NCBI RefSeq assembly: GCF_009818105.1
Contig: NZ_CP046564.1
Coordinates: 1,736,001-1,800,000, forward strand
Direction of reading: 5' to 3'
DNA from: Bacillus sp. N1-1
GTDB lineage: Bacteria > Bacillota > Bacilli > Bacillales > Guptibacillaceae
Length of the DNA stretch: 64,000 nucleotides
Every line of letters begins with the position of its first letter. Position 1 is the stretch's first letter. Made by a program: the position numbers and the translations under genes. This document shows positions 1 through 64,000 of this stretch, piece after piece. The notes beneath the pieces are model-generated. The model ran no database searches, was not told the DNA's origin, and saw only the letters and a program-made list of their open reading frames with translations.

Positions 1-140
1 TGTATAGCTATTGTATAGCTTTTATGTAATTTTTGTCATCCCCTATTTATTTGATAAGAATTGTAGTATAATACAAATTGTGAAAAGATAATTTTTCTAA
101 TGTGGATTTGACGTTTACTTATAGAAAGGAGCAATTCCTT

Positions 141-536
141 ATGGTAACACTCTATACATCTCCAAGCTGCACATCTTGCCGAAAAGCAAAAGCGTGGTTG
201 CAAGAGCATGATATTCCGTTTACAGAACGAAATATTTTTTCCGAGCCTCTAACAATCGAAGAAGTGAAAGAAATTCTACGGATGACGGAAGACGGAACAG
301 ATGAAATTATATCAACTCGCTCTAAAACATTCCAGGAATTGAACTTAAATCTTGATACGGTTTCATTACAGGAATTGTTTGAACTGATTAGCGAGCATCC
401 CGGATTGCTTCGCCGTCCGATTATTTTGGACGAAAAACGACTTCAGGTTGGGTATAACGAAGATGAAATTCGTCGTTTCCTACCTAGAAAAGTTCGTACG
501 TTTCAACTTCAAGAGGCACAGCGTCTCGTTAATTAA
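141..536 (+). CDS. spx: Transcriptional regulator Spx (ArsC/Spx family)
   Basis: Spx is a redox-sensing global regulator that binds the C-terminal domain of RNA polymerase alpha and activates thiol-stress genes; it is degraded by ClpXP. The 131-residue protein has the thioredoxin-like ArsC fold, the N-terminal redox switch Cys10-x-x-Cys13, and the late LLRRPII segment typical of the family. Length equals B. subtilis Spx. ATG at 141 is chosen because GAAAGGAG lies just upstream and the N-terminus [10 protein letters not shown] is canonical; an in-frame start further upstream would add a non-homologous tail. The adaptor gene spxH and mecA are in the same neighbourhood. Confidence 0.96.
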
Positions 537-540
537 TAAA

Positions 541-575
541 AAACTTCTACAGCAATGCCTGTAGAAGTTTTTTTG
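541..575. terminator. Bidirectional terminator between spx and the TerC gene
   Basis: An 11-bp stem, AACTTCTACAG pairing with CTGTAGAAGTT, encloses a six-base loop. A T run follows on both strands, so it can end spx and the convergent TerC gene. Confidence 0.85.
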
Positions 576-584
576 TTGGAAAAG

Positions 585-1280
585 TTATTTAGTTGATTGG
601 ATGTAAACGATATTCCCTTTTATTTTCTTTACGAACCAGCCTCCAAGAATGACTATAAGAAGGAAGGCAACTTGAGTGGCAATTTCAAAGGAAGGGTAAG
701 TATAGAAAAACGTTTTTAATTCAGCTGCGCTTGTTAACATTTTGGCAGATGTAAAGGCTAAAATTCCAGCACCAATGTAAATTAGTATCGGAAAATGATC
801 AAGGGCATGCATGATCATGCGACTGCCCCATACGATAATAGGGATAGAGATCACTAATCCGAAAACCACAAGCGGTAATTTCCCTTCAGAAGCACCTGCT
901 ATTGCGAGCACATTATCGAGGCCCATGATTAAATCAGCCACTACAATTGTTCGAATCGCTCCCCAGAAAGAGAAAGTTGAATGGATGTTTTCACTGCTCT
1001 CACTATCAATCACAAGTTTGAAGGAAATGTAGAGAAGAAAGAGGCTACCGACAATTAATAAGAAAGGGAGCATTAATAAATAGACAGCCACTATTGTTAG
1101 TGCTATTCTAAGTCCAACGGCAATAGCTGTACCCATCAAAATGGCTTTACTTCGATGAGAGGGAGGGAGATTACGGCAGGCGAGAGCAATCACAACTGCG
1201 TTATCTCCACCAAGTACAATATCAATTCCGATAATGAAGAAAACCTGAGTAATGGTTTCTAAGTTAAACAAGGAATCCAC
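585..1280 (-). CDS. TerC family integral membrane protein (YjbE-like)
   Basis: This is a polytopic membrane protein of the TerC/YjbE family, whose members in Bacillus are linked to metal export or metal loading of exported enzymes. At 231 residues with about seven hydrophobic helices it fits the family. The acidic membrane motifs FIIGIDIVLGGDNAVVIAL near the N-terminus and ADLIMGLDNVLAIAG near residue 120 are the family signatures, with conserved Asp/Asn in helices. The start is GTG with a weak upstream GGGA, so the first codons are less sure. It is convergent with spx and shares its terminator. No Mn2+ (yybP-ykoY) riboswitch was recognised upstream. Confidence 0.88.
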   Translation of the reverse strand: MDSLFNLETITQVFFIIGIDIVLGGDNAVVIALACRNLPPSHRSKAILMGTAIAVGLRIALTIVAVYLLMLPFLLIVGSLFLLYISFKLVIDSESSENIHSTFSFWGAIRTIVVADLIMGLDNVLAIAGASEGKLPLVVFGLVISIPIIVWGSRMIMHALDHFPILIYIGAGILAFTSAKMLTSAAELKTFFYTYPSFEIATQVAFLLIVILGGWFVKKIKGNIVYIQSTK

Positions 1281-1400
1281 TCCCGAGTAGCGAATTTTTT
1301 AATCTCATGACAGGAGCACTTTTGGGCAAGCTATACACATAAATAAATATATCGTGTATATGGTGTAATATGAGTGAAAAAATCAAACGATTTTTTATTT

Positions 1401-1429
1401 CCATTCTTTGATGGTTTATCATAGAATGG
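1401..1429 (+). other. Hairpin-forming inverted repeat in the mecA leader
   Basis: Twelve-base arms beginning CCATTCT and ending AGAATGG pair with a single mismatch around a five-base loop. No T run follows, so it is not an ordinary intrinsic terminator. It lies about 110 bases before mecA. Confidence 0.45.
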
Positions 1430-1539
1430 TATTACAAGAGAAAAGTGGTTAAATTAAGCCGCTTAAGGGAAAGAGGAAATTAGGAGTATCCCAGAGGGAA
1501 TAGCCTTCCGGTTAACTAAACAGGAGGGAGAGAGTGCAC

Positions 1540-2223
1540 ATGGAAATCGAACGCGTCAACGCGAATACATTGAAATTCTTTATTACGTATAGAGACATTG
1601 AAAATAGAGGATTCGATCGAGAAGAAATTTGGTACGACAGAGAAAGAGGAGAAGAATTGTTCTGGGAGATGATGGATGAAGCTCATCAAAGAGAACAGTT
1701 TTCACTCGAGGGCCCTCTCTGGATTCAAGTTCAAGCTCTTGAAAAAGGACTTGAGATCATTGTCACTCGTGCTCAAATGTCAAACGACGGATCAAAACTT
1801 GAACTACCGATTTCAGAGGAAAAGCAGCTTGATCTTCCACTTGATGAGAACATGGATAAAATTCTTGATGATAAATTTGCCCTTCAGAATAACTATGAGC
1901 CAGAAGACGAGCCTGAACCTCTTGAAGGAGAAGAGCTTTCCTTTATGATCGCGTTTAGAGATTTTGAAGATGTCATTTCATTATCGCACGGATTTGATCC
2001 TGTTGGAGTTGAAAATGGTCTATACCATTATGAGGATCGTTACTATCTCCACGTTGTCTTTGATGATACATTGATAGAAGAAGATCAAGACAACCGTTTA
2101 AGTCAGCTGTTGGAATATGGATATGAGACAGAATTGACGATTCACCGCATACAGGAATACGGTAAGGAGATTCTCTCTGAGGAAGCTCTAGAACAACTCC
2201 GCGGACACTTCCCACTCTTATAA
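1540..2223 (+). CDS. mecA: Adaptor protein MecA
   Basis: MecA is a cytosolic adaptor that brings ComK, ComS and other substrates to the ClpCP protease and is needed for ClpC assembly. The 227-residue product has the N-terminal substrate-binding domain (MEIERVN..., FDREEIWYDRERGEELFW), an acidic linker around residues 85-130 and a C-terminal ClpC-binding domain ending at FPLL. ATG at 1540 follows CAGGAGGGAG; a GTG six bases earlier is in frame but less consistent with family N-termini. It precedes coiA, a competence gene whose control depends on ComK, and the order spx-terC-mecA-coiA-pepF is as in B. subtilis. Confidence 0.95.
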   Translation: MEIERVNANTLKFFITYRDIENRGFDREEIWYDRERGEELFWEMMDEAHQREQFSLEGPLWIQVQALEKGLEIIVTRAQMSNDGSKLELPISEEKQLDLPLDENMDKILDDKFALQNNYEPEDEPEPLEGEELSFMIAFRDFEDVISLSHGFDPVGVENGLYHYEDRYYLHVVFDDTLIEEDQDNRLSQLLEYGYETELTIHRIQEYGKEILSEEALEQLRGHFPLL

Positions 2224-2228
2224 AATGA

Positions 2229-2260
2229 TGCCGATTTCCAATGGGAATCGGCCTTTTTAT
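2229..2260 (+). terminator. mecA terminator
   Basis: Stem GCCGATTTCC pairs with GGAATCGGC (one G-U type bulge) across a short loop and is followed by CTTTTTAT. Confidence 0.75.
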
Positions 2261-2354
2261 ATGTAATATCCAAAATCCAGTTGCGAAATGAAGAAGGAAT
2301 ATGGGACTTCGAAGCGAATAGAGGTTAAGGAACAAGTGAGAGAGAGGTGTTGTG

Positions 2355-3533
2355 ATGTTAACAGCCCAAACGATGAATGGAAATTTGCTTAATCTTGCAG
2401 ATCGGCAATATCGTCTAGATGAACTTATCCAATTAAGGCGTTCCACTTCCTATTTTTGTCCAGGATGTCGACAGCCTGTCGTCATGAAACTAGGTGAGAA
2501 GAGGACCTGGCATTTTGCTCATCAAGGAACTCACACGTGTGAAACCCAGTGGGAACGTGAGTCAAATGAGCATCTAACTGGAAAGCTTCAGCTCTATGAA
2601 TGGTTGAAAAAAGATTATCCTAATGTGGAAGTGGAGTATTTCTTAACCAAAACAAATCAGCGCCCCGATCTATTTCTCCCTCATTCGCAAACGGCAATTG
2701 AATATCAATGCTCTTCTATTGATGACAAACTTCTTACAAAACGAACGCTTTCTTATGAATCAGCAAACATTCAAGTCCAATGGATATTAAGTGCAAAGCG
2801 CCTGAAAAGATCGTACCAATCCATTTATACGATGTCTTCAATGGATTGGTCAGCAGCTTCCCACCATCATCGTTTACCAACCATTTATTATTATTGCCCC
2901 GTAGAACGAAAATTCGCGACTGTCCTTCTTCATCATAGCTTAACTCCTACCAAGTTTATTTGTTCCCCATTGTATACTTCTGCATTAATGACTTCATACA
3001 AACCCCTTTTCACAAAACTTCCTGATTGGAAAGAACAGCTACATTCCTATTCCATTTGGCTCAAGCAAAAGAAGATTTGGCGCCAAAACTCCCATGGTGA
3101 AAGGTCATATGCCTTTTTTTATTTGCGTAAACGTTTATATGCTAGCGGTCATTCAATCCGTTTTTTTCCTTCAGAAGCCGGCATTCCCTCTGACGATAAT
3201 TACTGGATTGAAACGCCCGCTTATTTGTGGCAGACGTGGATCCTCATTTGCTACCTTCCTACGATACATTCCCACAGTGGTTTTACATTTCAGTCATTGT
3301 TTCATGCATTTGGACAAGTCATTCAATCTGGCTTGATTCGATCGAGATATTGTCCAGCTCATATTGATGGTGTTCGTGCGGCTCTTCAAGGTTATGTAAA
3401 GCAATTAGTTCGGTTAAAAGTGTTAAAAGAATGGGATAATGAACGATATGAAAAGCTTTATCAACCGACGATTCATAATCATGTAGAACAGTGCTTCCAT
3501 TTTGACAAATTGATGCATACGAAGCTTATTTAG
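2355..3533 (+). CDS. coiA: Competence protein CoiA-like nuclease family protein
   Basis: CoiA acts during natural transformation and promotes processing of incoming single-stranded DNA. The 392-residue product carries an N-terminal Cys pair in FCPGCRQPVVMK followed by WHFAHQ (the CoiA zinc-finger-like domain) and, near residues 95-115, the nuclease-like motif RPDLFLP...AIEYQCSSI, where the Asp, Glu and Gln match the CoiA/endonuclease-like core. The start ATG at 2355 is seven bases after AGAGAGG. It sits between mecA and pepF as in other Bacillaceae. No clear ComK box pair (AAAA-N5-TTTT) was found upstream by eye, so competence control is assumed from family knowledge only. Confidence 0.9.
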   Translation: MLTAQTMNGNLLNLADRQYRLDELIQLRRSTSYFCPGCRQPVVMKLGEKRTWHFAHQGTHTCETQWERESNEHLTGKLQLYEWLKKDYPNVEVEYFLTKTNQRPDLFLPHSQTAIEYQCSSIDDKLLTKRTLSYESANIQVQWILSAKRLKRSYQSIYTMSSMDWSAASHHHRLPTIYYYCPVERKFATVLLHHSLTPTKFICSPLYTSALMTSYKPLFTKLPDWKEQLHSYSIWLKQKKIWRQNSHGERSYAFFYLRKRLYASGHSIRFFPSEAGIPSDDNYWIETPAYLWQTWILICYLPTIHSHSGFTFQSLFHAFGQVIQSGLIRSRYCPAHIDGVRAALQGYVKQLVRLKVLKEWDNERYEKLYQPTIHNHVEQCFHFDKLMHTKLI

Positions 3534-3627
3534 CTTGCAAGGTTTGTCGAGCGAAATTGTAAGCATCATTAGGAGAATATGGTACGATAATGAATGAGAG
3601 GAAATCATTTGATGGAGGTGTCGATTC

Positions 3628-5445
3628 ATGGAAGAGAAAAAAGTAAATGCACTACCTAAAAGAGATGAAATTCCAGTAGAAGATACGTGGGAATTAGAAG
3701 CGATCTATGAAAACGATCAGCAGTGGGAAGAGGAATTTAAAGAAATAAAAGCGCTTCTTCCAGAAATGAAGGAATATAAGGGAAAGCTTGCAGAGTCAGC
3801 TGATAAGCTATATAACGCTCTTCAAAAACAAGATGAAATTACAATTAAACTTGGTAAGCTTTATACATACGCTCATATGCGCTATGACCAGGATACAACG
3901 AATTCGCAATATCAAGGGCTTAATGACCGAGCAGCTAATCTTGCAACACAAGTTAGCAGTGAGTTGGCGTTTGTTGTACCAGAAATTTTAAGCGTACCTG
4001 AAGAGACGATTAAGCAATATTTGAGTGACAAGGAAGAATTAAAGCTCTATGAGCACACCCTTGATGAAATTAACCGAGAGCGGCCACACGTTCTTTCAAA
4101 GGAAGAAGAAGCGATCCTAGCAGGTGTGAGCGATGTTACAAGCAGTTCTAGTAATACGTTCGGTATGCTAAACAATGCAGATATGAAGTTTCCAACCATT
4201 AAAGATGAAAATGGCGAAGAAGTCGAAGTTACACACGGGCGATACATCCGTTTTCTTGAAAGTAGCGATCGACGTGTAAGAAAAGATGCGTTTAAAGCTG
4301 TTTATGACACGTATGGTAAATTTAAAAATACGTTTGCATCGACTTTAAGTGGCGCAGTAAAAAAAGATAATTATTATGCAAAAGTGAGAAATTACGATTC
4401 AGCAAGACAGGCAGCGCTTGATAGTAATAACATTCCGGAAGATGTTTACGACAACCTGATCGAAACCGTGCATAACCGCTTGGATTTGCTACATCGATAT
4501 GTAAAGTTACGTAAGAAAGCGCTTGGACTTGATGAGCTTCATATGTATGATATGTATACACCTCTCGTCTCTGAAGTGAAAATGGAAGTTTCTTATAACG
4601 AAGCAAAAGAGTATATCGTAAAAGGGTTAGAACCACTTGGTGAAGAGTACAAGAACATCCTTGAAGAAGGATTTGCCAATCGCTGGGTAGATGTTCAAGA
4701 GAACGTTGGGAAGAGAAGTGGGGCTTACTCTTCTGGAACTTACGGTACGCGTCCTTATATTTTGATGAACTGGCAAGATAATGTAAATAATCTCTTTACG
4801 CTTGCTCACGAGTTTGGTCACTCGGTTCATAGTTATTATACGAGAGAAAACCAGCCATACCCGTATGCGAACTATTCAATTTTTGTAGCGGAAGTAGCTT
4901 CCACAACGAATGAATCATTGTTAAATCATTATTTACTTGAAAATACTTCAGATAAAAAAGAAAAGCTTTACTTATTGAATCACTATTTAGAAGGATTTAG
5001 AGGAACGGTGTTTAGACAAACAATGTTTGCTGAGTTTGAGCATATGATTCATAAGAAAGCACAGGACGGTGAGCCGCTAACGCCTGATTTACTTTCATCT
5101 CTTTACTTTGATTTAAACAAGAAGTATTTTGGGGAAGATCTTGTGATTGATGACGAGATTGCTCTTGAATGGGCGAGAATTCCTCATTTCTATTACAACT
5201 ATTATGTATTCCAATATGCCACAGGATTTAGTGCAGCAGCGTCACTCTCAAATCAAATTCTTGAAGAAGGGGACGAGGCTGTCTCAAGATATATTGATTT
5301 CTTGAAAGCAGGTAGCTCGGACTATCCAATTGAGGTACTAAAGAAAGCTGGCGTGGATATGACTTCATCTAAGCCAATCAGTGATGCGTTGGACGTATTT
5401 GAATCCATTCTAAACGAAATGGAAAACTTGTTGTTCGAAGCCTAA
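3628..5445 (+). CDS. pepF: Oligoendopeptidase F (M3 metallopeptidase)
   Basis: This is a cytosolic zinc oligopeptidase of family M3B that cleaves medium-length peptides. The 605-residue protein has the zinc motif HEFGH at residues 394-398 within LAHEFGHSVHSYY, followed about 28 residues later by the metal-binding Glu in the segment VAEVASTTNE. It begins at ATG after GGAGGTG and is full length for PepF. It ends in its own terminator and faces a small membrane-protein gene convergently. The pepF-spxH proximity is conserved in Bacillus. Confidence 0.96.
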   Translation: MEEKKVNALPKRDEIPVEDTWELEAIYENDQQWEEEFKEIKALLPEMKEYKGKLAESADKLYNALQKQDEITIKLGKLYTYAHMRYDQDTTNSQYQGLNDRAANLATQVSSELAFVVPEILSVPEETIKQYLSDKEELKLYEHTLDEINRERPHVLSKEEEAILAGVSDVTSSSSNTFGMLNNADMKFPTIKDENGEEVEVTHGRYIRFLESSDRRVRKDAFKAVYDTYGKFKNTFASTLSGAVKKDNYYAKVRNYDSARQAALDSNNIPEDVYDNLIETVHNRLDLLHRYVKLRKKALGLDELHMYDMYTPLVSEVKMEVSYNEAKEYIVKGLEPLGEEYKNILEEGFANRWVDVQENVGKRSGAYSSGTYGTRPYILMNWQDNVNNLFTLAHEFGHSVHSYYTRENQPYPYANYSIFVAEVASTTNESLLNHYLLENTSDKKEKLYLLNHYLEGFRGTVFRQTMFAEFEHMIHKKAQDGEPLTPDLLSSLYFDLNKKYFGEDLVIDDEIALEWARIPHFYYNYYVFQYATGFSAAASLSNQILEEGDEAVSRYIDFLKAGSSDYPIEVLKKAGVDMTSSKPISDALDVFESILNEMENLLFEA

Positions 5446-5481
5446 TTAAAAGACCTTCTCCACTTTGGAGAAGGTCTTTCT
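5446..5481. terminator. pepF terminator, probably shared by the convergent small gene
   Basis: Perfect stem AAAGACCTTCTCC with GGAGAAGGTCTTT around a five-base loop. The T run is short on the + strand and CTTTTAATT on the - strand. Confidence 0.75.
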
Positions 5482-5660
5482 TAGCGATTAAAGCCTCTAA
5501 ATTGATTGCGAGAATTGAACATGCTAACAGTAAAGAGAATGGAAGCAAATAAAAGTGCTGCTCCGATTGGTACCGGAATGAATTTTAGTAGCCCCATAAG
5601 AAACATCACAAAGCTGATCACAATGAAGGCAATGCCGATTATTAGATAGAAACGCATCAT
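5481..5660 (-). CDS. Small two-helix membrane protein
   Basis: A 59-residue product begins with two Met codons after a perfect AGGAGGG eight bases away. It has two hydrophobic stretches, residues about 4-24 and 31-47, separated by a short KFIPVP turn, and ends in a polar NSRNQFRGFNR tail. B. subtilis also has a tiny gene between pepF and yjbH (yizD, from memory), so this may be its positional equivalent; similarity could not be tested. Function unknown. The strong ribosome site, intact frame and placement between two terminators support a real gene. Confidence 0.7.
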   Translation of the reverse strand: MMRFYLIIGIAFIVISFVMFLMGLLKFIPVPIGAALLFASILFTVSMFNSRNQFRGFNR

Positions 5661-5723
5661 TTTCCCTCCTCGACCTATACGTATGACACATTTGCATACT
5701 TATAACCGTCAGTAAAAAGTCGA

Positions 5724-5752
5724 AAAAAATAGCCCCACTTGTGGGACCATTC
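5724..5752 (-). terminator. Terminator of the spxH operon
   Basis: Read on the - strand, TCCCAC pairs with GTGGG and is followed by CTATTTTTTT. It lies about ten bases past the spxH stop. Confidence 0.6.
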
Positions 5753-5759
5753 TTTTTCC

Positions 5760-6683
5760 TTATCCATTTTTTACAGTTCGCCAGAAAGAGCCGTGTTTGG
5801 CAGGTACTTTCTCAACCTTTTGTTTTAGTGCTAGCTTCTTCATCGCTGCGTCAGCTTCTTCACAGCTCATGTCATACACGACTGCGACTTCTTTTGTCGC
5901 TACAAATTGATACCGATCCATAAAAGCATCTAAAGACGGCAGCGGTTCTGGCGTTGGCTTTGTCTTCAACATTTCGGTCAGAATCCGAACATATACTTCA
6001 TATTCATAAAGGCCCGTAATCTTTAGTCCTTCTTCTTCAATATTTTCATTGAAAAAGACAAGCGTAGGTAGTTCATTTACTTCCATTTCAGATGAGATTT
6101 TCAAATCACATTGAAAGGCTTTTACAGCTGCTTGAGAATGAAGGTCTTTTTGGAATTCGTGAACGTCAAGGCCCGTTTCTTTCGCAGCTTGTATGAGATT
6201 TTCTTCCTTCGTCATATTTTGCTTCTGTATAAAGAGTAATTCTCTCATCTTACGAAGGAAGTTAAACCCGGGTAGCTTTCCCTGAAGCTCTGCAGCCTTA
6301 ATGGCGATCGATGCGATATAAGGGGTGTCCATAGGGTCCTCATACCATAAATCGCCGTCACAGGACATGCCAGAACGGCTTGCGGTCCGTTCCCATCTTT
6401 CGGCTACATCAGCATGTGTTGTGATGCCTTCATTTTTTCTTTTAAAAGAGTTAAATGTTTTAATGTTTCCTCCAACTAAATGTCGGATACGGAACGTATG
6501 TCCATATTCAAGTTGTAGTTTCTTAATCATTGGTTCAAGACCCCAGCAGTCAGGACAGAGCGGATCTATAAATGAATAAATTTCGATCGGTTTGCCCTTT
6601 TGAGTCTGGGCTGAACATGCTACATCGGATTGTCCATTTGGATTGTAAGAATCGCAATAGGAACCAGTTACATTCGGTGTCAA
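5760..6683 (-). CDS. spxH: ClpXP adaptor protein SpxH (YjbH)
   Basis: SpxH is a DsbA/FrnE-like thioredoxin-fold adaptor that presents Spx to ClpXP in unstressed cells. The 307-residue product keeps the C43-P-D-C46 motif in IDPLCPDCWGLEP, the ASRSGMSCDG segment, KAAELQG and the C-terminal KHG-FW motif of the family. The Cys-containing N-terminal extension (Cys10, Cys23) corresponds to the metal-binding, aggregation-prone N-terminus of B. subtilis YjbH, although it is richer in Asn and Ser than in His. Its ATG overlaps the stop of the upstream haemoglobin gene by four bases, so the two are translationally coupled. The substrate gene spx lies 5 kb away. Confidence 0.94.
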   Translation of the reverse strand: MTPNVTGSYCDSYNPNGQSDVACSAQTQKGKPIEIYSFIDPLCPDCWGLEPMIKKLQLEYGHTFRIRHLVGGNIKTFNSFKRKNEGITTHADVAERWERTASRSGMSCDGDLWYEDPMDTPYIASIAIKAAELQGKLPGFNFLRKMRELLFIQKQNMTKEENLIQAAKETGLDVHEFQKDLHSQAAVKAFQCDLKISSEMEVNELPTLVFFNENIEEEGLKITGLYEYEVYVRILTEMLKTKPTPEPLPSLDAFMDRYQFVATKEVAVVYDMSCEEADAAMKKLALKQKVEKVPAKHGSFWRTVKNG

Positions 6684-7075
6684 TTCGATTCTCCTTTCTC
6701 TTCCTGATCACCCGAGTTAACCATGTGATGGGCAGTGAACGTTAATCGCGTTAATAGATGTTCTTTTAAATCTTCATCGAGTTGTACCTCATCCATCGCT
6801 TCTTGCATGCATGAAAGCCATGCCGTTGCTCGTCTTGGTGTAATTTCAAATGGGAGGTGTCTCGCTCTTAACATAGGATGCCCATGTTCTTGTGAATATA
6901 GCGGAGGACCTCCAAGAAATTGAGTTAGGAATTGGGTTTGTTTTCGAGCTGTTTCAGTTAAATCTTCTGGAAAGATTGGTTTTAATTCAGGATGCAGAGC
7001 AACCCGGTTATAAAAAGCAGTCACAAGCTGTTCTAGCTTTGCACCGCCGATATGATCATACATGTTTTGCTTCAT
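6680..7075 (-). CDS. Group II truncated haemoglobin (YjbI)
   Basis: This is a 131-residue truncated haemoglobin O of the type found in Bacillus; such proteins bind O2 and may have peroxidase activity. The family core is clear: FYNRVALHPELKPIFP, QTQFLTQFLGGPPLY, and HGHPMLRARHLPF, where the His in RARH is the expected proximal haem ligand, and WLSCMQEAMD near the G helix. It starts at ATG 7075 and overlaps spxH by four bases in the conserved yjbIH arrangement. The partnership with an Spx adaptor suggests coupling to oxidative or nitrosative stress, which is inference. Confidence 0.92.
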   Translation of the reverse strand: MKQNMYDHIGGAKLEQLVTAFYNRVALHPELKPIFPEDLTETARKQTQFLTQFLGGPPLYSQEHGHPMLRARHLPFEITPRRATAWLSCMQEAMDEVQLDEDLKEHLLTRLTFTAHHMVNSGDQEEKGESN

Positions 7076-7173
7076 AATGATTTTCCCCTTTGGCAGGTAG
7101 AACCTTATTTCAATTTCATTTTAGCAACCTCCCTACATAACAGCAAATAATCCGATTTGAAATCATTGCCATA

Positions 7174-7202
7174 CAAAAAAAACAGGCCGTTTAGGCCTGT
7201 TC
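7174..7202 (-). terminator. Terminator overlapping the 3' end of the CYTH gene
   Basis: On the - strand, AACAGGCC pairs with GGCCTGTT around a short loop and runs into TTTTTTTT. The stop codon lies inside the loop region. Confidence 0.85.
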
Positions 7203-7766
7203 TTGGGAGGCAAGAAAGAAGCGTAAGATCTTGTTTTTCGCCTCTCGCTTTGGTATCTCATGCTTCTGAAGGAGGTGACTAAAAGCACGTTCCCCGGCTT
7301 CAAAAGCGCTAACTTCGAATTCGAGTTCAAAATCTTCTCGGTTAAGGTATTCGCTATGATCAAGAACGAGGAGTCCTTCATCTAGCATGTATTCCGCACG
7401 ATGTGTTGTTAAACGACCTAAATGGATAAGCTGATCCTGAATACCGAACTCTTGAAGTTGAGTTAAGACTTCTCCTTCTGGTAAAGAAGCACTTTTCTTA
7501 ATAGCTTCAAAGGTTTCAAATGAAATTGGCTGATGTGTTTCAAGCAATCCTTCATCTGCAGGTTGCTTTAATGTTAAGACAAACTTATCTTTTTTATTGC
7601 GAACGCGTAATGCAGCTCCTTTTTCTCGAATCAGAAAATCAGCTGTATCAAAATAATCATTCGTTTGCGTTTTGATGTCACTTTCTAACTTATAAGCAGT
7701 AAGCAAAGAAGTGTATTCTTCTTTCGTTAGCATATTTTTAAATTCAATTTCTAGTTCCTGTGCCAA
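7191..7766 (-). CDS. CYTH domain protein (YjbK-like triphosphatase fold)
   Basis: CYTH proteins form an eight-stranded tunnel that binds triphosphate compounds with divalent metals; the cellular substrate of the Bacillus YjbK group is not established. The 191-residue product starts ELEIEFKNML, the EXEXK signature at its N-terminus, and has alternating charged strands (ALRVRNKKDKFVLTLKQP, LVLDHSEY, FELEFEV). TTG at 7766 is taken as the start because AGGAGG lies nine bases upstream and the N-terminus then matches the family; the frame stays open further upstream without a better site. It is divergent from the yjbL-relQ-nadK genes, as in B. subtilis. Confidence 0.9.
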   Translation of the reverse strand: MAQELEIEFKNMLTKEEYTSLLTAYKLESDIKTQTNDYFDTADFLIREKGAALRVRNKKDKFVLTLKQPADEGLLETHQPISFETFEAIKKSASLPEGEVLTQLQEFGIQDQLIHLGRLTTHRAEYMLDEGLLVLDHSEYLNREDFELEFEVSAFEAGERAFSHLLQKHEIPKREAKNKILRFFLASQEQA

Positions 7767-7906
7767 GTGCGAGTCCTCCTGTTTAGTTGGATATAAAAGA
7801 ATTATGGCATATGTCTTGAAACAGAACAACAACGGTGAAATACCCTAATGCATTATGATAAACTATTAGGTGATACATAATGGAAAGATTGAGAGGAGAG
7901 GTATTT

Positions 7907-8287
7907 GTGCCAGAACAATACTACATTATAACAGGGGAGCTAACCGATCACACACTTACCTTTGGTTTGAATGAAAAAGTTGATCTAAGCCTCTACACAG
8001 CGACAGGCAATATGCTAGTGGATTCAGATTCCTTATCGTTTGTTTATTTACTTGACGGGGGAGAAGGGTATACATACGTTCGATTCCAGGAAGAAGTTTG
8101 GCCGATGTTAGCAAATGTTCTTGAACAGGACGTGAACGTTACTGTTACTTCTGAACAAGGTTCATCGTTAGAACTTCTCGATCTAAAAGAGGAACTTGGC
8201 TACCTCATTGAGAATATTAAAGGTAATTCGAACTATGGAGAAGACATGAATCAAGCTGTTGAGAAAGTATTTCTAACAGCTTCGTAA
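7907..8287 (+). CDS. UPF0738 family protein (YjbL)
   Basis: A 126-residue acidic cytosolic protein of the UPF0738 family, whose role is not known. GTG at 7907 is chosen because GAGGAGAGG ends seven bases before it; an ATG nine codons earlier has no ribosome site. Sequence features are beta-rich and include the segment LSFVYLLDGGEGYTYVRF. It is 26 bases upstream of relQ and likely co-transcribed with relQ, nadK and the RluD-type gene, matching the yjbLMNO order. Recognition rests on position and general sequence resemblance. Confidence 0.82.
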   Translation: MPEQYYIITGELTDHTLTFGLNEKVDLSLYTATGNMLVDSDSLSFVYLLDGGEGYTYVRFQEEVWPMLANVLEQDVNVTVTSEQGSSLELLDLKEELGYLIENIKGNSNYGEDMNQAVEKVFLTAS

Positions 8288-8313
8288 TAGATATCGTCGT
8301 TGGTGGTGGTTGG

Positions 8314-8955
8314 ATGAAAAATTGGGAAGAATTTTTAGCCCCTTATAAGCAAGCAGTAAACGAGCTAAAGATAAAGTTAAAAGGTCTCCGTGAGCAGTTT
8401 GAAAAAGCCGATGATCACTCTCCTGTTGAATTTGTAACGGGGCGAGTGAAGCCCATTTCGAGCATTCTTGATAAGGCAAAAAACAAGAAGATTTCTCTCG
8501 ACCGGTTGCAAGAGGAGATGCATGACATTGCTGGTGTGCGGGTCATGTGTCAGTTTGTGGAGGATATTAATAAGGTCATACATCACCTTCGTGGAAGAAA
8601 AGACTTCGATATCATTGAAGAACGTGACTATGTGACGAATCAAAAAGTAAGTGGCTACCGTTCTTATCATGTGGTTGTACAATATCCGGTTCAAACAATT
8701 CAAGGTGAACAAATGCTTCTTGTCGAAATTCAGATACGCACATTAGCAATGAATTTCTGGGCAACAATTGAGCATTCGCTTAATTATAAATACAACAAGA
8801 AGATTCCTGAAGATGTCAAAAAACGTCTTCAGCGTGCTGCAGAAGCGGCATCTAAATTAGATGATGAAATGTCTGAAATACGCGGTGAAATCAAGGAAGC
8901 TCAAAAAGTATTTATGCAAAAAAAAGAAAATGAACAAAAGAAAGCTGAAAATTAA
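8314..8955 (+). CDS. relQ: Small alarmone synthetase RelQ (GTP pyrophosphokinase YjbM)
   Basis: RelQ transfers pyrophosphate from ATP to GDP or GTP to make (p)ppGpp; it is a synthetase-only enzyme lacking hydrolase and regulatory domains. The 213-residue product contains the RelA/SpoT synthetase motifs [46 protein letters not shown] and [23 protein letters not shown], ending in a charged helix. Length matches SAS1 enzymes, which form tetramers. The ATG at 8314 follows GGTGGTGG, a modest ribosome site. It lies directly ahead of the NAD kinase gene, 19 bases apart. Confidence 0.95.
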
Positions 8956-8974
8956 AGTAGACGAGGTGCCTATA

Positions 8975-9775
8975 GTGAAATTTGCGGTAAAGTCCAAAGG
9001 GGATCAAACCTCCAACCAACTTCAGCAGCGGATTAAAAATTATTTACGTGATTTTGATCTAGACTATGATGAAGCAGAACCAGATATTGTGATTTCTGTT
9101 GGCGGGGATGGAACGCTATTACATGCGTTTCATCACTATCAGGACCGACTGGCAGATACAGCGTTTGTTGGTGTTCATACAGGGCATCTCGGATTTTACG
9201 CTGACTGGACGCCTGAAGAAGTCGAAAAGCTTGTGATTCATATCGCAAGAACGCCTTTTCAAATTGTGGAATACCCATTGCTTGAAGTAACGGTTCGATA
9301 TTTGAATAGCTCTAAAGAAAATCGTTACCTTGCCCTTAATGAATGTACAGTGAAAAGTGTGGAAGGTTCTCTCGTCATGAATGTGGAAATTAAAGGTGAT
9401 TTATTCGAAACGTTTCGTGGTGATGGGCTCTGCATTTCCACTCCTTCTGGAAGCACCGCTTATAACAAAGCGTTAGGAGGAGCGATTATTCATCCAGCGC
9501 TTCCTTCGATTCAGCTTTCTGAAATGGCTTCCATTAATAATCGAGTCTTTCGTACAGTGGGGTCGCCACTAGTGCTTCCGCAACATCATACGTGTCTTTT
9601 AAGACCTGTTAACGACGCTGATTTTCAAATTACAATCGATCATCTTTTTTTACTTCAAAAAGATGTAAAGTCGATTCAATATCGAGTGGCTGAAGAGAAA
9701 GTTCGATTCGCCCGTTTCAGACCGTTTCCATTTTGGAAAAGGGTAAAAGAATCTTTTGTAGATGAAGTATATTAA
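8975..9775 (+). CDS. nadK: NAD kinase
   Basis: This ATP-dependent enzyme phosphorylates NAD to NADP. The 266-residue product has the glycine-rich GGDGT motif at residues 43-47 ([15 protein letters not shown]), the conserved NECTVKS block and the second nucleotide motif [28 protein letters not shown] at 8975 is used because GAGGTG lies eight bases upstream and the length then equals B. subtilis PpnKA; upstream in-frame sequence overlaps relQ and is not homologous. It is part of the relQ-nadK-pseudouridine synthase unit. Confidence 0.95.
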
Positions 9776-9844
9776 GAGGAGACAGTACTGTTCAATTTTG
9801 GACAGTGCTTTCTTTTTGCTAAAGTAATGATGAGGTGAACTTTA

Positions 9845-10732
9845 TTGGAAGTAAAAATGAACTGGACGGTTTTAGATCAAGAAGCAGGCATGATGCTAAG
9901 AGAATTTCTTTTAAGAGAAAAGAACATATCTCGAAGTATGTTAACGGATATCAAGTTCAAAGGGGGGCAACTTTTGGTGAATGGGACCCACCAAAATGTG
10001 AGAACTATTTTAAAAGAGGGTGATGTCGTTGAAGTGGTTTTTCCGGAAGAACAAGTAAGCGAAACGATGTACCCGCGACAAATGCCATTAAGGATTTGCT
10101 ATGAAGATGATCACTTTTTGCTGATTAATAAGCAAGCAAATCTCCCAACAATCCCTTCTCGCCATTCGACAGCATCCCTTGCGGAGGGCGTTTTGCATTA
10201 TTATAAAACAAGCAACTTAAACAGAACTATTCACGCGGTCAATCGCCTTGATCGTGATACGTCAGGTCTCGTTCTCTTTGCAAAACATCGTTATGCTCAT
10301 GATCTACTTTCAAGACAGCAGAAAAATAAAGAAATGAAACGATCTTATCTTGCGTTAGTACATGGTGAGCTCGAAGAAGATGGAGAAGTAGAAGCCCCAA
10401 TAGGAAGGAAGGATGATAGTATTATTGAAAGATCAGTGCGATCAGATGGTCAGTACGCTTTAACCAGGTATCATACAGTGAAGCGATACAACAGTTTCTC
10501 TCTTCTCCAACTATTCTTACAAACAGGGCGTACACACCAAATTAGAGTGCATATGGCTCATTTAGGACATCCTCTTCTAGGTGATGATCTTTATGGGGGG
10601 AAGAAAGATCTTATTTCAAGGCAAGCACTGCATAGTGCCCAGCTTGAGTTTTACCATCCTTTCTTACAAAAAAAGCTCCGATTTGAAGCGGAGCTTGAAG
10701 AGGATATGAGCGTTCTTATTGAAACGAAGTGA
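9845..10732 (+). CDS. RluD-family pseudouridine synthase (YjbO-like)
   Basis: A 295-residue RluA/RluD-family enzyme that isomerises uridine to pseudouridine in structured RNA. It has an N-terminal S4-like RNA-binding region (residues about 10-75, including [19 protein letters not shown]) and the catalytic motif [15 protein letters not shown] with the essential Asp, followed by [29 protein letters not shown] at 9845 is taken as start because GAGGTG is eight bases before it; an ATG four codons later is an alternative. The RNA target cannot be told from sequence. Its last 17 bases overlap the convergent prpE gene. Confidence 0.92.
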
Positions 10733-11450
10733 ACTTCTCTGCAACATAAGGCATGGATGATTGAACCGATGTTGTTTTCAGTTCCGGATAGCTAAGTGCT
10801 GTTAATTTGCCACCAAATACGCAGCCGGTATCAATGTTCACAGTATGATTGACCCACCTTGGTTCTAAAACAGGGGTGTGGCCATAGACAATGAGTGCAC
10901 CACCTTCATATTGAGTTGCCCAGTCTTTCCGAATAGGCATCCCGTTTGGATGGGATTCGCCTGTTATGTCGCCATAAAGTACAAAGGTTTTTACTTTTTT
11001 CCCAACTTGTCCAATGTATTTCTCTGGTATACCAGCATGTGCAGCAATTAATTCTCCATCATCAAGAGACAAATAAAGCGGGGCATTCTCATATAGCGCA
11101 ATAAACAATTCTTTTATCATCGTACGGTCTTTAGGTGGTAACGCATTAAGTTCGGCCACCGTTGTCTCAAGACCGTGGGTTTGCTGCACGTTCCTGCCAA
11201 TCAAGTAGCGATAGAATTTGTTACAATGATTTCCAGGGCAATAGAATGCCTGTCCACTTGTCACGAGTTGAGAAACGATTTTTACAACCGCTAGAGAGTC
11301 TTTCCCTCGATCTGTGATATCGCCAGGGAAAACAAGTTTTCTCCCTTCAGGATGAAGGGGCACGCCACTTTCCCAGTCATATCCAAGACGCATCGTGAGC
11401 GTCTTCAATTCATTATAGCAACCGTGTATATCACTGATTATGTCGAACAC
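10716..11450 (-). CDS. prpE: Bis(5'-nucleosyl)-tetraphosphatase PrpE
   Basis: PrpE hydrolyses diadenosine tetraphosphate and in B. subtilis also affects spore germination. The 244-residue metallophosphoesterase has the PPP-family motifs DIHGCYNEL near residue 8, FPGDITDRG near 47, and GNHCNKFYR near 75, the last with Cys where most family members have an acidic residue. A later AAHAGIP and YGHTP block completes the fold. Length equals B. subtilis PrpE. Its 3' end overlaps the convergent rluD-type gene. Confidence 0.93.
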
Positions 11451-11525
11451 TTCATTTCCCTCCTTCTATCTTCTATCTTTTCCCTAAAGGTAGAACAAGT
11501 ATCATCGTAAATTCAACTTCCAAAT

Positions 11526-11556
11526 TAAAAATAACCTGCCGGCTTGGCAGGTTATT
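11526..11556 (-). terminator. Terminator of the SEDS gene
   Basis: Perfect stem AATAACCTGCC with GGCAGGTTATT around a five-base loop, followed on the - strand by TTTAATTT. The 3' end of the coding sequence lies in the first arm. Confidence 0.8.
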
Positions 11557-12736
11557 CAAACATATACGTTTTTGTTCGTGAGCGAACGTTTAAAACAAGA
11601 CCAACTGCAATCATATAGGTTAGAAGGGCACTTCCTCCGTAGCTTACAAAAGGTAAAGGAATTCCCGTGATCGGTAGGATTCGAATCGTCATTCCAATGT
11701 TTTGAAATACCTGGAAAGTAAGCATTCCGATAACACCAGCACAAAGGTAGCTTCCAAATGATTCATTGCTTTCAAGAGCGGTATGAATCATTCGATAAAT
11801 GAGCATGAAGAAAATCGAAATCGTAATACTTGCACCAATGAAACCAAATTCTTCTCCGATAACGGCAAAAATAAAGTCAGTGTGTGCTTCAGGAAAGTAA
11901 ACTGTACCATCAGCGTAACCTTTTCCTTCAAGTTTACCCGACCCAATTGCTAGAATCGCTTTCGTAGCTTGATAGCCAGCGTCCGCATATTCTTCTGGAG
12001 CAAGCCAGCCGTAGAATCGGGCTAGTTGATACTCATCAAGTAAGTAAGCTTTAAAGAATGCGGGAAACTTGAAGAAAATAAAGACGAAAGTAGCAATACC
12101 CGCTACGCCTATTAAACTTAAAAGAGAAAGAAGTCTCCAACGTACGCCTGATACTAGCGTGATGCTAACAACGATTGCTGTAAATACCATCGCTGTACCA
12201 AGGTCAGGCTGAGCCATAACAATAAGCAGAGGAGCGGCAGCAATACCGAAGATCTTCGCTAAAAGAATTAGATCTGTCTGAATGGTTTTCGTTGGATGTT
12301 TTTCATGATGCGAGACAGAAGCTGAAGCAATGGCAATAATTAAGAAAATCTTCATAAACTCAGATGGCTGAATACTTCCGAGACCAGGAAGAACGAACCA
12401 GCTTTTGGCGCCATTTCGAATTGGCGCAATTTGGTAACTTCCAATATATTCAGGACTTACTGCTAGTAAGATTAGAAGAAGAATTCCAAATCCGTAGAGA
12501 TACCAGGAAAGCTGCCTAAAGCGATCAAAATCAATGATCAGTGTGAGCGAAAGTACGAAAGCACCTACGAAATACCATGTAAGCTGTCTTCCTGCAAAGT
12601 TAAAGTTTTTTAATTCTCCGGGTAATGAAGCCTGCGCGCTGTAAATGGCAACAGTACTGATACACATAAGAAGAAATACAAAGAACAAAAGTGTGAAATC
12701 TATTTGTTGCCATGGTGTTTGATTGTCATTGTTCAT
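11552..12736 (-). CDS. SEDS-family protein (RodA/FtsW/SpoVE type)
   Basis: SEDS proteins are membrane peptidoglycan glycosyltransferases that polymerise lipid II, normally with a class B penicillin-binding protein. The 394-residue product has about ten membrane helices and the family landmarks GAKSWFVLPGLGSIQPSEFMKI, VMAQPDLGTAMVF (with the putative catalytic Asp), FIFAVIGEEFGFIGA and the C-terminal PLPFVSYGGSALLT. The spacing and motifs fit RodA better than SpoVE, but I cannot separate the subfamilies with certainty. It lies alone between prpE and mgtE, an insertion relative to the B. subtilis yjb order. Confidence 0.88.
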   Translation of the reverse strand: MNNDNQTPWQQIDFTLLFFVFLLMCISTVAIYSAQASLPGELKNFNFAGRQLTWYFVGAFVLSLTLIIDFDRFRQLSWYLYGFGILLLILLAVSPEYIGSYQIAPIRNGAKSWFVLPGLGSIQPSEFMKIFLIIAIASASVSHHEKHPTKTIQTDLILLAKIFGIAAAPLLIVMAQPDLGTAMVFTAIVVSITLVSGVRWRLLSLLSLIGVAGIATFVFIFFKFPAFFKAYLLDEYQLARFYGWLAPEEYADAGYQATKAILAIGSGKLEGKGYADGTVYFPEAHTDFIFAVIGEEFGFIGASITISIFFMLIYRMIHTALESNESFGSYLCAGVIGMLTFQVFQNIGMTIRILPITGIPLPFVSYGGSALLTYMIAVGLVLNVRSRTKTYMFE

Positions 12737-12834
12737 GATATAATCCTTTCTAAAGAAAAGCGTTCCTTCTTTTAATCACATTTCCTATCTTATCTGAAAT
12801 CCTTCCGTTTGCAAATCGGTTCCTGTATTTATTT

Positions 12835-12864
12835 TTGACAAAATAACTACACACCGACTAAGAT
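12835..12864 (+). promoter_or_regulatory. Sigma-A-type promoter before mgtE
   Basis: TTGACA and TAAGAT are separated by 18 bases. It lies about 140 bases before the mgtE start, leaving a leader in which no M-box could be recognised. Confidence 0.55.
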
Positions 12865-13006
12865 AGGAAGGTAATTTTACTTTCATTGCGTAATCGATTA
12901 AGGGAGCAGTACCTAAGCAAAGCTTATCGAAGTTTTACAATAAATGATATAGCCATATTTGAACATTTGTAACTTTGTTATAAAAAACAACAGGGAGGTG
13001 TGCAGA

Positions 13007-14368
13007 GTGGCTTACCAGGAGCAAGAGACGCAGGCTTTATACGACGCACTCATACATCACTTAGATCAAGAAGAAATAGACGCATTTCGTGAGCTATTTC
13101 TCGACATTCACCCATACGAACAATCGCAGTTCTTCTTAACGGTTTCAGAACAAATTAGGCTACTCGTGTACACCTATTTATCACCACGAGAAATGGCAGA
13201 GATATTTCAGAATTTCGATATTGAAGAACAAGAAGAATACATTTCAGAGATGGAGCCGGCTTATGCGGCGAAGATGCTTGCTGAGATGTACGCCGATGAT
13301 GCAGTTGACGTATTAAATGAGTTAAATCCAGAACAAATTGCAAGCTACTTAACCATCATGGATGATGATGCAGCGGATGAAATTAAAGAGCTGCTTCACT
13401 ATGAAGAAAAAACAGCCGGTAGTATTATGACTACGGAATTTGTATCAATTCGCGCGCACCAAACGGTAAAGCGAGCGATGCAAATCTTAAGGCAGGAAGC
13501 GCCAGAAGCAGAAACGATCTACTATATCTTCGTATTAGATGAACAAAAAAGGCTCGTCGGCGTTATTTCTTTGCGAGATTTAATTATTGCAGAAGAAAAT
13601 ACGTTAATTGAAGAAATCATGAATGAACGAGTTGTTTCAATTTCGGTTGGCGAAGATCAGGAAGAAGCCGCCAGAATTATGCGAGATTATGACTTTCTAG
13701 CTCTTCCGGTTCTTGATTTTCAAAACCATTTACTGGGGATTATTACACACGATGATATCGTTGATGTTATTGAAGAAGAAGCATCAGAAGATTATTCAAA
13801 GCTTGCGGCTATTTCAGATGATGGTTCATTTGATCGCAATCCGTTTTCTTCAGCAAAAAAGAGACTTCCCTGGCTGATTATCCTCCTGTTTCTCGGGATG
13901 ATGACAGCGAGTTTAATTGGTCAATTTGAAGTAACGCTCGATAAGGTGCCACTTCTCGCGGTCTTTATCCCTCTTATTGCCGGAATGGCAGGGAATACGG
14001 GGACGCAGGCCCTTGCAGTTGTTGTTAGGGGACTTGCGACAGGAGATTTTGAAGAGAATAGTAAGTGGACCTTAATTGTGCGAGAAGCAGGAACTGGTCT
14101 CATTACGGGCGCAACTTCTGGTGTTCTTGTAACGATTATTATTTTTTTGTGGAAAGGAACCTTTTTACTTGGCTTATTGGTTGGCTTTTCGTTATTATTT
14201 ACGTTGATTGTCGCAACACTCGCTGGTGCACTTGTCCCATTATTAATGCATAAGCTTAACATAGACCCTGCTGTTGCTTCAGGGCCATTCATCACGACTA
14301 TTAACGACATTATCAGTATACTTATTTATTTTGGAATGGCGACTGCATTTATGAGCCAGCTTGTTTAG
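13007..14368 (+). CDS. mgtE: Magnesium transporter MgtE
   Basis: MgtE is a Mg2+-gated channel for magnesium uptake. The 453-residue product has an N-terminal superhelical domain (to about residue 130), two CBS domains (about 135-255, with TAGSIMTTEFVSI and IMNERVVSI) and five C-terminal membrane helices including PLIAGMAGNTGTQALAVVVRGLA, the pore segment. GTG at 13007 follows GGGAGGTG and gives the usual length; in-frame sequence upstream would add a non-conserved tail. In B. subtilis mgtE is under an Mg2+ riboswitch; none was recognised here. It is probably co-transcribed with the antiporter gene 33 bases downstream. Confidence 0.93.
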   Translation: MAYQEQETQALYDALIHHLDQEEIDAFRELFLDIHPYEQSQFFLTVSEQIRLLVYTYLSPREMAEIFQNFDIEEQEEYISEMEPAYAAKMLAEMYADDAVDVLNELNPEQIASYLTIMDDDAADEIKELLHYEEKTAGSIMTTEFVSIRAHQTVKRAMQILRQEAPEAETIYYIFVLDEQKRLVGVISLRDLIIAEENTLIEEIMNERVVSISVGEDQEEAARIMRDYDFLALPVLDFQNHLLGIITHDDIVDVIEEEASEDYSKLAAISDDGSFDRNPFSSAKKRLPWLIILLFLGMMTASLIGQFEVTLDKVPLLAVFIPLIAGMAGNTGTQALAVVVRGLATGDFEENSKWTLIVREAGTGLITGATSGVLVTIIIFLWKGTFLLGLLVGFSLLFTLIVATLAGALVPLLMHKLNIDPAVASGPFITTINDIISILIYFGMATAFMSQLV

Positions 14369-14401
14369 CGCTTAAATGCAGACGTTTGAAGGAGGAAAGA
14401 A

Positions 14402-16249
14402 ATGGAACACGGTGCATCCGTATCATCACTTGTTATCGTAGTTGTTATCGCATTTGTTATACCGTTTATCTTACACCGCTTCAGACTGAATTTCTTGCCG
14501 GTCGTAGTTGCTGAGATTATTGCTGGGATCTTCATTGGCCAAAGTGGGTTTAATTTAGTTCAGGGAGATACGTGGCTTGATACGTTATCAACGCTAGGAT
14601 TTATTTTTCTCATGTTTTTAAGCGGTCTTGAAATTGATTTTACGGTTTTTGCGAATAAAAAGAAAAAAATTAAGCTTCCGAGCGGTAAGTTTGAACCAAA
14701 CCGTGTTCTTGTGTCGTTCATTGTCTTTGTTCTTGTGTTCGTTGTATCCTATCTCCTTTCATTACTGTTTGTTGTTCTTGGATACACCGACAATGCGTTC
14801 TTTATGACGCTGATTATCTCCACCATTTCGCTTGGTGTTGTTGTGCCGACATTGAAGGATGCAAATATTATGAAAAGCAGTATTGGGCAAACGATTCTTC
14901 TTATTGCCGTTATTGCGGATCTTGCAACGATGATTCTACTTGCAATCTTCGTTTCGCTTAATTCAGGTGGAGAAGGGAATATGTGGCTTCTGCTCATTCT
15001 CTTTGGAGCTGGGATTCTGCTTTATTTCCTGGGGGCTTACTTTAGACATCTTTCCTTTATTGAAACGATGTCAAAAGGGACGATTCAAATCGGCACGAGA
15101 GCCGTATTTACGTTAATTATTGTATTGGTAGGGATTTCTGAAACCGTTGGTGCTGAAAACATTTTAGGTGCATTCCTTGCAGGGGCACTTGTTTCGTTAC
15201 TCTCTCCAAATACTGAGCTTGTCCAAAAGCTTGATTCATTTGGATATGGTTTTCTAATCCCGATCTTTTTCGTTATGGTTGGGGTGGAGTTAGATATTTG
15301 GTCTCTATTCCAGGATCCGAAAGTCTTAATTTTAATTCCACTTCTATTAATCGCGCTTTTTGCTTCAAAGCTTGTGCCAGTAGTCGTTTTAAGGAAATGG
15401 TATGATACAAAAACGGTGCTTGGTTCAGGAATGCTGCTCACATCAACACTTTCTCTCGTGATTGCGGCCGCAGAAATTGGTGAGCGCATTAATATCATTG
15501 ATGATCAACTGTCATCTGCATTAATTTTGGTTGCGATTATTAGCTGTATACTAGCACCAATTCTCTTCAAGAAATTAATGCCGAAACCAGAAGAAAGTTC
15601 ACATGCAAAGAAGCTTGCGATTATTGGGGCGAACCAAATTACTTTACCGATCTCGCTTGAACTTAATCCTGCGAATTATGAAACATCCATTTATCATACG
15701 AAGCAGGAAAAAGTGGATTCTGAGAAGCAAAGTAGTCACTTTAAAGTTATTGAACTTTCCGATTATAGTATTGATACGTTAAAGAACAGTTCAGTGTTTG
15801 ATGCCGACATTCTTCTTATTTCTTCAGGAGATGATGAGACGAATTCAGACATTGCGGTATTCGCGAAAGAATATGGAACAGAGCGTGTGATTGCACGAAT
15901 TGAGCTTACTGAAATAGCGGATCAGCTACGAGAGCTTAATATTGATGTGTTTTCTGTGTTCTTCTCCACAAAAGCGCTGCTAAAAGCGCTTATAGAATCA
16001 CCAGGTGTTGTGAATATCTTCACTCGTGAAGAAAATGCGCTTTATCAAATTAACATGAACAATGTAGAATACAATGGCGTTCCACTGCGTAGCTTCCCGT
16101 ATCTCGGGGATACGATCATCGTTCGTATTTTTCGCGGCAAAGATTCGATTGTGCCACACGGTGATACGGAACTTCGAATCGGCGATCGCTTAATCGTAAC
16201 AGGAAGCAGTGAGAGTGTCGACGAAGTGCGCTCACTGTTAAGCTACTAG
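14402..16249 (+). CDS. CPA2 monovalent cation:proton antiporter with RCK domains (YjbQ-like)
   Basis: A 615-residue membrane antiporter of the CPA2/KefB type. It has about twelve membrane helices (residues 1-385; MFLSGLEIDFTVF and GAENILGAFLAGALVSLLSP are diagnostic), a TrkA-N-like nucleotide-binding segment (about 400-520, starting KKLAIIGANQITLPISLEL) and a TrkA-C domain at the end (NGVPLRSFPYLGDTIIVRIFRG to IVTGSSESVDEV). TrkA-C domains often bind c-di-AMP. B. subtilis YjbQ is almost the same length. An AAGGAGG site precedes the ATG. It likely exports Na+ or K+ for pH homeostasis. Confidence 0.9.
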   Translation: MEHGASVSSLVIVVVIAFVIPFILHRFRLNFLPVVVAEIIAGIFIGQSGFNLVQGDTWLDTLSTLGFIFLMFLSGLEIDFTVFANKKKKIKLPSGKFEPNRVLVSFIVFVLVFVVSYLLSLLFVVLGYTDNAFFMTLIISTISLGVVVPTLKDANIMKSSIGQTILLIAVIADLATMILLAIFVSLNSGGEGNMWLLLILFGAGILLYFLGAYFRHLSFIETMSKGTIQIGTRAVFTLIIVLVGISETVGAENILGAFLAGALVSLLSPNTELVQKLDSFGYGFLIPIFFVMVGVELDIWSLFQDPKVLILIPLLLIALFASKLVPVVVLRKWYDTKTVLGSGMLLTSTLSLVIAAAEIGERINIIDDQLSSALILVAIISCILAPILFKKLMPKPEESSHAKKLAIIGANQITLPISLELNPANYETSIYHTKQEKVDSEKQSSHFKVIELSDYSIDTLKNSSVFDADILLISSGDDETNSDIAVFAKEYGTERVIARIELTEIADQLRELNIDVFSVFFSTKALLKALIESPGVVNIFTREENALYQINMNNVEYNGVPLRSFPYLGDTIIVRIFRGKDSIVPHGDTELRIGDRLIVTGSSESVDEVRSLLSY

Positions 16250-16252
16250 TCC

Positions 16253-16287
16253 TAACCCCTTTCTCATCATGAGAGAGGGGTTTTTAT
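16253..16287 (+). terminator. Terminator after the antiporter gene
   Basis: AACCCCTTTCTC pairs with GAGAGAGGGGTT around a five-base loop and is followed by TTTTATG. Confidence 0.85.
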
Positions 16288-16364
16288 GTTTTTAAGGATA
16301 GGGAATAAATGTATGGGACAAGGTGATACTTTTTATAATAGGCGAATAGAAGGAGGAGAAGAGA

Positions 16365-16517
16365 ATGAATACTGAAATTCCAAAAATAATTTGTCCCGTT
16401 TGTGGAAGAACCAACGAGATGGAGAAATCGATAACGGCTCAGTCAAATCAGAACATCATTTTTGAATGTCCCGCATGTGGATATGAGAGACGAAATATTC
16501 AAACAAGTAAAGGGTGA
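16365..16517 (+). CDS. Small zinc-ribbon protein
   Basis: A 50-residue product with two CPxC knuckles, CPVC at residues 10-13 and CPAC at 35-38, the layout of a four-Cys zinc ribbon. GAAGGAGGAG precedes the ATG at ideal distance, and a TATAAT hexamer lies about 30 bases upstream. It stands alone between the antiporter gene and fabI. Function is unknown; such ribbons often bind nucleic acid or a protein partner. Confidence 0.7.
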   Translation: MNTEIPKIICPVCGRTNEMEKSITAQSNQNIIFECPACGYERRNIQTSKG

Positions 16518-16556
16518 AAAATCCTCATGGTGTATGTTCATTAAACCATGTTATAC

Positions 16557-16573
16557 TTAGGACGTGGTGCTAA
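16557..16573 (+). promoter_or_regulatory. FapR-like operator at the fabI promoter
   Basis: The 17-base element TTAGGACGTGGTGCTAA has the TTAG-N9-CTAA ends of FapR operators and starts within a TATACT -10-like hexamer (16552-16557). FapR represses fabI in B. subtilis until malonyl-CoA releases it. The central bases are not a perfect palindrome. Confidence 0.5.
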
Positions 16574-16606
16574 TAACTAATAATAAATTCGAGGAGGAGC
16601 ATGGAT

Positions 16607-17383
16607 ATGAACCTGTCTCTTGAGAACCGTACATATGTTGTGATGGGCGTTGCAAACAAACGAAGCATTGCCTGGGGGATTGCACAGGCATTAAGCAGTG
16701 CCGGTGCACGATTAATCTTTACTTACGCAGGTGAGCGTCTAGAGAAAAACGTTCGCGACCTTGCAGGTACACTAGATCGTGATGATTCCGTTATTTTACC
16801 GTGTGATATTACAAATGATGAGGAAATTGAAGCTACATTTGCTCAAATTAAAGAAGAAGTCGGCGTGATTCACGGACTTGCTCACTGTATCGCATTTGCG
16901 AAAACAGAAGAACTAAAAGGGGAGTACCTTGAAACAACGCGTGAAGGATTCTTGCTAGCGCATAACATTAGCTCTTATTCCCTAACTGCTGTATCAAAAG
17001 CAGCTCGTCCACTTATGACTGAAGGTGGAAGCATCCTTACGATGACATACCTTGGTGGCGAGCGTGTTGTGAACAACTATAACGTGATGGGTGTCGCAAA
17101 AGCATCGCTTGATGCAAGTGTGAAGTACCTTGCGAATGACCTTGGGAAAGATAACATCCGTGTTAACGCGATTTCAGCTGGGCCGATTCGTACGCTTGCA
17201 GCAAAAGGAATTGGCGACTTTAATTCTGTTATTAAAGAAATTGAAGAGAAATCTCCAATGCGTCGCACGGTAACGAAGGAAGACGTAGGAAACACAGCAT
17301 TATTCTTAATGAGTGATCTTTCTGGTGGAATTACTGGTGAGATGATTCATGTGGATAGCGGATATAATATTATTGCGACTTGA
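16607..17383 (+). CDS. fabI: Enoyl-[acyl-carrier-protein] reductase (NADH) FabI
   Basis: FabI performs the last step of each fatty-acid elongation cycle, reducing enoyl-ACP. The 258-residue SDR-fold enzyme has VVMGVANKRSIAWGIAQAL, the nucleotide-binding turn of FabI, and the Tyr-x6-Lys catalytic pair in YNVMGVAK, with the SAGPIRTLAAKGI loop that binds triclosan-type inhibitors in homologues. ATG at 16607 is chosen over the ATG two codons earlier because GAGGAGG is about nine bases away and the length equals B. subtilis FabI. In B. subtilis spore-coat genes follow fabI, and the same is true here. Confidence 0.96.
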   Translation: MNLSLENRTYVVMGVANKRSIAWGIAQALSSAGARLIFTYAGERLEKNVRDLAGTLDRDDSVILPCDITNDEEIEATFAQIKEEVGVIHGLAHCIAFAKTEELKGEYLETTREGFLLAHNISSYSLTAVSKAARPLMTEGGSILTMTYLGGERVVNNYNVMGVAKASLDASVKYLANDLGKDNIRVNAISAGPIRTLAAKGIGDFNSVIKEIEEKSPMRRTVTKEDVGNTALFLMSDLSGGITGEMIHVDSGYNIIAT

Positions 17384-17400
17384 TTTAACTAACTCTTGTA

Positions 17401-17452
17401 AAAAGTACCCTAATGAATGGACAAGAAAAGTCTACTCGTTAGGGTACTTTCT
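17401..17452 (+). terminator. fabI terminator
   Basis: AAAGTACCCTAA pairs perfectly with TTAGGGTACTTT across a loop of about 25 bases and is followed by CTTTATAATAA. Confidence 0.65.
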
Positions 17453-17622
17453 TTATAATAAAGACTAATTCTAAAAAAGATATGGTTCTGAATTAAGATT
17501 AATTGATAAAAAGGCTTTATTACCTGTTAAAAAGCCGTCTCAGTTTACCTCCTACTTGCATTTATTATACAAGGAACTAGCAAAAAGCTAGCTCTAATAT
17601 AATTTATTAGGAGGAAAAAAAT

Positions 17623-18402
17623 ATGGGTTTTAGACCTATTCGTAGATCTGCATCTACAAACTTTTGTGATAACACTGCAAACAATCCCCCTCAGCCTACT
17701 CCACAAAACCGTGACTTTATTAAGGTACCTGTTGTATTAGGGCAATATAACATTCAAATCCCTATGCATGCAGAGATTGAGTTCCCAGCAGGGCAAAATG
17801 TACTTGAAATTAAAGACATTAAGAAAAGAGCCTATTTAACTCAATGTAAATTGCTTTCAGTTTCACAGGATGAAGATCCCAACCAACCCACAACTGGAAA
17901 GCTTTATATTAGTGGCTTTGTACGCAAAAACATTAAATATGCAGTTAATCCAGAGATAGTATCAGGGGAATTTGACACACAATTAAGTTCCAACATTCGC
18001 TCACTAACAGTTCCAGTTCCTTTCGATTGTGTTACTGAAGTAACGTTTCAAGGAAACGCTCGCCCTGTTGGTCCATTTCTAAATCAACGAGCTGAGTGGG
18101 AATATCTGATTTCTCAAGATCTTCCTTCAGGCTTCCCGGAAAAAGATAGTTTAGAAGGTACAGACTTATCTCAGTTCCATCAGCAAAGCACACAATATTT
18201 TAATGAACTTCCATTCTGTGAGCTAAACCGAGCAGAGTTCCTTCAAATTGATGAGTCATTGAACCGAGTTCCTGTTACAAGTGCTGCTACTGGTGATGTT
18301 CTAGGTGAAGGAACATTTACTGAGTTATCAGAAAAAATGGTTTTAGACCTAACTCTTACTTTGCTTCAAAAACAAACTGTCAATAACTACTTGACGGATT
18401 AA
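17623..18402 (+). CDS. SPOCS/DUF3794-like spore surface protein A (CsxC-like)
   Basis: The 259-residue protein resembles the SPOCS (DUF3794) beta-rich proteins of spore coat and exosporium, a group that includes clostridial CsxC. Seen directly: a polar N-terminus (residues 1-30), then IPMHAEIEFPAGQNVLEIKDIKKRAYLTQCKLL, and LYISGFVRKNIKYA, the characteristic strand pattern, and a C-terminal segment FTELSEKMVLDLTLTLLQKQ. It has a strong AGGAGG site and no signal peptide, as expected for mother-cell proteins that assemble on the spore. A paralogue follows. No CATAnnnTA promoter was found for this copy. Exact function is unknown. Confidence 0.7.
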   Translation: MGFRPIRRSASTNFCDNTANNPPQPTPQNRDFIKVPVVLGQYNIQIPMHAEIEFPAGQNVLEIKDIKKRAYLTQCKLLSVSQDEDPNQPTTGKLYISGFVRKNIKYAVNPEIVSGEFDTQLSSNIRSLTVPVPFDCVTEVTFQGNARPVGPFLNQRAEWEYLISQDLPSGFPEKDSLEGTDLSQFHQQSTQYFNELPFCELNRAEFLQIDESLNRVPVTSAATGDVLGEGTFTELSEKMVLDLTLTLLQKQTVNNYLTD

Positions 18403-18410
18403 TTTATATG

Positions 18411-18438
18411 AAGCCGATCCTTTGGATCGGCTTTTTTT
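18411..18438 (+). terminator. Terminator after spore surface protein A gene
   Basis: AGCCGATCC pairs with GGATCGGCT around a three-base loop, followed by seven T. Confidence 0.9.
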
Positions 18439-18517
18439 AATTCCTTAAGATTTACACCATTCCACTTGCAAAGGAAGTGAAGAATGTAAAAAGGCTGATG
18501 ACTAGAATTTCGTCCAA

Positions 18518-18544
18518 ACGACTCTAAGATTGACGCATAATATA
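18518..18544 (+). promoter_or_regulatory. Candidate sigma-K promoter for spore surface protein B
   Basis: AC, 16 bases, then CATAATATA, fitting AC-N16/17-CATAnnnTA for sigma-K. It ends 32 bases before the start codon. Confidence 0.5.
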
Positions 18545-18576
18545 GTATGAAAAGAATATAGAGGGGGGACAAATTG

Positions 18577-19512
18577 ATGGAAAAAGAACCAAGAATTCGA
18601 AGTGCGACTATTAACGAATGTATCGCTGATGAAGCTCAAGTATATGCGATCGACGGAAGTGGCAAGATTGTCAAAATTCCCGTTCTATTACAGAGTCTTA
18701 CTATTCAAATACCTACTCATGCAAATATAGAGTTTCCAGAATGCGAACACGTGTTAGAAATAAAAGATATTAAAAAACGAGTGTTTTTATCCCAATGCAA
18801 ACTTTTGCATTCCGGCAATGGAGGCACACTTTTTATAAGTGGGTTTATCCGTAAAAACATCCAATATGCCTCGAATCCCATCAGTTGTAAGCGTAGTGAT
18901 ATTCAAACAAACATAAAATCACTTACAGTGAATGTTCCATTTGAATGTTCTACCAAAATTGAGAGTTTATTATCCGAGCCAGTCGGACCAATGTTTAATA
19001 CTAGAGAAGAGTTTAATTTCATGATTTCCACTCCACTTCCTGAAGGCTATCCAGAAAAAGACGAGTTGCTTTCAGATGATTTGTCTCAATTTGGTCAGCA
19101 AAGCACACAGTATTTTAATGAACTACCATTTTGCGAACTCGTGAAAGCTAAAATCATAGAAATTGATCAATCTCTTAACCGAAAACCTGGTAAGATCATT
19201 AAACCATCTCATGAAAAAGAGATCCTTTTAGAATGTACCTGTGTGGCAAAAGAAGAAGTGAGTCCAAAAAAGAGAGGAAAAAGACGTAAGAAAAAAAGAT
19301 CTTTGTTCGAGGATGGAGCTACTGTTCGTGTTGAGCTGCCTAAAGAAAAAGTCGAAGTGGTTAAAGCTGAAAAGGAATGCTTGCATTGTAAAGAGAAAAA
19401 ACAAAAGAAAGTGACGTCCTTTGAAGGCATTTTCACTGAAATGTCTGAAAAAATGGTTCTCGATCTTACGATAAACTTACTTCAAAAGCAGCTTGTTAAA
19501 TTACCTGAATAG
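18577..19512 (+). CDS. SPOCS/DUF3794-like spore surface protein B with Lys/Cys-rich insertion
   Basis: This 311-residue paralogue of the preceding protein shares the core IPTHANIEFPECEHVLEIKDIKKRV, LFISGFIRKNIQYA, QQSTQYFNELPFCEL and the terminal FTEMSEKMVLDLTINLLQKQ. Unlike protein A, it carries an insertion of roughly 75 residues before the C-terminal block, rich in Lys/Arg and with Cys pairs (ECTC and CLHC). The ATG at 18577 follows GAGGGGGG; a TTG just before is less likely. Disulfide or metal cross-linking through the insertion is plausible but inferred. Its own terminator and a sigma-K-like promoter make it a separate unit. Confidence 0.7.
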   Translation: MEKEPRIRSATINECIADEAQVYAIDGSGKIVKIPVLLQSLTIQIPTHANIEFPECEHVLEIKDIKKRVFLSQCKLLHSGNGGTLFISGFIRKNIQYASNPISCKRSDIQTNIKSLTVNVPFECSTKIESLLSEPVGPMFNTREEFNFMISTPLPEGYPEKDELLSDDLSQFGQQSTQYFNELPFCELVKAKIIEIDQSLNRKPGKIIKPSHEKEILLECTCVAKEEVSPKKRGKRRKKKRSLFEDGATVRVELPKEKVEVVKAEKECLHCKEKKQKKVTSFEGIFTEMSEKMVLDLTINLLQKQLVKLPE

Positions 19513-19540
19513 ACGAACCATTCAATACAATACCGTTCTA

Positions 19541-19571
19541 GAAAAACACCTTTTCATGAGGTGTTTTTTTA
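19541..19571 (+). terminator. Terminator after spore surface protein B gene
   Basis: AAACACCT pairs with AGGTGTTT around a seven-base loop, followed by a T run. Confidence 0.85.
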
Positions 19572-19618
19572 TTGAAATTGTACTTAAAATGGTTATGTAT
19601 ATTAACTCATTTACCTAT

Positions 19619-19645
19619 ACCTCGTCCTAGCTAAAACATACACTA
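19619..19645 (+). promoter_or_regulatory. Candidate sigma-K promoter for the Cys/His-rich gene
   Basis: AC, 16 bases, then CATACACTA, an exact AC-N16-CATAnnnTA match ending 35 bases before the start codon. Confidence 0.55.
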
Positions 19646-19680
19646 CTAATAAGCTACGGTGCAGAAGCGAGGTGAGATAA

Positions 19681-19959
19681 ATGTGTAAAAAATGCAGAAG
19701 TCTTTTTCATGATTGTCATAAAGAAGAAGAAGTAGAAATCATCTGCAAATGTCAAGTGGTTAAAAAGAAATGCGGTTGTAGAAAAAAACAGGACAAACAT
19801 CTGGTTTGTAAATGCAAAGAAGTTGATCATTGTTCTTGTTCTCATTGTCGAAAACACGACAAACGTTTTGTATGCAAATGTAAACTGGTGAAAGAATGGC
19901 ATGATCATTGTTGTTGCCATTCCTGTGGTAGTGAAGAATTTATTATTTGGGATTATTAG
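19681..19959 (+). CDS. Cys/His-rich repeat protein, probable spore coat component
   Basis: A 92-residue protein with 18 Cys and 9 His, many Lys and almost no hydrophobic core. Three copies of the motif hydrophobic-C-K-C-(Q/K)-x-V-(K/D) occur at roughly 30-residue intervals (IICKCQVVK, LVCKCKEVD, FVCKCKLVK), separated by Cys/His clusters such as CSCSHC and HCCCHSC. GAGGTGA precedes the ATG. It does not match a family I can name. The composition suits metal binding or disulfide cross-linking, and the sigma-K-like promoter and neighbours argue for the spore surface. The Cys/Lys style resembles the insertion in the preceding paralogue. Confidence 0.7.
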   Translation: MCKKCRSLFHDCHKEEEVEIICKCQVVKKKCGCRKKQDKHLVCKCKEVDHCSCSHCRKHDKRFVCKCKLVKEWHDHCCCHSCGSEEFIIWDY

Positions 19960-20018
19960 TTTTCCTTATTACAACATAACATGAAAATTTCTATAAACGC
20001 CCTCCTCTCAAAAATATG

Positions 20019-20068
20019 TACCCTATCGGGAAGACTTATAAAATGTCTGCCCTATAGGGTGTTTTTTA
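20019..20068 (+). terminator. Two-part hairpin terminator after the Cys/His-rich gene
   Basis: Outer arms ACCCTAT and ATAGGGT with inner pairs AGAC and GTCT form a long imperfect hairpin followed by GTTTTTTATG. The remainder of the roughly 240-base gap to the next gene shows no coding sequence. Confidence 0.75.
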
Positions 20069-20140
20069 TGGGGTAGGAGACTAAATAATATGATGGAATA
20101 TTACGTTTGAATAGAATGGATTTATTTTGAAACTAAGAAA

Positions 20141-20163
20141 CAAGCTAACTAAAAGTTAGCTTG
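20141..20163 (-). terminator. Hairpin downstream of the CotY/CotZ-like gene
   Basis: AAGCTAACT pairs perfectly with AGTTAGCTT around AAA. On the - strand only a weak T tract (GTTTCTTAGTTTC) follows, so termination is uncertain. Confidence 0.4.
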
Positions 20164-20203
20164 CTTCTCGGTGGAAAGATTTAAGTTTGATTTTTGTATC
20201 TCA

Positions 20204-20503
20204 TTATTTTGTTTTAAGTGGAACTAGGGCTTTCAAATCACGACAATCAATATACATAATAAAGTTACTGCCTATACCATTTGGAAAAACACTTATTGGT
20301 GATACGAGATTACTAACAACAAATTTTGCGCAACAAGAACGGTCTTTAAATCCAATAAATGTAGCTTCAATAAATTCTGGGAAACCATCAACTAAAATAA
20401 AGAATTTACTTCCTTCACGTTCGTTTTTCAATTTATTACAAAGACACTTTCCACAAGTGTTTTTCTTAGAATGATTTGTGCAATGATCAAATAAACTTGA
20501 CAT
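20204..20503 (-). CDS. CotY/CotZ-like spore coat protein
   Basis: CotY, CotZ and ExsY are Cys-rich proteins that self-assemble into the crust or exosporium basal layer. The 99-residue product has an N-terminal Cys cluster (CGKCLCNKL at about residues 17-25) and a C-terminal beta domain with EATFIGFKDRSCCAKFVVSNLVSP and YIDCRDLKALVPL, which parallels the CotZ/CotY end (paired Cys followed by an aspartate-Cys strand and a final hydrophobic strand). It is shorter than B. subtilis CotZ (about 150 residues), lacking part of the N-terminal region. AAGGAGG lies upstream of the ATG. In B. subtilis cotZ and cotY also lie downstream of fabI. Confidence 0.75.
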   Translation of the reverse strand: MSSLFDHCTNHSKKNTCGKCLCNKLKNEREGSKFFILVDGFPEFIEATFIGFKDRSCCAKFVVSNLVSPISVFPNGIGSNFIMYIDCRDLKALVPLKTK

Positions 20504-20610
20504 ATGCTAACCTCCTTTTCTCAATTACTATATCTTATCCTAATGATTACTAAATGGTTTGGATATGCACCTAAAACCAAAAGAAATATTTAAAAAGAAG
20601 GAGTTTTTTT

Positions 20611-21537
20611 ATGGAAAAAAAACTGAAAATATTATTTATTACGAGAGATTTTTCTAAGAATATTGAAAAAAGCAGTTATTATTTATCACGCGAATTAAGT
20701 AGACAAACTGATTTAGCACTTTGGCATACAAGAGGGCACATACAGGGCATTCTTTCACAATTATCACAGGAACCTGATTTTATACTGTTAAATGACTTCA
20801 AGCCAGATTACTGTCCAGAAATTAAAGGTCTTAGAAGCTCAGCTGTGCCATATGGAATAATTATGCATGACCTGCATTATAAAGTGTCACAAAGAAAGAG
20901 GTTTATTGTAAAAGAAAATATTCAACACATTTTTTCCATTTGCAGAGATTCATTTCTAAGCTGGTATCCTGAGTTTGTTGACAGAATGGTATGGTTTCCT
21001 TTTCATGTACCAGAAGATATTTTCAGAGATTATGGTGAAAACAAAATTTATAATTTTTTAATGATGGGGGCAATGGACCAAAGGTATTATCCATTAAGGG
21101 TAAAGATGGCAGAAGAAATGAAGGATGAGAAAGGGTTTGTTCATCTCAAACATCCAGGGTATGGAGTTATAGATGACGGTAAGGTCTTAACAGGAGAGAT
21201 TTATGCAAGAGAAATAAATCGTGCTAAACTATTTCTCACATGTGATAGTTCTTTAAAATTTCCTTTATTAAAATATTTTGAAGTATTAGCTTGTAAAACT
21301 TTATTACTTGCACCATCAAACCAAGAACTTCAAGATCTTGGCTTTAAGGATGGAGAAAACTTTGTATCAATTAATGAGTACAACTTTAAAGAAAAGGCGA
21401 TTTACTATTTGGATAATGAACTAGAAACCCAGAGAATTGTAAATAATGGATGCGATATGGTTCATAAAAATCACTCTACAGAAAAAAGAGTGAAACAATT
21501 GATCACAACTGTGAAGGAAATCATTAACCATAGGTAG
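20611..21537 (+). CDS. CgeB-type glycosyltransferase (spore surface)
   Basis: A 308-residue GT-B-fold glycosyltransferase of the CgeB kind, which in B. subtilis acts on the spore crust. It begins KILFITRDFSKN (a Rossmann-like strand), has IIMHDLHY near residue 88, and a C-terminal half with FLMMGAMDQRYYPLR, then KLFLTCDSSLKFPLLKYFEVLACKTLLLAPSNQEL, the Glu-containing donor-binding region. No membrane segment is visible. AAGGAG is eight bases before the ATG. A strong terminator overlaps its end, so it is not in one transcript with the sugar cassette unless readthrough occurs. The acceptor and donor are unknown. Confidence 0.8.
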   Translation: MEKKLKILFITRDFSKNIEKSSYYLSRELSRQTDLALWHTRGHIQGILSQLSQEPDFILLNDFKPDYCPEIKGLRSSAVPYGIIMHDLHYKVSQRKRFIVKENIQHIFSICRDSFLSWYPEFVDRMVWFPFHVPEDIFRDYGENKIYNFLMMGAMDQRYYPLRVKMAEEMKDEKGFVHLKHPGYGVIDDGKVLTGEIYAREINRAKLFLTCDSSLKFPLLKYFEVLACKTLLLAPSNQELQDLGFKDGENFVSINEYNFKEKAIYYLDNELETQRIVNNGCDMVHKNHSTEKRVKQLITTVKEIINHR

Positions 21538-21574
21538 CAGTAGCTACTATGGTTAATGATTTTTTGATTTTTTT
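21522..21574 (+). terminator. Terminator overlapping the CgeB-type gene stop
   Basis: ATTAACCATAG pairs with CTATGGTTAAT (small internal mismatch) around a GTAGC-AGTA-GCTA core. TTTTTTG and TTTTTTTT follow. Confidence 0.85.
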
Positions 21575-21631
21575 TACTCGTCCAATTATTTTATTAAATA
21601 CTCTTATGATAATTTAATGAATATGTTCAGT

Positions 21632-21658
21632 ACTTTTCGAATTAGATTTCATACTATA
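21632..21658 (+). promoter_or_regulatory. Candidate sigma-K promoter for the sugar cassette
   Basis: AC, 16 bases, then CATACTATA, an exact AC-N16-CATAnnnTA match. It ends 40 bases before the first gene of the cassette. Confidence 0.55.
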
Positions 21659-21698
21659 TTAAAGAGTTTATACATGATTGGATTAAGGTGATGATTTT

Positions 21699-22664
21699 AT
21701 GAAAGTTGGTGTAATTGGGACAGGGAAAATGGGTGAAAACCATTTAAGAATGTATTCAACTTTAATAAATTCCTGTCAGCCGATAGGAGTTTACGATATA
21801 GATTACAATAAAGCGCTTGAAATTGCTGCCAAATATAACTTGAAAGCGTATCGAAAACTGAGTGACTTATTAAATAATGTAAATGCGGTTAGTATTACCA
21901 CGCCTACTCAAACTCATTTTGACATTGGTGTCGAGTGTATAAAGCATAATGTACACGTTTTAGTCGAAAAGCCTATCACGACATCTCTTGAGCAAGCAAA
22001 TGAATTAATTCAACTAGCGCATGATTCTGGAGTTATTCTTCAGGTAGGTCATATTGAGGTTTTTAATCCGGTAGTAAAAGAGCTGGAAAAAATACTTTCC
22101 AATGAAAAAATAGTAGCCGTTGATGTACACAGATTGAGCCAATTAGATAATCGCACGACTAGTTGGGACGTAGTCTATGATTTGATGATTCATGATATAT
22201 ACATTCTTCAACATCTTTTAAATAAAGATATTCAACAGATTTTTGCTTTAGGTCAAACATATAATAATGTAATCAAGCATGCTATCGGACTCCTGGAGTT
22301 TGAGGGCGGAATTATCACACAGTTAACTTCAAGTCATGTTACAGAAGATAGAGTTAGATCGATGCGAATAATAACAACCAAAGCATTTATTAAGGTAGAT
22401 TTCTTAGAGAAAAAAATAGAGATTTCTCGTTCTCCGAAATTTTGTTCAGATCAATTGAATTCTTATTATAATCAACAAAGTCTGGTAGAAATCATATCAA
22501 TTCCAAACGGCAATGCGCTTAGATTAGAATTACAGGAATTCATTGATTCAATCTCAACTAATAGAGAACCAAAAGTAACCGGAGAAGACGGACTCAAAGC
22601 TCTAAAAGTAGCGGACAAGATTAGTCGATTAATTCTAAATAGCGACCCAAAATTCAAAAAATAA
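21699..22664 (+). CDS. Gfo/Idh/MocA-family NAD-dependent sugar dehydrogenase (WbpB/WlbA-like)
   Basis: A 321-residue oxidoreductase likely to oxidise C-3 of a UDP- or dTDP-sugar, the step before transamination. It has the dinucleotide motif VIGTGKMGENH at residues 4-14, the VEKPITTSLEQA motif (Lys in the EKP triad, about 93) and HIEVFNPVVKEL. The organisation dehydrogenase-acyltransferase-aminotransferase parallels wbpB-wbpD-wbpE, which makes 2,3-diacetamido sugars in Pseudomonas; the order here differs and the substrate is not proven. An acyltransferase gene follows after 17 bases. This stretch is visibly more A+T-rich than the flanking yjb block. Confidence 0.85.
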   Translation: MKVGVIGTGKMGENHLRMYSTLINSCQPIGVYDIDYNKALEIAAKYNLKAYRKLSDLLNNVNAVSITTPTQTHFDIGVECIKHNVHVLVEKPITTSLEQANELIQLAHDSGVILQVGHIEVFNPVVKELEKILSNEKIVAVDVHRLSQLDNRTTSWDVVYDLMIHDIYILQHLLNKDIQQIFALGQTYNNVIKHAIGLLEFEGGIITQLTSSHVTEDRVRSMRIITTKAFIKVDFLEKKIEISRSPKFCSDQLNSYYNQQSLVEIISIPNGNALRLELQEFIDSISTNREPKVTGEDGLKALKVADKISRLILNSDPKFKK

Positions 22665-22681
22665 GTTGGGGAGGAATAGAG

Positions 22682-23395
22682 ATGATTGATGATTCGGTTT
22701 ATATTGATACAAGCTGCAAGCTAGGAAGAAATATTGTAATTGAGAAAGACGTTAAAATAGGAAGTAATGTAAGTATAGGCCATAATACAGTGATTTTGGA
22801 AAATACAATAATTAGTAACAATGTGCAAATTGGTTGTAATAATGTGGTGGGTTGTCAACCTAGTAAGAACACTAGAATTATAAATGATGTCAAAAATCAA
22901 GGTGCACTAATAATTAAGAAAGGAAGTATTATTGGAAATGGCGTTGTACTATATGCTGGAACGAGAATAGGTGAAGATGTTTTCATTGGTGATCAAGCAA
23001 GCATCAGAGAGAATAGTGATATAGGAAATTCTACCGTTATTGGAAGATGTGCCAAAATTGAATGTAGAACAACTATCGGATCTTTATGTATTATTCAAAC
23101 TGGAGCATATATTACTGCTGATATGGTTCTTGAAGATAATGTGTTTATTGGCCCTGAAGTGTCAACATCAAATGATAAACACATGAGACGTTCATTAACA
23201 CCTCTAAAAGGTCCTTATTTAAAAAATGGAGCTAGTGTAGGGAATAATGCTACATTGCTTCCTGGAATAGTGATTGGAAAGGATTCGGTTATTGGTGCAG
23301 GTTCTGTTGTTACAAAAGATGTTCCGGATTCGACTGTTTTTATAGGTAATCCAGCTAAAGAAATTAATTCTATAAAAGGAAGAGGGAAGAAATGA
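22682..23395 (+). CDS. Left-handed beta-helix acyltransferase (WbpD/WlbB-like)
   Basis: A 237-residue hexapeptide-repeat protein, typical of UDP-amino-sugar N-acetyltransferases. Repeats such as VIEKDVKIGSNVSIG, TVILENTIISNNVQIG and TVIGRCAKIECRTTIG run through the chain, and FIGPEVSTSNDKHMRR resembles the loop of WbpD/WlbB enzymes that contacts acetyl-CoA or substrate. It ends with ATLLPGIVIGKDSVIGAGSVVTKDVPDSTVFIGNPAKEI, the usual C-terminal coil. Its last codons overlap the aminotransferase start by four bases, showing translational coupling. It probably acetylates the amine made by that enzyme. Confidence 0.87.
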   Translation: MIDDSVYIDTSCKLGRNIVIEKDVKIGSNVSIGHNTVILENTIISNNVQIGCNNVVGCQPSKNTRIINDVKNQGALIIKKGSIIGNGVVLYAGTRIGEDVFIGDQASIRENSDIGNSTVIGRCAKIECRTTIGSLCIIQTGAYITADMVLEDNVFIGPEVSTSNDKHMRRSLTPLKGPYLKNGASVGNNATLLPGIVIGKDSVIGAGSVVTKDVPDSTVFIGNPAKEINSIKGRGKK

Positions 23396-24513
23396 CAATC
23401 CCTTTGATCGATCTTTTATCACAATATCGTTCGTTAGAAAGTGAGATAGACGGAGCAATAAAAAGAGTTTTAGAGAGTGGAGTATATATAAATGGCGTGG
23501 AAACAAAGTCGTTTTGCTCAGAAATCTCTGACTATACAGGTGCGGATTTTGCAATTCCGACCGCAAATGGAACTGATTCTTTAATTCTTTCAATGCAAGC
23601 CTTAAACATAGGTGTCGGGGATGAAGTGATTACATCCCCCTATTCTTTTTTTGCAAGTGCCGAAGCAATTGCTCGAGTAGGTGCAACTCCAGTTTTTGCA
23701 GATATAGACCTGCTAACATACAATTTGTGCCCTGAAAAGGTCGAGAAAAAAATAACAGACAAAACGAAGGCAGTCATTCCAGTTCATATTTTTGGTCAAC
23801 CCGCAGATATGGACGCATTTATTACGATGGGGAAAAAACACAATTTATTTATTATTGAAGATGCTTGTCAAGCATTAGGTGCTCGATATAAGAATCAGCA
23901 GGCAGGAACGATTGGAGTGGCAGGTTGTATTTCTTTTTTTCCTACTAAAAATCTTGGTGGTTATGGTGATGGGGGGCTGGTTCTTACTAATAATGAAGAA
24001 CTTGCACACAATGTTCAATTACTTGCATCACATGGATCTTCTGAAAAATATTATCATGAAGTAATTGGTTATAATAGCAGATTAGATGAGATACAAGCTG
24101 CTATCCTAAGAATTAAACTAAAAAAATTAAATGAGTGGAATCAAAAGAGAAGAGAAAAAGCAATGATTTACTCCACTGCATTTAACACTTTAGAAATCAC
24201 AACACCTTTTACTAATGAATACGTACAGCATGTTTTTCATTTATATATTATACAATCGAAGAACAGTAAGAAAATATCCGATTTTCTTTTGGAACGTGGT
24301 ATTGCAACAGGTCATTACTATCCATGTCCACTTCATTTACAGAAGGCGTTCCGTTCTTTAGGTTATAAAAATGGCGATTTACCAGTAGCTGAAAACCTTG
24401 CGAACCATTCATTAGCTTTACCCCTCTTTCCTGAGTTAACAAATAATCAACAGCAATACATTATATCTTGTATTCAAGACTTTGGAAGGTTAAAATCGAG
24501 GTTATCAAAATAA
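23392..24513 (+). CDS. DegT/DnrJ/EryC1/StrS-family sugar aminotransferase (WbpE-like)
   Basis: A 373-residue PLP enzyme that transfers an amino group to a keto sugar nucleotide. Family landmarks are IPTANGTDSLILSMQALNIG (phosphate-binding), EDACQALGARY and SFFPTKNLGGYGDGG, whose Lys forms the PLP aldimine, followed by HGSSEKYYHEVIGYNSRLDE. It overlaps the acyltransferase by four bases. The cassette lacks a nucleotidyltransferase, a 4,6-dehydratase and a transferase of its own, so it presumably draws UDP-GlcNAc-derived precursors and delivers product to the nearby CgeB-type enzymes. B. subtilis has a comparable enzyme, SpsC, for spore-coat polysaccharide. Confidence 0.9.
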   Translation: MTIPLIDLLSQYRSLESEIDGAIKRVLESGVYINGVETKSFCSEISDYTGADFAIPTANGTDSLILSMQALNIGVGDEVITSPYSFFASAEAIARVGATPVFADIDLLTYNLCPEKVEKKITDKTKAVIPVHIFGQPADMDAFITMGKKHNLFIIEDACQALGARYKNQQAGTIGVAGCISFFPTKNLGGYGDGGLVLTNNEELAHNVQLLASHGSSEKYYHEVIGYNSRLDEIQAAILRIKLKKLNEWNQKRREKAMIYSTAFNTLEITTPFTNEYVQHVFHLYIIQSKNSKKISDFLLERGIATGHYYPCPLHLQKAFRSLGYKNGDLPVAENLANHSLALPLFPELTNNQQQYIISCIQDFGRLKSRLSK

Positions 24514-24546
24514 TATGATTAGGATTTCAGTGTTTGAATTGGAATC

Positions 24547-24597
24547 TAAAAAAGATTTTCTGGCAGAATCACTTTGTGCCAGAAAATCTTTTTTTGT
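24547..24597. terminator. Terminator between the sugar cassette and the convergent CgeB gene
   Basis: AAAGATTTTCTGGCA pairs with TGCCAGAAAATCTTT around an 11-base loop, with T-rich flanks on both strands. Confidence 0.9.
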
Positions 24598-24622
24598 CAT
24601 AATGAAATTTGACTACGATCGA

Positions 24623-26038
24623 TTAGTTGAGAGTGATTTGAGGAGTAAAGATTTTTACTGAAGGTTGTAAGCTTATTCCGAAATTTGTATTACTTGATTC
24701 GATCATTTGTTTAATTAATTCAGTTATATCAAAGTAGTATTCGTTATTAAATGATGATTCAGCCTTTAAAGTCATAATGCGGCTTGAAAGCTCGGGAGTG
24801 TATCCCTGAATAATCATGTTATCTGACAAATCATTAAGAAGAAAATGACAATGTAAAACAGGATTTCTAACTACTGGTGAATTGGGTAAAGTAAGAGTTA
24901 ATTTTGTTGATTTCATTTTAAAATTCTCATTAATCATGTCTTTTTTTATAATGATGCGTTTTGGTCTTCTCTCAGATAAAATGAATTTATTGGTTTGTAG
25001 TTGACTATTCATTTGCTCTACTGGAAGGGGATTCTGAATTAATGTTGAACTCGAATTTAGTTTTTTGGGTTTTAGATAAGGTTTAATTTTCTTTACCATC
25101 TCTTCAATTCGATGGACATAAGTATGATGCTCATGTACATACGCTTTCCCTCTCGTTGAAATAGCTTTCCTTTTTTGTTTGTTTTTAAGATAAAAATTAA
25201 CAAGCTGGACTGTCTCTTCTGGATTCATGCTAGTAATGAGATGTTTTCCTACAGTGAAATGGCGGTGAACAGAGGGAGAATCTGTGGTTAATAAAAATGC
25301 ACCGCTTGCCAAACTCTCATATGTTCTTTGTGTGAGTAGCCCATCTGCGTTTTGTATGCCTAGAACGATTTTTGAGGAGCTATAAACTTTCGATATATCC
25401 TTGTAATCAATTGGACCACGCAAACATTTTTCAGGTATCTCAAATGAAAGCTGGTTACGATGCTCAAGCCAACCAGGTCCCCATACATTTACTTCGAAAC
25501 CATTCTCAATGAGAGGATATAGTAATTTTTTTAAAGATTTTATTCTGTAAGATTCTTCTGTATCAATCCAAGGTTTGTAAGTAGCTATTAAGGATATATC
25601 TGAACTAAATTCTTCAAGTGGAATATGAGCTTTTTGCCAATCTGGATGACATGCAAAAGGTAAATAAGATGAAGGGATTCCAATACGACGATACATTTCG
25701 GTAGAATCATAATCATGTGTAAACATGTAATCTGGCCTACCAGTATTCACAATAAATTTGGACCAAGTTTCTGTGTGAAGAGGGTCTTCGAAAGACCAGT
25801 GCACATAAAAAGCATCACTATTATTGCAATAATTTCTTATGGTTTTAAAATTTGCCTCTGTATGAGCATTGTTCCACCCACTAGTAAGAATGACATCAGG
25901 TTTAAACATTTCTAATTTACTTTGTAGAGAATTAGAATCTTCATATTTATCTGAAGTTCGAACTGACATTCCTGCTTTTACTAATGCGTCTGCAATCATA
26001 TCAGTAAAAAGCGATTGATCTAAGTAGAACCACTTCAT
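24623..26038 (-). CDS. CgeB-type glycosyltransferase with C-terminal DNRLRE-like beta domain
   Basis: A 471-residue protein. Residues 1-325 form a CgeB-type GT-B glycosyltransferase: N-terminal WFYLDQSLFTDMIADALVKAG, central DISLIATYKPW and VNVWGPGWLEHRNQ, then KIVLGIQNADGLLTQRTYESLASGAFLLTTDSPSVHRHF, which holds the donor site. After a Lys/Ser-rich linker (about 325-372) the last 95 residues are a beta-type domain with TKLTLTLPNS and FDITELIKQMIESSNTNFGISL, resembling DNRLRE surface domains. Other CgeB-type enzymes I know end before this. The extra domain may anchor the enzyme on the spore; the domain call is tentative. Confidence 0.78.
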   Translation of the reverse strand: MKWFYLDQSLFTDMIADALVKAGMSVRTSDKYEDSNSLQSKLEMFKPDVILTSGWNNAHTEANFKTIRNYCNNSDAFYVHWSFEDPLHTETWSKFIVNTGRPDYMFTHDYDSTEMYRRIGIPSSYLPFACHPDWQKAHIPLEEFSSDISLIATYKPWIDTEESYRIKSLKKLLYPLIENGFEVNVWGPGWLEHRNQLSFEIPEKCLRGPIDYKDISKVYSSSKIVLGIQNADGLLTQRTYESLASGAFLLTTDSPSVHRHFTVGKHLITSMNPEETVQLVNFYLKNKQKRKAISTRGKAYVHEHHTYVHRIEEMVKKIKPYLKPKKLNSSSTLIQNPLPVEQMNSQLQTNKFILSERRPKRIIIKKDMINENFKMKSTKLTLTLPNSPVVRNPVLHCHFLLNDLSDNMIIQGYTPELSSRIMTLKAESSFNNEYYFDITELIKQMIESSNTNFGISLQPSVKIFTPQITLN

Positions 26039-26061
26039 GCAAGATCACTCATTTCTTTTCT

Positions 26062-26093
26062 TTAAAAAACGATCGGAGAAAATATCCGATCGT
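26062..26093 (-). terminator. Terminator after the 46-residue gene
   Basis: On the - strand ACGATCGGA pairs with TCCGATCGT around a seven-base loop, followed by TTTTTT. Confidence 0.85.
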
Positions 26094-26095
26094 TT

Positions 26096-26236
26096 TTATG
26101 ATTTTGTTGGTTTCCAAGTCGTTTTCCCACATGACTTACAACCTGATGTTTTTTTTGAAGGAATGGTTGTGTTTTCACGAGAACGTCGTCTTCTTTTAAC
26201 TTCTCGATAAAGTGCTTGTAAATCAGACTTTTTCAT
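26096..26236 (-). CDS. Small basic Cys-pair protein
   Basis: A 46-residue product with an AGGAGG site about ten bases before its ATG and a strong terminator after its stop. It is highly basic (KRRRRSR in the middle) and ends in GCKSCGKTTWKPTKS, one CxxC pair. A second CxxC needed for a full zinc ribbon is missing, so dimeric binding or a cross-linking role is possible. I do not recognise the family. Its position between a CgeB-type gene and a protein of unknown function suggests a spore-related role, which is inference. Confidence 0.6.
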   Translation of the reverse strand: MKKSDLQALYREVKRRRRSRENTTIPSKKTSGCKSCGKTTWKPTKS

Positions 26237-26311
26237 TCATATCCTCCTCATTCGAGCTTTTCCTTTGAATAATACATACTATTCGTGCTCGAACGTAAGG
26301 TGTTGAGATGT

Positions 26312-27106
26312 TTAAGGCTTTCTATAAAATGGGTTAATAACTGATTTCTTAGCTGTTTCTCGATTGAATTTAAAAGGATTAAATGGTTCTGGAGTGAATA
26401 GTGATTGTTGAGACTGAAAGGGCGATATAGTTTTACGTTCCTTTCTTGATTCGTTTGGTGAACGCTTTGTTTGTTTCTTTGATGAATATTCATCTGGTAG
26501 TAAAGGCCATTCAGAAAGAGATGTTCCTGAGATTTGATAAGAAGAAAAGTGAGGATTGAGTTTTTCAAGTACAGATGTAATTAGAAACTCATATTGTGCT
26601 ATAGATAGATGATCAATCGGTTTAAAGTATGGTTTCAGATAATACTGGATGGTTAAATAAGAAAGCCATTCCATTGAGGTTTCGACGTATTTCGGATGAA
26701 TCGAACACATTAGTGAGGAAAATGGATCAGGCAACCATATGTTTTTGTGAATTCTCTTTTGTAAATCCAAGCTTTTACTTTTCATTCCTTTTAGATGATA
26801 CGTTTTTTCTTCAGTAATTAATGAAAGCGGGTAGTCATATTTATCGGAAACGTTGACTGTTATATTTAGATCTGCGGTGTTTGCGTGAGCACTCAATTCA
26901 ATCCCAGTGTGAGATAGTAAAGAAAAGAAAAATGATGCTCTGTCATTTGATTCAATATCGAGATACACTTTCTTGGTACTTAGTGATCCAGTTAGACTAT
27001 TATTTTGAAATGAAATTCCCCAATAAGGTAAAAGAATTTTAAGTGCCTCTAGGTCATTAACATTAAGATTGCAAATCTCTTTATCCATCCAATACAATCT
27101 ATTCAA
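26312..27106 (-). CDS. Protein of unknown function in the spore-surface island
   Basis: A 264-residue protein that I cannot place in a family. Visible features are no signal peptide, an acidic N-terminal region (residues 1-110), a hydrophobic-aromatic stretch around residues 135-180 (MEWLSYLTIQYYLKPYFK), and a strongly basic, Ser/Phe/Pro-rich tail (residues 215-264) with SPFQSQQSLFTPEPFNPFKF. TTG at 27106 is taken as start, eight bases after AGGGAGTG. The tail suggests an unstructured interaction region, as in several coat morphogenetic proteins such as CotO, but no homology was established. It is divergent from the 391-residue gene. Confidence 0.6.
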   Translation of the reverse strand: MNRLYWMDKEICNLNVNDLEALKILLPYWGISFQNNSLTGSLSTKKVYLDIESNDRASFFFSLLSHTGIELSAHANTADLNITVNVSDKYDYPLSLITEEKTYHLKGMKSKSLDLQKRIHKNIWLPDPFSSLMCSIHPKYVETSMEWLSYLTIQYYLKPYFKPIDHLSIAQYEFLITSVLEKLNPHFSSYQISGTSLSEWPLLPDEYSSKKQTKRSPNESRKERKTISPFQSQQSLFTPEPFNPFKFNRETAKKSVINPFYRKP

Positions 27107-27238
27107 TATCTTTCACTCCCTGAATTTTATGTTCACAGCTTCCAATTAAATTTGGGCCACTCCTTCTGTTGCATTTCTGTGCTAATTCCATAGTATGTAG
27201 TGAATCAACCTATCATGTGAAAGAAAGGAAGGAACGAT

Positions 27239-28414
27239 ATGGGTCACAAATCACATAAGAAACACACCGTTCCAACAGCTACAAATAGCTTACAGGATGA
27301 GTGTATTCGCGTTCAAAAAGTATACGACTGGGTGACCGATCAGCTTTCTGTAAGAAAGACCATCAAATTTACAGATCATCAGCTAAAGAAGATCGAGTGT
27401 GCTATGGAAGATCCTAGCCGCCGTCCCCTACGTATTGTTTGTAAAACACCAGAAGCACCTCCATTGTTCCCGCTCTCAGGTAGTGAGCATACAGAGGATG
27501 ACTTCTTCTGTGAACAAGTTGGAGAAAAACGTGATGTTAGCGTAGCGATTCCGGGCGGGGGATTTGCAGATGCACAACTCGTTGACCTTCTCTTTACAAC
27601 GGATGTAAAGGTGAAGGTTGTTGACCGTCATGGTAAGTTAGTTACGGATTTGGATGTCAATGCATCTGTTTTTGAATCATTCGTCTTATGCTTCCCGAAT
27701 GGAACAGACCTTTTCTGTAGAATTACTAAAATTGTTTGTCGCATTCCTTCAGGAACAGTTTTACTAAACAGCCCAGCACCAGATTCATTTGATCTTGAAG
27801 TGGTTTTCTGTGTTGATATTCAAGTGGAAGCAGAAGTAAAACTAGAGGTTCTTGCTAAATTCTGTTCACCTCGTGATAATGATCTTCTTGCGCCTGACTT
27901 AATTGATGAATGTCCTCCAGTTGAATTCCCTGAACAGTGTCCAGATATATTCCCTCGACCAAACTGTGATTGTTCTTTGACTGGTGAAGCGAGCGGCGAA
28001 ACAGATTCTGAAGACGATGAAGGAAAAGCTACACTACTTGTGAATATATGCGACGATTGTAGCCTGTCAGGTAGCTCGATGAAACTGAATTTCCATGACA
28101 CGGATTCAAGTGATGGAAAGCACAGCTTTACATTTACTGCTACAAGCTTTGATCAAGATACACTCGAATGCAAAGAGTGTGGGGATGGATTGAAGTTCAT
28201 CATTGAGGGTAGCGGAGAAACCGATCGCGGTCGTACGCTTGACTTTAAACTAGCTGTTGTAGATTCTGATGATGATCAGTGGTTCGAAGTACATTTACTG
28301 AACCGCAGAGGAAAAGTAGTCTTTAATACTGGAACAGTAGAAGTTGAAGAAGGCGAACTAACAATTGATGATTGTATCACGTTTGAAGATTTAAAGTATA
28401 AGAGACAGCCTTAA
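27239..28414 (+). CDS. Cys- and Asp/Glu-rich protein, probable morphogenetic spore coat protein
   Basis: A 391-residue protein starting MGHKSHKKHT and then ECIRVQKVYDWV, a motif I associate with Bacillales spore coat proteins (the BMQ_0737-type family, from memory, low certainty). The middle (residues 90-215) is a beta-rich region with DVSVAIPGGGFADAQLVDLLF and EVVFCVDIQVEAEVKLEVLAKF. The C-terminal part (240-385) has Cys pairs CDCSLTGEASGETD and CDDCSLSGSS plus CKECGDG, and is very acidic. AAGGAAGG lies ahead of the ATG. A perfect terminator follows. Function unproven; localisation on the spore is inferred from the island and composition. Confidence 0.6.
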   Translation: MGHKSHKKHTVPTATNSLQDECIRVQKVYDWVTDQLSVRKTIKFTDHQLKKIECAMEDPSRRPLRIVCKTPEAPPLFPLSGSEHTEDDFFCEQVGEKRDVSVAIPGGGFADAQLVDLLFTTDVKVKVVDRHGKLVTDLDVNASVFESFVLCFPNGTDLFCRITKIVCRIPSGTVLLNSPAPDSFDLEVVFCVDIQVEAEVKLEVLAKFCSPRDNDLLAPDLIDECPPVEFPEQCPDIFPRPNCDCSLTGEASGETDSEDDEGKATLLVNICDDCSLSGSSMKLNFHDTDSSDGKHSFTFTATSFDQDTLECKECGDGLKFIIEGSGETDRGRTLDFKLAVVDSDDDQWFEVHLLNRRGKVVFNTGTVEVEEGELTIDDCITFEDLKYKRQP

Positions 28415-28420
28415 ATCAGT

Positions 28421-28451
28421 AGTGCAGGAGATCAAATCCTGCACTTTTTTG
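28421..28451 (+). terminator. Terminator after the 391-residue gene
   Basis: AGTGCAGGA pairs with TCCTGCACT around a seven-base loop, followed by TTTTT. Confidence 0.9.
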
Positions 28452-28520
28452 TTATGAAAGAAGACCTACCTCTCATACATATAGAATAAGGGAAGCGCTG
28501 GATAGAGAGGGGGGAGTTCC

Positions 28521-29429
28521 GTGCAAGGTGAAAAGTTAAGTTATTCTCGTCTCATTACACGTACAAAGTACTTCCAAGAAAAATCACTTGAACTTGAGAA
28601 AGAACTTATTTTTGCAAACGATCAATTGGCTTCGCTTGAGAAGCAAATCGAGTTAAGCAAAGATCAAGAAAGTACGATTGCGAGTTTGAAAGAAGAATTA
28701 AACGAGTTAGAAAAAAAGCTTGAAAAGCAGGCTCAGGAGCATGTTCGATTTCAAAACGAAGTGGATTCTTCGAAAAGAACTTCCGAGGTTAGAAAAGAAG
28801 AAAAAACAAAGATAAAAGGATACGAAGATTTACTGGCAGATATGCAATTGGAGATTAATGAAAAAGACAAGCGACTCCAACATTACCAGGGGAAAATTAA
28901 AAACCTTGAAAAAAGAGCACAATATCAGGCAGGTGATGTAACGGAAGTAGAAGCGCAGTCAACCAATGTCGTAGATCACTACGCAGTTAGTTACTTTAAT
29001 ACATCCATTATTATTAGTGATAAACAGTCTGTCATGATACGCGGCGACTTACAAATCGAAAATTGTGGAGCATTAAAATTAAGAAATCCGCTCGTTTGTT
29101 TTCGGTTTCTGCCATCAGAAATGGCAACATTAAAAGGAAGGATTTATTCAATTGAACATGCCGAAACAAAATCGCTTGATTCAAGCGATCGAATTCAATG
29201 GGTTTTTCCTGATCATGATTGGTTAGAGAAAGCAAAAGAAAAGGGAGAGATTTGGGTTTCGCCATTACATCCAGTGACGCTAAAACCAGGAGAGAAAATT
29301 AGCATTGAAAGTTTTCAGATCCCGATCAAATCTGAATTTAAAGAGCCTGTTATTATAGAAGGTTTTGTTTATTTTCAAAGTGATAACTACAGGATTAAGG
29401 TGTCCAATCAAATAGCATTGAGCTACTAA
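28521..29429 (+). CDS. Coiled-coil protein with C-terminal beta domain, function unknown
   Basis: A 302-residue protein with two clear parts. Residues about 12-135 form a long Glu/Lys/Leu coiled coil (for example LEKEL, LEKQIEL, LKEELNELEKKLEK). Residues 150-302 look beta-rich, with SYFNTSIIISDKQSVMIRGDLQIEN, LVCFRFLP and IIEGFVYFQSDNYRIKVSNQ, resembling an immunoglobulin-like or carbohydrate-type sandwich. GTG is the start after AGAGGGGGGAG. I cannot assign a family. The rod-plus-head architecture, the spore-coat neighbours and the small following gene suggest a structural spore protein. Confidence 0.55.
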   Translation: MQGEKLSYSRLITRTKYFQEKSLELEKELIFANDQLASLEKQIELSKDQESTIASLKEELNELEKKLEKQAQEHVRFQNEVDSSKRTSEVRKEEKTKIKGYEDLLADMQLEINEKDKRLQHYQGKIKNLEKRAQYQAGDVTEVEAQSTNVVDHYAVSYFNTSIIISDKQSVMIRGDLQIENCGALKLRNPLVCFRFLPSEMATLKGRIYSIEHAETKSLDSSDRIQWVFPDHDWLEKAKEKGEIWVSPLHPVTLKPGEKISIESFQIPIKSEFKEPVIIEGFVYFQSDNYRIKVSNQIALSY

Positions 29430-29445
29430 TATAGAAGGTGCCCAT

Positions 29446-29473
29446 ACCTGTGTTTCTCTTCCTGCATAGGATA
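29446..29473 (+). promoter_or_regulatory. Candidate sigma-K promoter for the 77-residue gene
   Basis: AC, 17 bases, then CATAGGATA fits AC-N16/17-CATAnnnTA. It ends 36 bases before the start codon. Confidence 0.5.
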
Positions 29474-29509
29474 ATGTGAAGTAGGAGGATAAAAGGGGGA
29501 AGGGTAAGA

Positions 29510-29743
29510 ATGTCTGAAAAGAAAAGAAAACCACAAGTTATTCATGTAGATCGTGTGATCATTAAAGCGAATGAAGTTATTATCCAAGAAGAACGCGATG
29601 AGCATGAACACAAAAAAGAGGACCGAAGAGAAGATCGTCGTGATCCCTGGGGCTTTTTTGGTTCAACCGACGCAGCTGATGAGGAAAGGGAACGTGACGG
29701 TAGAGAAGATGAGGATGATAAGAAAGGGCGTTACTGGTTTTAA
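29510..29743 (+). CDS. Small highly charged protein, possible spore coat component
   Basis: A 77-residue protein with a short beta-like N-terminus, KPQVIHVDRVIIKANEVIIQ, then a run of Glu/Asp/Arg/His/Lys broken by DPWGFFG and ending KGRYWF. No Cys and no signal peptide. The ribosome site GGGGGAAGG is seven bases before the ATG. It ends in a strong hairpin. I cannot name the family. The sigma-K-like promoter and its place at the end of the spore island are the only functional hints. Confidence 0.55.
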   Translation: MSEKKRKPQVIHVDRVIIKANEVIIQEERDEHEHKKEDRREDRRDPWGFFGSTDAADEERERDGREDEDDKKGRYWF

Positions 29744-29770
29744 GAGCAGAGTATTCTGCTCTTTTTTTAT
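29743..29770 (+). terminator. Terminator after the small charged gene
   Basis: AGAGCAGA pairs with TCTGCTCT around GTAT, followed by seven T. Confidence 0.9.
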
Positions 29771-30447
29771 TTTTCGTACTTCTGTAAAAAGACTTTATCA
29801 TCTTGTTTCCACTCAAGAAGCAATACCTCTGAATAGTGATCAATATGGTGTTTCTTTAACGTTTTATTGAGCCATTCTTCGTTCAATCCAGCATCTTTTA
29901 AATTTTCCCAATCAATTTTTCCATCAGAGATAATCGAATAAGAGAGATATCCTCGAGCCGGTTTTAGATTAAAATCTTGTTTCGTTGGTTCCTGATAATC
30001 TGATCTCTTTAATACACTAATGCTTCCATTCGTCTCAAGGATGGCAAATTCAACTTCGTTCATTGAGAACACGTCTTTTTGGCGTAATAAATTTTGAAGT
30101 TGGTTAATATCGAGTTTGTTTCTCTTTAGCTGATCGCGATTGATTTTTCCATTGTGAATCACGATCGAAGGCTTTCCTTCAAGAAATGATCTTGTACCGC
30201 GAAATTTTTGCGTAATCCATTCAACAACATAAATAAGAACTCCCCAGAGAAGAACGGAGTATATGATTGAAAAAATATTAACGTGCTTATCATAAATCGC
30301 ATTCCCAACTAGTTCACCAAGAACGAGGGAAGAAATAAAGTCAAAGGGAGTAATTTGTGTGATTTGAGTTTTTCCGAGAGCTTTCGTTAATATAAGTAAA
30401 GCTAGAAAGCCAATAAGAAGCTCAACCGTAATCGACCCAATGTTCAA
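29767..30447 (-). CDS. DUF421 (YetF-type) membrane protein
   Basis: A 226-residue protein of the DUF421/YetF family, seen in many Bacillus copies and some spore or germination loci. Three membrane helices occupy residues 1-80 (ITVELLIGFLALLILTKALG and the family ITPFDFISSLVLGELVGNAI), followed by a soluble domain with the KPSIVIHNGKINRDQLKRNKLDINQL signature and MNEVEFAILETNGSISVLKR. TTG at 30447 is the start, after AAGGTGAT. Molecular function is not known. Confidence 0.88.
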   Translation of the reverse strand: MNIGSITVELLIGFLALLILTKALGKTQITQITPFDFISSLVLGELVGNAIYDKHVNIFSIIYSVLLWGVLIYVVEWITQKFRGTRSFLEGKPSIVIHNGKINRDQLKRNKLDINQLQNLLRQKDVFSMNEVEFAILETNGSISVLKRSDYQEPTKQDFNLKPARGYLSYSIISDGKIDWENLKDAGLNEEWLNKTLKKHHIDHYSEVLLLEWKQDDKVFLQKYEK

Positions 30448-30530
30448 ATTATCACCTTCTCCTTTTTGTTTTCCTTACTTAGAATGTACGAAAGAAGGCA
30501 AAATTAAAGCATAATTTAAAAATTATAAAT

Positions 30531-30557
30531 AAAAAAACACTGGCGGCAACCAGTGTC
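30531..30557 (-). terminator. Terminator of the yjcH-G-F region
   Basis: On the - strand ACACTGG pairs with CCAGTGT around a six-base loop, followed by TTTTTTATTTAT. It overlaps the last codon of the acetyltransferase. Confidence 0.85.
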
Positions 30558-30978
30558 ATAAATTCTTTGTCATTGTAACGTGCTGAATCCCGGCGTCCAT
30601 GAATTGTTCTGATATGATTTTATATCCGAGTTTTTCATAAAATCCTACGGCACTTATTTGTGCGTTTAGCTTTGTTCCCTTGAGGCTGAGGTTTTTTGCA
30701 TGGGTTTCGATTGCGCTCATGAGAAGGAACCCAAGTCCTGTGCCTCGGTAATCGCCGAGAACGCAAATGCGTTCAACTTTGGCCATGTCATCTAAAACGC
30801 GAAAACGACCGGCTGCAACGGGGGAACTTTTGTCATAAGCAACAAAATGGATCGCATCCTTCTCGTGTTCATCGATTTCGAGTTCAGCCGGAACGTTTTG
30901 CTCATCAACGAAAACGGTATGCCTTACTTTAAAGGCATCGCTCTGTTCTTTCTCTGTTTCAACCACGCGAACTTCCAT
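30556..30978 (-). CDS. GNAT-family N-acetyltransferase (YjcF-like)
   Basis: A 140-residue GNAT acetyltransferase, the length and sequence type of B. subtilis YjcF. The core is present: VAYDKSSPVAAGRFRVLDDMAKVERICVLGDYRGTGLGFLLM, with the acetyl-CoA P-loop RGTGLG and VERI strand, and the YEKLGYKIISEQFMDAGIQHVTM end. The start ATG shares one base with the stop of the upstream yjcG-type gene, so they are translationally coupled. The substrate is not known. Confidence 0.9.
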   Translation of the reverse strand: MEVRVVETEKEQSDAFKVRHTVFVDEQNVPAELEIDEHEKDAIHFVAYDKSSPVAAGRFRVLDDMAKVERICVLGDYRGTGLGFLLMSAIETHAKNLSLKGTKLNAQISAVGFYEKLGYKIISEQFMDAGIQHVTMTKNL

Positions 30979-31493
30979 TAGCGAACTTTACCAAGGTGGA
31001 ACGTTTCAAAAACCGTCCACATACCATTTTCAAGCTGATAAAGAAGTTGGAAACGATCGATCATTTCTTCGTGGTTAACATCCTTCATTTGCAAGCTACC
31101 ATATACATCAGAATGCTCATCATCCGAAAGGTTCTGTGCGATCGTAATATGAGGAACAAAGTTGTAGTCCCGCTCAGACAGCGCCTCTTCAGGATTCAAC
31201 TTTCTATGCAAATCATCCAGTACTTCATTGTCTTTCACTTTAAAGTAAATCACGTTGTTAACGGGGTTAAAAGACCCTACTTTATAAACATGCATCGAAA
31301 AAGGTTTAGATTCATCAGAGATTTTGTGTAGAACGGGTGTTAACTTCTGAATCTCTTCTTCTGTTGCCTCAAAGCCTTCACGTAGCGTCAAATGTGGTGG
31401 AATGAGCGCATAGTGCGGATCATATCGTTTACGAAAGGAGTTAGCGACGTCTTGTAGTTTTTTCGATGGGAAAATTGCAATGCCGTATTTCAT
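30978..31493 (-). CDS. 2'-5' RNA ligase/phosphoesterase family protein (YjcG)
   Basis: A 171-residue member of the 2H phosphoesterase superfamily. It has both HxT motifs, HLTLRE (about residue 37) and HITIAQ (about 115), which form the active site of these enzymes. B. subtilis YjcG is the same size and its structure shows the 2H fold, but a natural substrate is not established. AGGAGGG precedes the ATG at 31493. It lies between the YjcH- and YjcF-type genes in the B. subtilis order. Confidence 0.92.
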
Positions 31494-31602
31494 ATTCCAT
31501 TCCCTCCTGATTGATATACTCGATTGCCTTTGATCGACAAGTCATATAATGTTCCATTTATAATTATACCAAAAATTCGAAAATAAGAAACGATAGACTC
31601 AT

Positions 31603-32325
31603 TTAGAGTTTAAACATGTGTAAAAGTGAGCGCTTCATATCCGGTTGCCAGTTCTTCCAAAGGTGACCCCCATCAAATTCATCATAGAAGTAATCAAATT
31701 CCTTCTCATTAATAATCTTATTTAATTCTCGATTCGGTTCTATAAAATTCTTTGTTTTGCCATCAGTGGTAGGAACCTCTGTTTCTTCTTTCCCAATAAT
31801 GTGATAAAGCGAAAGCAGTTCAGGCTCAGCAAATCCTTTAACTTGATTCATGATTGCTTCATCAATGTATGGAGAGTGAAGAATAGCACGGCCAAATGTA
31901 CGTGGATAATCAAGAGCAGCTCGTAGTGCAACGGTAGCAGCTAAAGAGTCGCCGATAAGACCGCGACCATACCCGAGGTGATAGGTTGCATACTCTTCAT
32001 CCAAATAAGGAACTAGTTCATTAGCAAGAAAACGCAGGTAATCATCACTTTGCTCTCCATCAGGATGATATTTACGCCAGCGATCTTCTACACTTTTGTA
32101 AGGAATGCCGACTATGATTAGTTCTTCAATTTCATCATTTTCGATAAGTTCATCCGCAGTTCGTCCAAGTCGTCCTAATTTAAAGTAATCGCTACCATCA
32201 TTGGCGATTAAAAAGGAGTATTTGTATAAGGGAGAATAGTTATATGGTAAATAAACTTGAAAAGGAATTTCCTCTTTTAAATACTCACTATAAATGGTTT
32301 CGTCTTTGTATGTACCTCTGTTCAT
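31603..32325 (-). CDS. Esterase-family alpha/beta hydrolase (YjcH-like)
   Basis: A 240-residue enzyme of the esterase D/YjcH family. It has YSFLIANDGSDYF near the N-terminus, LIGDSLAATVALRAALDYP (nucleophile elbow G-D-S-L, Ser predicted nucleophile) and the final HLWKNWQPDMKR, where the His is expected to complete the triad. ATG at 32325 is chosen because AGGAGG is seven bases away; a longer in-frame version lacks a ribosome site. Substrate unknown; homologues include enterobactin-type esterases and carbohydrate esterases. Confidence 0.87.
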   Translation of the reverse strand: MNRGTYKDETIYSEYLKEEIPFQVYLPYNYSPLYKYSFLIANDGSDYFKLGRLGRTADELIENDEIEELIIVGIPYKSVEDRWRKYHPDGEQSDDYLRFLANELVPYLDEEYATYHLGYGRGLIGDSLAATVALRAALDYPRTFGRAILHSPYIDEAIMNQVKGFAEPELLSLYHIIGKEETEVPTTDGKTKNFIEPNRELNKIINEKEFDYFYDEFDGGHLWKNWQPDMKRSLLHMFKL

Positions 32326-32364
32326 TGAGATGCCTCCTATAAATTGTTGCAATTGTTAGATTGT

Positions 32365-32395
32365 TTGACAATGTAAAAAACATTAGTGATATAAT
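32365..32395 (+). promoter_or_regulatory. Sigma-A-type promoter for pgpA
   Basis: TTGACA and TATAAT are separated by 19 bases, slightly long. The start codon is about 47 bases downstream. Confidence 0.5.
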
Positions 32396-32441
32396 GATTC
32401 TAACACATATATATTTATCGTTGACAGAGAGGGGTCTTATT

Positions 32442-32996
32442 ATGAAGAAACGCATCCACAGTAGAGAGACAGAAGCAGCAGCAAAAGCCCTGATAAAAGA
32501 ACGTGGCGTTACAATAGAGGATATTGCGGAAATTGTTTATGAAATGCAATCTCCTTATGTAGATGATCTTTCCATGGGAGACTGCGTAGAAAGTGTTGAG
32601 GCCGTTTTAACAAAGCGAGAAATTCAGCACGCCGTTCTTGTGGGCGTTGAGCTGGATAAGCTAGCTGAGCAGGGGAAACTCTCAGAACCACTTCAATCCA
32701 TCGTGGAAACGGATGAAGGGTTATTTGGCGTTGACGAAACGATTGCACTCGGTGCCGTATTTGGCTACGGAAGTATTGCCGTTACCACATTTGGTCACCT
32801 CGATAAACAAAAGTTCGGTATTATTGAGAAGTTGGATACAAAAGTAGGCGAAAGCGTTCATACTTTTCTTGATGATCTAATCGCCAGCATCGCCGCAAAT
32901 GCGTCCAGTCGTCTTGCACACCGCCTTCGTGATCGAGAAGAAGCGTTAGATAAGGAAGAGCGTGAAAAGCGCGATAAAGAAGAACGGATCGGTTAA
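32442..32996 (+). CDS. Phosphatidylglycerophosphatase A-type protein (PgpA, YutG/YpjQ-like)
   Basis: A 184-residue cytosolic protein of the PgpA family that dephosphorylates phosphatidylglycerophosphate or a related phospholipid head group. The family pattern is seen in IAEIVYEMQSPYVDDLSMGDCVESVEAVL, ALGAVFGYGSIAVTTFGHLDKQKFGIIEKLD and the conserved FLDDLIASIAANASSRLAHRLRD. ATG at 32442 follows GAGAGGGG. Unlike E. coli PgpA there are no strong membrane helices, as in Bacillus versions. The C-terminus is a charged helix. Confidence 0.85.
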   Translation: MKKRIHSRETEAAAKALIKERGVTIEDIAEIVYEMQSPYVDDLSMGDCVESVEAVLTKREIQHAVLVGVELDKLAEQGKLSEPLQSIVETDEGLFGVDETIALGAVFGYGSIAVTTFGHLDKQKFGIIEKLDTKVGESVHTFLDDLIASIAANASSRLAHRLRDREEALDKEEREKRDKEERIG

Positions 32997-32998
32997 AC

Positions 32999-33028
32999 AA
33001 AAGGGCATCAATCGGATGCCCTTTTTCT
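32999..33028 (+). terminator. pgpA terminator
   Basis: AAGGGCATC pairs with GATGCCCTT around five bases, followed by TTTCT. Confidence 0.85.
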
Positions 33029-33048
33029 AATATTTTCCCAAGAAAGGA

Positions 33049-33078
33049 TTGACAGTTGTTTAAGGAGTCGTGTATATT
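33049..33078 (+). promoter_or_regulatory. Promoter of the tRNA-Val gene
   Basis: TTGACA and TATATT with 18 bases between them, ending 16 bases before the mature tRNA. Confidence 0.75.
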
Positions 33079-33093
33079 AATAAATGTCTTAAT

Positions 33094-33169
33094 GATCCGT
33101 TAGCTCAGTTGGGAGAGCGCTACCTTGACAGGGTAGAGGTCGTTGGTTCGAGCCCAATACGGATCACCA
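33094..33169 (+). tRNA. tRNA-Val (anticodon GAC)
   Basis: A 76-base cloverleaf with acceptor arms GATCCGT and ACGGATC, a D arm containing AGCTCAGTTGGGAGAGC, anticodon stem CTACC/GGTAG with loop TTGACAG (anticodon GAC, reading GTC and GTT), a T arm GGTTCGAGCC and an encoded CCA end. It is a single-copy monocistronic tRNA with its own promoter and terminator. Confidence 0.97.
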
Positions 33170-33181
33170 TACATAAAATTA

Positions 33182-33219
33182 TAAGCTGCATCTCAATTTC
33201 TGAGATGCAGCTTTTTTAA
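33182..33219 (+). terminator. tRNA-Val terminator
   Basis: AAGCTGCATCTCA pairs perfectly with TGAGATGCAGCTT around a five-base loop, followed by TTTT. Confidence 0.93.
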
Positions 33220-33260
33220 TGTTATTAAAATTGACAAATAGTATAGAAAAGACAACTTCT

Positions 33261-33560
33261 CTAAAACTCAGGCAAATGATCTAAATTATTCTCTTTAATC
33301 CCATCCGACTCACTCCGAATGATGTCTCTTCCATACTTGTGGAAAACATCCACGCCAGATAGTTGACCATTCCTAGCTTTTTCTAATGTTTGTAGATAAT
33401 CAAGTTCTTCTCCAGTGTTTGTCTTAAAAGCAATGAGGTCTCCGTCTTCATTTCTTCTGACAGCCGTAATGTAAGTGGCATCCTCTTTCGGAGTATTCAC
33501 ATTGACCTTGTTTGTACCGCTTTTTACATATTTTTCATATGCTTCAGTGAATCGATCCAT
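33261..33560 (-). CDS. DUF3892-family protein
   Basis: A 99-residue acidic protein of the DUF3892 family. The family core ITAVRRNEDGDLIAFKTNTGEELDYLQ and the following VDVFHKYGRDIIRSE are clear. Small proteins of this kind are common in Bacillus and have no established role. It starts at ATG 33560, only 15 bases after the stop of an exported protein, so it is the second gene of a two-gene unit. No intrinsic terminator is obvious after it on the - strand. Confidence 0.85.
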   Translation of the reverse strand: MDRFTEAYEKYVKSGTNKVNVNTPKEDATYITAVRRNEDGDLIAFKTNTGEELDYLQTLEKARNGQLSGVDVFHKYGRDIIRSESDGIKENNLDHLPEF

Positions 33561-33575
33561 TGTCTCTCACTCCTT

Positions 33576-34400
33576 TTAATGATTGGCAATTGTTAACAAA
33601 TTTGGTATTTCAAGCTCCCAACGATTCGTAATGGGATTTTTTTTGGCTGTTATCTCAACAGTCGTCGTAATAACACCAGCATCTTTAATATAAACTTCAA
33701 CATTTGTATGAATAAGTTGTGCAAAAGTCTTTTCGGTACTTTTGGTGACTTTCCACTTTGTAAAAGACAAGCGTGAGAGTGCTTTAAGATCCGTTTTTGT
33801 TATGTTTTTAGAAAGGGTTTTTTTTAGTATAGAAGTGTCAGTGTTATTAATAGCAAGCATCAGACTATCAACTAATTCATCCGGTGTTTGGTTCATTAAA
33901 AAGTGATCTAATTGACCGCTTGCTTTCATGATCATTAAGTGGTGAGCGGGATCAGGAGTTGGCGTTTTATGTGTCGTACTGTTGAGGAAGTGGAGACAGA
34001 AGTGTCCATTGAATCCATTATCTAGCGCTCCTGCCCCGTGAGGCATACCGTTCATTGAAGCTGCTATCGTCCTTCCCTCATATAAGACAATGACAGCTCT
34101 TCGTTTCCAACTCCATTCTTCATAGATCCCTTTTAATACACGCGTATCTTCTTTTGTTAAGGGTTGGATATCAGCGTGCTTGCTTCCTGCTCTTCTCTGA
34201 ACCTGAAAAGAAGCACCGCTTTCAACATCAATCATCGTAAAAATGGCTTTCCGTGGTATGACCTCATCTACTTTCTCCCATGGTAGGAGTGTAATTTCAC
34301 TGTCGATTGGTAGGAGGTCATAAAAGGGTTCTACAGCAAAAGTGCTTTCTGAAATGGAAATTGAGCAAAGCAACATTGAAAAAAAGAGTAACCGCTTCAT
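33576..34400 (-). CDS. Exported protein of unknown function with a His/Cys cluster
   Basis: A 274-residue protein with an N-terminal signal peptide (residues 1-22, KRLLFFSMLLCSISISEST, probable cleavage after FA). A conserved-looking central block, SKHADIQPLTKED and WSWKRRAVIV, precedes residues 121-137, HGAGALDNGFNGHFCLHF, in which His121, His133, Cys135 and His137 cluster. This resembles, without proving, the HG...(S/G)xGC core of L,D-transpeptidases. The C-terminal 70 residues look like a separate beta domain. ATG at 34400 follows GGGGGAG. It is divergent from the VanW gene. Confidence 0.65.
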   Translation of the reverse strand: MKRLLFFSMLLCSISISESTFAVEPFYDLLPIDSEITLLPWEKVDEVIPRKAIFTMIDVESGASFQVQRRAGSKHADIQPLTKEDTRVLKGIYEEWSWKRRAVIVLYEGRTIAASMNGMPHGAGALDNGFNGHFCLHFLNSTTHKTPTPDPAHHLMIMKASGQLDHFLMNQTPDELVDSLMLAINNTDTSILKKTLSKNITKTDLKALSRLSFTKWKVTKSTEKTFAQLIHTNVEVYIKDAGVITTTVEITAKKNPITNRWELEIPNLLTIANH

Positions 34401-34518
34401 TAACTCCCCCCTGTTTCTGTTGATCGTTCTTATTTTGCTCAAGCCATTTTGAACTATTCGATTTTATTAAAGAGGCTTATGAAGCATACTACGATCGAGT
34501 TCAGAAAGGGGAAATGAC

Positions 34519-35361
34519 ATGCTTACAATTCTATTAGCATTATCACTGGGGTACGCAGGAGATGGAAAAGAACAACTTATCATTCACCGGAATGGCGACA
34601 ACCCACATCACATTGAAAAACAAGCGCTTTTTTCAGAATGGCTCGGATACCCTTTTTATGAGGAGGAAGAACTGAATAAATTAATGGAGAAAGTAGATAA
34701 GTCGATTTCAAAATCTCCAATAAATGCCTCTATCGATCCACAAGGAGTTATTAAAGAAGGGGTCAATGGGTATGCGTTAAACCGTAATGTTTTTCGAGAA
34801 GTGCTTTTGCAAACGTTGTATCAAGAAGGGACGACATGGATTGAACCAGAAGTGACCATTCGTTATCCGAGAGTAAATGCAGAGCTGCTCGCCTCGATAC
34901 GAAGGAACGAAGTAGGCGCATTTGTTACTCATTTTAGAAAAAATAATCTAGAGCGTACGTCAAATATTGTGCTAGCTGCTGAAGCTATAAACAATACAGT
35001 GGTGTTTCCTGGTGAAACGTTCTCGTTCAATCGAACAGTCGGAAAACGTACAAAGGAAAGAGGATATTTACCGGCCCCAATTATTGTGAAAGGGGAATTA
35101 TCTGAAGGGATAGGGGGAGGAATATGTCAGGTGTCATCCACTCTATTTAATGCGGTGGATCAAGCTGGCGTTCAAATTATCGAACGTTATTCACACAGTC
35201 GAAGTGTTCCGTACGTGAAGCCTGGACGAGATGCAACGGTAAGCTGGTACGGTCCTGATTTTTCGTTTCGTAATAGAAACCAACAGCCATTGCTCATTAG
35301 CGCAAAAGTAGTAGAGGGGTCTGTGGTGATTCGTATTTATTCATCTGAAGAAGAGGGATAA
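34519..35361 (+). CDS. VanW-family protein
   Basis: A 280-residue protein of the VanW family, named from a vancomycin-resistance cluster but of unknown biochemical role. The conserved block is FPGETFSFNRTVGKRTKERGYLPAPI, GGGICQVSSTLFNAV, RYSHSRSVPYVKPGRDATVSW and NQQPLLISAKV. The N-terminus MLTILLALSLGYAG is a short hydrophobic segment that may act as a signal or anchor. It is divergent from the exported His/Cys protein, so a shared cell-envelope role is possible. AAGGGG lies ahead of ATG at 34519. Confidence 0.85.
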   Translation: MLTILLALSLGYAGDGKEQLIIHRNGDNPHHIEKQALFSEWLGYPFYEEEELNKLMEKVDKSISKSPINASIDPQGVIKEGVNGYALNRNVFREVLLQTLYQEGTTWIEPEVTIRYPRVNAELLASIRRNEVGAFVTHFRKNNLERTSNIVLAAEAINNTVVFPGETFSFNRTVGKRTKERGYLPAPIIVKGELSEGIGGGICQVSSTLFNAVDQAGVQIIERYSHSRSVPYVKPGRDATVSWYGPDFSFRNRNQQPLLISAKVVEGSVVIRIYSSEEEG

Positions 35362-35437
35362 AGGTGTCATCGAACTATACAATTAAGAATTTCTTCCTAT
35401 TCGAAAGCAGTAAATCGTTAAGTTCTCTACGCGTCAA

Positions 35438-35446
35438 TGCTATAAT
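35438..35446 (+). promoter_or_regulatory. Extended -10 promoter before the kinase gene
   Basis: TGCTATAAT is an extended -10 element located about 30 bases before the kinase start. No good -35 is visible. Confidence 0.5.
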
Positions 35447-35476
35447 GAAATCACTCTATTCAAAAGGAGACCGCGT

Positions 35477-37327
35477 ATGGAATCTAATAAAACAAATCAT
35501 CCGAAAATTTCCATGCTTAAAGCCGGCTCTGAATTGGAAAAGCAGGATATTAACCTCGAACTAATGGAGAAAAGCAGAAAGCTTGATCACATTTTTAATC
35601 ATTCCCGAGATGGTATGACTCTTTCAGATCAAAATGGAAATTTGGTGGAAATTAATCAGGCTTGTTCCGAGATTTTTGAATTAGATATGGAATCGATTCA
35701 TTCTAAAAAAATTGGCCACCATGTCGCTCCTGAAGGAATTCGCACGTTTCAAAAAATGAGAAGACATTTAGTTGAGGAAGGTTATGTCATTGAAAAGCTT
35801 CCTGTTATTCTTGAGAACGGAAAGCGTAAATTCATTGAGTTATCGATAACCTATAAGGCATACCGTGATTTAAATTTATCGATCATTCGAGATGTAACAG
35901 AAGAACAGTTTCTTTTGAATCAGTTAACGGAAAGCGAAGATAAACTTACGAATATTTTTGAAAATGCTCTTGATGGTATTTTAATCTGGAATCCAAAGCG
36001 AATGATAGTAGATGCAAATCCTGCCGCGTGTAAGTTATTTAACATAAGTCTTAACGAAATAAAAACGTATAATTTATTTGATTTTCTCGAAGGTAAAAAT
36101 ATAACAATTGGAAAAACTTTTCAGGAAAGAGTGGAAAGACACGGAGAGGTCCGTGGAGATATTCAGTTTACAATGCCTGATGGTGAAAAGAAACAATTGG
36201 AGTTCACAACAAAAAAAAGTGCATATGGCAATTTATATTTAACGATTTATCGTGATATTACTCATACAAAACAAATGATCCAAGAGCTTCAACAAAGTGA
36301 AGAACGCTTCCGACAGCTGTTTGAACGGGCGCTAGATGGGATGGCAATTCTCGATCATAATGGCTATATCGTTAATGTGAATGAGTCATTTTGTCAAATG
36401 TTTGAAGTAGATAAAGATCTCATTATTGCAACACATTATTCTCATCTTGAAAATGGTTGTGATATTACCTGGGATAATCCTGCAATGTTAGGGAGAAGTG
36501 GTGAAGGTAAAAGACATCGTCAAAGTACAGGTGAAAAGCAATATTTTAGTTTTACGCTAAGTTACGAGATTTACCCGAATCACCACCTTGTTATCATTCG
36601 AGAGGTGACAGAGATTAAGAATGCTGAAGAAGATTTACGTAAGACAGAGACCACCCACGTACTCGGTGATCTTGCTGCAAGCGTTGCGCACGAAATTCGA
36701 AACCCGTTATCGACTGTAAAAGGTTTTCTCCAATTACTTGATGGAAATGAAGCTGTAAATCAAGAGTTACTAAAAGTAGTGGGAGTTGAAATGCAGCAGC
36801 TTGAGGCGATTGTTAGCGAGTTTCTTTTACTTTCAAAGCGTGAATTTGTGTCATACGAAATAGTTAATTTAAATGAAATGTTGGCTGAATTAGTTGAAGA
36901 TTTATCGCAGAAAGCAGCCGACCGCAATATTAATATTGTCGAGGTCTACGGAAGTATAGATGTGGAGTATAGATGTATTCGCTCACATATTAAACAAGTG
37001 ATAATGAATTTAATCAATAACGGAATTGAGTCCATGCCAAATGGTGGTCAGTTAAAGACTAAACTATTAAAGACTGAGTATGGCGAAATTGTTATTGAAG
37101 TGGAGGATCATGGTGATGGAATACCAGACCACTTAATCAATCGCTTAGGTGAGCCTTATTACCAAACTTCAGAAAAAGGTACGGGGCTCGGATTAATGGT
37201 AAGCTATAAGGTAATTAAAGAACACGGTGGTCAAATCGAGGTAACGAGTAAGAAAAACGAAGGTACGGTTTTTCGTATAAAGCTACCTGCAAACCCACCA
37301 TTCGTTCACATGGAAAAGGAGGAGTAG
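35477..37327 (+). CDS. Soluble three-PAS sensor histidine kinase, possible sporulation kinase
   Basis: A 616-residue kinase with three PAS domains (about residues 35-145, 155-265 and 275-385), a HisKA domain whose phospho-acceptor is His405 (SVAHEIRNPLSTVKGF) and a HATPase_c domain (N box LINNGIESM, G boxes VEDHGDGIPD and GTGLGLMVSYKV). There is no membrane segment. This layout and size match KinA/KinE-type kinases that feed the Spo0F/Spo0B phosphorelay, but the sensing specificity is unknown. No response regulator is adjacent. An AGGAGA site precedes the ATG. The next gene begins three bases after its stop. Confidence 0.88.
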   Translation: MESNKTNHPKISMLKAGSELEKQDINLELMEKSRKLDHIFNHSRDGMTLSDQNGNLVEINQACSEIFELDMESIHSKKIGHHVAPEGIRTFQKMRRHLVEEGYVIEKLPVILENGKRKFIELSITYKAYRDLNLSIIRDVTEEQFLLNQLTESEDKLTNIFENALDGILIWNPKRMIVDANPAACKLFNISLNEIKTYNLFDFLEGKNITIGKTFQERVERHGEVRGDIQFTMPDGEKKQLEFTTKKSAYGNLYLTIYRDITHTKQMIQELQQSEERFRQLFERALDGMAILDHNGYIVNVNESFCQMFEVDKDLIIATHYSHLENGCDITWDNPAMLGRSGEGKRHRQSTGEKQYFSFTLSYEIYPNHHLVIIREVTEIKNAEEDLRKTETTHVLGDLAASVAHEIRNPLSTVKGFLQLLDGNEAVNQELLKVVGVEMQQLEAIVSEFLLLSKREFVSYEIVNLNEMLAELVEDLSQKAADRNINIVEVYGSIDVEYRCIRSHIKQVIMNLINNGIESMPNGGQLKTKLLKTEYGEIVIEVEDHGDGIPDHLINRLGEPYYQTSEKGTGLGLMVSYKVIKEHGGQIEVTSKKNEGTVFRIKLPANPPFVHMEKEE

Positions 37328-37329
37328 AA

Positions 37330-37710
37330 GTGATTGAGGTTCAACAAATACACCACGTAAGTTTAGCGGTTACAGACATTGAAAGAGCCAAAAGGTTTTA
37401 TCGAGAAATCTTGTGCCTGGAGGAAATTGATCGACCGAATTTTGGCTTTCCAGGCGCCTGGTATCAAATCGGAAGTCAGCAACTTCATCTTATTGTTTAT
37501 CCGGAAGCAAATACGCTTCGCGGGACAAATGAATTATCTTCAAGGGAAGGGCATTTTGCCTTTCGAGTGAAGAGTTATGACGATACGCTCCGCTGGCTTA
37601 AGGAAAAAGGCGTAACAATTTATGAAAACCCAACGAGTAAAAGTGGTTTTGCGCAAATTTTTGTTGCCGATCCTGATGGGAATTTAATTGAGTTAAATAC
37701 TGAACAATAA
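37330..37710 (+). CDS. VOC-family (glyoxalase/fosfomycin resistance-like) protein
   Basis: A 126-residue vicinal-oxygen-chelate protein with two beta-alpha-beta-beta-beta modules. The signature HHVSLAVTDIERAKRFYREILCLEE opens it and PDGNLIELN closes it, giving candidate metal ligands His9, a central His in EGHFAF and the last Glu. The GTG start lies three bases after the kinase stop and its GGAGGAG site is inside the kinase gene, so it is translated with the kinase. The substrate is unknown. A second, diverged VOC protein lies at 42.3 kb. Confidence 0.88.
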   Translation: MIEVQQIHHVSLAVTDIERAKRFYREILCLEEIDRPNFGFPGAWYQIGSQQLHLIVYPEANTLRGTNELSSREGHFAFRVKSYDDTLRWLKEKGVTIYENPTSKSGFAQIFVADPDGNLIELNTEQ

Positions 37711-37738
37711 AAAGGCGCCTTATGGCGCCTTTTTATTA
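37709..37738. terminator. Bidirectional terminator between the VOC gene and the 49-residue gene
   Basis: AAAAGGCGCC pairs with GGCGCCTTTT around four bases, with T runs on both strands. Confidence 0.9.
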
Positions 37739-37885
37739 TGGATGAGAAGGAAATTCGTTCTTTTCACGTTGGGGATTAGCGCTTTTTTTCGCTTCCTTTA
37801 CAACTTCCTTCGCTTTTTGTGCACGTCGTTGATCTTCCTTCGCCTTTTCTTCAATCTTTCTAATCTCTTCTCTTGAATGTTCCAC
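37736..37885 (-). CDS. Small charged helical protein
   Basis: A 49-residue product starting at GTG after a perfect AGGAGG eight bases upstream. Residues 1-36 are a charged Glu/Lys/Arg helix (EEIRKIEEKAKED and AKEVVKEAKK) and the end is polar (NPQREKNEFPSHP). No known family is recognised. It is convergent with the VOC gene and shares its terminator. Strong ribosome site and intact frame support expression; the role is unknown. Confidence 0.6.
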   Translation of the reverse strand: MEHSREEIRKIEEKAKEDQRRAQKAKEVVKEAKKSANPQREKNEFPSHP

Positions 37886-38055
37886 TTTAGTTATCCTCCT
37901 ATTTTTATCCAAAATTTGATGAGTGAATTGGATAAATGGTTATTTAACGTACCTTACCGTAAATTAATAAAAGAATCAAGTTTTTTCTGTTTATTCCGAC
38001 ATCTTATCTTATCTCTACACATATGATGGAAAGAAATGAACAGAGGAGGACTTCG

Positions 38056-38214
38056 ATGGTAGGAGTATTGTTAACAATGGTTGTGCTGTTTCTTGGACTA
38101 GCTCTTTTTATGGCAGTCGTATGGAATGCAATCAAAGCTGATTCTGCAAAGTCTGATCTTGAAATGATGTGGGAAAAGTATGAGGAAGTGATTAGGAAGG
38201 AAGACGTGCTCTAG
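38056..38214 (+). CDS. Single-helix small membrane protein
   Basis: A 52-residue product with one hydrophobic helix at its N-terminus (VGVLLTMVVLFLGLALFMAV) and a charged cytosolic tail ending EEVIRKEDVL. ATG at 38056 is chosen because AGAGGAGGA precedes it by about seven bases; an earlier in-frame ATG has no such site. A weak terminator follows. No family is recognised. Confidence 0.6.
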   Translation: MVGVLLTMVVLFLGLALFMAVVWNAIKADSAKSDLEMMWEKYEEVIRKEDVL

Positions 38215-38234
38215 CCCGATTAGGGGCTTTTTTC
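38212..38234 (+). terminator. Terminator after the small membrane gene
   Basis: AGCCC pairs with GGGCT across a short loop and runs into TTTTTCTTT. The stem is only five or six pairs. Confidence 0.6.
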
Positions 38235-38333
38235 TTTGGGGTAAACGAGAAATAGTTGGCTAAAATCTGATGAGATGTTGTTTTCAAATCCTAGAATCAG
38301 GGTAATTTAAAATAGAATTGAGGTGAAGCAACT

Positions 38334-39407
38334 ATGGGGATACGAACGAAATTAAGAAGAAATCGAACTCAAAAAAAAGGAATGCCGCCGGGGTCTCTCG
38401 TTTATATTGGGGATGAACAAACAGAAGAAGTAACAATTTCAGCTATCGCTTTCGACAGTGATGGAATTGACGAATACGAGAATGCATCACTTGATGAAGT
38501 GAAAACAATGATTGATTCCGAAAAAGTTACCTGGGTTAATGTGAATGGTGTACATAATGTTCAACTGGTTGATCAAATAAGCAAGCATGTGGGGTTGCAC
38601 CCATTAACAACAGAAGATATCTTAAATACCGAGCATCGACCGAAAATCGATTTTTTTGAAGATCACTTATTGGCAATTGTAAAAATGCTTCATTTACCAG
38701 AAGAAAGCCCAGATCTCGATGATGAGCAAGTTAGTTTTATCTTGATGGAAAATACCGTAATCACTTTCCAGGAAAAGCGCGGTGATTTATTTGATCCTGT
38801 CCGCCTTCAGCTTCAGGAAAGTAAGGGACGTATAAGAAAAAGCGGTGCTGATTTTCTTTTCTATTCGTTACTCGATGTCATATTTGATCAATACCTTATC
38901 ATAATGGATGAGATGGATGATCGAATTGCTCAGCTTGAAGGAATGATCATGGAAGATCCTGATAATCATTCGCTACAAGACATTAATCAGTATAAGAACA
39001 CCATCCTTCAATTAAAGAAAACCGTGTGGCCTGTAAGAGAAGTTGTGAACAAGTTAATTAATCGCAAAGTTTCTTACATTAAAGAAGATATCTCTTTTTA
39101 CCTACAAGATATTCATGATCACATTGTTCAGGCGAACGATATGGTCGAAACATCAAGAGGTCAATTATATGGCTTATTGGATGTGTATTATTCTAGTTTA
39201 AGTATGAAAATGAATGAAATTATGAAAGTGTTAACCATCGTTTCCACTATTTTTATTCCATTAACGTTTATTGCAGGAATCTATGGGATGAACTTCAACA
39301 ATATGCCTGAATTAAGTTGGAAGTGGAGCTACCCAGCTGTATGGATTGTCATGATTATCATTACTGGATTAATGCTCATGTATTTCAAACGAAAAAAGTG
39401 GTTCTAG
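38334..39407 (+). CDS. corA: Magnesium/cobalt transporter CorA
   Basis: A 357-residue CorA-family metal channel. The large N-terminal cytosolic domain is followed by two C-terminal membrane helices, with the pore signature Gly-Met-Asn in YGMNFNNMPE between them and a KRKKWF tail. WVNVNGVHNVQLVDQISKHVGLHPLTTEDILN is typical of CorA. GAGGTGAAG is seven bases before the ATG. It is the second Mg2+ uptake gene in the window after mgtE. The SDR gene begins nine to twelve bases later and is likely co-transcribed. Confidence 0.93.
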   Translation: MGIRTKLRRNRTQKKGMPPGSLVYIGDEQTEEVTISAIAFDSDGIDEYENASLDEVKTMIDSEKVTWVNVNGVHNVQLVDQISKHVGLHPLTTEDILNTEHRPKIDFFEDHLLAIVKMLHLPEESPDLDDEQVSFILMENTVITFQEKRGDLFDPVRLQLQESKGRIRKSGADFLFYSLLDVIFDQYLIIMDEMDDRIAQLEGMIMEDPDNHSLQDINQYKNTILQLKKTVWPVREVVNKLINRKVSYIKEDISFYLQDIHDHIVQANDMVETSRGQLYGLLDVYYSSLSMKMNEIMKVLTIVSTIFIPLTFIAGIYGMNFNNMPELSWKWSYPAVWIVMIIITGLMLMYFKRKKWF

Positions 39408-39419
39408 GAGGAGAAATTG

Positions 39420-40151
39420 ATGGATAAAGTCGCTGTTGTTACAGGTGCTGGTCATGGTATAGGGAGAGGCGTTGCGATTGCTTATAGCGAGCAGGGGTAT
39501 CGCGTTATCCTTGCTGATGTAAATGAAGAAGGTTGCAAAGAAACGAAACGTTTAATCAAAGAAGATGCGACAGATATTATCCTTACAGACGTAAGTCAGC
39601 CAGAGGCGATCACCCGTCTTTTTCATAAAGTAGAAGAGAAATATGGACGTTTAGACATTTTAATTAACAACGCAGGCTTATCAGAATTTAAGAAAATGGA
39701 TGAGCTAACCGTGAACGAATGGGACAAGGTTATGAACACAAATTTAAGAAGCGTTTTTCTTGGATCACGTGCAGCGGCAGCTGTAATGAGAAAAAATAAC
39801 GGGGGATCAATCGTCAACATCGCTTCTACAAGAGCTTCTATGTCAGAACCGAACAGTGAAGCATATGCTGCTACGAAGGGTGGGATCGTAGCGCTCACAC
39901 ACGCGCTTGCCATTTCCCTTGCTGATGACCATATCACCGTCAATTCAATAAGCCCTGGTTGGATTGAAGTGGAGAATTATGATTCTCTGCGTGAGGTGGA
40001 CCATGAGCAGCACCCGGCAAAAAGAGTGGGGAAACCTTCTGATATTGGACGTGCGTGTCTCTTTCTAACAAATGAAGAGAATAACTTTGTGACTGGTGAG
40101 AATCTGGTGGTTGATGGAGGCATGACTCGAAAAATGATTTATGAGCATTAA
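39420..40151 (+). CDS. SDR-family oxidoreductase
   Basis: A 243-residue short-chain dehydrogenase. It has the Rossmann TGxxxGIG motif (TGAGHGIGRGVA, residues 9-15), NNAG (about 83), a catalytic Ser block NIASTRASMSEPN and the Tyr-x3-Lys pair in YAATKGG, then GWIEVE and a terminal VDGGMT. Substrate is unknown; sequence type is generic glucose/3-oxoacyl-ACP-like SDR. The ATG at 39420 is chosen over TTG just before because AGGAGGAG is better spaced. It follows corA closely. Confidence 0.9.
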   Translation: MDKVAVVTGAGHGIGRGVAIAYSEQGYRVILADVNEEGCKETKRLIKEDATDIILTDVSQPEAITRLFHKVEEKYGRLDILINNAGLSEFKKMDELTVNEWDKVMNTNLRSVFLGSRAAAAVMRKNNGGSIVNIASTRASMSEPNSEAYAATKGGIVALTHALAISLADDHITVNSISPGWIEVENYDSLREVDHEQHPAKRVGKPSDIGRACLFLTNEENNFVTGENLVVDGGMTRKMIYEH

Positions 40152-40253
40152 TCGACTTACAGTTAACGGACAATCCCTATTCATGTTACTATAAAAGCAG
40201 ACCTTCCTTAGAGAAAATTAACAGGGCGAATCATGCTTGAGGGGACGTTTTAA

Positions 40254-40709
40254 ATGGCAAAACATATGGAAATACCTAATTTGTATGAAACAGGAATTGA
40301 AGATCTTGTAATTTCAGCAGAAAAAGTGGCGCATGTACAGCTGACGAATCCTTTGGAGCACGCAATGCTTATCTTGATCAAGTCAGGCTATTCATCGATA
40401 CCCGTGTTAGATACAGAATATCGGTTAAAAGGATTGATCAGTCAGCCGCTTATCCTCGATTCTATCTTAGGGATTGAGCGAATTGAATTTGAAAAGTTAA
40501 GTGAATTAGTTGTCCAGGAAGTCATGAATACCGATATACCATGCATTAATGAAAAAGATGGATTTTTTAAAGGTTTAAAGTTAGCGATTGACCACCCGTT
40601 TCTCTGTGTTGTCGATGATGAGAACATCTTTAAAGGAATATTGACGAGAAGGGCACTTCTTAAATTCGTTAACCGTTATTTGCATGAATCTTCCGTGCGA
40701 CAGTCATAA
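40254..40709 (+). CDS. Cyclic-di-AMP-binding CBS protein CbpB/DarB (YkuL)
   Basis: A 151-residue two-CBS-domain protein matching B. subtilis YkuL (DarB), which in its c-di-AMP-free state binds and activates Rel and pyruvate carboxylase. CBS1 covers about residues 15-70 (ISAEKVAHVQLTNPLEHAMLILIKSGYSSIPVLD) and CBS2 about 85-145 (VVQEVMNTDIPCIN, FLCVVDDENIFKGILTRRALLKFV). It starts the yku-like block. ATG at 40254 is about 15 bases after GAGGGGAC, so the ribosome site is imperfect. The relQ gene and the c-di-AMP target KtrC are also in the window. Confidence 0.9.
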   Translation: MAKHMEIPNLYETGIEDLVISAEKVAHVQLTNPLEHAMLILIKSGYSSIPVLDTEYRLKGLISQPLILDSILGIERIEFEKLSELVVQEVMNTDIPCINEKDGFFKGLKLAIDHPFLCVVDDENIFKGILTRRALLKFVNRYLHESSVRQS

Positions 40710-40715
40710 TGATTT

Positions 40716-40743
40716 ACCCGGTTCTTTAACCGGGCTTTTTTAC
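40716..40743 (+). terminator. Terminator after the CBS protein gene
   Basis: CCCGGTT pairs with AACCGGG around four bases, followed by CTTTTTTAC. Confidence 0.85.
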
Positions 40744-40762
40744 ATAGGTGGAGTTGAGAAAA

Positions 40763-42304
40763 ATGAAATCGCTAACAAATCAAATATCCTATAGTATTAG
40801 AAAAAAAGAAACAAACCGACCACTCGTTCTCGGTGCGATTATTATCGGTATGTTTATGGCGGCGATTGAAGGAACGATTGTTTCCACAGCTATGCCTGGC
40901 ATTGTAGGGGATCTTGGCGGATTTTCAACATTTAGCTGGGTTTTTTCAGCGTACTTATTAATGTCTGCCATCACCGTGCTAATTTTCGGGAAACTTTCTG
41001 ATTTATTTGGAAGAAAGCCCGTTTATACGATTGGCGTCGTGATCTTTCTAATCGGGTCACTTTTATGTGGGTTTGCGGAGTCGATGGAAGCGCTTATCCT
41101 TTTTAGGCTCATTCAGGGGATTGGGGCAGGGGCCGTTCAACCGATTGCTCTTACGATTGTAGGAGATATGTATACAATGGAGGAAAGAGCGAAAATACAG
41201 GGATATCTTGCAAGTGTTTGGGGTATTTCAGCTATAGCAGGACCAGCACTTGGCGGAGTTTTTGTACAATACCTTGATTGGGCGTGGGTTTTTTGGATGA
41301 ATATCCCGCTTGGTATTTTATCTTTGATTGGCATCGTTCTCTTGCTTCATGAATCAATTGATAAAGAAAGAAAGTCCATTGATTATGCTGGAGCAGCGCT
41401 TATACTTGTGTCGATCAGTGCGTTAATGGTCGTGTTAATTGAAGGAGGAGTTCACTGGGCTTGGACATCAGCTCCAACCTTAATTCTCGTCAGTATTTCA
41501 ATTGTAGCGATGGTTCTGTTTTTTAGAGTAGAACGAAAGGTGAAAGAACCGCTAATGCCACTTGGGATTTGGCGGGACCCTGTTATCGCTATTTCAAATT
41601 CCGTTACGTTTACAACAGGGATGATTTTAATTGGAGTTTCGAGTTTTCTTCCGACATTTGTTCAAGGAGTTATGGAAGAGCCCCCTATCATTGCGGGTTT
41701 TACCCTTACAACGATGTCGATTGGGTGGCCGATTGCATCAACGATTGCTGGGAAGCTTGTGATCAAAATTGGATTCAGGGTCACTTCAGTGCTTGGAGGT
41801 ATCGCCCTTATTAGTGGTTCTACCATCTATCTTTTGATGACTCCTGCACTTGGCCCTATTTTTGCAGGAGTTGGTTCGTTTTTCATGGGAGTTGGAATGG
41901 GGTTAACCTCTACAACGTTTATCGTAGCCATTCAAAGCGCTGTCTCTTGGAAACAGAGAGGCATTGCAACAGCTTCAAATATGTTTATGAGAACATTAGG
42001 AAGTGCAGTGGGTGCAGCATTACTTGGCGGTATTTTAAATAGCCGGCTGCAGAAATACTTAGCAAATCATACTTCAAGTGACGAGGTTAATATCAATACT
42101 GCCAATCAGTTACTTGATGAAGCAAAGAGAAAAAGTCTTGACCCAACAGTTCTTGAACTGTTACAAAGTGGATTAACTACCTCATTAAAGTGGGTATACG
42201 GGGGAGTAGCTGTCTTCGCACTTATTAGTTTTGTTCTGGTTCTTTTTTTACCCAAAAAAGCGACGAAGTCAACTTCCAAGGAAAAAGAACTTCATCATGA
42301 ATAA
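40763..42304 (+). CDS. MFS multidrug exporter, DHA2 (14-helix) type
   Basis: A 513-residue major-facilitator exporter of the EmrB/QacA kind. About 14 helices are visible; motif A is GKLSDLFGRKPV (about residue 75), motif C is SVWGISAIAGPALGGVF, and MAAIEGTIVSTAMPGI near residue 30 is the DHA2 motif D1-like segment. A charged C-terminal tail follows the last helix. ATG at 40763 follows AGGTGGAG; a GTG earlier overlaps that site. Substrate is unknown, and drug export is only likely from family. Confidence 0.88.
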   Translation: MKSLTNQISYSIRKKETNRPLVLGAIIIGMFMAAIEGTIVSTAMPGIVGDLGGFSTFSWVFSAYLLMSAITVLIFGKLSDLFGRKPVYTIGVVIFLIGSLLCGFAESMEALILFRLIQGIGAGAVQPIALTIVGDMYTMEERAKIQGYLASVWGISAIAGPALGGVFVQYLDWAWVFWMNIPLGILSLIGIVLLLHESIDKERKSIDYAGAALILVSISALMVVLIEGGVHWAWTSAPTLILVSISIVAMVLFFRVERKVKEPLMPLGIWRDPVIAISNSVTFTTGMILIGVSSFLPTFVQGVMEEPPIIAGFTLTTMSIGWPIASTIAGKLVIKIGFRVTSVLGGIALISGSTIYLLMTPALGPIFAGVGSFFMGVGMGLTSTTFIVAIQSAVSWKQRGIATASNMFMRTLGSAVGAALLGGILNSRLQKYLANHTSSDEVNINTANQLLDEAKRKSLDPTVLELLQSGLTTSLKWVYGGVAVFALISFVLVLFLPKKATKSTSKEKELHHE

Positions 42305-42311
42305 AGTTGAG

Positions 42312-42343
42312 AAAAAACCCGACTCGGTCAAGAGTCGGGTTTA
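42312..42343 (-). terminator. Terminator of the VOC/TSUP unit
   Basis: On the - strand AACCCGACTC pairs with GAGTCGGGTT around six bases and runs into TTTTCTC. The last codons of the VOC gene lie within it. Confidence 0.85.
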
Positions 42344-42708
42344 GCTATACGTGAAATGAACTCAATTCGATTACGGAAAGGATCATAGAAGCTAAAGCGC
42401 TGAAAACCTTCGATCGGGATTTCCTCTTGAATCGTAATGTTGCGCTTTTCGAGATACCCTCTTACTTCATTTAGGTTATTAATCTCAAATGCAGGGTGCC
42501 TTTTACCCGGGACGATCGTGTCCTCTGTTCCGATATGAAGCTCAATGTTCGCTCCTTTAAGCCAGAAGCCACCATTTTTCTTTAACGCTTCTGGTTTTTC
42601 TATTTCTACAAAGCCTAATGTTTCAATATAAAATTGTTTTGCTTTCTCTTCCTTCCCTGTCGGTATGCAAATTTGAACATGGTGAAGGCGTAGATAATCG
42701 ATAATCAT
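42328..42708 (-). CDS. VOC-family protein (second copy)
   Basis: A 126-residue VOC protein with DYLRLHHVQICIPTGKEEKAKQFYIETLGFVEIEKPEALKKNGGFWLKGANIELHIG and a closing YDPFRNRIEFISR, so metal-ligand positions (His, His in IELHIG, Glu) are retained. It is distinct from the VOC protein at 37.3 kb. It starts 12 bases after the stop of the TSUP gene, whose 3' end overlaps its ribosome site. Substrate unknown; the partnership with a sulfur/organic-anion permease may hint at a small-molecule role. Confidence 0.87.
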   Translation of the reverse strand: MIIDYLRLHHVQICIPTGKEEKAKQFYIETLGFVEIEKPEALKKNGGFWLKGANIELHIGTEDTIVPGKRHPAFEINNLNEVRGYLEKRNITIQEEIPIEGFQRFSFYDPFRNRIEFISRIAKPDS

Positions 42709-42720
42709 TTCAGCTCACTC

Positions 42721-43461
42721 CTAAAATTGGGTTTTTATAAGGCTATAGCAAACTTGAAAAATCAAAAGAATCGTCATCGAGCGTAGTAACCAGTTTACTT
42801 GACGAAAAGAAAGTTTATTTGCCATTCGAACAGAAAGCTGAGCCCCAGTAATGGAACCAGCTGCAAGAGGAAGGGCGATCGCTATATTGAGATGACCGTT
42901 AAGTAAATAGACGATGACGGCTCCGGTACAGCTTAGAAAAGTATTAAATCTTGTTAGTCCAATGGAAGTAAGATAGGCGATTCCGCTTTGACGAAAGAGG
43001 TGCATCTGCAGTGTCGCCTGTCCAGGACCAAATGTTCCGTCATACCATCCAATAAGCCCAATGAAAGGCAAAGATTGAACGGGGACCTTATGCGATGAAT
43101 GAGTTGATTGCTTTTTTTTCATAAAGGATAAAACTAAAGCAAGCACAAGCATTGTTCCAGCGAAAATTTGAAGGGCCTGCTCCGAAAGTAAGGAGGCAAA
43201 TAGACCACCAAGGACACCACCACATAGCGCAATAGGACCAGTTTTTAGTGCTTCCTTCATTGATAATTCTTTTCGCTTCAATAATACATAAAAGCTAGAG
43301 AATGAGCTTAGCATATTGGAAAACTTGTTAGCTGAAATAATGGAATGAATGGGAAGTCCGAGTAACATCATCGAAGGCATGTTAATGAGGCCTCCGCTTC
43401 CTGATAATGTGCCGACAAAGGTGGCAATAAGCCCAATGCCAAATAAGAAAAGTGAGTCCAT
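42721..43461 (-). CDS. TauE/SafE (TSUP)-family anion permease
   Basis: A 246-residue membrane protein with about eight helices of the sulfite/organosulfonate exporter TSUP family. It begins FLFGIGLIATFVGTLSGSGGLINMPSMMLLG, the usual N-terminal signature with SGSGG, and the second half repeats the fold with FIGLIGWYDGTFGPGQATLQMHLF. ATG at 43461 is used because GGAGATGATATTC precedes it; a longer form begins at ATG within that site. It is divergent from the LysR-type gene ccpC, so CcpC may control it. Confidence 0.85.
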   Translation of the reverse strand: MDSLFLFGIGLIATFVGTLSGSGGLINMPSMMLLGLPIHSIISANKFSNMLSSFSSFYVLLKRKELSMKEALKTGPIALCGGVLGGLFASLLSEQALQIFAGTMLVLALVLSFMKKKQSTHSSHKVPVQSLPFIGLIGWYDGTFGPGQATLQMHLFRQSGIAYLTSIGLTRFNTFLSCTGAVIVYLLNGHLNIAIALPLAAGSITGAQLSVRMANKLSFRQVNWLLRSMTILLIFQVCYSLIKTQF

Positions 43462-43545
43462 GAATATCATCTCCATATGAAAGATCTCTTTATAGTATAG
43501 TCACCTTTCTTCCATAATGAAATTAGATTATAATAATGAATTACG

Positions 43546-43560
43546 ATAAGTTATTCTTAT
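43546..43560 (+). promoter_or_regulatory. CcpC-type dyad ATAA-N7-TTAT
   Basis: ATAA, seven bases, TTAT is the dyad at which CcpC binds the citB and citZ promoters of B. subtilis. It lies 35 bases before ccpC, in the interval shared with the TSUP gene and just downstream of a TATAAT hexamer (43529-43534). Confidence 0.55.
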
Positions 43561-43594
43561 AGTTAAAGCTTATTGGTGAGAAAGGAGAACTTCG

Positions 43595-44452
43595 ATGAGC
43601 TCAGAATATCAAGTATTATCGATCCTTGCTGAAGAAGGAAATATGCGAAGAGCCGCTGAAAGATTGTATGTTTCACAACCAGCGTTAAGTCAACGACTTC
43701 AATCAATTGAAAAAGCGTGGGGTGTTCCAATTTTTCTTCGATCTCAAAGAGGATTAACGATTACACCAGCGGGAGAGCGTATCATTGCTTTTGCGAATGA
43801 TACGATTCGTAGAGAAGAAAAAGTGTTTGAGGCGTTGACTGCGTTAAGCTCAGAAGTTCACGGAACGTTAAAATTAGCTGTTGCGTCTATTATTGGACAA
43901 TATTGGCTTCCGGCAGTGTTAAAGAAGTTTGTTGAACATTATCCAAGCGTAAAAATCTCACTTGTCACCGGATGGAGCAGCGATATTTTACGGTACTTGT
44001 ATGAAGATGATATTCATATTGGGATCATTCGTGGAAAGCCCGATTGGCGAGGGAGAAGTCAGTACTTGCTTTCAGATGAGCTTTACCTTGTGGATACAGC
44101 GATTCAATCGATGGAAGAGTTGAAGGAAACAGAAAAACCGTTTATACAGTTTAAGAGTGATTCGACTTATTTTCAAGAAATACAAGAATGGTGGCAAACT
44201 CAGTCATTTGCCCCCCCAAAGAAAACGATCGTCGTAGATCAAATTGAAACGTGTAAGCAAATGGCGTTAAATGGGATCGGCTACGCAATCTTACCTTCGA
44301 TTAGCATTACAGAGAATGATAAAGAGTATTTTCGCATTCCTCTAAAAGATGGTGAAGGATTGCCATTAAAGAGAGATACGTGGTTATTAACCAATGATAC
44401 GGCAATGCAATTGAAGCAAGTTCAAAAGTTTGTCGAATTATTAAGTGAGTAG
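43595..44452 (+). CDS. ccpC: LysR-type transcriptional regulator CcpC
   Basis: A 285-residue LysR regulator closely resembling B. subtilis CcpC, which represses citrate synthase and aconitase genes and responds to citrate. The N-terminal HTH is RRAAERLYVSQPALSQRLQSIEKAWG, followed by GTLKLAVASIIGQYWLPAVLKKFVEHYPSVKISLVTGWSS and FIQFKSDSTYFQEIQEWW and DQIETCKQMALNGIGYAILPS, all characteristic of CcpC. AAGGAG precedes the ATG. Position next to dapH and cbpB agrees with B. subtilis ykuM. A possible autoregulatory site lies just upstream. Confidence 0.92.
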   Translation: MSSEYQVLSILAEEGNMRRAAERLYVSQPALSQRLQSIEKAWGVPIFLRSQRGLTITPAGERIIAFANDTIRREEKVFEALTALSSEVHGTLKLAVASIIGQYWLPAVLKKFVEHYPSVKISLVTGWSSDILRYLYEDDIHIGIIRGKPDWRGRSQYLLSDELYLVDTAIQSMEELKETEKPFIQFKSDSTYFQEIQEWWQTQSFAPPKKTIVVDQIETCKQMALNGIGYAILPSISITENDKEYFRIPLKDGEGLPLKRDTWLLTNDTAMQLKQVQKFVELLSE

Positions 44453-44546
44453 CTTGAAAGATTAGACTTCACGTGATCGATCATGTACGATAAAATGTGT
44501 AACATGCTTTGTTTTATAAGCATGATAACAAAGGAGGAATTATCCA

Positions 44547-45266
44547 ATGAAAATGATGGATGCAAACGAAATTATTAGCTTTATTCAAAACAGTGAGAAA
44601 TCAACTCCTGTGAAAGTACATATTAAAGGAAACCTTGAAGGAATTGACTTTGGTAGCAACACGAAGTCATTCATTACGGGGAATACTGGTGTTCTTTTCG
44701 GAGAGTGGAAAGACATTAAAAAGGCGCTTGAGTCTGAAGCTTCAAATATTGAAGATTACGTCGTAGAAAACGATCGTCGTAATTCTGCAATTCCAATGCT
44801 TGACCTTAAAGGTATTCAAGCTCGTATTGAGCCTGGTGCTGTTATTCGCGATCAAGTGGAAATTGGAAATAACGCTGTTATCATGATGGGCGCGATGATC
44901 AACATCGGTTCCGTTGTAGGTGAAGGAACTATGATCGATATGAACGTGGTTCTTGGTGGACGTGCGACGGTCGGTAAGAACTGTCACATTGGTGCAGGCT
45001 CTGTGCTTGCTGGTGTAATTGAGCCACCATCCGCTAGCCCTGTCATTATCGAAGACGATGTTGTTATTGGAGCAAATGCTGTTGTACTTGAAGGTGTAAA
45101 AGTAGGAAAAGGATCAGTAGTCGCTGCAGGTGCCATTGTGACAGAAGATGTTCCTGAGTATACACTTGTTGCTGGAACACCAGCACGTGTACTTAAGAAA
45201 ATTGATGATCAAACTCGTTCGAAGACAGAAATCAAAAAAGAGCTTCGTCAGCTGCAAAACGACTAA
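44547..45266 (+). CDS. dapH: Tetrahydrodipicolinate N-acetyltransferase DapH
   Basis: DapH acetylates 2,3,4,5-tetrahydrodipicolinate with acetyl-CoA in the acetylated branch of lysine/diaminopimelate synthesis. The 239-residue product has an N-terminal alpha-beta part (residues 1-85) and then a left-handed beta helix with hexapeptide repeats: [41 protein letters not shown], ending [13 protein letters not shown]. Length matches B. subtilis DapH. A strong AAGGAGG precedes ATG 44547. The deacetylase gene dapL follows five bases after its stop. Meso-diaminopimelate is the cross-linking residue of this cell wall type. Confidence 0.95.
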
Positions 45267-45271
45267 TTCTG

Positions 45272-46387
45272 ATGGATATTACATCTGTCCGAAGAGATTT
45301 ACATCGAATTCCTGAACTAGGTTTTAAGGAATTTAAGACGCAGCGTTATTTGCTTCATTTTATTGAAAACTTGCCACAGGACCGTCTCCAGGTGAAAACT
45401 TGGAGGACGGGTATCCTTGTGCTAGTTAATGGAGAAAATCCTTCAAAAACAATCGGGTATCGAACCGATATTGACGGACTTCCGATTAAAGAAGAGACAG
45501 AGTATGAGTTTCAATCTGAGCATGACGGATACATGCATGCATGTGGACATGATTTTCATATGACAATTGCGCTCTCAATCCTTGAATACTACGCAACTCA
45601 TCGCTTGAAAGATAATTTGTTATTTGTTTTTCAACCAGCAGAAGAAGGCCCGGGCGGTGCGCTTCCAATGCTTGATAGTGAAGAGTTTAAAGCGTGGAAG
45701 CCTGATCAAATGATTGCATTACACATTGCACCTGAGTATCCAGTCGGGACGATCGCAACAAGACCAGGATTGCTTTTTGCGAATACATCTGAGCTGTTTA
45801 TCGATTTAACTGGTAAAGGTGGGCATGCTGCATACCCGCATCATACGCGTGATATGGTCGTTGCCGCTAGCCATCTTGTCACCCAGTTCCAATCCATTGT
45901 AGCGAGGAATGTCGATCCGCTTGACTCAGCTGTTGTCACAGTAGGGAAAATTGACGGTGGTACGAAGCAAAACATCATTGCAGAAAAAGCGCGATTAGAA
46001 GGTACAATTCGTACACTTTCGGCTGATTCAATGTCTAAAGTAAAGGACCGCATTGAAGCGATTGTAAGAGGGATTGAGGCATCATTTGAGTGTGAAGCTT
46101 CAATTGATTATGGTTCAAACTATTATCAAGTGAACAATACGCCAGAGTTAGTTAAGATGTTTATGGATAAAATGAAGCGTCTTTCTGACGTATCATTAGT
46201 GGAATGCCGAGAAGCCATGACTGGTGAAGATTTTGGTTATTTCTTAAAAGAAATTCCTGGATTTATGTTCTGGCTTGGTGTGAATTCTTCATCCGGTCTT
46301 CATACATCTACCCTCAAACCCGATGAGTCTGCAATTGAAACTGCGCACCATGCGTTAACATCCTATTTAAATGAAATAGCAAACTAA
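45272..46387 (+). CDS. dapL: N-acetyldiaminopimelate deacetylase DapL
   Basis: This M20-family metallopeptidase removes the acetyl group to give LL-diaminopimelate. The 371-residue product contains the metal motif [10 protein letters not shown] (His, Asp), the Glu pair in [30 protein letters not shown] and [10 protein letters not shown] in the lid domain, and [19 protein letters not shown] near the end. Its ATG is five bases after dapH, so coupling is likely. Length matches B. subtilis DapL. The upstream half of the pathway (dapA, dapB and the aminotransferase) is not in this window. Confidence 0.94.
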
Positions 46388-46394
46388 GTTTGTG

Positions 46395-46428
46395 AGCCTT
46401 CAGGTCTTTATGCCTGAGGGCTTTTGTT
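46395..46428 (+). terminator. dapHL terminator
   Basis: AGCCTTCAGG pairs with CCTGAGGGCT (one G-T) around seven bases, followed by TTTTGTTGT. Confidence 0.7.
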
Positions 46429-46508
46429 GTTTCAAGTGAAAGGCGTATAAAATAACGAACGTTGGTGAACATAAAAGGGTAGCAGTTACATATTAAAAGA
46501 GGGAAGGA

Positions 46509-46760
46509 ATGAGTAAAGTGAAACGAATTGCTGTTGAAGACACGCTTTCTGATGTGGCTCAGGCTTTACAAGCAAAAGGATATGAGGTTGTTTCTTTAAA
46601 GCAAGAAAGTGATGCAAATGGCTGTGATTGTTGTGTTGTCTCCGGTCAGGATAAAAATGTGATGGGGATGCAGTCGGTTAGTACACAAGGATCAGTGATT
46701 AATGCGGATGGCATGACAGCTGATCAAGTATGTCAGCAAGTGGACAGTCGCTACCAATAG
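46509..46760 (+). CDS. UPF0180 family protein YkuS
   Basis: An 83-residue UPF0180 protein. The sequence [30 protein letters not shown], then [19 protein letters not shown], fits the family. GTG at 46518 may be the true start because it would give MKRIAVED, matching the family N-terminus, with AAGGA well spaced; ATG at 46509 is reported as the longer form. Function unknown. Position after dapL follows the B. subtilis order ykuQ-R-S. Confidence 0.85.
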
Positions 46761-46765
46761 AAACA

Positions 46766-46800
46766 CAAAAAAACCCCTAAAGTGAATTAGGGGTTTTTGC
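46766..46800. terminator. Bidirectional terminator between ykuS and the ChaB gene
   Basis: AAAAACCCCTAA pairs perfectly with TTAGGGGTTTTT around six bases, with T runs on both strands. Confidence 0.92.
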
Positions 46801-47019
46801 TTAGCTGTTTTTTTCTTTTTGTACCCAGTTCCCATTGTCGTTCTTTTCATATTTCTTTTCCACAGCACTCCAAGCGACTTTAAATGCTGTTTTCTCAGAA
46901 TCATATTGCTCAGAAGCGGAGTTAAATGCTTCTTTAAAAATATCCTGTGCGTGGCTCGGTAAATTATCTTTCACTTGATCTGGCAATTCACTTTTCGAAT
47001 TGTAAGGCAATTGAATCAC
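46801..47019 (-). CDS. ChaB-family protein
   Basis: A 72-residue ChaB-like protein with the family motif LPDQVKDNLPSHAQDIFKEAFNSASEQY and AFKVAWSAVEKKYEKNDNGNWVQK. ChaB was named for a link to the ChaA cation antiporter in E. coli, but its role is not established. It is upstream of the MscS gene on the reverse strand in orientation, separated by about 45 bases from it. The start ATG follows GAAGGAGCG. Confidence 0.85.
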   Translation of the reverse strand: MIQLPYNSKSELPDQVKDNLPSHAQDIFKEAFNSASEQYDSEKTAFKVAWSAVEKKYEKNDNGNWVQKEKNS

Positions 47020-47064
47020 GCTCCTTCTGTGTGATATCTTTACCCACCGAAAAACGGAACTAAA

Positions 47065-47901
47065 CTATTGTTCTTTCTTTTCAATGAAAACTTGATGCGG
47101 AAATGGAATTTCAATTCCGTTTGCGTCAAGCGCTTCTTTAATTTCTTTACGAAGCTGGCGCTCGACACCCCATTGCTCCATGTTTTGCGTTCGGCACAAT
47201 ATACGAAGTACAACATCGGATGAACCAAGACTTTGAACGCCAAGGACATCAGGTCCTTCTACAACAGCTTCATTGGTCGCAGCAACATTATCACATACTT
47301 TCTGAATCACGCGAATGGCTTCGTCAATGTTATCATCATAGGAGATCCCAATATCGACAAGAGCACGCATGTTACCACGTGAATGGTTGCTTAGTGAGCT
47401 AATCTCACGGTTTGGTACGTAGTTCAATGTTCCATCAAAGGAACGGATATGGGTGGTACGAAGTCCGACTTCCTCTACAATTCCACCGAAACCGCCTGCA
47501 GTGACGTAATCCCCAACATCCATTTGCTTCTCAAGAAGAATGAAGAAACCTGTTACAACGTCACTTACAAGGCCTTGAGCACCAAAGCCGACGGCAAGCC
47601 CTATAATACCTGCACCAGCGATTAACGCTTTAATATCAAAACCGAATGTTTCGAAAATAATAGCAACAGCCATAAAGAGGAGAACGTACGTAAAGATGCT
47701 TTTTGATAAATTTTTCAGCGTATTCGCTCTTCCAGGACTCATGTTTTGTTTCTCAGATACTTGAGTAAAGGTTCTTTCAATAAATCGGTTTCCGATTGCT
47801 TTTACGATGGCGTAAATGATTAAGATCGCAATAAGCTTAAGAATAATTATGCCCGTAGCAACTAAGAAACCTTCCCAGTTAATGTTGTCAAATAAATCCA
47901 A
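47065..47901 (-). CDS. Small-conductance mechanosensitive channel (MscS family, YkuT)
   Basis: A 278-residue MscS-family channel that opens under hypo-osmotic stress. It has three N-terminal helices (to about residue 125), the pore helix GAGIIGLAVGFGAQGLVSDVVTGFFILLEKQMDVGDYV and the soluble domain with EEVGLRTTHIRSFDGTLNYVPN. Length and sequence match YkuT. AGGAGG is ahead of the ATG. It lies between ChaB and ykuU, as expected for the yku region, but the reading direction is toward ChaB, so the two are probably co-transcribed. Confidence 0.9.
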   Translation of the reverse strand: MDLFDNINWEGFLVATGIIILKLIAILIIYAIVKAIGNRFIERTFTQVSEKQNMSPGRANTLKNLSKSIFTYVLLFMAVAIIFETFGFDIKALIAGAGIIGLAVGFGAQGLVSDVVTGFFILLEKQMDVGDYVTAGGFGGIVEEVGLRTTHIRSFDGTLNYVPNREISSLSNHSRGNMRALVDIGISYDDNIDEAIRVIQKVCDNVAATNEAVVEGPDVLGVQSLGSSDVVLRILCRTQNMEQWGVERQLRKEIKEALDANGIEIPFPHQVFIEKKEQ

Positions 47902-48114
47902 TAGACTTCCTCCTTTAATTATACCTCAAACATTATAGTTAGCACTCGGTCAAATTATAGCGAAAATTGTCATCATAATTCAAGTAAAGCGTTAATACGC
48001 GACGAATGAAATGATTTTCGATATACTAAAACTACCCTGTTTAGTACGCAGTAAACGTGGGTACGATAGTGGGGGAAGGTAATTAACCCACATTAAATTA
48101 ATTATCATTTAATA

Positions 48115-48143
48115 TTGACTAAAAATAAATCGTGTACTATAAT
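48115..48143 (+). promoter_or_regulatory. Promoter of ykuU
   Basis: TTGACT and TATAAT are separated by 17 bases. The start codon lies 50 bases downstream. Confidence 0.75.
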
Positions 48144-48192
48144 GTCATTTGTGGGCGAAAGCCGCAGGATATTTTCTAGGAGGGATTTACAC

Positions 48193-48738
48193 ATGGTAGA
48201 ACGCATGGTAGGTAAACAAGCACCTCGCTTCGAAATGGAAGCAGTGATGACAAACAAAGAATTTGGCAAAGTAAGCCTTGAAGAAAATATGAAGAACGAT
48301 AAATGGACAGTCCTTTTCTTCTATCCAATGGACTTTACATTCGTATGCCCAACTGAAATTACAGCACTAAGCGATCGTTTCGAAGAATTCGATGATCTTG
48401 ATGCAGAAGTAATCGGTGTATCAACTGATACAATTCATACACACCTTGCATGGATTAATACAGACCGTAACGATAATGGTCTTGGTGATCTCAACTATTC
48501 ACTAGCTGCAGATACAAACCACAAAGTATCAAAAGAATACGGCGTATTCATTGAAGATGAAGGTGTTGCACTTCGCGGACTATTCATCATTAACCCTGAA
48601 GGTGAGCTTCAGTACTCTGTAGTGAACCATAACAATATCGGCCGTGACGTAGACGAAACACTTCGCGTCCTTCAAGCACTACAAACTGGTGGACTTTGCC
48701 CAGCTAACTGGAAGCCAGGTCAAGAAACACTTAAATAA
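48193..48738 (+). CDS. Two-cysteine peroxiredoxin (YkuU-like)
   Basis: A 181-residue typical 2-Cys peroxiredoxin. The peroxidatic Cys52 is in FYPMDFTFVCPTEI and the resolving Cys169 in GLCPANWKPG. It reduces hydroperoxides using thioredoxin in homologues. ATG at 48193 follows TAGGAGGG and gives the right N-terminus. The B. subtilis neighbour ykuV is absent here. Codon use looks highly biased toward preferred codons, consistent with strong expression. Its own promoter and terminator make it monocistronic. Confidence 0.93.
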   Translation: MVERMVGKQAPRFEMEAVMTNKEFGKVSLEENMKNDKWTVLFFYPMDFTFVCPTEITALSDRFEEFDDLDAEVIGVSTDTIHTHLAWINTDRNDNGLGDLNYSLAADTNHKVSKEYGVFIEDEGVALRGLFIINPEGELQYSVVNHNNIGRDVDETLRVLQALQTGGLCPANWKPGQETLK

Positions 48739-48746
48739 AATTAACC

Positions 48747-48780
48747 AACCCCAGAGAGCACGGCTCTCTGGGGTTTATTT
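48747..48780 (+). terminator. ykuU terminator
   Basis: CCCCAGAGAG pairs perfectly with CTCTCTGGGG around five bases, followed by TTTATTTT. Confidence 0.88.
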
Positions 48781-48945
48781 TAGTTTAATTAACCTCATCA
48801 TCTTGAAAAAACTCCGTACAGTTACCGCTCATTTAAAAAATTCCGAATTTTAAGCCGAATAGGTGGTTATTTATTTCGAATTCCGATATATTATGTATAT
48901 TGTCACTCTATTTATCATTACATACTGTCAAAAGGTGGTGTTGGA

Positions 48946-50700
48946 ATGGAAACGTTTAAAAGATTGAAAGACTTTTATTGGCCATATAAAAATCTTTTTC
49001 TATGGTCCGTGTTTTCCCTTCTATTTGTAACAGGTATTACCGTCCTATATCCTATGCTTCTTCAATTCACAATTGATGACGTAATTCTTAAGCAAGAATA
49101 CAAATGGGTTCCGTATCTTGCATTTGGTTTTATAGGAATTATGATCGTGAAAGGGACCGCTACATTTTTTCAACAATACTTAGGAGATCTGTTTGGCGTT
49201 ACCGCTGTTTACAGGCTAAGAGAGGAGCTTTATAAAAAACTGCAGTACTTGCCTTTTCGTTATTATGATAATGCAAAAACGGGAGACTTAATGTCGCGTT
49301 TAACCGCTGACGTAGAAGGATTTCGCTTTTTCTTATCGTTTGGATTTGCTCAGGTGATCAATTTTGTTCTTATCATAAGCTTTAGTTTAATCGTAATGTT
49401 TAGCTATTCAGTTCCGCTAGCTTTCGTTACGTTAGGGATGCTGCCATTTCTTGCGATTGTCGTTTATCAATTTGATAAGCGGGTCCATCCTGCATTCCGT
49501 GGGATTCGGAAGTCGATGGCACGCTTGAATACAAAAGTACAAGAAAATATTAGCGGCATTAACACCGTAAAATCGCTCTCAAGAGAAGATTTCGAAATTG
49601 ATAAATTTGTAAATAGTAATACGGATTATCGTGATAACTACTTAACAACGTCTTATATTTGGGCCAAATTCTTTCCGTTAATGGAGTTTATCGGTAACTT
49701 ATGTGTCGTTTTTCTTCTATCTTATGGTGGTTACCTTGTCTTTCAAAACCAACTACAGCCAGGTGAACTAGTCGCTTTCTTTAGTTTAGTCTGGTATATC
49801 ATCTGGCCAATAATGAATCTTGGATTTGTCATCAATACCTTCTCTCAATCAAAAGCGTCAGGCGAAAGGTTGCTTGAAATTCTTGATGAGCCTGAAGACA
49901 TTTTTGATCTCGAAGGCGCTGTTAACGTTGACCGTTTTGAAGGAAATGTAGCATTTAACAATGTAACCCATCAGTATGCTGTTGATGACGATGAAGCGTT
50001 AAAAAACATTTCATTTCATGCTCCGAAAGGGACGACGATTGGTTTATTGGGAGCAACAGGAGCTGGTAAAACGACGCTCACTCAGCTCATTGCACGTTTT
50101 TATGAACCAAATAGCGGTGAGATCATGATTGATGGTCGAAATATTAATGAGTATAGCTTGAAATCTCTCCGAAAAAATATCGGTGTCGTTCTTCAAGAAA
50201 CATTTCTTTTTTCGTCAACAATCAAAGACAATATTGCTTATGGTGATCCCGATATCTCGTTTGAAGCCATTCAGGATGCTGCAAAAAGAGCACAGGCCCA
50301 TGACTTTATCATGGAAATGCCAAATGGGTACGATACCGTTTTAGGAGAGCGTGGTATGGGACTTTCCGGTGGCCAAAAACAGCGGATCGCGATTGCTCGT
50401 GCAATTTTAACGGATCCAAGTATTTTAATTCTTGATGATGCCACGAGTGCAGTTGATATGCAGACGGAAGTAAAGATTCAGAAAGCATTTGAAGAAGTGA
50501 TGAAAGGGAGAACAACCTTTATCATTGCGCACAGAATTTCTTCTCTTAAACACGCAGATGAAATCCTAGTATTAAATGAAGGAGAAATTGTTGAGCGAGG
50601 GAAGCATCAAGAACTGATTGAACAGAATGGATATTACCGGAGTATTTACGATATTCAATACCAAGATCGTAAGGAGATTATGGCCAAACAGACTGGTTGA
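48946..50700 (+). CDS. Heterodimeric ABC exporter, subunit with degenerate catalytic site
   Basis: A 584-residue ABC half-transporter: six membrane helices (about 1-310), then the ATPase with Walker A GATGAGKTT, signature LSGGQKQR and Walker B ILILDDATSAVD. At residue 498 the expected catalytic Glu is Asp. The partner encoded next has Glu, so this pair should have one canonical and one degenerate ATP site, as in BmrC/BmrD and TM287/288. Sizes match B. subtilis YfiB/YfiC better than YheI/YheH; exact orthology is unsure. The exported substrate is unknown, though family members include multidrug pumps. Confidence 0.9.
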   Translation: METFKRLKDFYWPYKNLFLWSVFSLLFVTGITVLYPMLLQFTIDDVILKQEYKWVPYLAFGFIGIMIVKGTATFFQQYLGDLFGVTAVYRLREELYKKLQYLPFRYYDNAKTGDLMSRLTADVEGFRFFLSFGFAQVINFVLIISFSLIVMFSYSVPLAFVTLGMLPFLAIVVYQFDKRVHPAFRGIRKSMARLNTKVQENISGINTVKSLSREDFEIDKFVNSNTDYRDNYLTTSYIWAKFFPLMEFIGNLCVVFLLSYGGYLVFQNQLQPGELVAFFSLVWYIIWPIMNLGFVINTFSQSKASGERLLEILDEPEDIFDLEGAVNVDRFEGNVAFNNVTHQYAVDDDEALKNISFHAPKGTTIGLLGATGAGKTTLTQLIARFYEPNSGEIMIDGRNINEYSLKSLRKNIGVVLQETFLFSSTIKDNIAYGDPDISFEAIQDAAKRAQAHDFIMEMPNGYDTVLGERGMGLSGGQKQRIAIARAILTDPSILILDDATSAVDMQTEVKIQKAFEEVMKGRTTFIIAHRISSLKHADEILVLNEGEIVERGKHQELIEQNGYYRSIYDIQYQDRKEIMAKQTG

Positions 50701-50714
50701 AATGGGGTGAAGGC

Positions 50715-52517
50715 TTGAAGCAAAACCGAAGAGAACGGTTCCATTATTCGCAGGATACAGCGATTGAAAAGCAGTTTAACTGGAAACAGATGTCACGCCT
50801 CCTTGGGTATATGGACCCTTACAAGAAAAGTTTATTACCAAAAGCGATTATTTCAATGCTGCTATCAACAGCAGTTCGACTAATCGTCCCGATCTTCATC
50901 GGGGTCCTGCTGTTTGATCACGCGATAAAGAATCAAGATCAAACGTTACTTGTCCAATTGATTTTTGGCATAGCAGGCTTGTATTTGCTATCATGGATCG
51001 CCAATACGTACCGAATTAAATGGACCAATCAGCTTGGTCAATACATTATTTATGACATTAGACAGGGTTTGTTTAAGCATATTCAGAGACTTTCCCACGG
51101 CTTTTTCGATAAACGATCGGCAGGTTCTATTCTCGTTCGAATTATCAATGATGTGAACTCCATGCAGGAGCTTTTCACAAGTGGCGTTATTAACTTACTA
51201 ATGGATATTGTTTTATTACTAGGGATCATTGTGATTATGTTTGTTTTAAGTCCTCAATTAACGCTCGCTATTATGATCATTTTGCCGCTTATGTTTTTGA
51301 TCTCAACGAGCTTAAGAAAACGAATCCGTCGTTCCTGGCAAGATGTTCGGATCAAGCAGGCGAAAATAAATTCTCACTTAAATGAAAGTATCCAAGGAAT
51401 TCGCGTTACTCAATCCTATACCCAGGAAAAAGGAAACATGGAATTTTTCCAGGGTGTAAATCAAGAGAATTACGCAAGCTGGAAAGATGCCACGCAAAAG
51501 AGTGCTATTTTTAGACCGTTTGTTGAAATGTCAAATGCAATTGGAACTGCCATTTTAATTTGGTTTGGCGTATATCTTATTCAAAATGGCATGGATTATG
51601 GTGTATTCGTAACGTTTGCTTTCTATCTAGGGATGTTCTGGGAACCAATTTCCCGTTTAGGGCAAGTTTACAATCAACTCCTCGTAGCCATGGCTTCTTC
51701 AGAAAGGATTTTTGAGTTTCTAGATGAACAACCAAATGTCCCTGAAAAGAAAAATGCAATTGAGCTCGACGAGATTAAAGGAGAAATCACATTTGAAAAT
51801 GTTGAATTTTCCTATGATGAAAGTCGTAAAGCGCTCCATGAGTTAAGTTTGAAAATGCAAGCGGGTGATACGGTTGCACTTGTTGGCCTTACCGGTTCAG
51901 GAAAATCAACTATTGCAAACTTAATTAGTCGTTTCTATGATCCGACAAGTGGAACTGTTCGAATTGATGGAATGGATTTAAAAGACGTGAAACTCGATAG
52001 TTTGCGAGAGAAGGTTAGTGTCGTTCTTCAAGATACGTTCATTTTTTCCGGAACCATTATGGAAAATATCCGTTTTGGACGTCCAAGTGCAAGTGATGAA
52101 GAAGTGATTGAAGCGGCTAAAGCGGTAGGGGCTGATCACTTCATTCAGCGCTTAAGTAATGGTTATGAAACAGAAGTAGAGGAGAGAGGGAACGTTCTCT
52201 CGGTTGGTGAGAGGCAACTATTGTCCTTTGCGAGAGCGCTACTCGCTGATCCCCGTATTCTTATTTTAGATGAAGCTACTGCAAGCATTGATACAGAAAC
52301 CGAGCTTAAAATTCAAGAAGCTTTGAATGTGGTCCTAGAAGGTCGAACGGCCATTATGATTGCACATAGACTTTCTACGATTCGTGAAGCGGATAATATC
52401 ATCGTTCTTGACCACGGTCGAATTCTAGAACAAGGAAATCATAGTGAGTTGATGCGTAAAGGCGGAACCTACTATGAGCTTGTAAAGTCACAATTTAATA
52501 TGATGGATGCTGTTTAA
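50715..52517 (+). CDS. Heterodimeric ABC exporter, subunit with catalytic Glu
   Basis: A 600-residue ABC half-transporter that pairs with the preceding one. It has Walker A GLTGSGKST, Q loop VVLQDTFIFSG, a divergent signature LSVGERQLL (Val, Glu in place of the usual Gly, Gln) and Walker B ILILDEATASID with catalytic Glu520. TTG at 50715 is preferred since GGGGTG lies five bases before it, whereas the earlier TTG overlaps the stop of the first gene. Two genes of this kind encoded in tandem make a heterodimer. A hairpin terminator follows immediately. Confidence 0.88.
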   Translation: MKQNRRERFHYSQDTAIEKQFNWKQMSRLLGYMDPYKKSLLPKAIISMLLSTAVRLIVPIFIGVLLFDHAIKNQDQTLLVQLIFGIAGLYLLSWIANTYRIKWTNQLGQYIIYDIRQGLFKHIQRLSHGFFDKRSAGSILVRIINDVNSMQELFTSGVINLLMDIVLLLGIIVIMFVLSPQLTLAIMIILPLMFLISTSLRKRIRRSWQDVRIKQAKINSHLNESIQGIRVTQSYTQEKGNMEFFQGVNQENYASWKDATQKSAIFRPFVEMSNAIGTAILIWFGVYLIQNGMDYGVFVTFAFYLGMFWEPISRLGQVYNQLLVAMASSERIFEFLDEQPNVPEKKNAIELDEIKGEITFENVEFSYDESRKALHELSLKMQAGDTVALVGLTGSGKSTIANLISRFYDPTSGTVRIDGMDLKDVKLDSLREKVSVVLQDTFIFSGTIMENIRFGRPSASDEEVIEAAKAVGADHFIQRLSNGYETEVEERGNVLSVGERQLLSFARALLADPRILILDEATASIDTETELKIQEALNVVLEGRTAIMIAHRLSTIREADNIIVLDHGRILEQGNHSELMRKGGTYYELVKSQFNMMDAV

Positions 52518-52547
52518 AAAAGAAGCCTTCTTGGCTTCTTTTTTTTG
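52516..52547 (+). terminator. ABC exporter operon terminator
   Basis: AAGAAGCC pairs with GGCTTCTT around five bases, followed by eight T. Confidence 0.92.
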
Positions 52548-52624
52548 GATAGAGAATAACGAAAGGAAATTTTAATAAATGTGAACAGATTATTAACGAA
52601 CAGAAAATTAATCTTACTAAAAAA

Positions 52625-52646
52625 GATTGTGATACTTGTCACAATC
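52625..52646 (+). promoter_or_regulatory. Rex operator upstream of the quinol oxidase genes
   Basis: GATTGTGA and TCACAATC flank six bases, giving TTGTGA-N6-TCACAA, the form recognised by the NADH/NAD sensor Rex. It overlaps the TTGTCA -35 hexamer of a promoter whose CATAAT -10 lies 17 bases on. Confidence 0.75.
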
Positions 52647-52664
52647 TCAGCGATGATTCATAAT
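52636..52664 (+). promoter_or_regulatory. Promoter overlapped by the Rex site
   Basis: TTGTCA and CATAAT are spaced 17 bases. The Rex half-site TCACAA lies across the -35, so repressor binding would block RNA polymerase. Confidence 0.55.
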
Positions 52665-52759
52665 AAAGGTGTAAACAAGAGGTTCTCTGTTTCTATGTGC
52701 AATGATAAGGGAAGATGAGTAACAGATGATGAGAAATTGGTACAAAGGGGATGAACAAT

Positions 52760-54094
52760 TTGGAACTAGATTCAGCGATGCTAAGTCGTCTTTTAACAAG
52801 TCTAACGTTAGGCTTTCACATTATTTTTGCGACGTTAGGTGTCGGTGTCCCGTTATTAATTAGTCTAGCTGAATGGATCGGGATTAAACGAAACGATCCC
52901 TATTACACGCTACTTGCTCGGAGGTGGGCGAGAGGTTTCGTCGTTACAGTAGCGGTAGGTGTTGTGACAGGAACTGCTATTGGCTTACAATTATCACTTT
53001 TATGGCCTAATTTTATGCAGTTGGCAGGTCAGGTAATTAGTTTACCGCTATTCCTTGAAACATTTGCTTTCTTCTTTGAAGCGATTTTTCTAGGAATCTA
53101 TCTTTATACTTGGGACAGGTTTAAAAAGCCGATTTACCACTGGTTAATTTCAATTCCAGTTGTCATTGGCTCAACTTTATCCGCTGTCTTTATTTCAACT
53201 GTTAATGCTTTTATGAACTCCCCGCAGGGCTTTGATATGGTAGATGGTGTGCTTACCAATATCCAACCGCTTGCAGCAATGTTTAATCCTGCAACGCCAA
53301 CAAAGGTTGGGCATGTTGTGATGTCGGCGTATTTAACTTCTGCGATCGTACTTGCTGCTATTACAGCGTTCCATATGTTAAAGGGAAAGCGAAGTACGTA
53401 TTATCGAAAAGCGCTCAAATTGACGATGACGGCTGGTTTTATCTTTGCGATCGGAACAGCTGTCATTGGAGATTTCTCAGGGAAATATTTAGCCGAGTAC
53501 CAGCCGAGTAAGCTAGCCGCCGCAGAGTGGCATTTTGAGACTTCTGAAAATGCTGATCTTGTTGTTGGTGGTTTTCTAGATGACGAAACGAACGAAGTAA
53601 AATATGGTCTTGTTTTACCTAATTTCTTAAGTATTCTTGCCCATGGTGATCCTAATGCTGAAGTAATGGGACTTGATCAAGTTCCGGAAGATGAAGTACC
53701 TCCGCTTTACATCCACTATTTATTTGATGGGATGGTCGGCATCGGGATGTTTCTGGCCGCTTTAACGTTCTTTTTTGTTATCGCTCTTCGATTAAAACGT
53801 TTTAATACCGAAAATAAATGGTTCTTGCGATTAATCGTGCTTGCTGGACCGCTTTCAGTTCTTGCGATCGAGTTTGGATGGATTTTCTCTGAAGTGGGCC
53901 GTCAACCGTGGATTCTTTGGGACATAATGAGGACGGGTCATGCTGCTACGTCTGCAAATGGTGTAGGATGGATGTTTGTTCTCTTTCTTCTCTTGTATAT
54001 TGTACTTGGCACGCTTTGTGTAACCGTGCTTAGAAAAATGTTCAAAACGAATCCAGCTGAAAATGAGCTAGAGGAAATTGCTAGAAGGAAATAA
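52760..54094 (+). CDS. Cytochrome bd-type quinol oxidase subunit I (YthA-like)
   Basis: A 444-residue integral membrane subunit that carries the haems of a bd-type quinol oxidase, reducing O2 to water. Family landmarks are RLLTSLTLGFHIIFATLGVGVPLLISLAEW (helix 1), TGTAIGLQLSLLWPNFM, FAFFFEAIFLGIYLYTWDRFK, KVGHVVMSAYLTSAI and the C-terminal WIFSEVGRQPWILWDIMRTGHAAT. The Q loop is short, as in CIO-type enzymes. TTG at 52760 is preferred because AGGGG is nine bases upstream; the ATG at 52751 touches that site. Rex control suggests induction when NADH accumulates at low oxygen. Confidence 0.9.
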   Translation: MELDSAMLSRLLTSLTLGFHIIFATLGVGVPLLISLAEWIGIKRNDPYYTLLARRWARGFVVTVAVGVVTGTAIGLQLSLLWPNFMQLAGQVISLPLFLETFAFFFEAIFLGIYLYTWDRFKKPIYHWLISIPVVIGSTLSAVFISTVNAFMNSPQGFDMVDGVLTNIQPLAAMFNPATPTKVGHVVMSAYLTSAIVLAAITAFHMLKGKRSTYYRKALKLTMTAGFIFAIGTAVIGDFSGKYLAEYQPSKLAAAEWHFETSENADLVVGGFLDDETNEVKYGLVLPNFLSILAHGDPNAEVMGLDQVPEDEVPPLYIHYLFDGMVGIGMFLAALTFFFVIALRLKRFNTENKWFLRLIVLAGPLSVLAIEFGWIFSEVGRQPWILWDIMRTGHAATSANGVGWMFVLFLLLYIVLGTLCVTVLRKMFKTNPAENELEEIARRK

Positions 54095-54120
54095 GGGCTT
54101 TCAATAAAAGGGGTGAAAAA

Positions 54121-55137
54121 ATGGATATTCAATTACTTGGAATCACCGTTCTGTGGGTTTTTCTTTATGGCTATCTCATTACAGCCTCCATTGATTTTGG
54201 AGCGGGCTTCTTTGCTTATTATGGAGAGCTTACGGGACGCGACCACATTATTAATAAAATCATTAGTCGTTATTTATCACCTGTATGGGAAGTGACCAAT
54301 GTCTTCTTCGTTTTCTTTTTCGTTGGCCTCGTAGGCTTTTTCCCTGATACGGCCTATTATTATGGAACGGCTTTACTTGTACCAGGTAGCATCGCCATTA
54401 TTCTTCTGGCGATACGAGGGTCATTTTATGCATTTGGAAACTATGGAGCGAAGAAAAGCCGAGTTTATACGTTTTTATATGGGGTTACAGGCTTATTGAT
54501 CCCAGCTTCACTTTCAACTGCTTTAACGTTATCAGAAGGTGGATTTATTGAAGAGGTTAACGGAGAAGTGAAATTTCTTGCCGGAGAGCTATTTTCAAGC
54601 TTCTACTCATGGTCTGTTGTCCTGCTTGCGATTGTATCCGTGCTCTTTATTAGTGCGGCGTTTCTCACTTACTATGCTAGTCGGGCGAACGATGAGCCCG
54701 CGCTTGAGCTGCTTAGAAAGTACGCGCTGTTTTGGAGTGCACCAACAATTCTATCGAGTATTCTGGTTTTCGTAGCACTACAACAACATAATTCCGTGCA
54801 TTTCGAACGAACGCTAGATTATGCCTGGTTCTTTATTGCTTCACTTTTTTGTTTTTTAATTGCGACGTATTTGATTTTCCATCGTAAACGATATGGAACA
54901 GCATTTATTTTCGTGATGCTACAATTCTTTTTCGCATTCTTCGGGTATGGCATTTCTCACTTACCATGGATTTTATATGATCACATTACCATTTATTCAG
55001 GGTATACGAACGAAACAACTGGGATATATCTTGTTCTCGCCTTTATAGCTGGTCTTTGCTTACTCGTGCCTTCCCTCGTGTTATTAATGAGGCTATTCTT
55101 ATTTGATGCAGAGTATGTAAAGGGGAATAAGTCCTGA
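54121..55137 (+). CDS. Cytochrome bd-type quinol oxidase subunit II (YthB-like)
   Basis: A 338-residue hydrophobic partner of subunit I with about eight helices. The start MDIQLLGITVLWVFLYGYLITASIDFGAGF contains the CydB family signature (the Asp-Phe-Gly-Ala-Gly pattern), followed by WEVTNVFFVFFFVGLVGFFPDTAYYYGTALLVPG. An AAAGGGG site lies ahead of ATG, 26 bases after subunit I. The cydCD-type haem assembly exporter normally found with cydAB in Bacillus is absent, so the complex is closer to YthAB. Stop is followed by an unrelated promoter for ktrC. Confidence 0.88.
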   Translation: MDIQLLGITVLWVFLYGYLITASIDFGAGFFAYYGELTGRDHIINKIISRYLSPVWEVTNVFFVFFFVGLVGFFPDTAYYYGTALLVPGSIAIILLAIRGSFYAFGNYGAKKSRVYTFLYGVTGLLIPASLSTALTLSEGGFIEEVNGEVKFLAGELFSSFYSWSVVLLAIVSVLFISAAFLTYYASRANDEPALELLRKYALFWSAPTILSSILVFVALQQHNSVHFERTLDYAWFFIASLFCFLIATYLIFHRKRYGTAFIFVMLQFFFAFFGYGISHLPWILYDHITIYSGYTNETTGIYLVLAFIAGLCLLVPSLVLLMRLFLFDAEYVKGNKS

Positions 55138-55147
55138 AGAAGAAATA

Positions 55148-55175
55148 TTGACACTGATGATAAGAGTGGTAGGAT
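55148..55175 (+). promoter_or_regulatory. Promoter of the potassium-channel gene
   Basis: TTGACA and TAGGAT are spaced 16 bases. The start codon is about 70 bases downstream. Confidence 0.5.
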
Positions 55176-55243
55176 AGATATGATAGTGCGTCAGCAATGT
55201 GGCTGGCGCGCGTTTCTTTCTGAATGAGTAGGAGGAGTGTGCG

Positions 55244-55909
55244 TTGAAAAAGCAATTTGCCGTTATTGGACTCGGTCGTTTTGGAGGAAGCATTTGTAAG
55301 TCACTAAGTCAGCAGGGGATGGAAGTTCTTGCGATTGACATGGATGAAGATAAAGTGAATGAGTTTTCTTCTGTAGCGACACATGCTGTTATCGCTGATT
55401 CAACTGATGAAAGTGTTCTTAAAAACCTAGGCATTCGTAACTTTGATCACGTTATCGTAGCAATTGGTGATAATATTCAATCGAGTATTTTAACGACGTT
55501 AATTCTAAAAGAATTGGGCGTAAGTAAAATTACGGTAAAAGCCCAAAATGATTATCATGAAAAAGTATTAAACAAAATTGGTGCAGATAAAATTGTGCAT
55601 CCCGAACGCGATATGGGTGTTCGCATTGCTCATAGCATGATCTCAAATAGTGTATTAGACTATTTAGAGCTCTCTGATGAGCACAGCATTGTAGAGCTGA
55701 TTGCAAACTCTAGAATGGACAATAAAACAATCATTGAATTGGATATTCGAGCAAAGTATGGTGCAAATATTGTTGCGATCAAAAAAGGTGATGAGATTAT
55801 CGTCTCGCCTCAAGCTGATCAAAAGATTTCAAAAGGTGATATTCTTATCGTGATTGGTTCAGATCAGGACATTAATCGCCTTGAGCGCCAAATTTTAAAT
55901 CGTGATTAA
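55244..55909 (+). CDS. ktrC: Ktr potassium uptake regulatory subunit KtrC-like
   Basis: A 221-residue cytosolic RCK protein that gates a KtrB/KtrD-type K+ channel. It has the Rossmann motif VIGLGRFGGSICKSL (ATP/ADP and NAD binding), the TrkA-N domain to about 135 and the TrkA-C domain (about 140-221, NKTIIELDIRAKYGANIVAI to LIVIGSDQDINRLE), where c-di-AMP binds in homologues. TTG is the start after AGGAGGAG. The channel subunit (ktrD) is not in the window. The order ktrC, rnjA, rpoY is as in B. subtilis. Confidence 0.9.
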   Translation: MKKQFAVIGLGRFGGSICKSLSQQGMEVLAIDMDEDKVNEFSSVATHAVIADSTDESVLKNLGIRNFDHVIVAIGDNIQSSILTTLILKELGVSKITVKAQNDYHEKVLNKIGADKIVHPERDMGVRIAHSMISNSVLDYLELSDEHSIVELIANSRMDNKTIIELDIRAKYGANIVAIKKGDEIIVSPQADQKISKGDILIVIGSDQDINRLERQILNRD

Positions 55910-55916
55910 TCTTCAA

Positions 55917-55957
55917 ATAAAAAACAGCCTGTCGAACGATCGACAGGCTGTTTTTAT
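55917..55957. terminator. Bidirectional terminator between ktrC and rnjA
   Basis: AAAAACAGCCTGTCG pairs perfectly with CGACAGGCTGTTTTT around six bases, with T runs on both strands. Confidence 0.95.
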
Positions 55958-55961
55958 TTGC

Positions 55962-57629
55962 TCAAATTTCCATAATGATCGGAAGGATCATTGGACGACG
56001 CTTCGTTTTTTCATATAGGAAAGGTGCAAGAGTATCTGTTATTTCATTCTTAATTTCAGACCACTGGCTTGTACGCTTTTCCATTACGCCATTCAGATGC
56101 TTTGATAAGAGCTCTTGAGCATCATTAATCAAATCACCGGATTCTCTCATGTAGACAAATCCTCGAGAAATGATGTCAGGACCGGAAAGAATTTTAAACT
56201 CTTTCATGTTAATGGAGACAACAACAATAACAAGACCTTCTTCAGAAAGAATTTTACGGTCTCGTAGCACGATGTTTCCAATGTCCCCGATTCCTTTTCC
56301 ATCGACATAGACAGATCCAGAAGGAATCTTACCACTAATGGAAGCTTCATTTTCGCTTAGCGCGAGAACTTCACCGTTATCCATAATGAAAGAATGATCC
56401 TGCGGAATGCCACAATCTTGCGCGAGCTTTGTATGCATCTTAAGCATGCGGTACTCACCGTGAATTGGCATAAAGAATTTAGGCTTAATGAGACGAAGCA
56501 TAAGCTTCTGCTCATCTTGACCACCGTGACCAGAAGTGTGGATGTCACTTAGTTTATGGTGAATCACATCAGCACCTGCGCGAGATAGTTGGTTAATGAT
56601 TCTCGATACACTTACCTGGTTTCCTGGAATAGGTGAAGAAGAGAAAACAACTGTATCTCCAGGAATGATTTGAATTTGACGATGTGTCGCGTTCGCAATT
56701 CGAGATAGAGCAGCCATCGGTTCGCCCTGACTTCCTGTACAAAGAATCGTTACTTTATTTTCTGGAAGACGGTTTATTTGATTCGCATCAATAAATGTGT
56801 CCTTAGGTGCATTGATGTACCCAAGTTCCTGACCAATCGTAATGTTTGATTCCATACTGCGTCCGAAGACTGCTACTTTACGTCCGTTTTCAACTGCTGC
56901 TTCCACAACCTGCTGAAGGCGGTGAATATTTGATGCGAAAGTTGCGAAAATGACACGACCATCTACTTTTCTAAAGATATCCTGGATCGTTTCCCCAACG
57001 CGACTCTCAGACATTGTAAAGCCTGGCACTTCACTATTTGTACTATCAGAAAGAAGCGCTAGAACGCCTTCTTTACCGATTTCAGCCATTTTAGTTAAGT
57101 TTGCTGGTTCGCCAACCGGTGTGAAATCAAACTTAAAGTCTCCTGTATGAACGATGTTACCAGGAGGTGTTTTGACAACAACACCATAGGAGTCAGGAAT
57201 ACTGTGAGTTGTTCTAAAGAACATCACCGATGTTTTACGGAACTTAATGATGTCTTCTTCTGTGATTTCATTTAAAGAAGCACCTCGAAGAAGTCCGTGC
57301 TCTTCAAGCTTATTGCGAATAAATCCTAATGCAAGCTTACCACCATAGATTGGCACGTTAATTTCACGAAGTAAGTAAGGGATGCCACCTATATGGTCTT
57401 CGTGACCGTGAGTGATAAATAAACCTTTGATTTTATCCTGGTTTTTAACGAGGTAAGAATAATCAGGAATAACGTAGTCAATTCCTAGTAATTCTTCTTC
57501 TGGGAATTTAATCCCAGCATCAACAAGGATAATTTCATCCTGAAACTGAATACCGTACATGTTTTTACCGATTTCTCCGAGTCCACCTAAAGCGAACACG
57601 GCGGTTTGATGATTTTTAACAAATTTCAT
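55962..57629 (-). CDS. rnjA: Ribonuclease J1
   Basis: RNase J1 is a 5'-3' exoribonuclease and endonuclease central to mRNA turnover and rRNA maturation. The 555-residue beta-CASP enzyme has metal motif HGHEDHIGG at residues 74-82, GDFKFDFTP near 166 and the beta-CASP sequence [34 protein letters not shown], then the C-terminal domain. Length matches B. subtilis RnjA. The upstream rpoY gene ends three bases before its start, so the two are co-transcribed, as in many Firmicutes. Confidence 0.97.
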
Positions 57630-57632
57630 AGT

Positions 57633-57842
57633 CTATACATTCTCCAATTCAAAGTGCTCTGATTTTTGCTCAAACGCCAGGAAGTCATCTTCCACGGTTT
57701 GAATAAACTCAATATTAAGGTCGCGGTCCTTTAATTTGTAGCGAACTTCCCGTTCAGAAGTAGCCTCTACGTAAAGGCTCATTGTTCGCTCTCTTACAGG
57801 GACCTCCTTTTTTGTCTCTTGATAAAATACCTTATAAATCAT
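57633..57842 (-). CDS. rpoY: RNA polymerase epsilon subunit RpoY
   Basis: A 69-residue small subunit of Firmicutes RNA polymerase. It begins [27 protein letters not shown] and includes [18 protein letters not shown], typical of the family. It is directly ahead of rnjA with a three-base gap, the conserved arrangement, and a TATAAT -10 lies about 45 bases upstream of the ATG. The RpoY fold resembles phage Gp2. Confidence 0.94.
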
Positions 57843-57977
57843 TCTAAATCTCTCCTTAACTCAGACAATTTGTGTGCATCTTCGTTTATTATATAGGAAA
57901 TTGGTTTCTTTTTCATGTTTCTAATCACATTTCCATAAGAAATAGGAGAATTTGCACGAATTTAAGGCTAGAAAAGG

Positions 57978-58058
57978 TTAATCAATGGAATATTTAGGTT
58001 GTGGAAATAGCACGTTCCTCCAGGTTTTTTTTAATTTACGCTTCATTTTTCGATACAT
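57978..58058 (-). CDS. Candidate 26-residue basic peptide gene
   Basis: A short open frame starting at ATG after AAGGA at an eight-base spacing encodes MYRKMKRKLKKTWRNVLFPQ and six more residues. It is very basic and amphipathic. It lies in the 360-base gap between rpoY and the EamA gene, which otherwise shows only the rpoY -10 hexamer. Expression is not shown; it may be a chance frame in A+T-rich DNA. Confidence 0.25.
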   Translation of the reverse strand: MYRKMKRKLKKTWRNVLFPQPKYSID

Positions 58059-58205
58059 TAAGCTCATCCTTCCTTTTTTTATAACTATTTTTATTATTGA
58101 TCATGGCGTTAAGAATTAGTTTGGAAAAAGATGGAGGAATAGTAGGGACACCATTTCCTTAATCATGTAACATGTTAATGAATTAGCTTATAAGGAGGAT
58201 GAGAT

Positions 58206-59111
58206 TTGAAGTTATATGTTGCGCTTATTTCATTGAGTTTAATATGGGGCATGTCGTTCATGTTCATTAAATTGATTGTTCCGATTACGGGGCCATGGGG
58301 CGTAGTCTTTTTTCGCTGCTTACTTGGCGCTGTATCGATTTTTCTTTACTTAATAATAAGAGGAAGATTAAAGAAGTTAAAAGGCAATCTTAAGTGGGGA
58401 AGTCTTATTTTAGTAGGGATTATGAATGCGCTCATTCCCTGGGGAATGATTGCGCTTAGTGAAGAAAGTATTTCGAGTAGCCTGGCTGCTACGTTAAATG
58501 CGACTACACCACTATTTACAAGTATTCTTGGCGCTTTTTTATTCGGGCGAATGCTATTACTAAAACAGTGGACTGGTATTATCGTTGGATTTATTGGCAT
58601 CCTTTTTTTAATTGACCTTGATCCAAGTGCATTGGTAAAAGGTGAGTGGAGAGGGGTTTTTCCAATGCTAATTGCCACATGTTGCTATGGGTTTGCTTCT
58701 CAATATACAAAAAAGAACTTAAAAGGCGTACCTGTTGATGTGTTGTCGTTCATTACATTAACGATCGGAGCGGCAGGAGGACTTCTAATGATGCTCATTA
58801 GCGGGGAAGGGGGTATTCAGTTTACGTTACTCCTTCAACGTGATATTCTAATATCGCTAATTGGTCTAGGTGTGTTTGGATCGGGTCTTGCTTATTTGCT
58901 CTTCTATTATATGATTCAACATGGTAGCGCAGAGTTTGCGACATTAGTGACATACCTTGTACCTGTCACCGCCTTGATCTGGGGAAGCCTTTATTTAAAT
59001 GAAAACATTACACTACCTATGATTGTCGGATTGCTACTTGTGTTTTTTGGAGTTTATTTATCGGGTAAACATCAAAGAACGGAAGCAAACACGATAAGAA
59101 AATCAGCATAA
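58206..59111 (+). CDS. EamA/DMT-family transporter
   Basis: A 301-residue drug/metabolite transporter with ten helices in two EamA repeats. It begins LISLSLIWGMSFMFIKLIVPITGPWGVVFFRCLLGA, where WG and the Arg in helix two are typical, and the second half repeats FPMLIATCCYGFASQYTKK. TTG at 58206 follows AAGGAGG. Its substrate is unknown. The gene is inserted between rpoY and the ykrA-type gene, which are adjacent in B. subtilis. Confidence 0.87.
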   Translation: MKLYVALISLSLIWGMSFMFIKLIVPITGPWGVVFFRCLLGAVSIFLYLIIRGRLKKLKGNLKWGSLILVGIMNALIPWGMIALSEESISSSLAATLNATTPLFTSILGAFLFGRMLLLKQWTGIIVGFIGILFLIDLDPSALVKGEWRGVFPMLIATCCYGFASQYTKKNLKGVPVDVLSFITLTIGAAGGLLMMLISGEGGIQFTLLLQRDILISLIGLGVFGSGLAYLLFYYMIQHGSAEFATLVTYLVPVTALIWGSLYLNENITLPMIVGLLLVFFGVYLSGKHQRTEANTIRKSA

Positions 59112-59161
59112 CGTTTCTCAAGATAGTTATAGTAAAAAATAGCGGAAACAGGTGAATGAAG

Positions 59162-59938
59162 ATGCATAATGAAAAGATTGTATTTTTTGATATTGATGGC
59201 ACACTTCTTAATCATGACAAAAAAATTCCAAAGTCAACGCGGGAAGCTTTAAAAACACTTACAGAGAATGGGGTTCATGTTGCCATTGCAACAGGTAGAG
59301 CGCCTTTTATGTTCGCAGATCTTAGAGAAGATCTTGGAATAGACACGTTTATCAGTTTTAATGGACAATACGTGAAGCACCAGGACAAGGTTGTTCATAC
59401 AAATCCGCTAAGCCGAGATGAAATTAAAGTTCTTGAAGAAGAAGCCAAAAAAAATGGCCATCCAATGGTATTCCTTGATCATGAAGCGATGATGAGTAAC
59501 CATGATGAACATCCTCATATTTTGAAAAGCATGGACGACTTAAAAATGCATTATCCTGGATATGATCCTTCCTATTATCACAATAGAGAAATTTATCAGG
59601 CTCTTCTGTTTTGCGAAAGTAATGACGAGGGGGGCTATCGTGATGCTTATGGAAACCTTGATTTTATCCGCTGGCATGATTATTCCATGGACGTGATTCC
59701 ACCTGGAGGCTCAAAAGCGAAAGGGATAGAAGCTATGATTAAGCATCTTGGATTTAAACGAGAAAATACGTACGCTTTTGGAGATGCACTAAACGACATC
59801 GAAATGTTGAAGTTTGCAGGCACGGGAGTCGCAATGGGAAATGGATATCAAGAAGTGAAAGAGGTGGCTGATTACATTACGGATCCAGTCGACCAAAATG
59901 GTATTCAAAAAGGGCTGAAAAAAGTAGGCTTATTATAA
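59162..59938 (+). CDS. HAD-superfamily Cof-type phosphatase (YkrA-like)
   Basis: A 258-residue HAD phosphatase with cap type C2. Motif I is FFDIDGTLLNHD (Asp nucleophile), motif II is AIATGRAPFMF, Lys in PPGGSKAKG, and motif IV is FGDALNDIEMLKFAGTGVAMGNG. ATG at 59162 is preferred since CAGGTGA is eight bases ahead; another ATG two codons earlier is too close. It belongs to the YkrA/YwtE group that dephosphorylates sugar or cofactor phosphates; the substrate is uncertain. It faces def convergently. Confidence 0.9.
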   Translation: MHNEKIVFFDIDGTLLNHDKKIPKSTREALKTLTENGVHVAIATGRAPFMFADLREDLGIDTFISFNGQYVKHQDKVVHTNPLSRDEIKVLEEEAKKNGHPMVFLDHEAMMSNHDEHPHILKSMDDLKMHYPGYDPSYYHNREIYQALLFCESNDEGGYRDAYGNLDFIRWHDYSMDVIPPGGSKAKGIEAMIKHLGFKRENTYAFGDALNDIEMLKFAGTGVAMGNGYQEVKEVADYITDPVDQNGIQKGLKKVGLL

Positions 59939-59978
59939 GAAAAGGGATCGCCTATTGAAACGGCGATCCCTTTTCTTA
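59939..59978. terminator. Bidirectional terminator between the HAD gene and def
   Basis: GAAAAGGGATCGCC pairs with GGCGATCCCTTTTC around nine bases, with T-rich ends on both strands. Confidence 0.92.
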
Positions 59979-59992
59979 TTGTAGAATCAAGC

Positions 59993-60535
59993 TTATCGGC
60001 CTAAAGGTGTTAATTCACTTGCTTCTTCATTGTTAATACGATCGTAAAACATAATACCATCAAGATGATCAACTTCATGTTGTACAACGATAGCAGGCAG
60101 CCCCTTTAATCTTAGCTTTAGAGGATTACCTTCAGCATCAACCCCTTTTACTGTAATCCGAGCATATCTCGGTACAGCACCAGGCACTTCACGATCAACG
60201 GATAGACAGCCTTCTCCTCCATCTAAATACGTTTTTTCAACGGAATGGCTAATGATTTTTGGGTTCATAATGCCATAGCTATATAGCGTGCCTCTATGAT
60301 CAGATACGTGCACCGCAATCATACGTTTGCTAATGCCGATTTGTGGTGCAGCAATTCCGATACCTGAGCGTAATTCATACTTTAAGGCAGCTTCAGGATC
60401 TTGACTATTAATAAGAAATTCAAGCATTTCTCTTAAGGTTTGCTTTTCTTCTTCAGTTGCAGGAAGGGCAATTTCATTTGCAACTTCAGTTAGGATTGGA
60501 TCCCCTTCTCTACGAATATTTTTCATTGTTAGCAT
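59993..60535 (-). CDS. def: Peptide deformylase
   Basis: The enzyme removes the formyl group from nascent protein N-termini. The 180-residue product has the three motifs [17 protein letters not shown] and QHEVDHLDG, with Cys and two His as the iron/zinc ligands. It is a type 2 enzyme, having the insertion between motifs typical of Gram-positive Def. ATG at 60535 is chosen because family N-termini begin MLTMKNI-like; AGGAG lies about eleven bases ahead. It corresponds to YkrB (DefB) by position. Confidence 0.94.
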
Positions 60536-60687
60536 GTTATGTTTCACTCCTATTCAAAACGGTCTATCATAAGTATATTCAACTTTTTGTAAGGGTTAAA
60601 GCAAATGCTCTTTTACTAGTGGATGATTATCGATACTTTAATAAGTAAGCAAATCACTCATCACCGTAAAATGAGAAACTTACAACA

Positions 60688-60702
60688 GTGCTAGTTTAGC
60701 AC
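60688..60702. other. Short perfect palindrome in the def-ykyA gap
   Basis: GTGCTA and TAGCAC flank GTT. The gap of about 330 bases holds this, an extended -10 (TGGTATAGT, 60806-60814) about 50 bases before ykyA, and no other gene that I can support. Confidence 0.35.
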
Positions 60703-60866
60703 AACACGATTTATCAGGGAATCCTCTTGGATGACCTGTTTAGAAAGAATATGCGTAAATTGAAGCAATGATTGAAAATGGAGTATTCTATTGAGATCTG
60801 TATTATGGTATAGTAATCAGGGATGTAATTATTATGGTATGAATTGGATATGTGGGGGGACTTTTT

Positions 60867-61538
60867 TTGCTACGTAAATATCGTTTAGGAATTATTTCTC
60901 TTTTTTTCTGTTTTCTAATGGTTGGGTTAGCTGGTTGTCAATTTGGTGGTAGCCCAGCAGAAAAAATGTATGACCATTTAGAGGAAGCTGTTGCTCTTGA
61001 AGATCAATTTAGAGAACAACAAGAACCTTTGGCGAAGGCAGAGAAAAAGGAGCAAGACATTTATAATGAAATTGTTGCGCTAAGTATGGAAGAGTTTGAT
61101 AAGATTGAAAAGCTTTCTAAAGAAGCTGAAGAAAATACAGATCAGCGACTTGAGTACTTAAAGAAGGAAAAAGAAAGCATCGATGAAGCATATGAAGAGT
61201 TTGAAGAGGTTAAAGATTTAACAGAGGACCTTGAAACGGATGCAGCTAAGAAAGATGCCAAAAGCTTGATTGAAATTATGGATAAGCGTTATGAAGCTTA
61301 TGGAAAGCTACATAAAGAATACAAAGCAGCTGTTGAACAAGATCAAAAGCTCTACAGCTCACTACAAGATAAAGAACTAACTTTAGAGCAACTCCAAGAA
61401 CAAATTAAAGTCGTTAACGAAAAATATGGCAAGGTGGCTGAGCATAAAGAAAGTTTCAACAAATTCACGTCTGAATTTAATGAAGCCAAAAAAGCTTTTT
61501 ATGAATCAGCTGAATTAAATGTTAATTACGGGGAATAG
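60867..61538 (+). CDS. YkyA-like lipoprotein
   Basis: A 223-residue lipoprotein with a signal peptide and lipobox VGLAGC, lipidated Cys at residue 24. The mature protein is a highly charged helical or coiled-coil chain, Glu- and Lys-rich throughout (for example LSKEAEENTDQRLEYLKKEKESIDEAYEEFEE). The TTG at 60867 after GGGGGGA gives a normal signal peptide; a GTG start five codons earlier is possible. In B. subtilis ykyA precedes pdhA and the same holds here. Function is not known, though a putative YkyA/YkyB cell-wall protein role has been suggested for the family. Confidence 0.88.
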   Translation: MLRKYRLGIISLFFCFLMVGLAGCQFGGSPAEKMYDHLEEAVALEDQFREQQEPLAKAEKKEQDIYNEIVALSMEEFDKIEKLSKEAEENTDQRLEYLKKEKESIDEAYEEFEEVKDLTEDLETDAAKKDAKSLIEIMDKRYEAYGKLHKEYKAAVEQDQKLYSSLQDKELTLEQLQEQIKVVNEKYGKVAEHKESFNKFTSEFNEAKKAFYESAELNVNYGE

Positions 61539-61564
61539 AAACCGCTCATCTGAGCGGTTTTTTC
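61538..61564 (+). terminator. ykyA terminator
   Basis: AACCGCTCA pairs with TGAGCGGTT around two bases, followed by TTTTTC. Confidence 0.88.
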
Positions 61565-61769
61565 TATGTAATTTGAAATATTTTGACCGCGCGATCGTTT
61601 GTATGAATCAAAAGAGAAAGCATTTTTATAATGAAATTTGAAGCAATCTCTCGTGATAAAGAGTCATAAAAGATCTGCTCTCCTAATTATTTACACTAAT
61701 ACAGTCTGTCAAAACAGAATGTAACAGTTTTAATATCATTCCTTAACATGCAATTTATAAATCAATTAA

Positions 61770-61798
61770 TTGACTTGAAACTTACTGTATTGTAAACT
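61770..61798 (+). promoter_or_regulatory. Candidate promoter of the pdh operon
   Basis: TTGACT and TAAACT are spaced 17 bases, leaving a leader of roughly 270 bases before pdhA. The gap 61565-62078 otherwise holds the palindrome described next and no gene that I can support. Confidence 0.4.
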
Positions 61799-62016
61799 TA
61801 AAAACGAACTTACTCATGAAGAGAAGCACTCCCTTATTCTTACTGATACAGACTATTATTCGCAGTAATACATAGCACTAGGGATTATTTCTTCAGAATT
61901 AAGGGTATGACATTGAGTGTTGTCTTAAGTAATGCAAATTAATGAATGGTATTTGTCATTTAATAACGTTGAAATGGACATGCTAGTGATGTCTGTAAAC
62001 TGAACGACCCACTCAC

Positions 62017-62035
62017 AATTGCAACATTTGCAATT
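62017..62035 (+). promoter_or_regulatory. Perfect 8-3-8 palindrome in the pdhA leader
   Basis: AATTGCAACATTTGCAATT is an inverted repeat about 45 bases before the pdhA start. It has the size of a repressor operator, but no known factor could be assigned. Confidence 0.45.
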
Positions 62036-62060
62036 CAATAATCTATCTCTTTATGAATGA

Positions 62061-63161
<1,101 letters not shown>

Positions 63162-63164
63162 GCT

Positions 63165-64000
63165 ATGGCGCAAATGACAATGATTCAAGCAATCACTGAT
63201 GCGATGCGTACGGAGTTGAAAAATGACGAGAACGTACTCGTGTTTGGTGAAGACGTAGGTCAAAACGGCGGCGTTTTCCGTGCGACAGAAGGACTTCAAA
63301 AGGAATTTGGCGAAGATCGCGTGTTCGATACTCCGCTTGCTGAATCAGGTATCGGTGGTATGTCTATCGGACTTGCACTTACTGGATTCCGTCCAGTACC
63401 AGAAGTTCAATTCTTTGGTTTCGTATACGAGGTAATGGATGCTATTTCTGGTCAAATGGCACGTCTTCGTTACCGTTCAGGCGGCTCTTTCCACGCGCCG
63501 ATTACTGTACGCTCACCATTTGGTGGAGGAGTTAAAACTCCTGAGCTTCATGCGGATAGCCTTGAAGGTCTTATGGCTCAACAGCCAGGACTTAAAGTAG
63601 TAATCCCTTCTAACCCTTATGATGCAAAAGGACTTCTAATTTCTGCGATCCGTGATAACGATCCAGTTATTTTCCTTGAGCACATGAAGCTTTATCGCTC
63701 TTTCCGTCAGGAAGTTCCTGAAGAAGAGTACACAATTGAAATAGGTAAAGCTGAAGTTAAACGTGAAGGTACTGACATCACAATCGTAACTTACGGTGCG
63801 ATGGTTCAGGCTTCACTTAAAGCTGCTGAAGAGCTTGAGAAGAACGATATTAGTGCAGAAGTAATCGACCTTCGTACGGTGAGCCCACTCGACATTGATA
63901 CAATTATTGCTTCTGTTGAGAAAACAAACCGTGCAATTGTCGTGCAAGAAGCTCAAAAGCAAGCTGGAATTGCTGCTAACGTTGTTGCAGAAATCAATGA
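63165..64000 (+). CDS. pdhB: Pyruvate dehydrogenase E1 component, beta subunit (cut by window end)
   Basis: The first 278 codons of PdhB are present and the frame continues past the window edge, so the C-terminal part is missing. Visible features are [36 protein letters not shown], the loop [20 protein letters not shown] and the [13 protein letters not shown] segment, then the transketolase C-terminal domain from about residue 200. It is read three bases after pdhA and belongs to the same operon, presumably followed by pdhC and pdhD. Confidence 0.96.

Follow-up and report, generated by a model that had tools for sequence, protein, structure and literature searches.

In our reading, which we regard as fairly probable, the genes between fabI and a DUF421/YetF gene of Bacillus sp. 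N1-1 form one allele of a spore-surface glycan locus that is built from swappable sugar modules and expressed late in sporulation. The window analysed here is a 64-kb stretch of this genome (G000), and the comparison set consists of 14 Pseudalkalibacillus genomes including G000. A fixed framework, with fabI on the left and p46, p264, BMQ_0737, p302 and p77 on the right, would enclose sugar-nucleotide and glycosyltransferase genes that are exchanged as a block. In G000 this block would, we infer, yield a 3-acetamido sugar. During late sporulation, in the mother cell and under sigma K, two CgeB-type transferases would attach it to an outer-layer acceptor, with BMQ_0737, CsxC and the Cys-rich proteins as the putative scaffold. 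Dedication of these genes to the spore outer layer, as proposed in an earlier note on this DNA, is supported by the CsxC and BMQ_0737 families, by sigma-K-like motifs and by linkage in other genera.

Gene order and protein families of the locus

Within the window, fabI (16601..17383, plus strand; Pfam adh_short_C2) and the DUF421/YetF gene (29767..30447, minus strand; Pfam PF04239) form the left and right borders of a run of genes with open reading frames. The fabI gene is conserved, stands outside the island and shows 93-100% identity among the 12 genomes where it was located. The earlier note counted 12 genes between these borders; the actual number is 14, to which its own list also sums. 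The GC content is 0.32-0.35 from CgeB308 through p264, versus 0.41 in the antiporter-fabI stretch. Gene lists were produced with a simple custom ORF caller, which missed some small genes (e.g., p77 in G000) and may place gene starts too far upstream.

The right block, p46-p264-BMQ_0737-p302-p77, was found in all 14 Pseudalkalibacillus genomes, more than expected by chance. It begins with the small conserved protein p46 (26096..26236, minus strand; 14/14 genus genomes) and the fast-evolving p264 (26312..27106, minus strand), and ends with the small charged protein p77 (29510..29743, plus strand; likewise 14/14). The 391-residue protein (27239..28414, plus strand) had been noted as unnamed; the gene is there, and its product belongs to the BMQ_0737 family of morphogenetic spore coat proteins (NCBIfam NF052457, 151 bits vs. 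a cut-off of 71). In the accessible part of PMC4656864, BMQ_0737 is placed among the outermost B. megaterium spore proteins. Downstream of it lies p302 (28521..29429, plus strand), whose N-terminal part is coiled-coil-like and whose C-terminal part is conserved; p302 follows BMQ_0737 in 14/14 genus genomes and at 10/10 p264-bearing loci outside the genus. By their coordinates, p264 and BMQ_0737 form a divergent gene pair in 17/17 genomes. The p264 protein carries C-terminal NPF-type motifs, its evolution is unusually fast, and we consider it a candidate glycan-specific acceptor or adaptor. An assignment of p264 to CotO was rejected, since 14 members gave no match to such a family.

At the left end of the island, two plus-strand genes encode the CsxC-family proteins CsxC1 (17623..18402, 259 aa) and CsxC2 (18574..19512, 311-312 aa, with a start at TTG 18574 or ATG 18577), which score 231 and 216 bits against NCBIfam NF045794 (cut-off 135). 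Both are also above the Pfam cut-off for DUF7852, and BC_2427 is among the NCBIfam matches of the pair. The earlier SPOCS/DUF3794 label for this pair was abandoned, since PF12673 gave no match at E<=1 and only DUF7852 (Pfam) and CsxC/BC_2427 (NCBIfam) were found. A PF12673 family search of the own genome returned 0 matches, but so did the 14 controls, hence it is not counted as evidence. CsxC was detected in the Clostridium sporogenes exosporium, according to the available portion of PMC4942563. In G003 the CsxC genes lie away from this locus, and in G007 a 16-kb plasmid carries them. Of the 15 genomes of the family, 10 lack a CsxC match, and in Fictibacillus phosphorivorans the CsxC pair lies 1.4 kb past p264.

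The Cys/His repeat protein described earlier is indeed encoded here (19681..19959, plus strand): it has 92 residues with 18 Cys and 9 His and no match in Pfam or NCBIfam, and its gene adjoins the CsxC pair in G003 too. A Cys-rich 99-aa protein (20204..20503, minus strand) has relatives in other islands. Its former CotY/CotZ-like label is unsupported by Pfam, NCBIfam and profile comparison. A scan of 13 relatives at E<=1 produced no NCBIfam match and, in Pfam, only three families at chance level, none being a spore-coat family; comparison with four PF10612 proteins returned a probability of 3.5%, both profiles being shallow. PF10612 (CotY/CotZ) was found in 0/14 genus genomes, and the likeness of the 99-aa protein to CotY/CotZ lies in the Cys pattern only.

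The sugar cassette and its predicted product

A three-gene sugar cassette making an acetamido sugar had been proposed; all three genes are present on the plus strand, and the family matches of their products support this type of synthesis. For the Gfo/Idh dehydrogenase (21699..22664), the best NCBIfam model is UDP-GlcNAc 3-dehydrogenase (NF040723), at 219 bits below the cut-off of 450 and with the next model at 122 bits. Its PDB matches include 7bvj (9e-35, the best) and 3q2i (1e-7), which we take to be GnnA and WlbA, respectively. The enzyme probably works like a UDP-GlcNAc 3-dehydrogenase, and we do not claim membership in NF040723. The hexapeptide N-acetyltransferase (22682..23395) is QdtC-like (PDB 3fs8, QdtC, 8e-29), with NeuD/PglB/VioB as the best NCBIfam model (109 bits, below the cut-off of 161). 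The DegT aminotransferase (23392..24513) probably acts on C3 (PDB 7b0d 2e-120, QdtB 1e-96, WbpE 1e-79); its best NCBIfam model, at 263 bits below the cut-off of 424, is PseC, presumably a C4 aminotransferase.

The best likeness of the three enzymes, to a 3-dehydrogenase, a 3-aminotransferase and an N-acetyltransferase, predicts UDP-GlcNAc3NAc as the product. The Gfo/Idh enzyme would oxidise UDP-GlcNAc at C3, the DegT enzyme would then aminate C3, and the acetyltransferase would N-acetylate the intermediate to UDP-GlcNAc3NAc, with later oxidation possible via a dehydrogenase encoded elsewhere. Within the spore reading, the product could instead be the uronic acid UDP-GlcNAc3NAcA or an epimer, of the Wlb/Wbp type. 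This is favoured by six matches to UDP-sugar dehydrogenase at other places in the genome and by a relative of this enzyme in the neighbourhoods of G061, G048, G071, G169, G194 and G121. However, the island contains no UDP-sugar dehydrogenase gene by Pfam, and the Gfo/Idh protein is far nearer to 7bvj than to 3q2i, so we regard the uronic acid as rather unlikely. In G061, a Gfo/Idh dehydrogenase relative occurs near a BMQ_0737 relative together with acetyltransferase and DegT relatives, and in G144 likewise, together with an acetyltransferase relative.

Both transferases previously described as CgeB-type match PF13524 above its gathering score of 25, namely CgeB308 (20611..21537, plus strand, 308 aa; 58 bits, 1.3e-15) and a 471-aa protein (24623..26038, minus strand; 97 bits, 1.4e-27), which also matches DUF3880 slightly below the cut-off (5e-5). 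Presumably they resemble B. subtilis CgeB. A CgeB308 relative was found in the island of 13/14 genus genomes; the 14th island is cut by a contig end.

Sigma-K-like motifs and exchange between strains

Sigma-K-like promoter motifs show enrichment upstream of island genes both within and beyond the genus. These motifs, AC-N16-CATANNNTA, were found on the plus strand before CsxC2 (18518..18544), the Cys/His gene (19619..19645) and the sugar cassette (Gfo/Idh; 21632..21658), in each case also in G006. In the window, the motif precedes 3/14 island genes and 0/57 other genes (Fisher p 0.006). With the -10 element at 22-80 bp before starts, genus islands gave 61/333 (30 shuffles: mean 6.8, max 13) and genus flanks 3/94 (shuffle mean 1.8). 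Eight loci outside the genus gave 23/139 (40 shuffles: mean 3.4, max 7), with 4/139 for the reversed motif, and their flanks 3/29 vs. 0.6 shuffled. The reversed motif gave 14/335 in genus islands (shuffle mean 7.4, max 13) and 6/58 in G144, G061 and G048 (shuffle mean 1.4, max 5), slightly above the shuffles, thus part of the excess reflects composition. The bare sigma-K pattern showed no enrichment genome-wide (106 matches vs. 177 for the reversed pattern), and a sigma-E-like pattern gave too few matches for use.

The AC spacing was first 14-16 and later 16 and 15-17, chosen after N16 had been seen at three window sites; the -10 CATANNNTA count alone involves no spacing choice. The CsxC2 site was spotted by eye before the test, and the outside-genus replicate was run later with the same distance rule on 8 of 10 p264-bearing loci (L104 and L106, which have no island, were left out). 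The island/flank totals 333/94 and 335/92 differ through the way borders were drawn in G007 and G012, whose fabI lies outside the analysed stretch; upstream regions below 130 bp were excluded. Since CATANNNTA was found upstream of p264 and BMQ_0737 in 0/14 genomes each, the framework may be under a different control from the island genes.

A vegetative capsule or wall-polysaccharide locus, lying beside spore-coat genes by chance, would share the exchange, the low GC and the gene types seen here. In G071, G169, G194 and G121, which were set apart from G144, G061 and G048 by gene content before motif counting, dehydrogenase relatives are accompanied by DegT and UDP-sugar dehydrogenase genes; these four neighbourhoods showed no motif excess (3/78, mean 1.4), so the sugar pathway is used elsewhere too. 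Nevertheless, the genes that show the sigma-K-like excess upstream are those of the island itself, with the cassette and alternative modules among them; CgeB-type transferases are present; and none of the 14 island genes of the window matched a flippase, polymerase or chain-length family in Pfam. We therefore find a capsule locus improbable.

The exchange, like the family assignments, the gene order, the motif enrichment and the p264 divergence, is established computationally. The window-type cassette lies between fabI and the right block in 2/14 genus genomes (G000, G006), while 10/14 carry an epimerase/4,6-dehydratase module instead (6 of them with sulfotransferases) and 1/14 a UDP-sugar dehydrogenase/formyltransferase module. 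The sugar genes are thus replaced in 11 of the other 12 genomes, and the remaining island is cut by a contig end. In other genera, fabI directly adjoins the right block in G073 and G185, which have no island, and an island lies between fabI and p264 in G096, G201, G125 and G152. Between G000 and G008, dS is 0.28 for fabI, 2.05 for CgeB308, 0.22 for p264 and 0.49 for BMQ_0737, and the sugar genes beside CgeB308 are non-homologous; this mosaic shows replacement between close strains.

That a CsxC-type scaffold, the cassette and the transferases evolved as one self-contained unit is hardly credible, because the set, although common to G000 and G006 with protein identities of 69-96%, is complete in just 2/14 genomes, and CsxC1 of G000 is nearer to the unlinked G003 copy (dS 0.38 vs. 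1.76 to G006), whereas CsxC2 (0.36 to G006, 0.85 to G003) and the Cys/His gene (0.19 and 0.72) are nearer to G006. The self-contained set of the earlier note does not hold, given this distribution and the location of CsxC elsewhere in G003 and G007; its co-occurrence test found no fixed set and upheld the locus as a site for spore-surface glycan genes.

If the locus is modular as we propose, the spores of related strains probably differ in the sugars on their surface. More tentatively, the spore surface might be serotyped: recombination would swap whole sugar chemistries between close strains, sulfated spore glycans included, p264 would co-diversify as a glycan-specific acceptor or exposed antigen, and the pressure would presumably come from spore-binding phages or grazers. 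The chemistries concerned are a 3-acetamido sugar, a FucNAc-like deoxysugar with sulfation, a formylated sugar and a methylated dTDP-sugar.

Significance and comparison with known systems

Spore-surface polysaccharides have been studied chiefly in B. subtilis and the B. cereus group, and to our knowledge their strain-to-strain variation is little mapped. None of the literature titles among the matches listed concerned such a locus or sulfated Bacillus spore glycans, a weak indication as subscription journals are thinly covered. A single exchange site beside fixed coat genes would make the spore glycan type readable from the genome and would tie the little-known outer-layer families BMQ_0737 and CsxC to glycosylation. 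It further singles out p264 as an acceptor or adaptor candidate open to testing, and leads one to expect sulfated spore glycans in strains with sulfotransferase islands (6/14 genus genomes).

CsxC of C. sporogenes belongs to the same curated family as the window pair and, in the part of its description available, has 14 Cys, whereas CsxC1 has 4 and CsxC2 has 10. BMQ_0737 of Bacillus (Priestia) megaterium shares its curated family with the 391-aa protein; in the window, its gene stands with those of p264 and p302 at the edge of a putative glycan island. The sps, cge, yfn and ytd operons of B. subtilis likewise combine sugar-nucleotide and glycosyltransferase genes of sporulation, with a CgeB-type enzyme, but involve a different sugar (legionaminic acid in sps) and several separate operons. 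In B. subtilis, sps is under sigma-K control (PMC517825; also PMC7439481, PMC11708026), and the accessible portions of these papers do not mention BMQ_0737/CsxC linkage or exchange beside fabI.

The GnnA/GnnB and archaeal UDP-GlcNAc 3-dehydrogenase pathways use the same enzyme types in the same order of chemistry. The former serve lipid A and the latter N-glycans; in the window, an acetyltransferase and CgeB-type transferases follow in place of the lipid A or archaeal N-glycan enzymes. Capsule loci have conserved flanks around exchangeable sugar modules, and the window locus shares with capsule and O-antigen loci the fixed borders, the exchanged low-GC centre, the sugar-nucleotide modules and the sulfation/methylation genes. 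It differs from them in having no recognised polymer-export genes, in its spore-coat flanks and in its probably late-sporulation expression.

Gene content and predicted product of the locus

The genome of strain N1-1 (G000) is a single contig of 4.50 Mb, of which the window covers bases 1736001-1800000. The earlier note described twelve spore-surface genes between fabI and the DUF421 gene; a run of genes does follow fabI (cot genes reportedly lie behind fabI in B. subtilis), but we counted 14. In Pfam/NCBIfam family scans both proteins of the pair labelled SPOCS turned out to belong to the CsxC family, while the 99-residue Cys-rich protein taken for CotY/CotZ remained unmatched, as did a 92-residue one rich in Cys (18) and His (9); neither the SPOCS nor the CotY/CotZ label held up. 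The scans further identified two PF13524 (CgeB-type) transferases of 308 and 471 residues, and a cassette of Gfo/Idh dehydrogenase, hexapeptide acetyltransferase and DegT aminotransferase, the last two encoded by genes overlapping by 4 bases. The 391-residue protein is a BMQ_0737-family coat protein; the 46- and 264-residue proteins (p46, p264) gave no family match, and those of 302 and 77 residues (p302, p77) nothing above any cut-off. The C-terminal part of the 471-residue transferase (window 24623-25080) shows a weak Disaggr_repeat match (E 0.006, below cut-off), and this extension is perhaps a carbohydrate-binding domain.

The best NCBIfam model for the dehydrogenase is UDP-N-acetylglucosamine 3-dehydrogenase, at 219 bits against a cut-off of 450 (runner-up, 122 bits). 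Its best solved structure is 7bvj (9e-35), entitled 'Oxidoreductase, NAD-binding' and presumably GnnA; the second reached 2e-17, and 3q2i, which we take to be a WlbA, 1e-7. The acetyltransferase is nearest to QdtC and the aminotransferase, in order, to 7b0d (named glutamine--scyllo-inositol transaminase), QdtB and WbpE; QdtB, QdtC and WbpE are C3 enzymes. Among NCBIfam models, however, the aminotransferase scores highest with PseC (263 bits, below the cut-off of 424), a C4 aminotransferase, which counts against C3 action. When all enzyme matches are weighed, UDP-GlcNAc3NAc is the best prediction. The sugar may instead take a uronic acid form, as six UDP-sugar dehydrogenase matches lie elsewhere in the genome.

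Variation and exchange between fabI and p264

We compared the region in 14 genomes of Pseudalkalibacillus, the window's genus, which some sources name Guptibacillus (in G007 fabI lies outside the stretch, and in G012 a contig end cuts the island). The p46, p264, BMQ_0737, p302 and p77 genes were found by tblastn in all 14, and a relative of the 308-residue transferase lies inside the island in 13. The window's cassette recurs in G006 (2 of 14 genomes, G000 included), and the island is thus not the fixed unit first described. In G008 it contains a UDP-sugar dehydrogenase, two GT2 enzymes and a formyltransferase-like gene. Ten genomes (G002-G005, G007, G009-G011, G013, G014) carry a UDP-GlcNAc 2-epimerase, a PseB/FnlA-like dehydratase and an RmlD-like reductase (the one WecB scanned scored above cut-off, the other two enzymes below), an arrangement reminiscent of UDP-L-FucNAc pathways. 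The islands of G009, G010 and G014 have extra nucleotidyltransferases and a dTDP-sugar epimerase-like gene, and they also encode a fusion of methyltransferase and GT2 that is 1133-1139 residues long (1139 in G010, locus L032 6129-9548). The fabI gene of G009 (L056, around base 2488) was called merely as a 113-residue frame, through a frameshift, an assembly error or a caller artefact.

Six of those ten genomes (G002, G003, G004, G007, G011, G013) have sulfotransferase relatives, two of the genus sulfotransferases being Pfam-confirmed and the remainder identified by BLAST; in G007, ATP sulfurylase and APS kinase lie beside them. The genus islands L029, L030, L031, L036, L037 and L038 and, outside the genus, L098 (APS kinase only), L100-L103, L105 and L107 hold sulfotransferases, or genes for ATP sulfurylase, APS kinase and a sulfate-type symporter, or both. 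Islands with sulfation genes also bear sigma-K-like motifs, which suggests that spore glycans are sulfated.

Between G000 and G008, dS is 0.28 for fabI, 2.05 for the 308-residue transferase, 0.22 for p264 and 0.49 for BMQ_0737, and the sugar genes behind the transferase are non-homologous. This low-high-low profile indicates that the block between fabI and p264 has been replaced. Values climb again at p302 (1.09) and at the DUF421 gene (2.65; window 29767-30447), the latter near synonymous saturation between close strains (1.9 against G006, about 2.7 against G008), so that a second exchange point on the right side is likely. CsxC1 of G000 has a history of its own: its dS is 0.38 to an unlinked G003 copy and 1.76 to the syntenic G006 copy, whereas CsxC2 and the Cys/His gene are nearer G006 than G003. 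A CsxC-family gene also lies on the 16,075-base plasmid NZ_CP156676.1 of P. hwajinpoensis (G007; L041 8329-9228); further plasmid-borne members of the family occur in Aneurinibacillus thermoaerophilus and Bacillus paramobilis.

Of 199 genomes from the order, 97 have a BMQ_0737 relative and 17 have p264, seven of the 17 belonging to the window's genus; the named contigs bearing p264 are from Pseudalkalibacillus, Alkalihalobacillus, Bacillus sp. and Fictibacillus phosphorivorans. Judged by match coordinates, p264 and BMQ_0737 are transcribed away from each other in all 17, the two matches lie 111-270 bases apart, and the linked BMQ_0737 matches are the 17 best in this set. Outside the genus p302 follows BMQ_0737 at 10 of 10 p264 loci, and fabI is in view at six. 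A glycan island separates fabI from p264 at four of these (G096, G125, G152, G201); the other two (G073 and G185, two genera of one family) have no island, and no more than one or two small frames stand in its place. At such empty sites (L104 4560-6450, L106 13973-16000) fabI adjoins the p264-BMQ_0737 block without glycan genes. In F. phosphorivorans a tandem CsxC pair lies 1.4 kb past p264. The cassette dehydrogenase was found in 8 of the 199 genomes (E<=1e-50), 1.8 kb from a BMQ_0737 relative in G061 and about 8 kb in G144, and near CgeB-type transferases in G061 and G048. From these genome comparisons, an exchangeable glycan locus is well supported.

Divergence of p264 and sigma-K-like motifs

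The p264 protein is less conserved than the adjoining BMQ_0737 in 91 of 91 genome pairs (median identity 33.5 vs 76.4%) and than p302 in 89 of 91. In nine close pairs its dN/dS was 0.17-0.32 vs 0.03-0.09 for BMQ_0737; p264 evolves fast, though these values are no proof of positive selection. Its identities track the 308-residue transferase (Spearman 0.33) above BMQ_0737 (0.18), a weak trend among non-independent pairs. Conserved FNPFKF / INPF motifs mark its end, and the 17 proteins found yielded neither a family assignment nor an informative name.

We searched for AC-N16-CATANNNTA, whose letters we take to be the sigma-K promoter consensus, and counted the -10 element at 22-80 bases before starts. 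The window has three full matches, all of them in the island: CsxC2, the Cys/His gene and the sugar cassette are each preceded by one at a distance of 38-49 bases. Three per 64 kb is unremarkable (reached in 23 of 100 shuffles), and genome-wide enrichment was absent in G000 (106 matches vs 177 for the reversed pattern). It is the position of the motif, rather than the bare count, that is informative: the -10 element precedes 3 of the 14 island genes and none of the window's 57 remaining genes. In the 14 genus genomes, related and hence not independent, it occurred in 61 of 333 island upstreams (shuffle mean 6.8, max 13) and 3 of 94 flanking ones (mean 1.8); with the AC element, the counts were 33 (mean 1.1, max 3) and 0 of 94. 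The reversed motif (14 of 335 island upstreams; mean 7.4, max 13) slightly exceeded its shuffles, so composition accounts for a small part of the excess. Upstream of p264 and BMQ_0737 the motif was found in 0 of 14 genus genomes.

At eight loci outside the genus the motif occurred in 23 of 139 upstreams (mean 3.4, max 7; reversed, 4 vs 3.1); their flanks (3 of 29 vs 0.6) count against a sharp border. Around the dehydrogenase in G144, G061 and G048 it reached 15 of 58 (mean 1.1, max 4), the reversed motif being high too (6 vs 1.4, max 5), and in G071, G169, G194 and G121 it reached 3 of 78 (mean 1.4).

Relation to known spore-surface systems

We consider it quite probable that the locus is dedicated to the spore surface; its exact sugar and acceptor are what we infer. 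A swappable spore-glycan locus merits more attention than the fixed island originally described. An excerpt of PMC4656864 counts BMQ_0737 as one of the outermost proteins on the spore in B. megaterium, and a reference title therein calls it crucial to the outermost layers. CsxC derives from the C. sporogenes exosporium (passages of PMC4942563). In B. subtilis, according to extracts of PMC7439481 and PMC11708026, the sps, yfn, ytd and cge operons serve spore-surface glycans, and an extract of PMC517825 describes the two-element structure of sigma-K promoters and places sps under sigma-K control.
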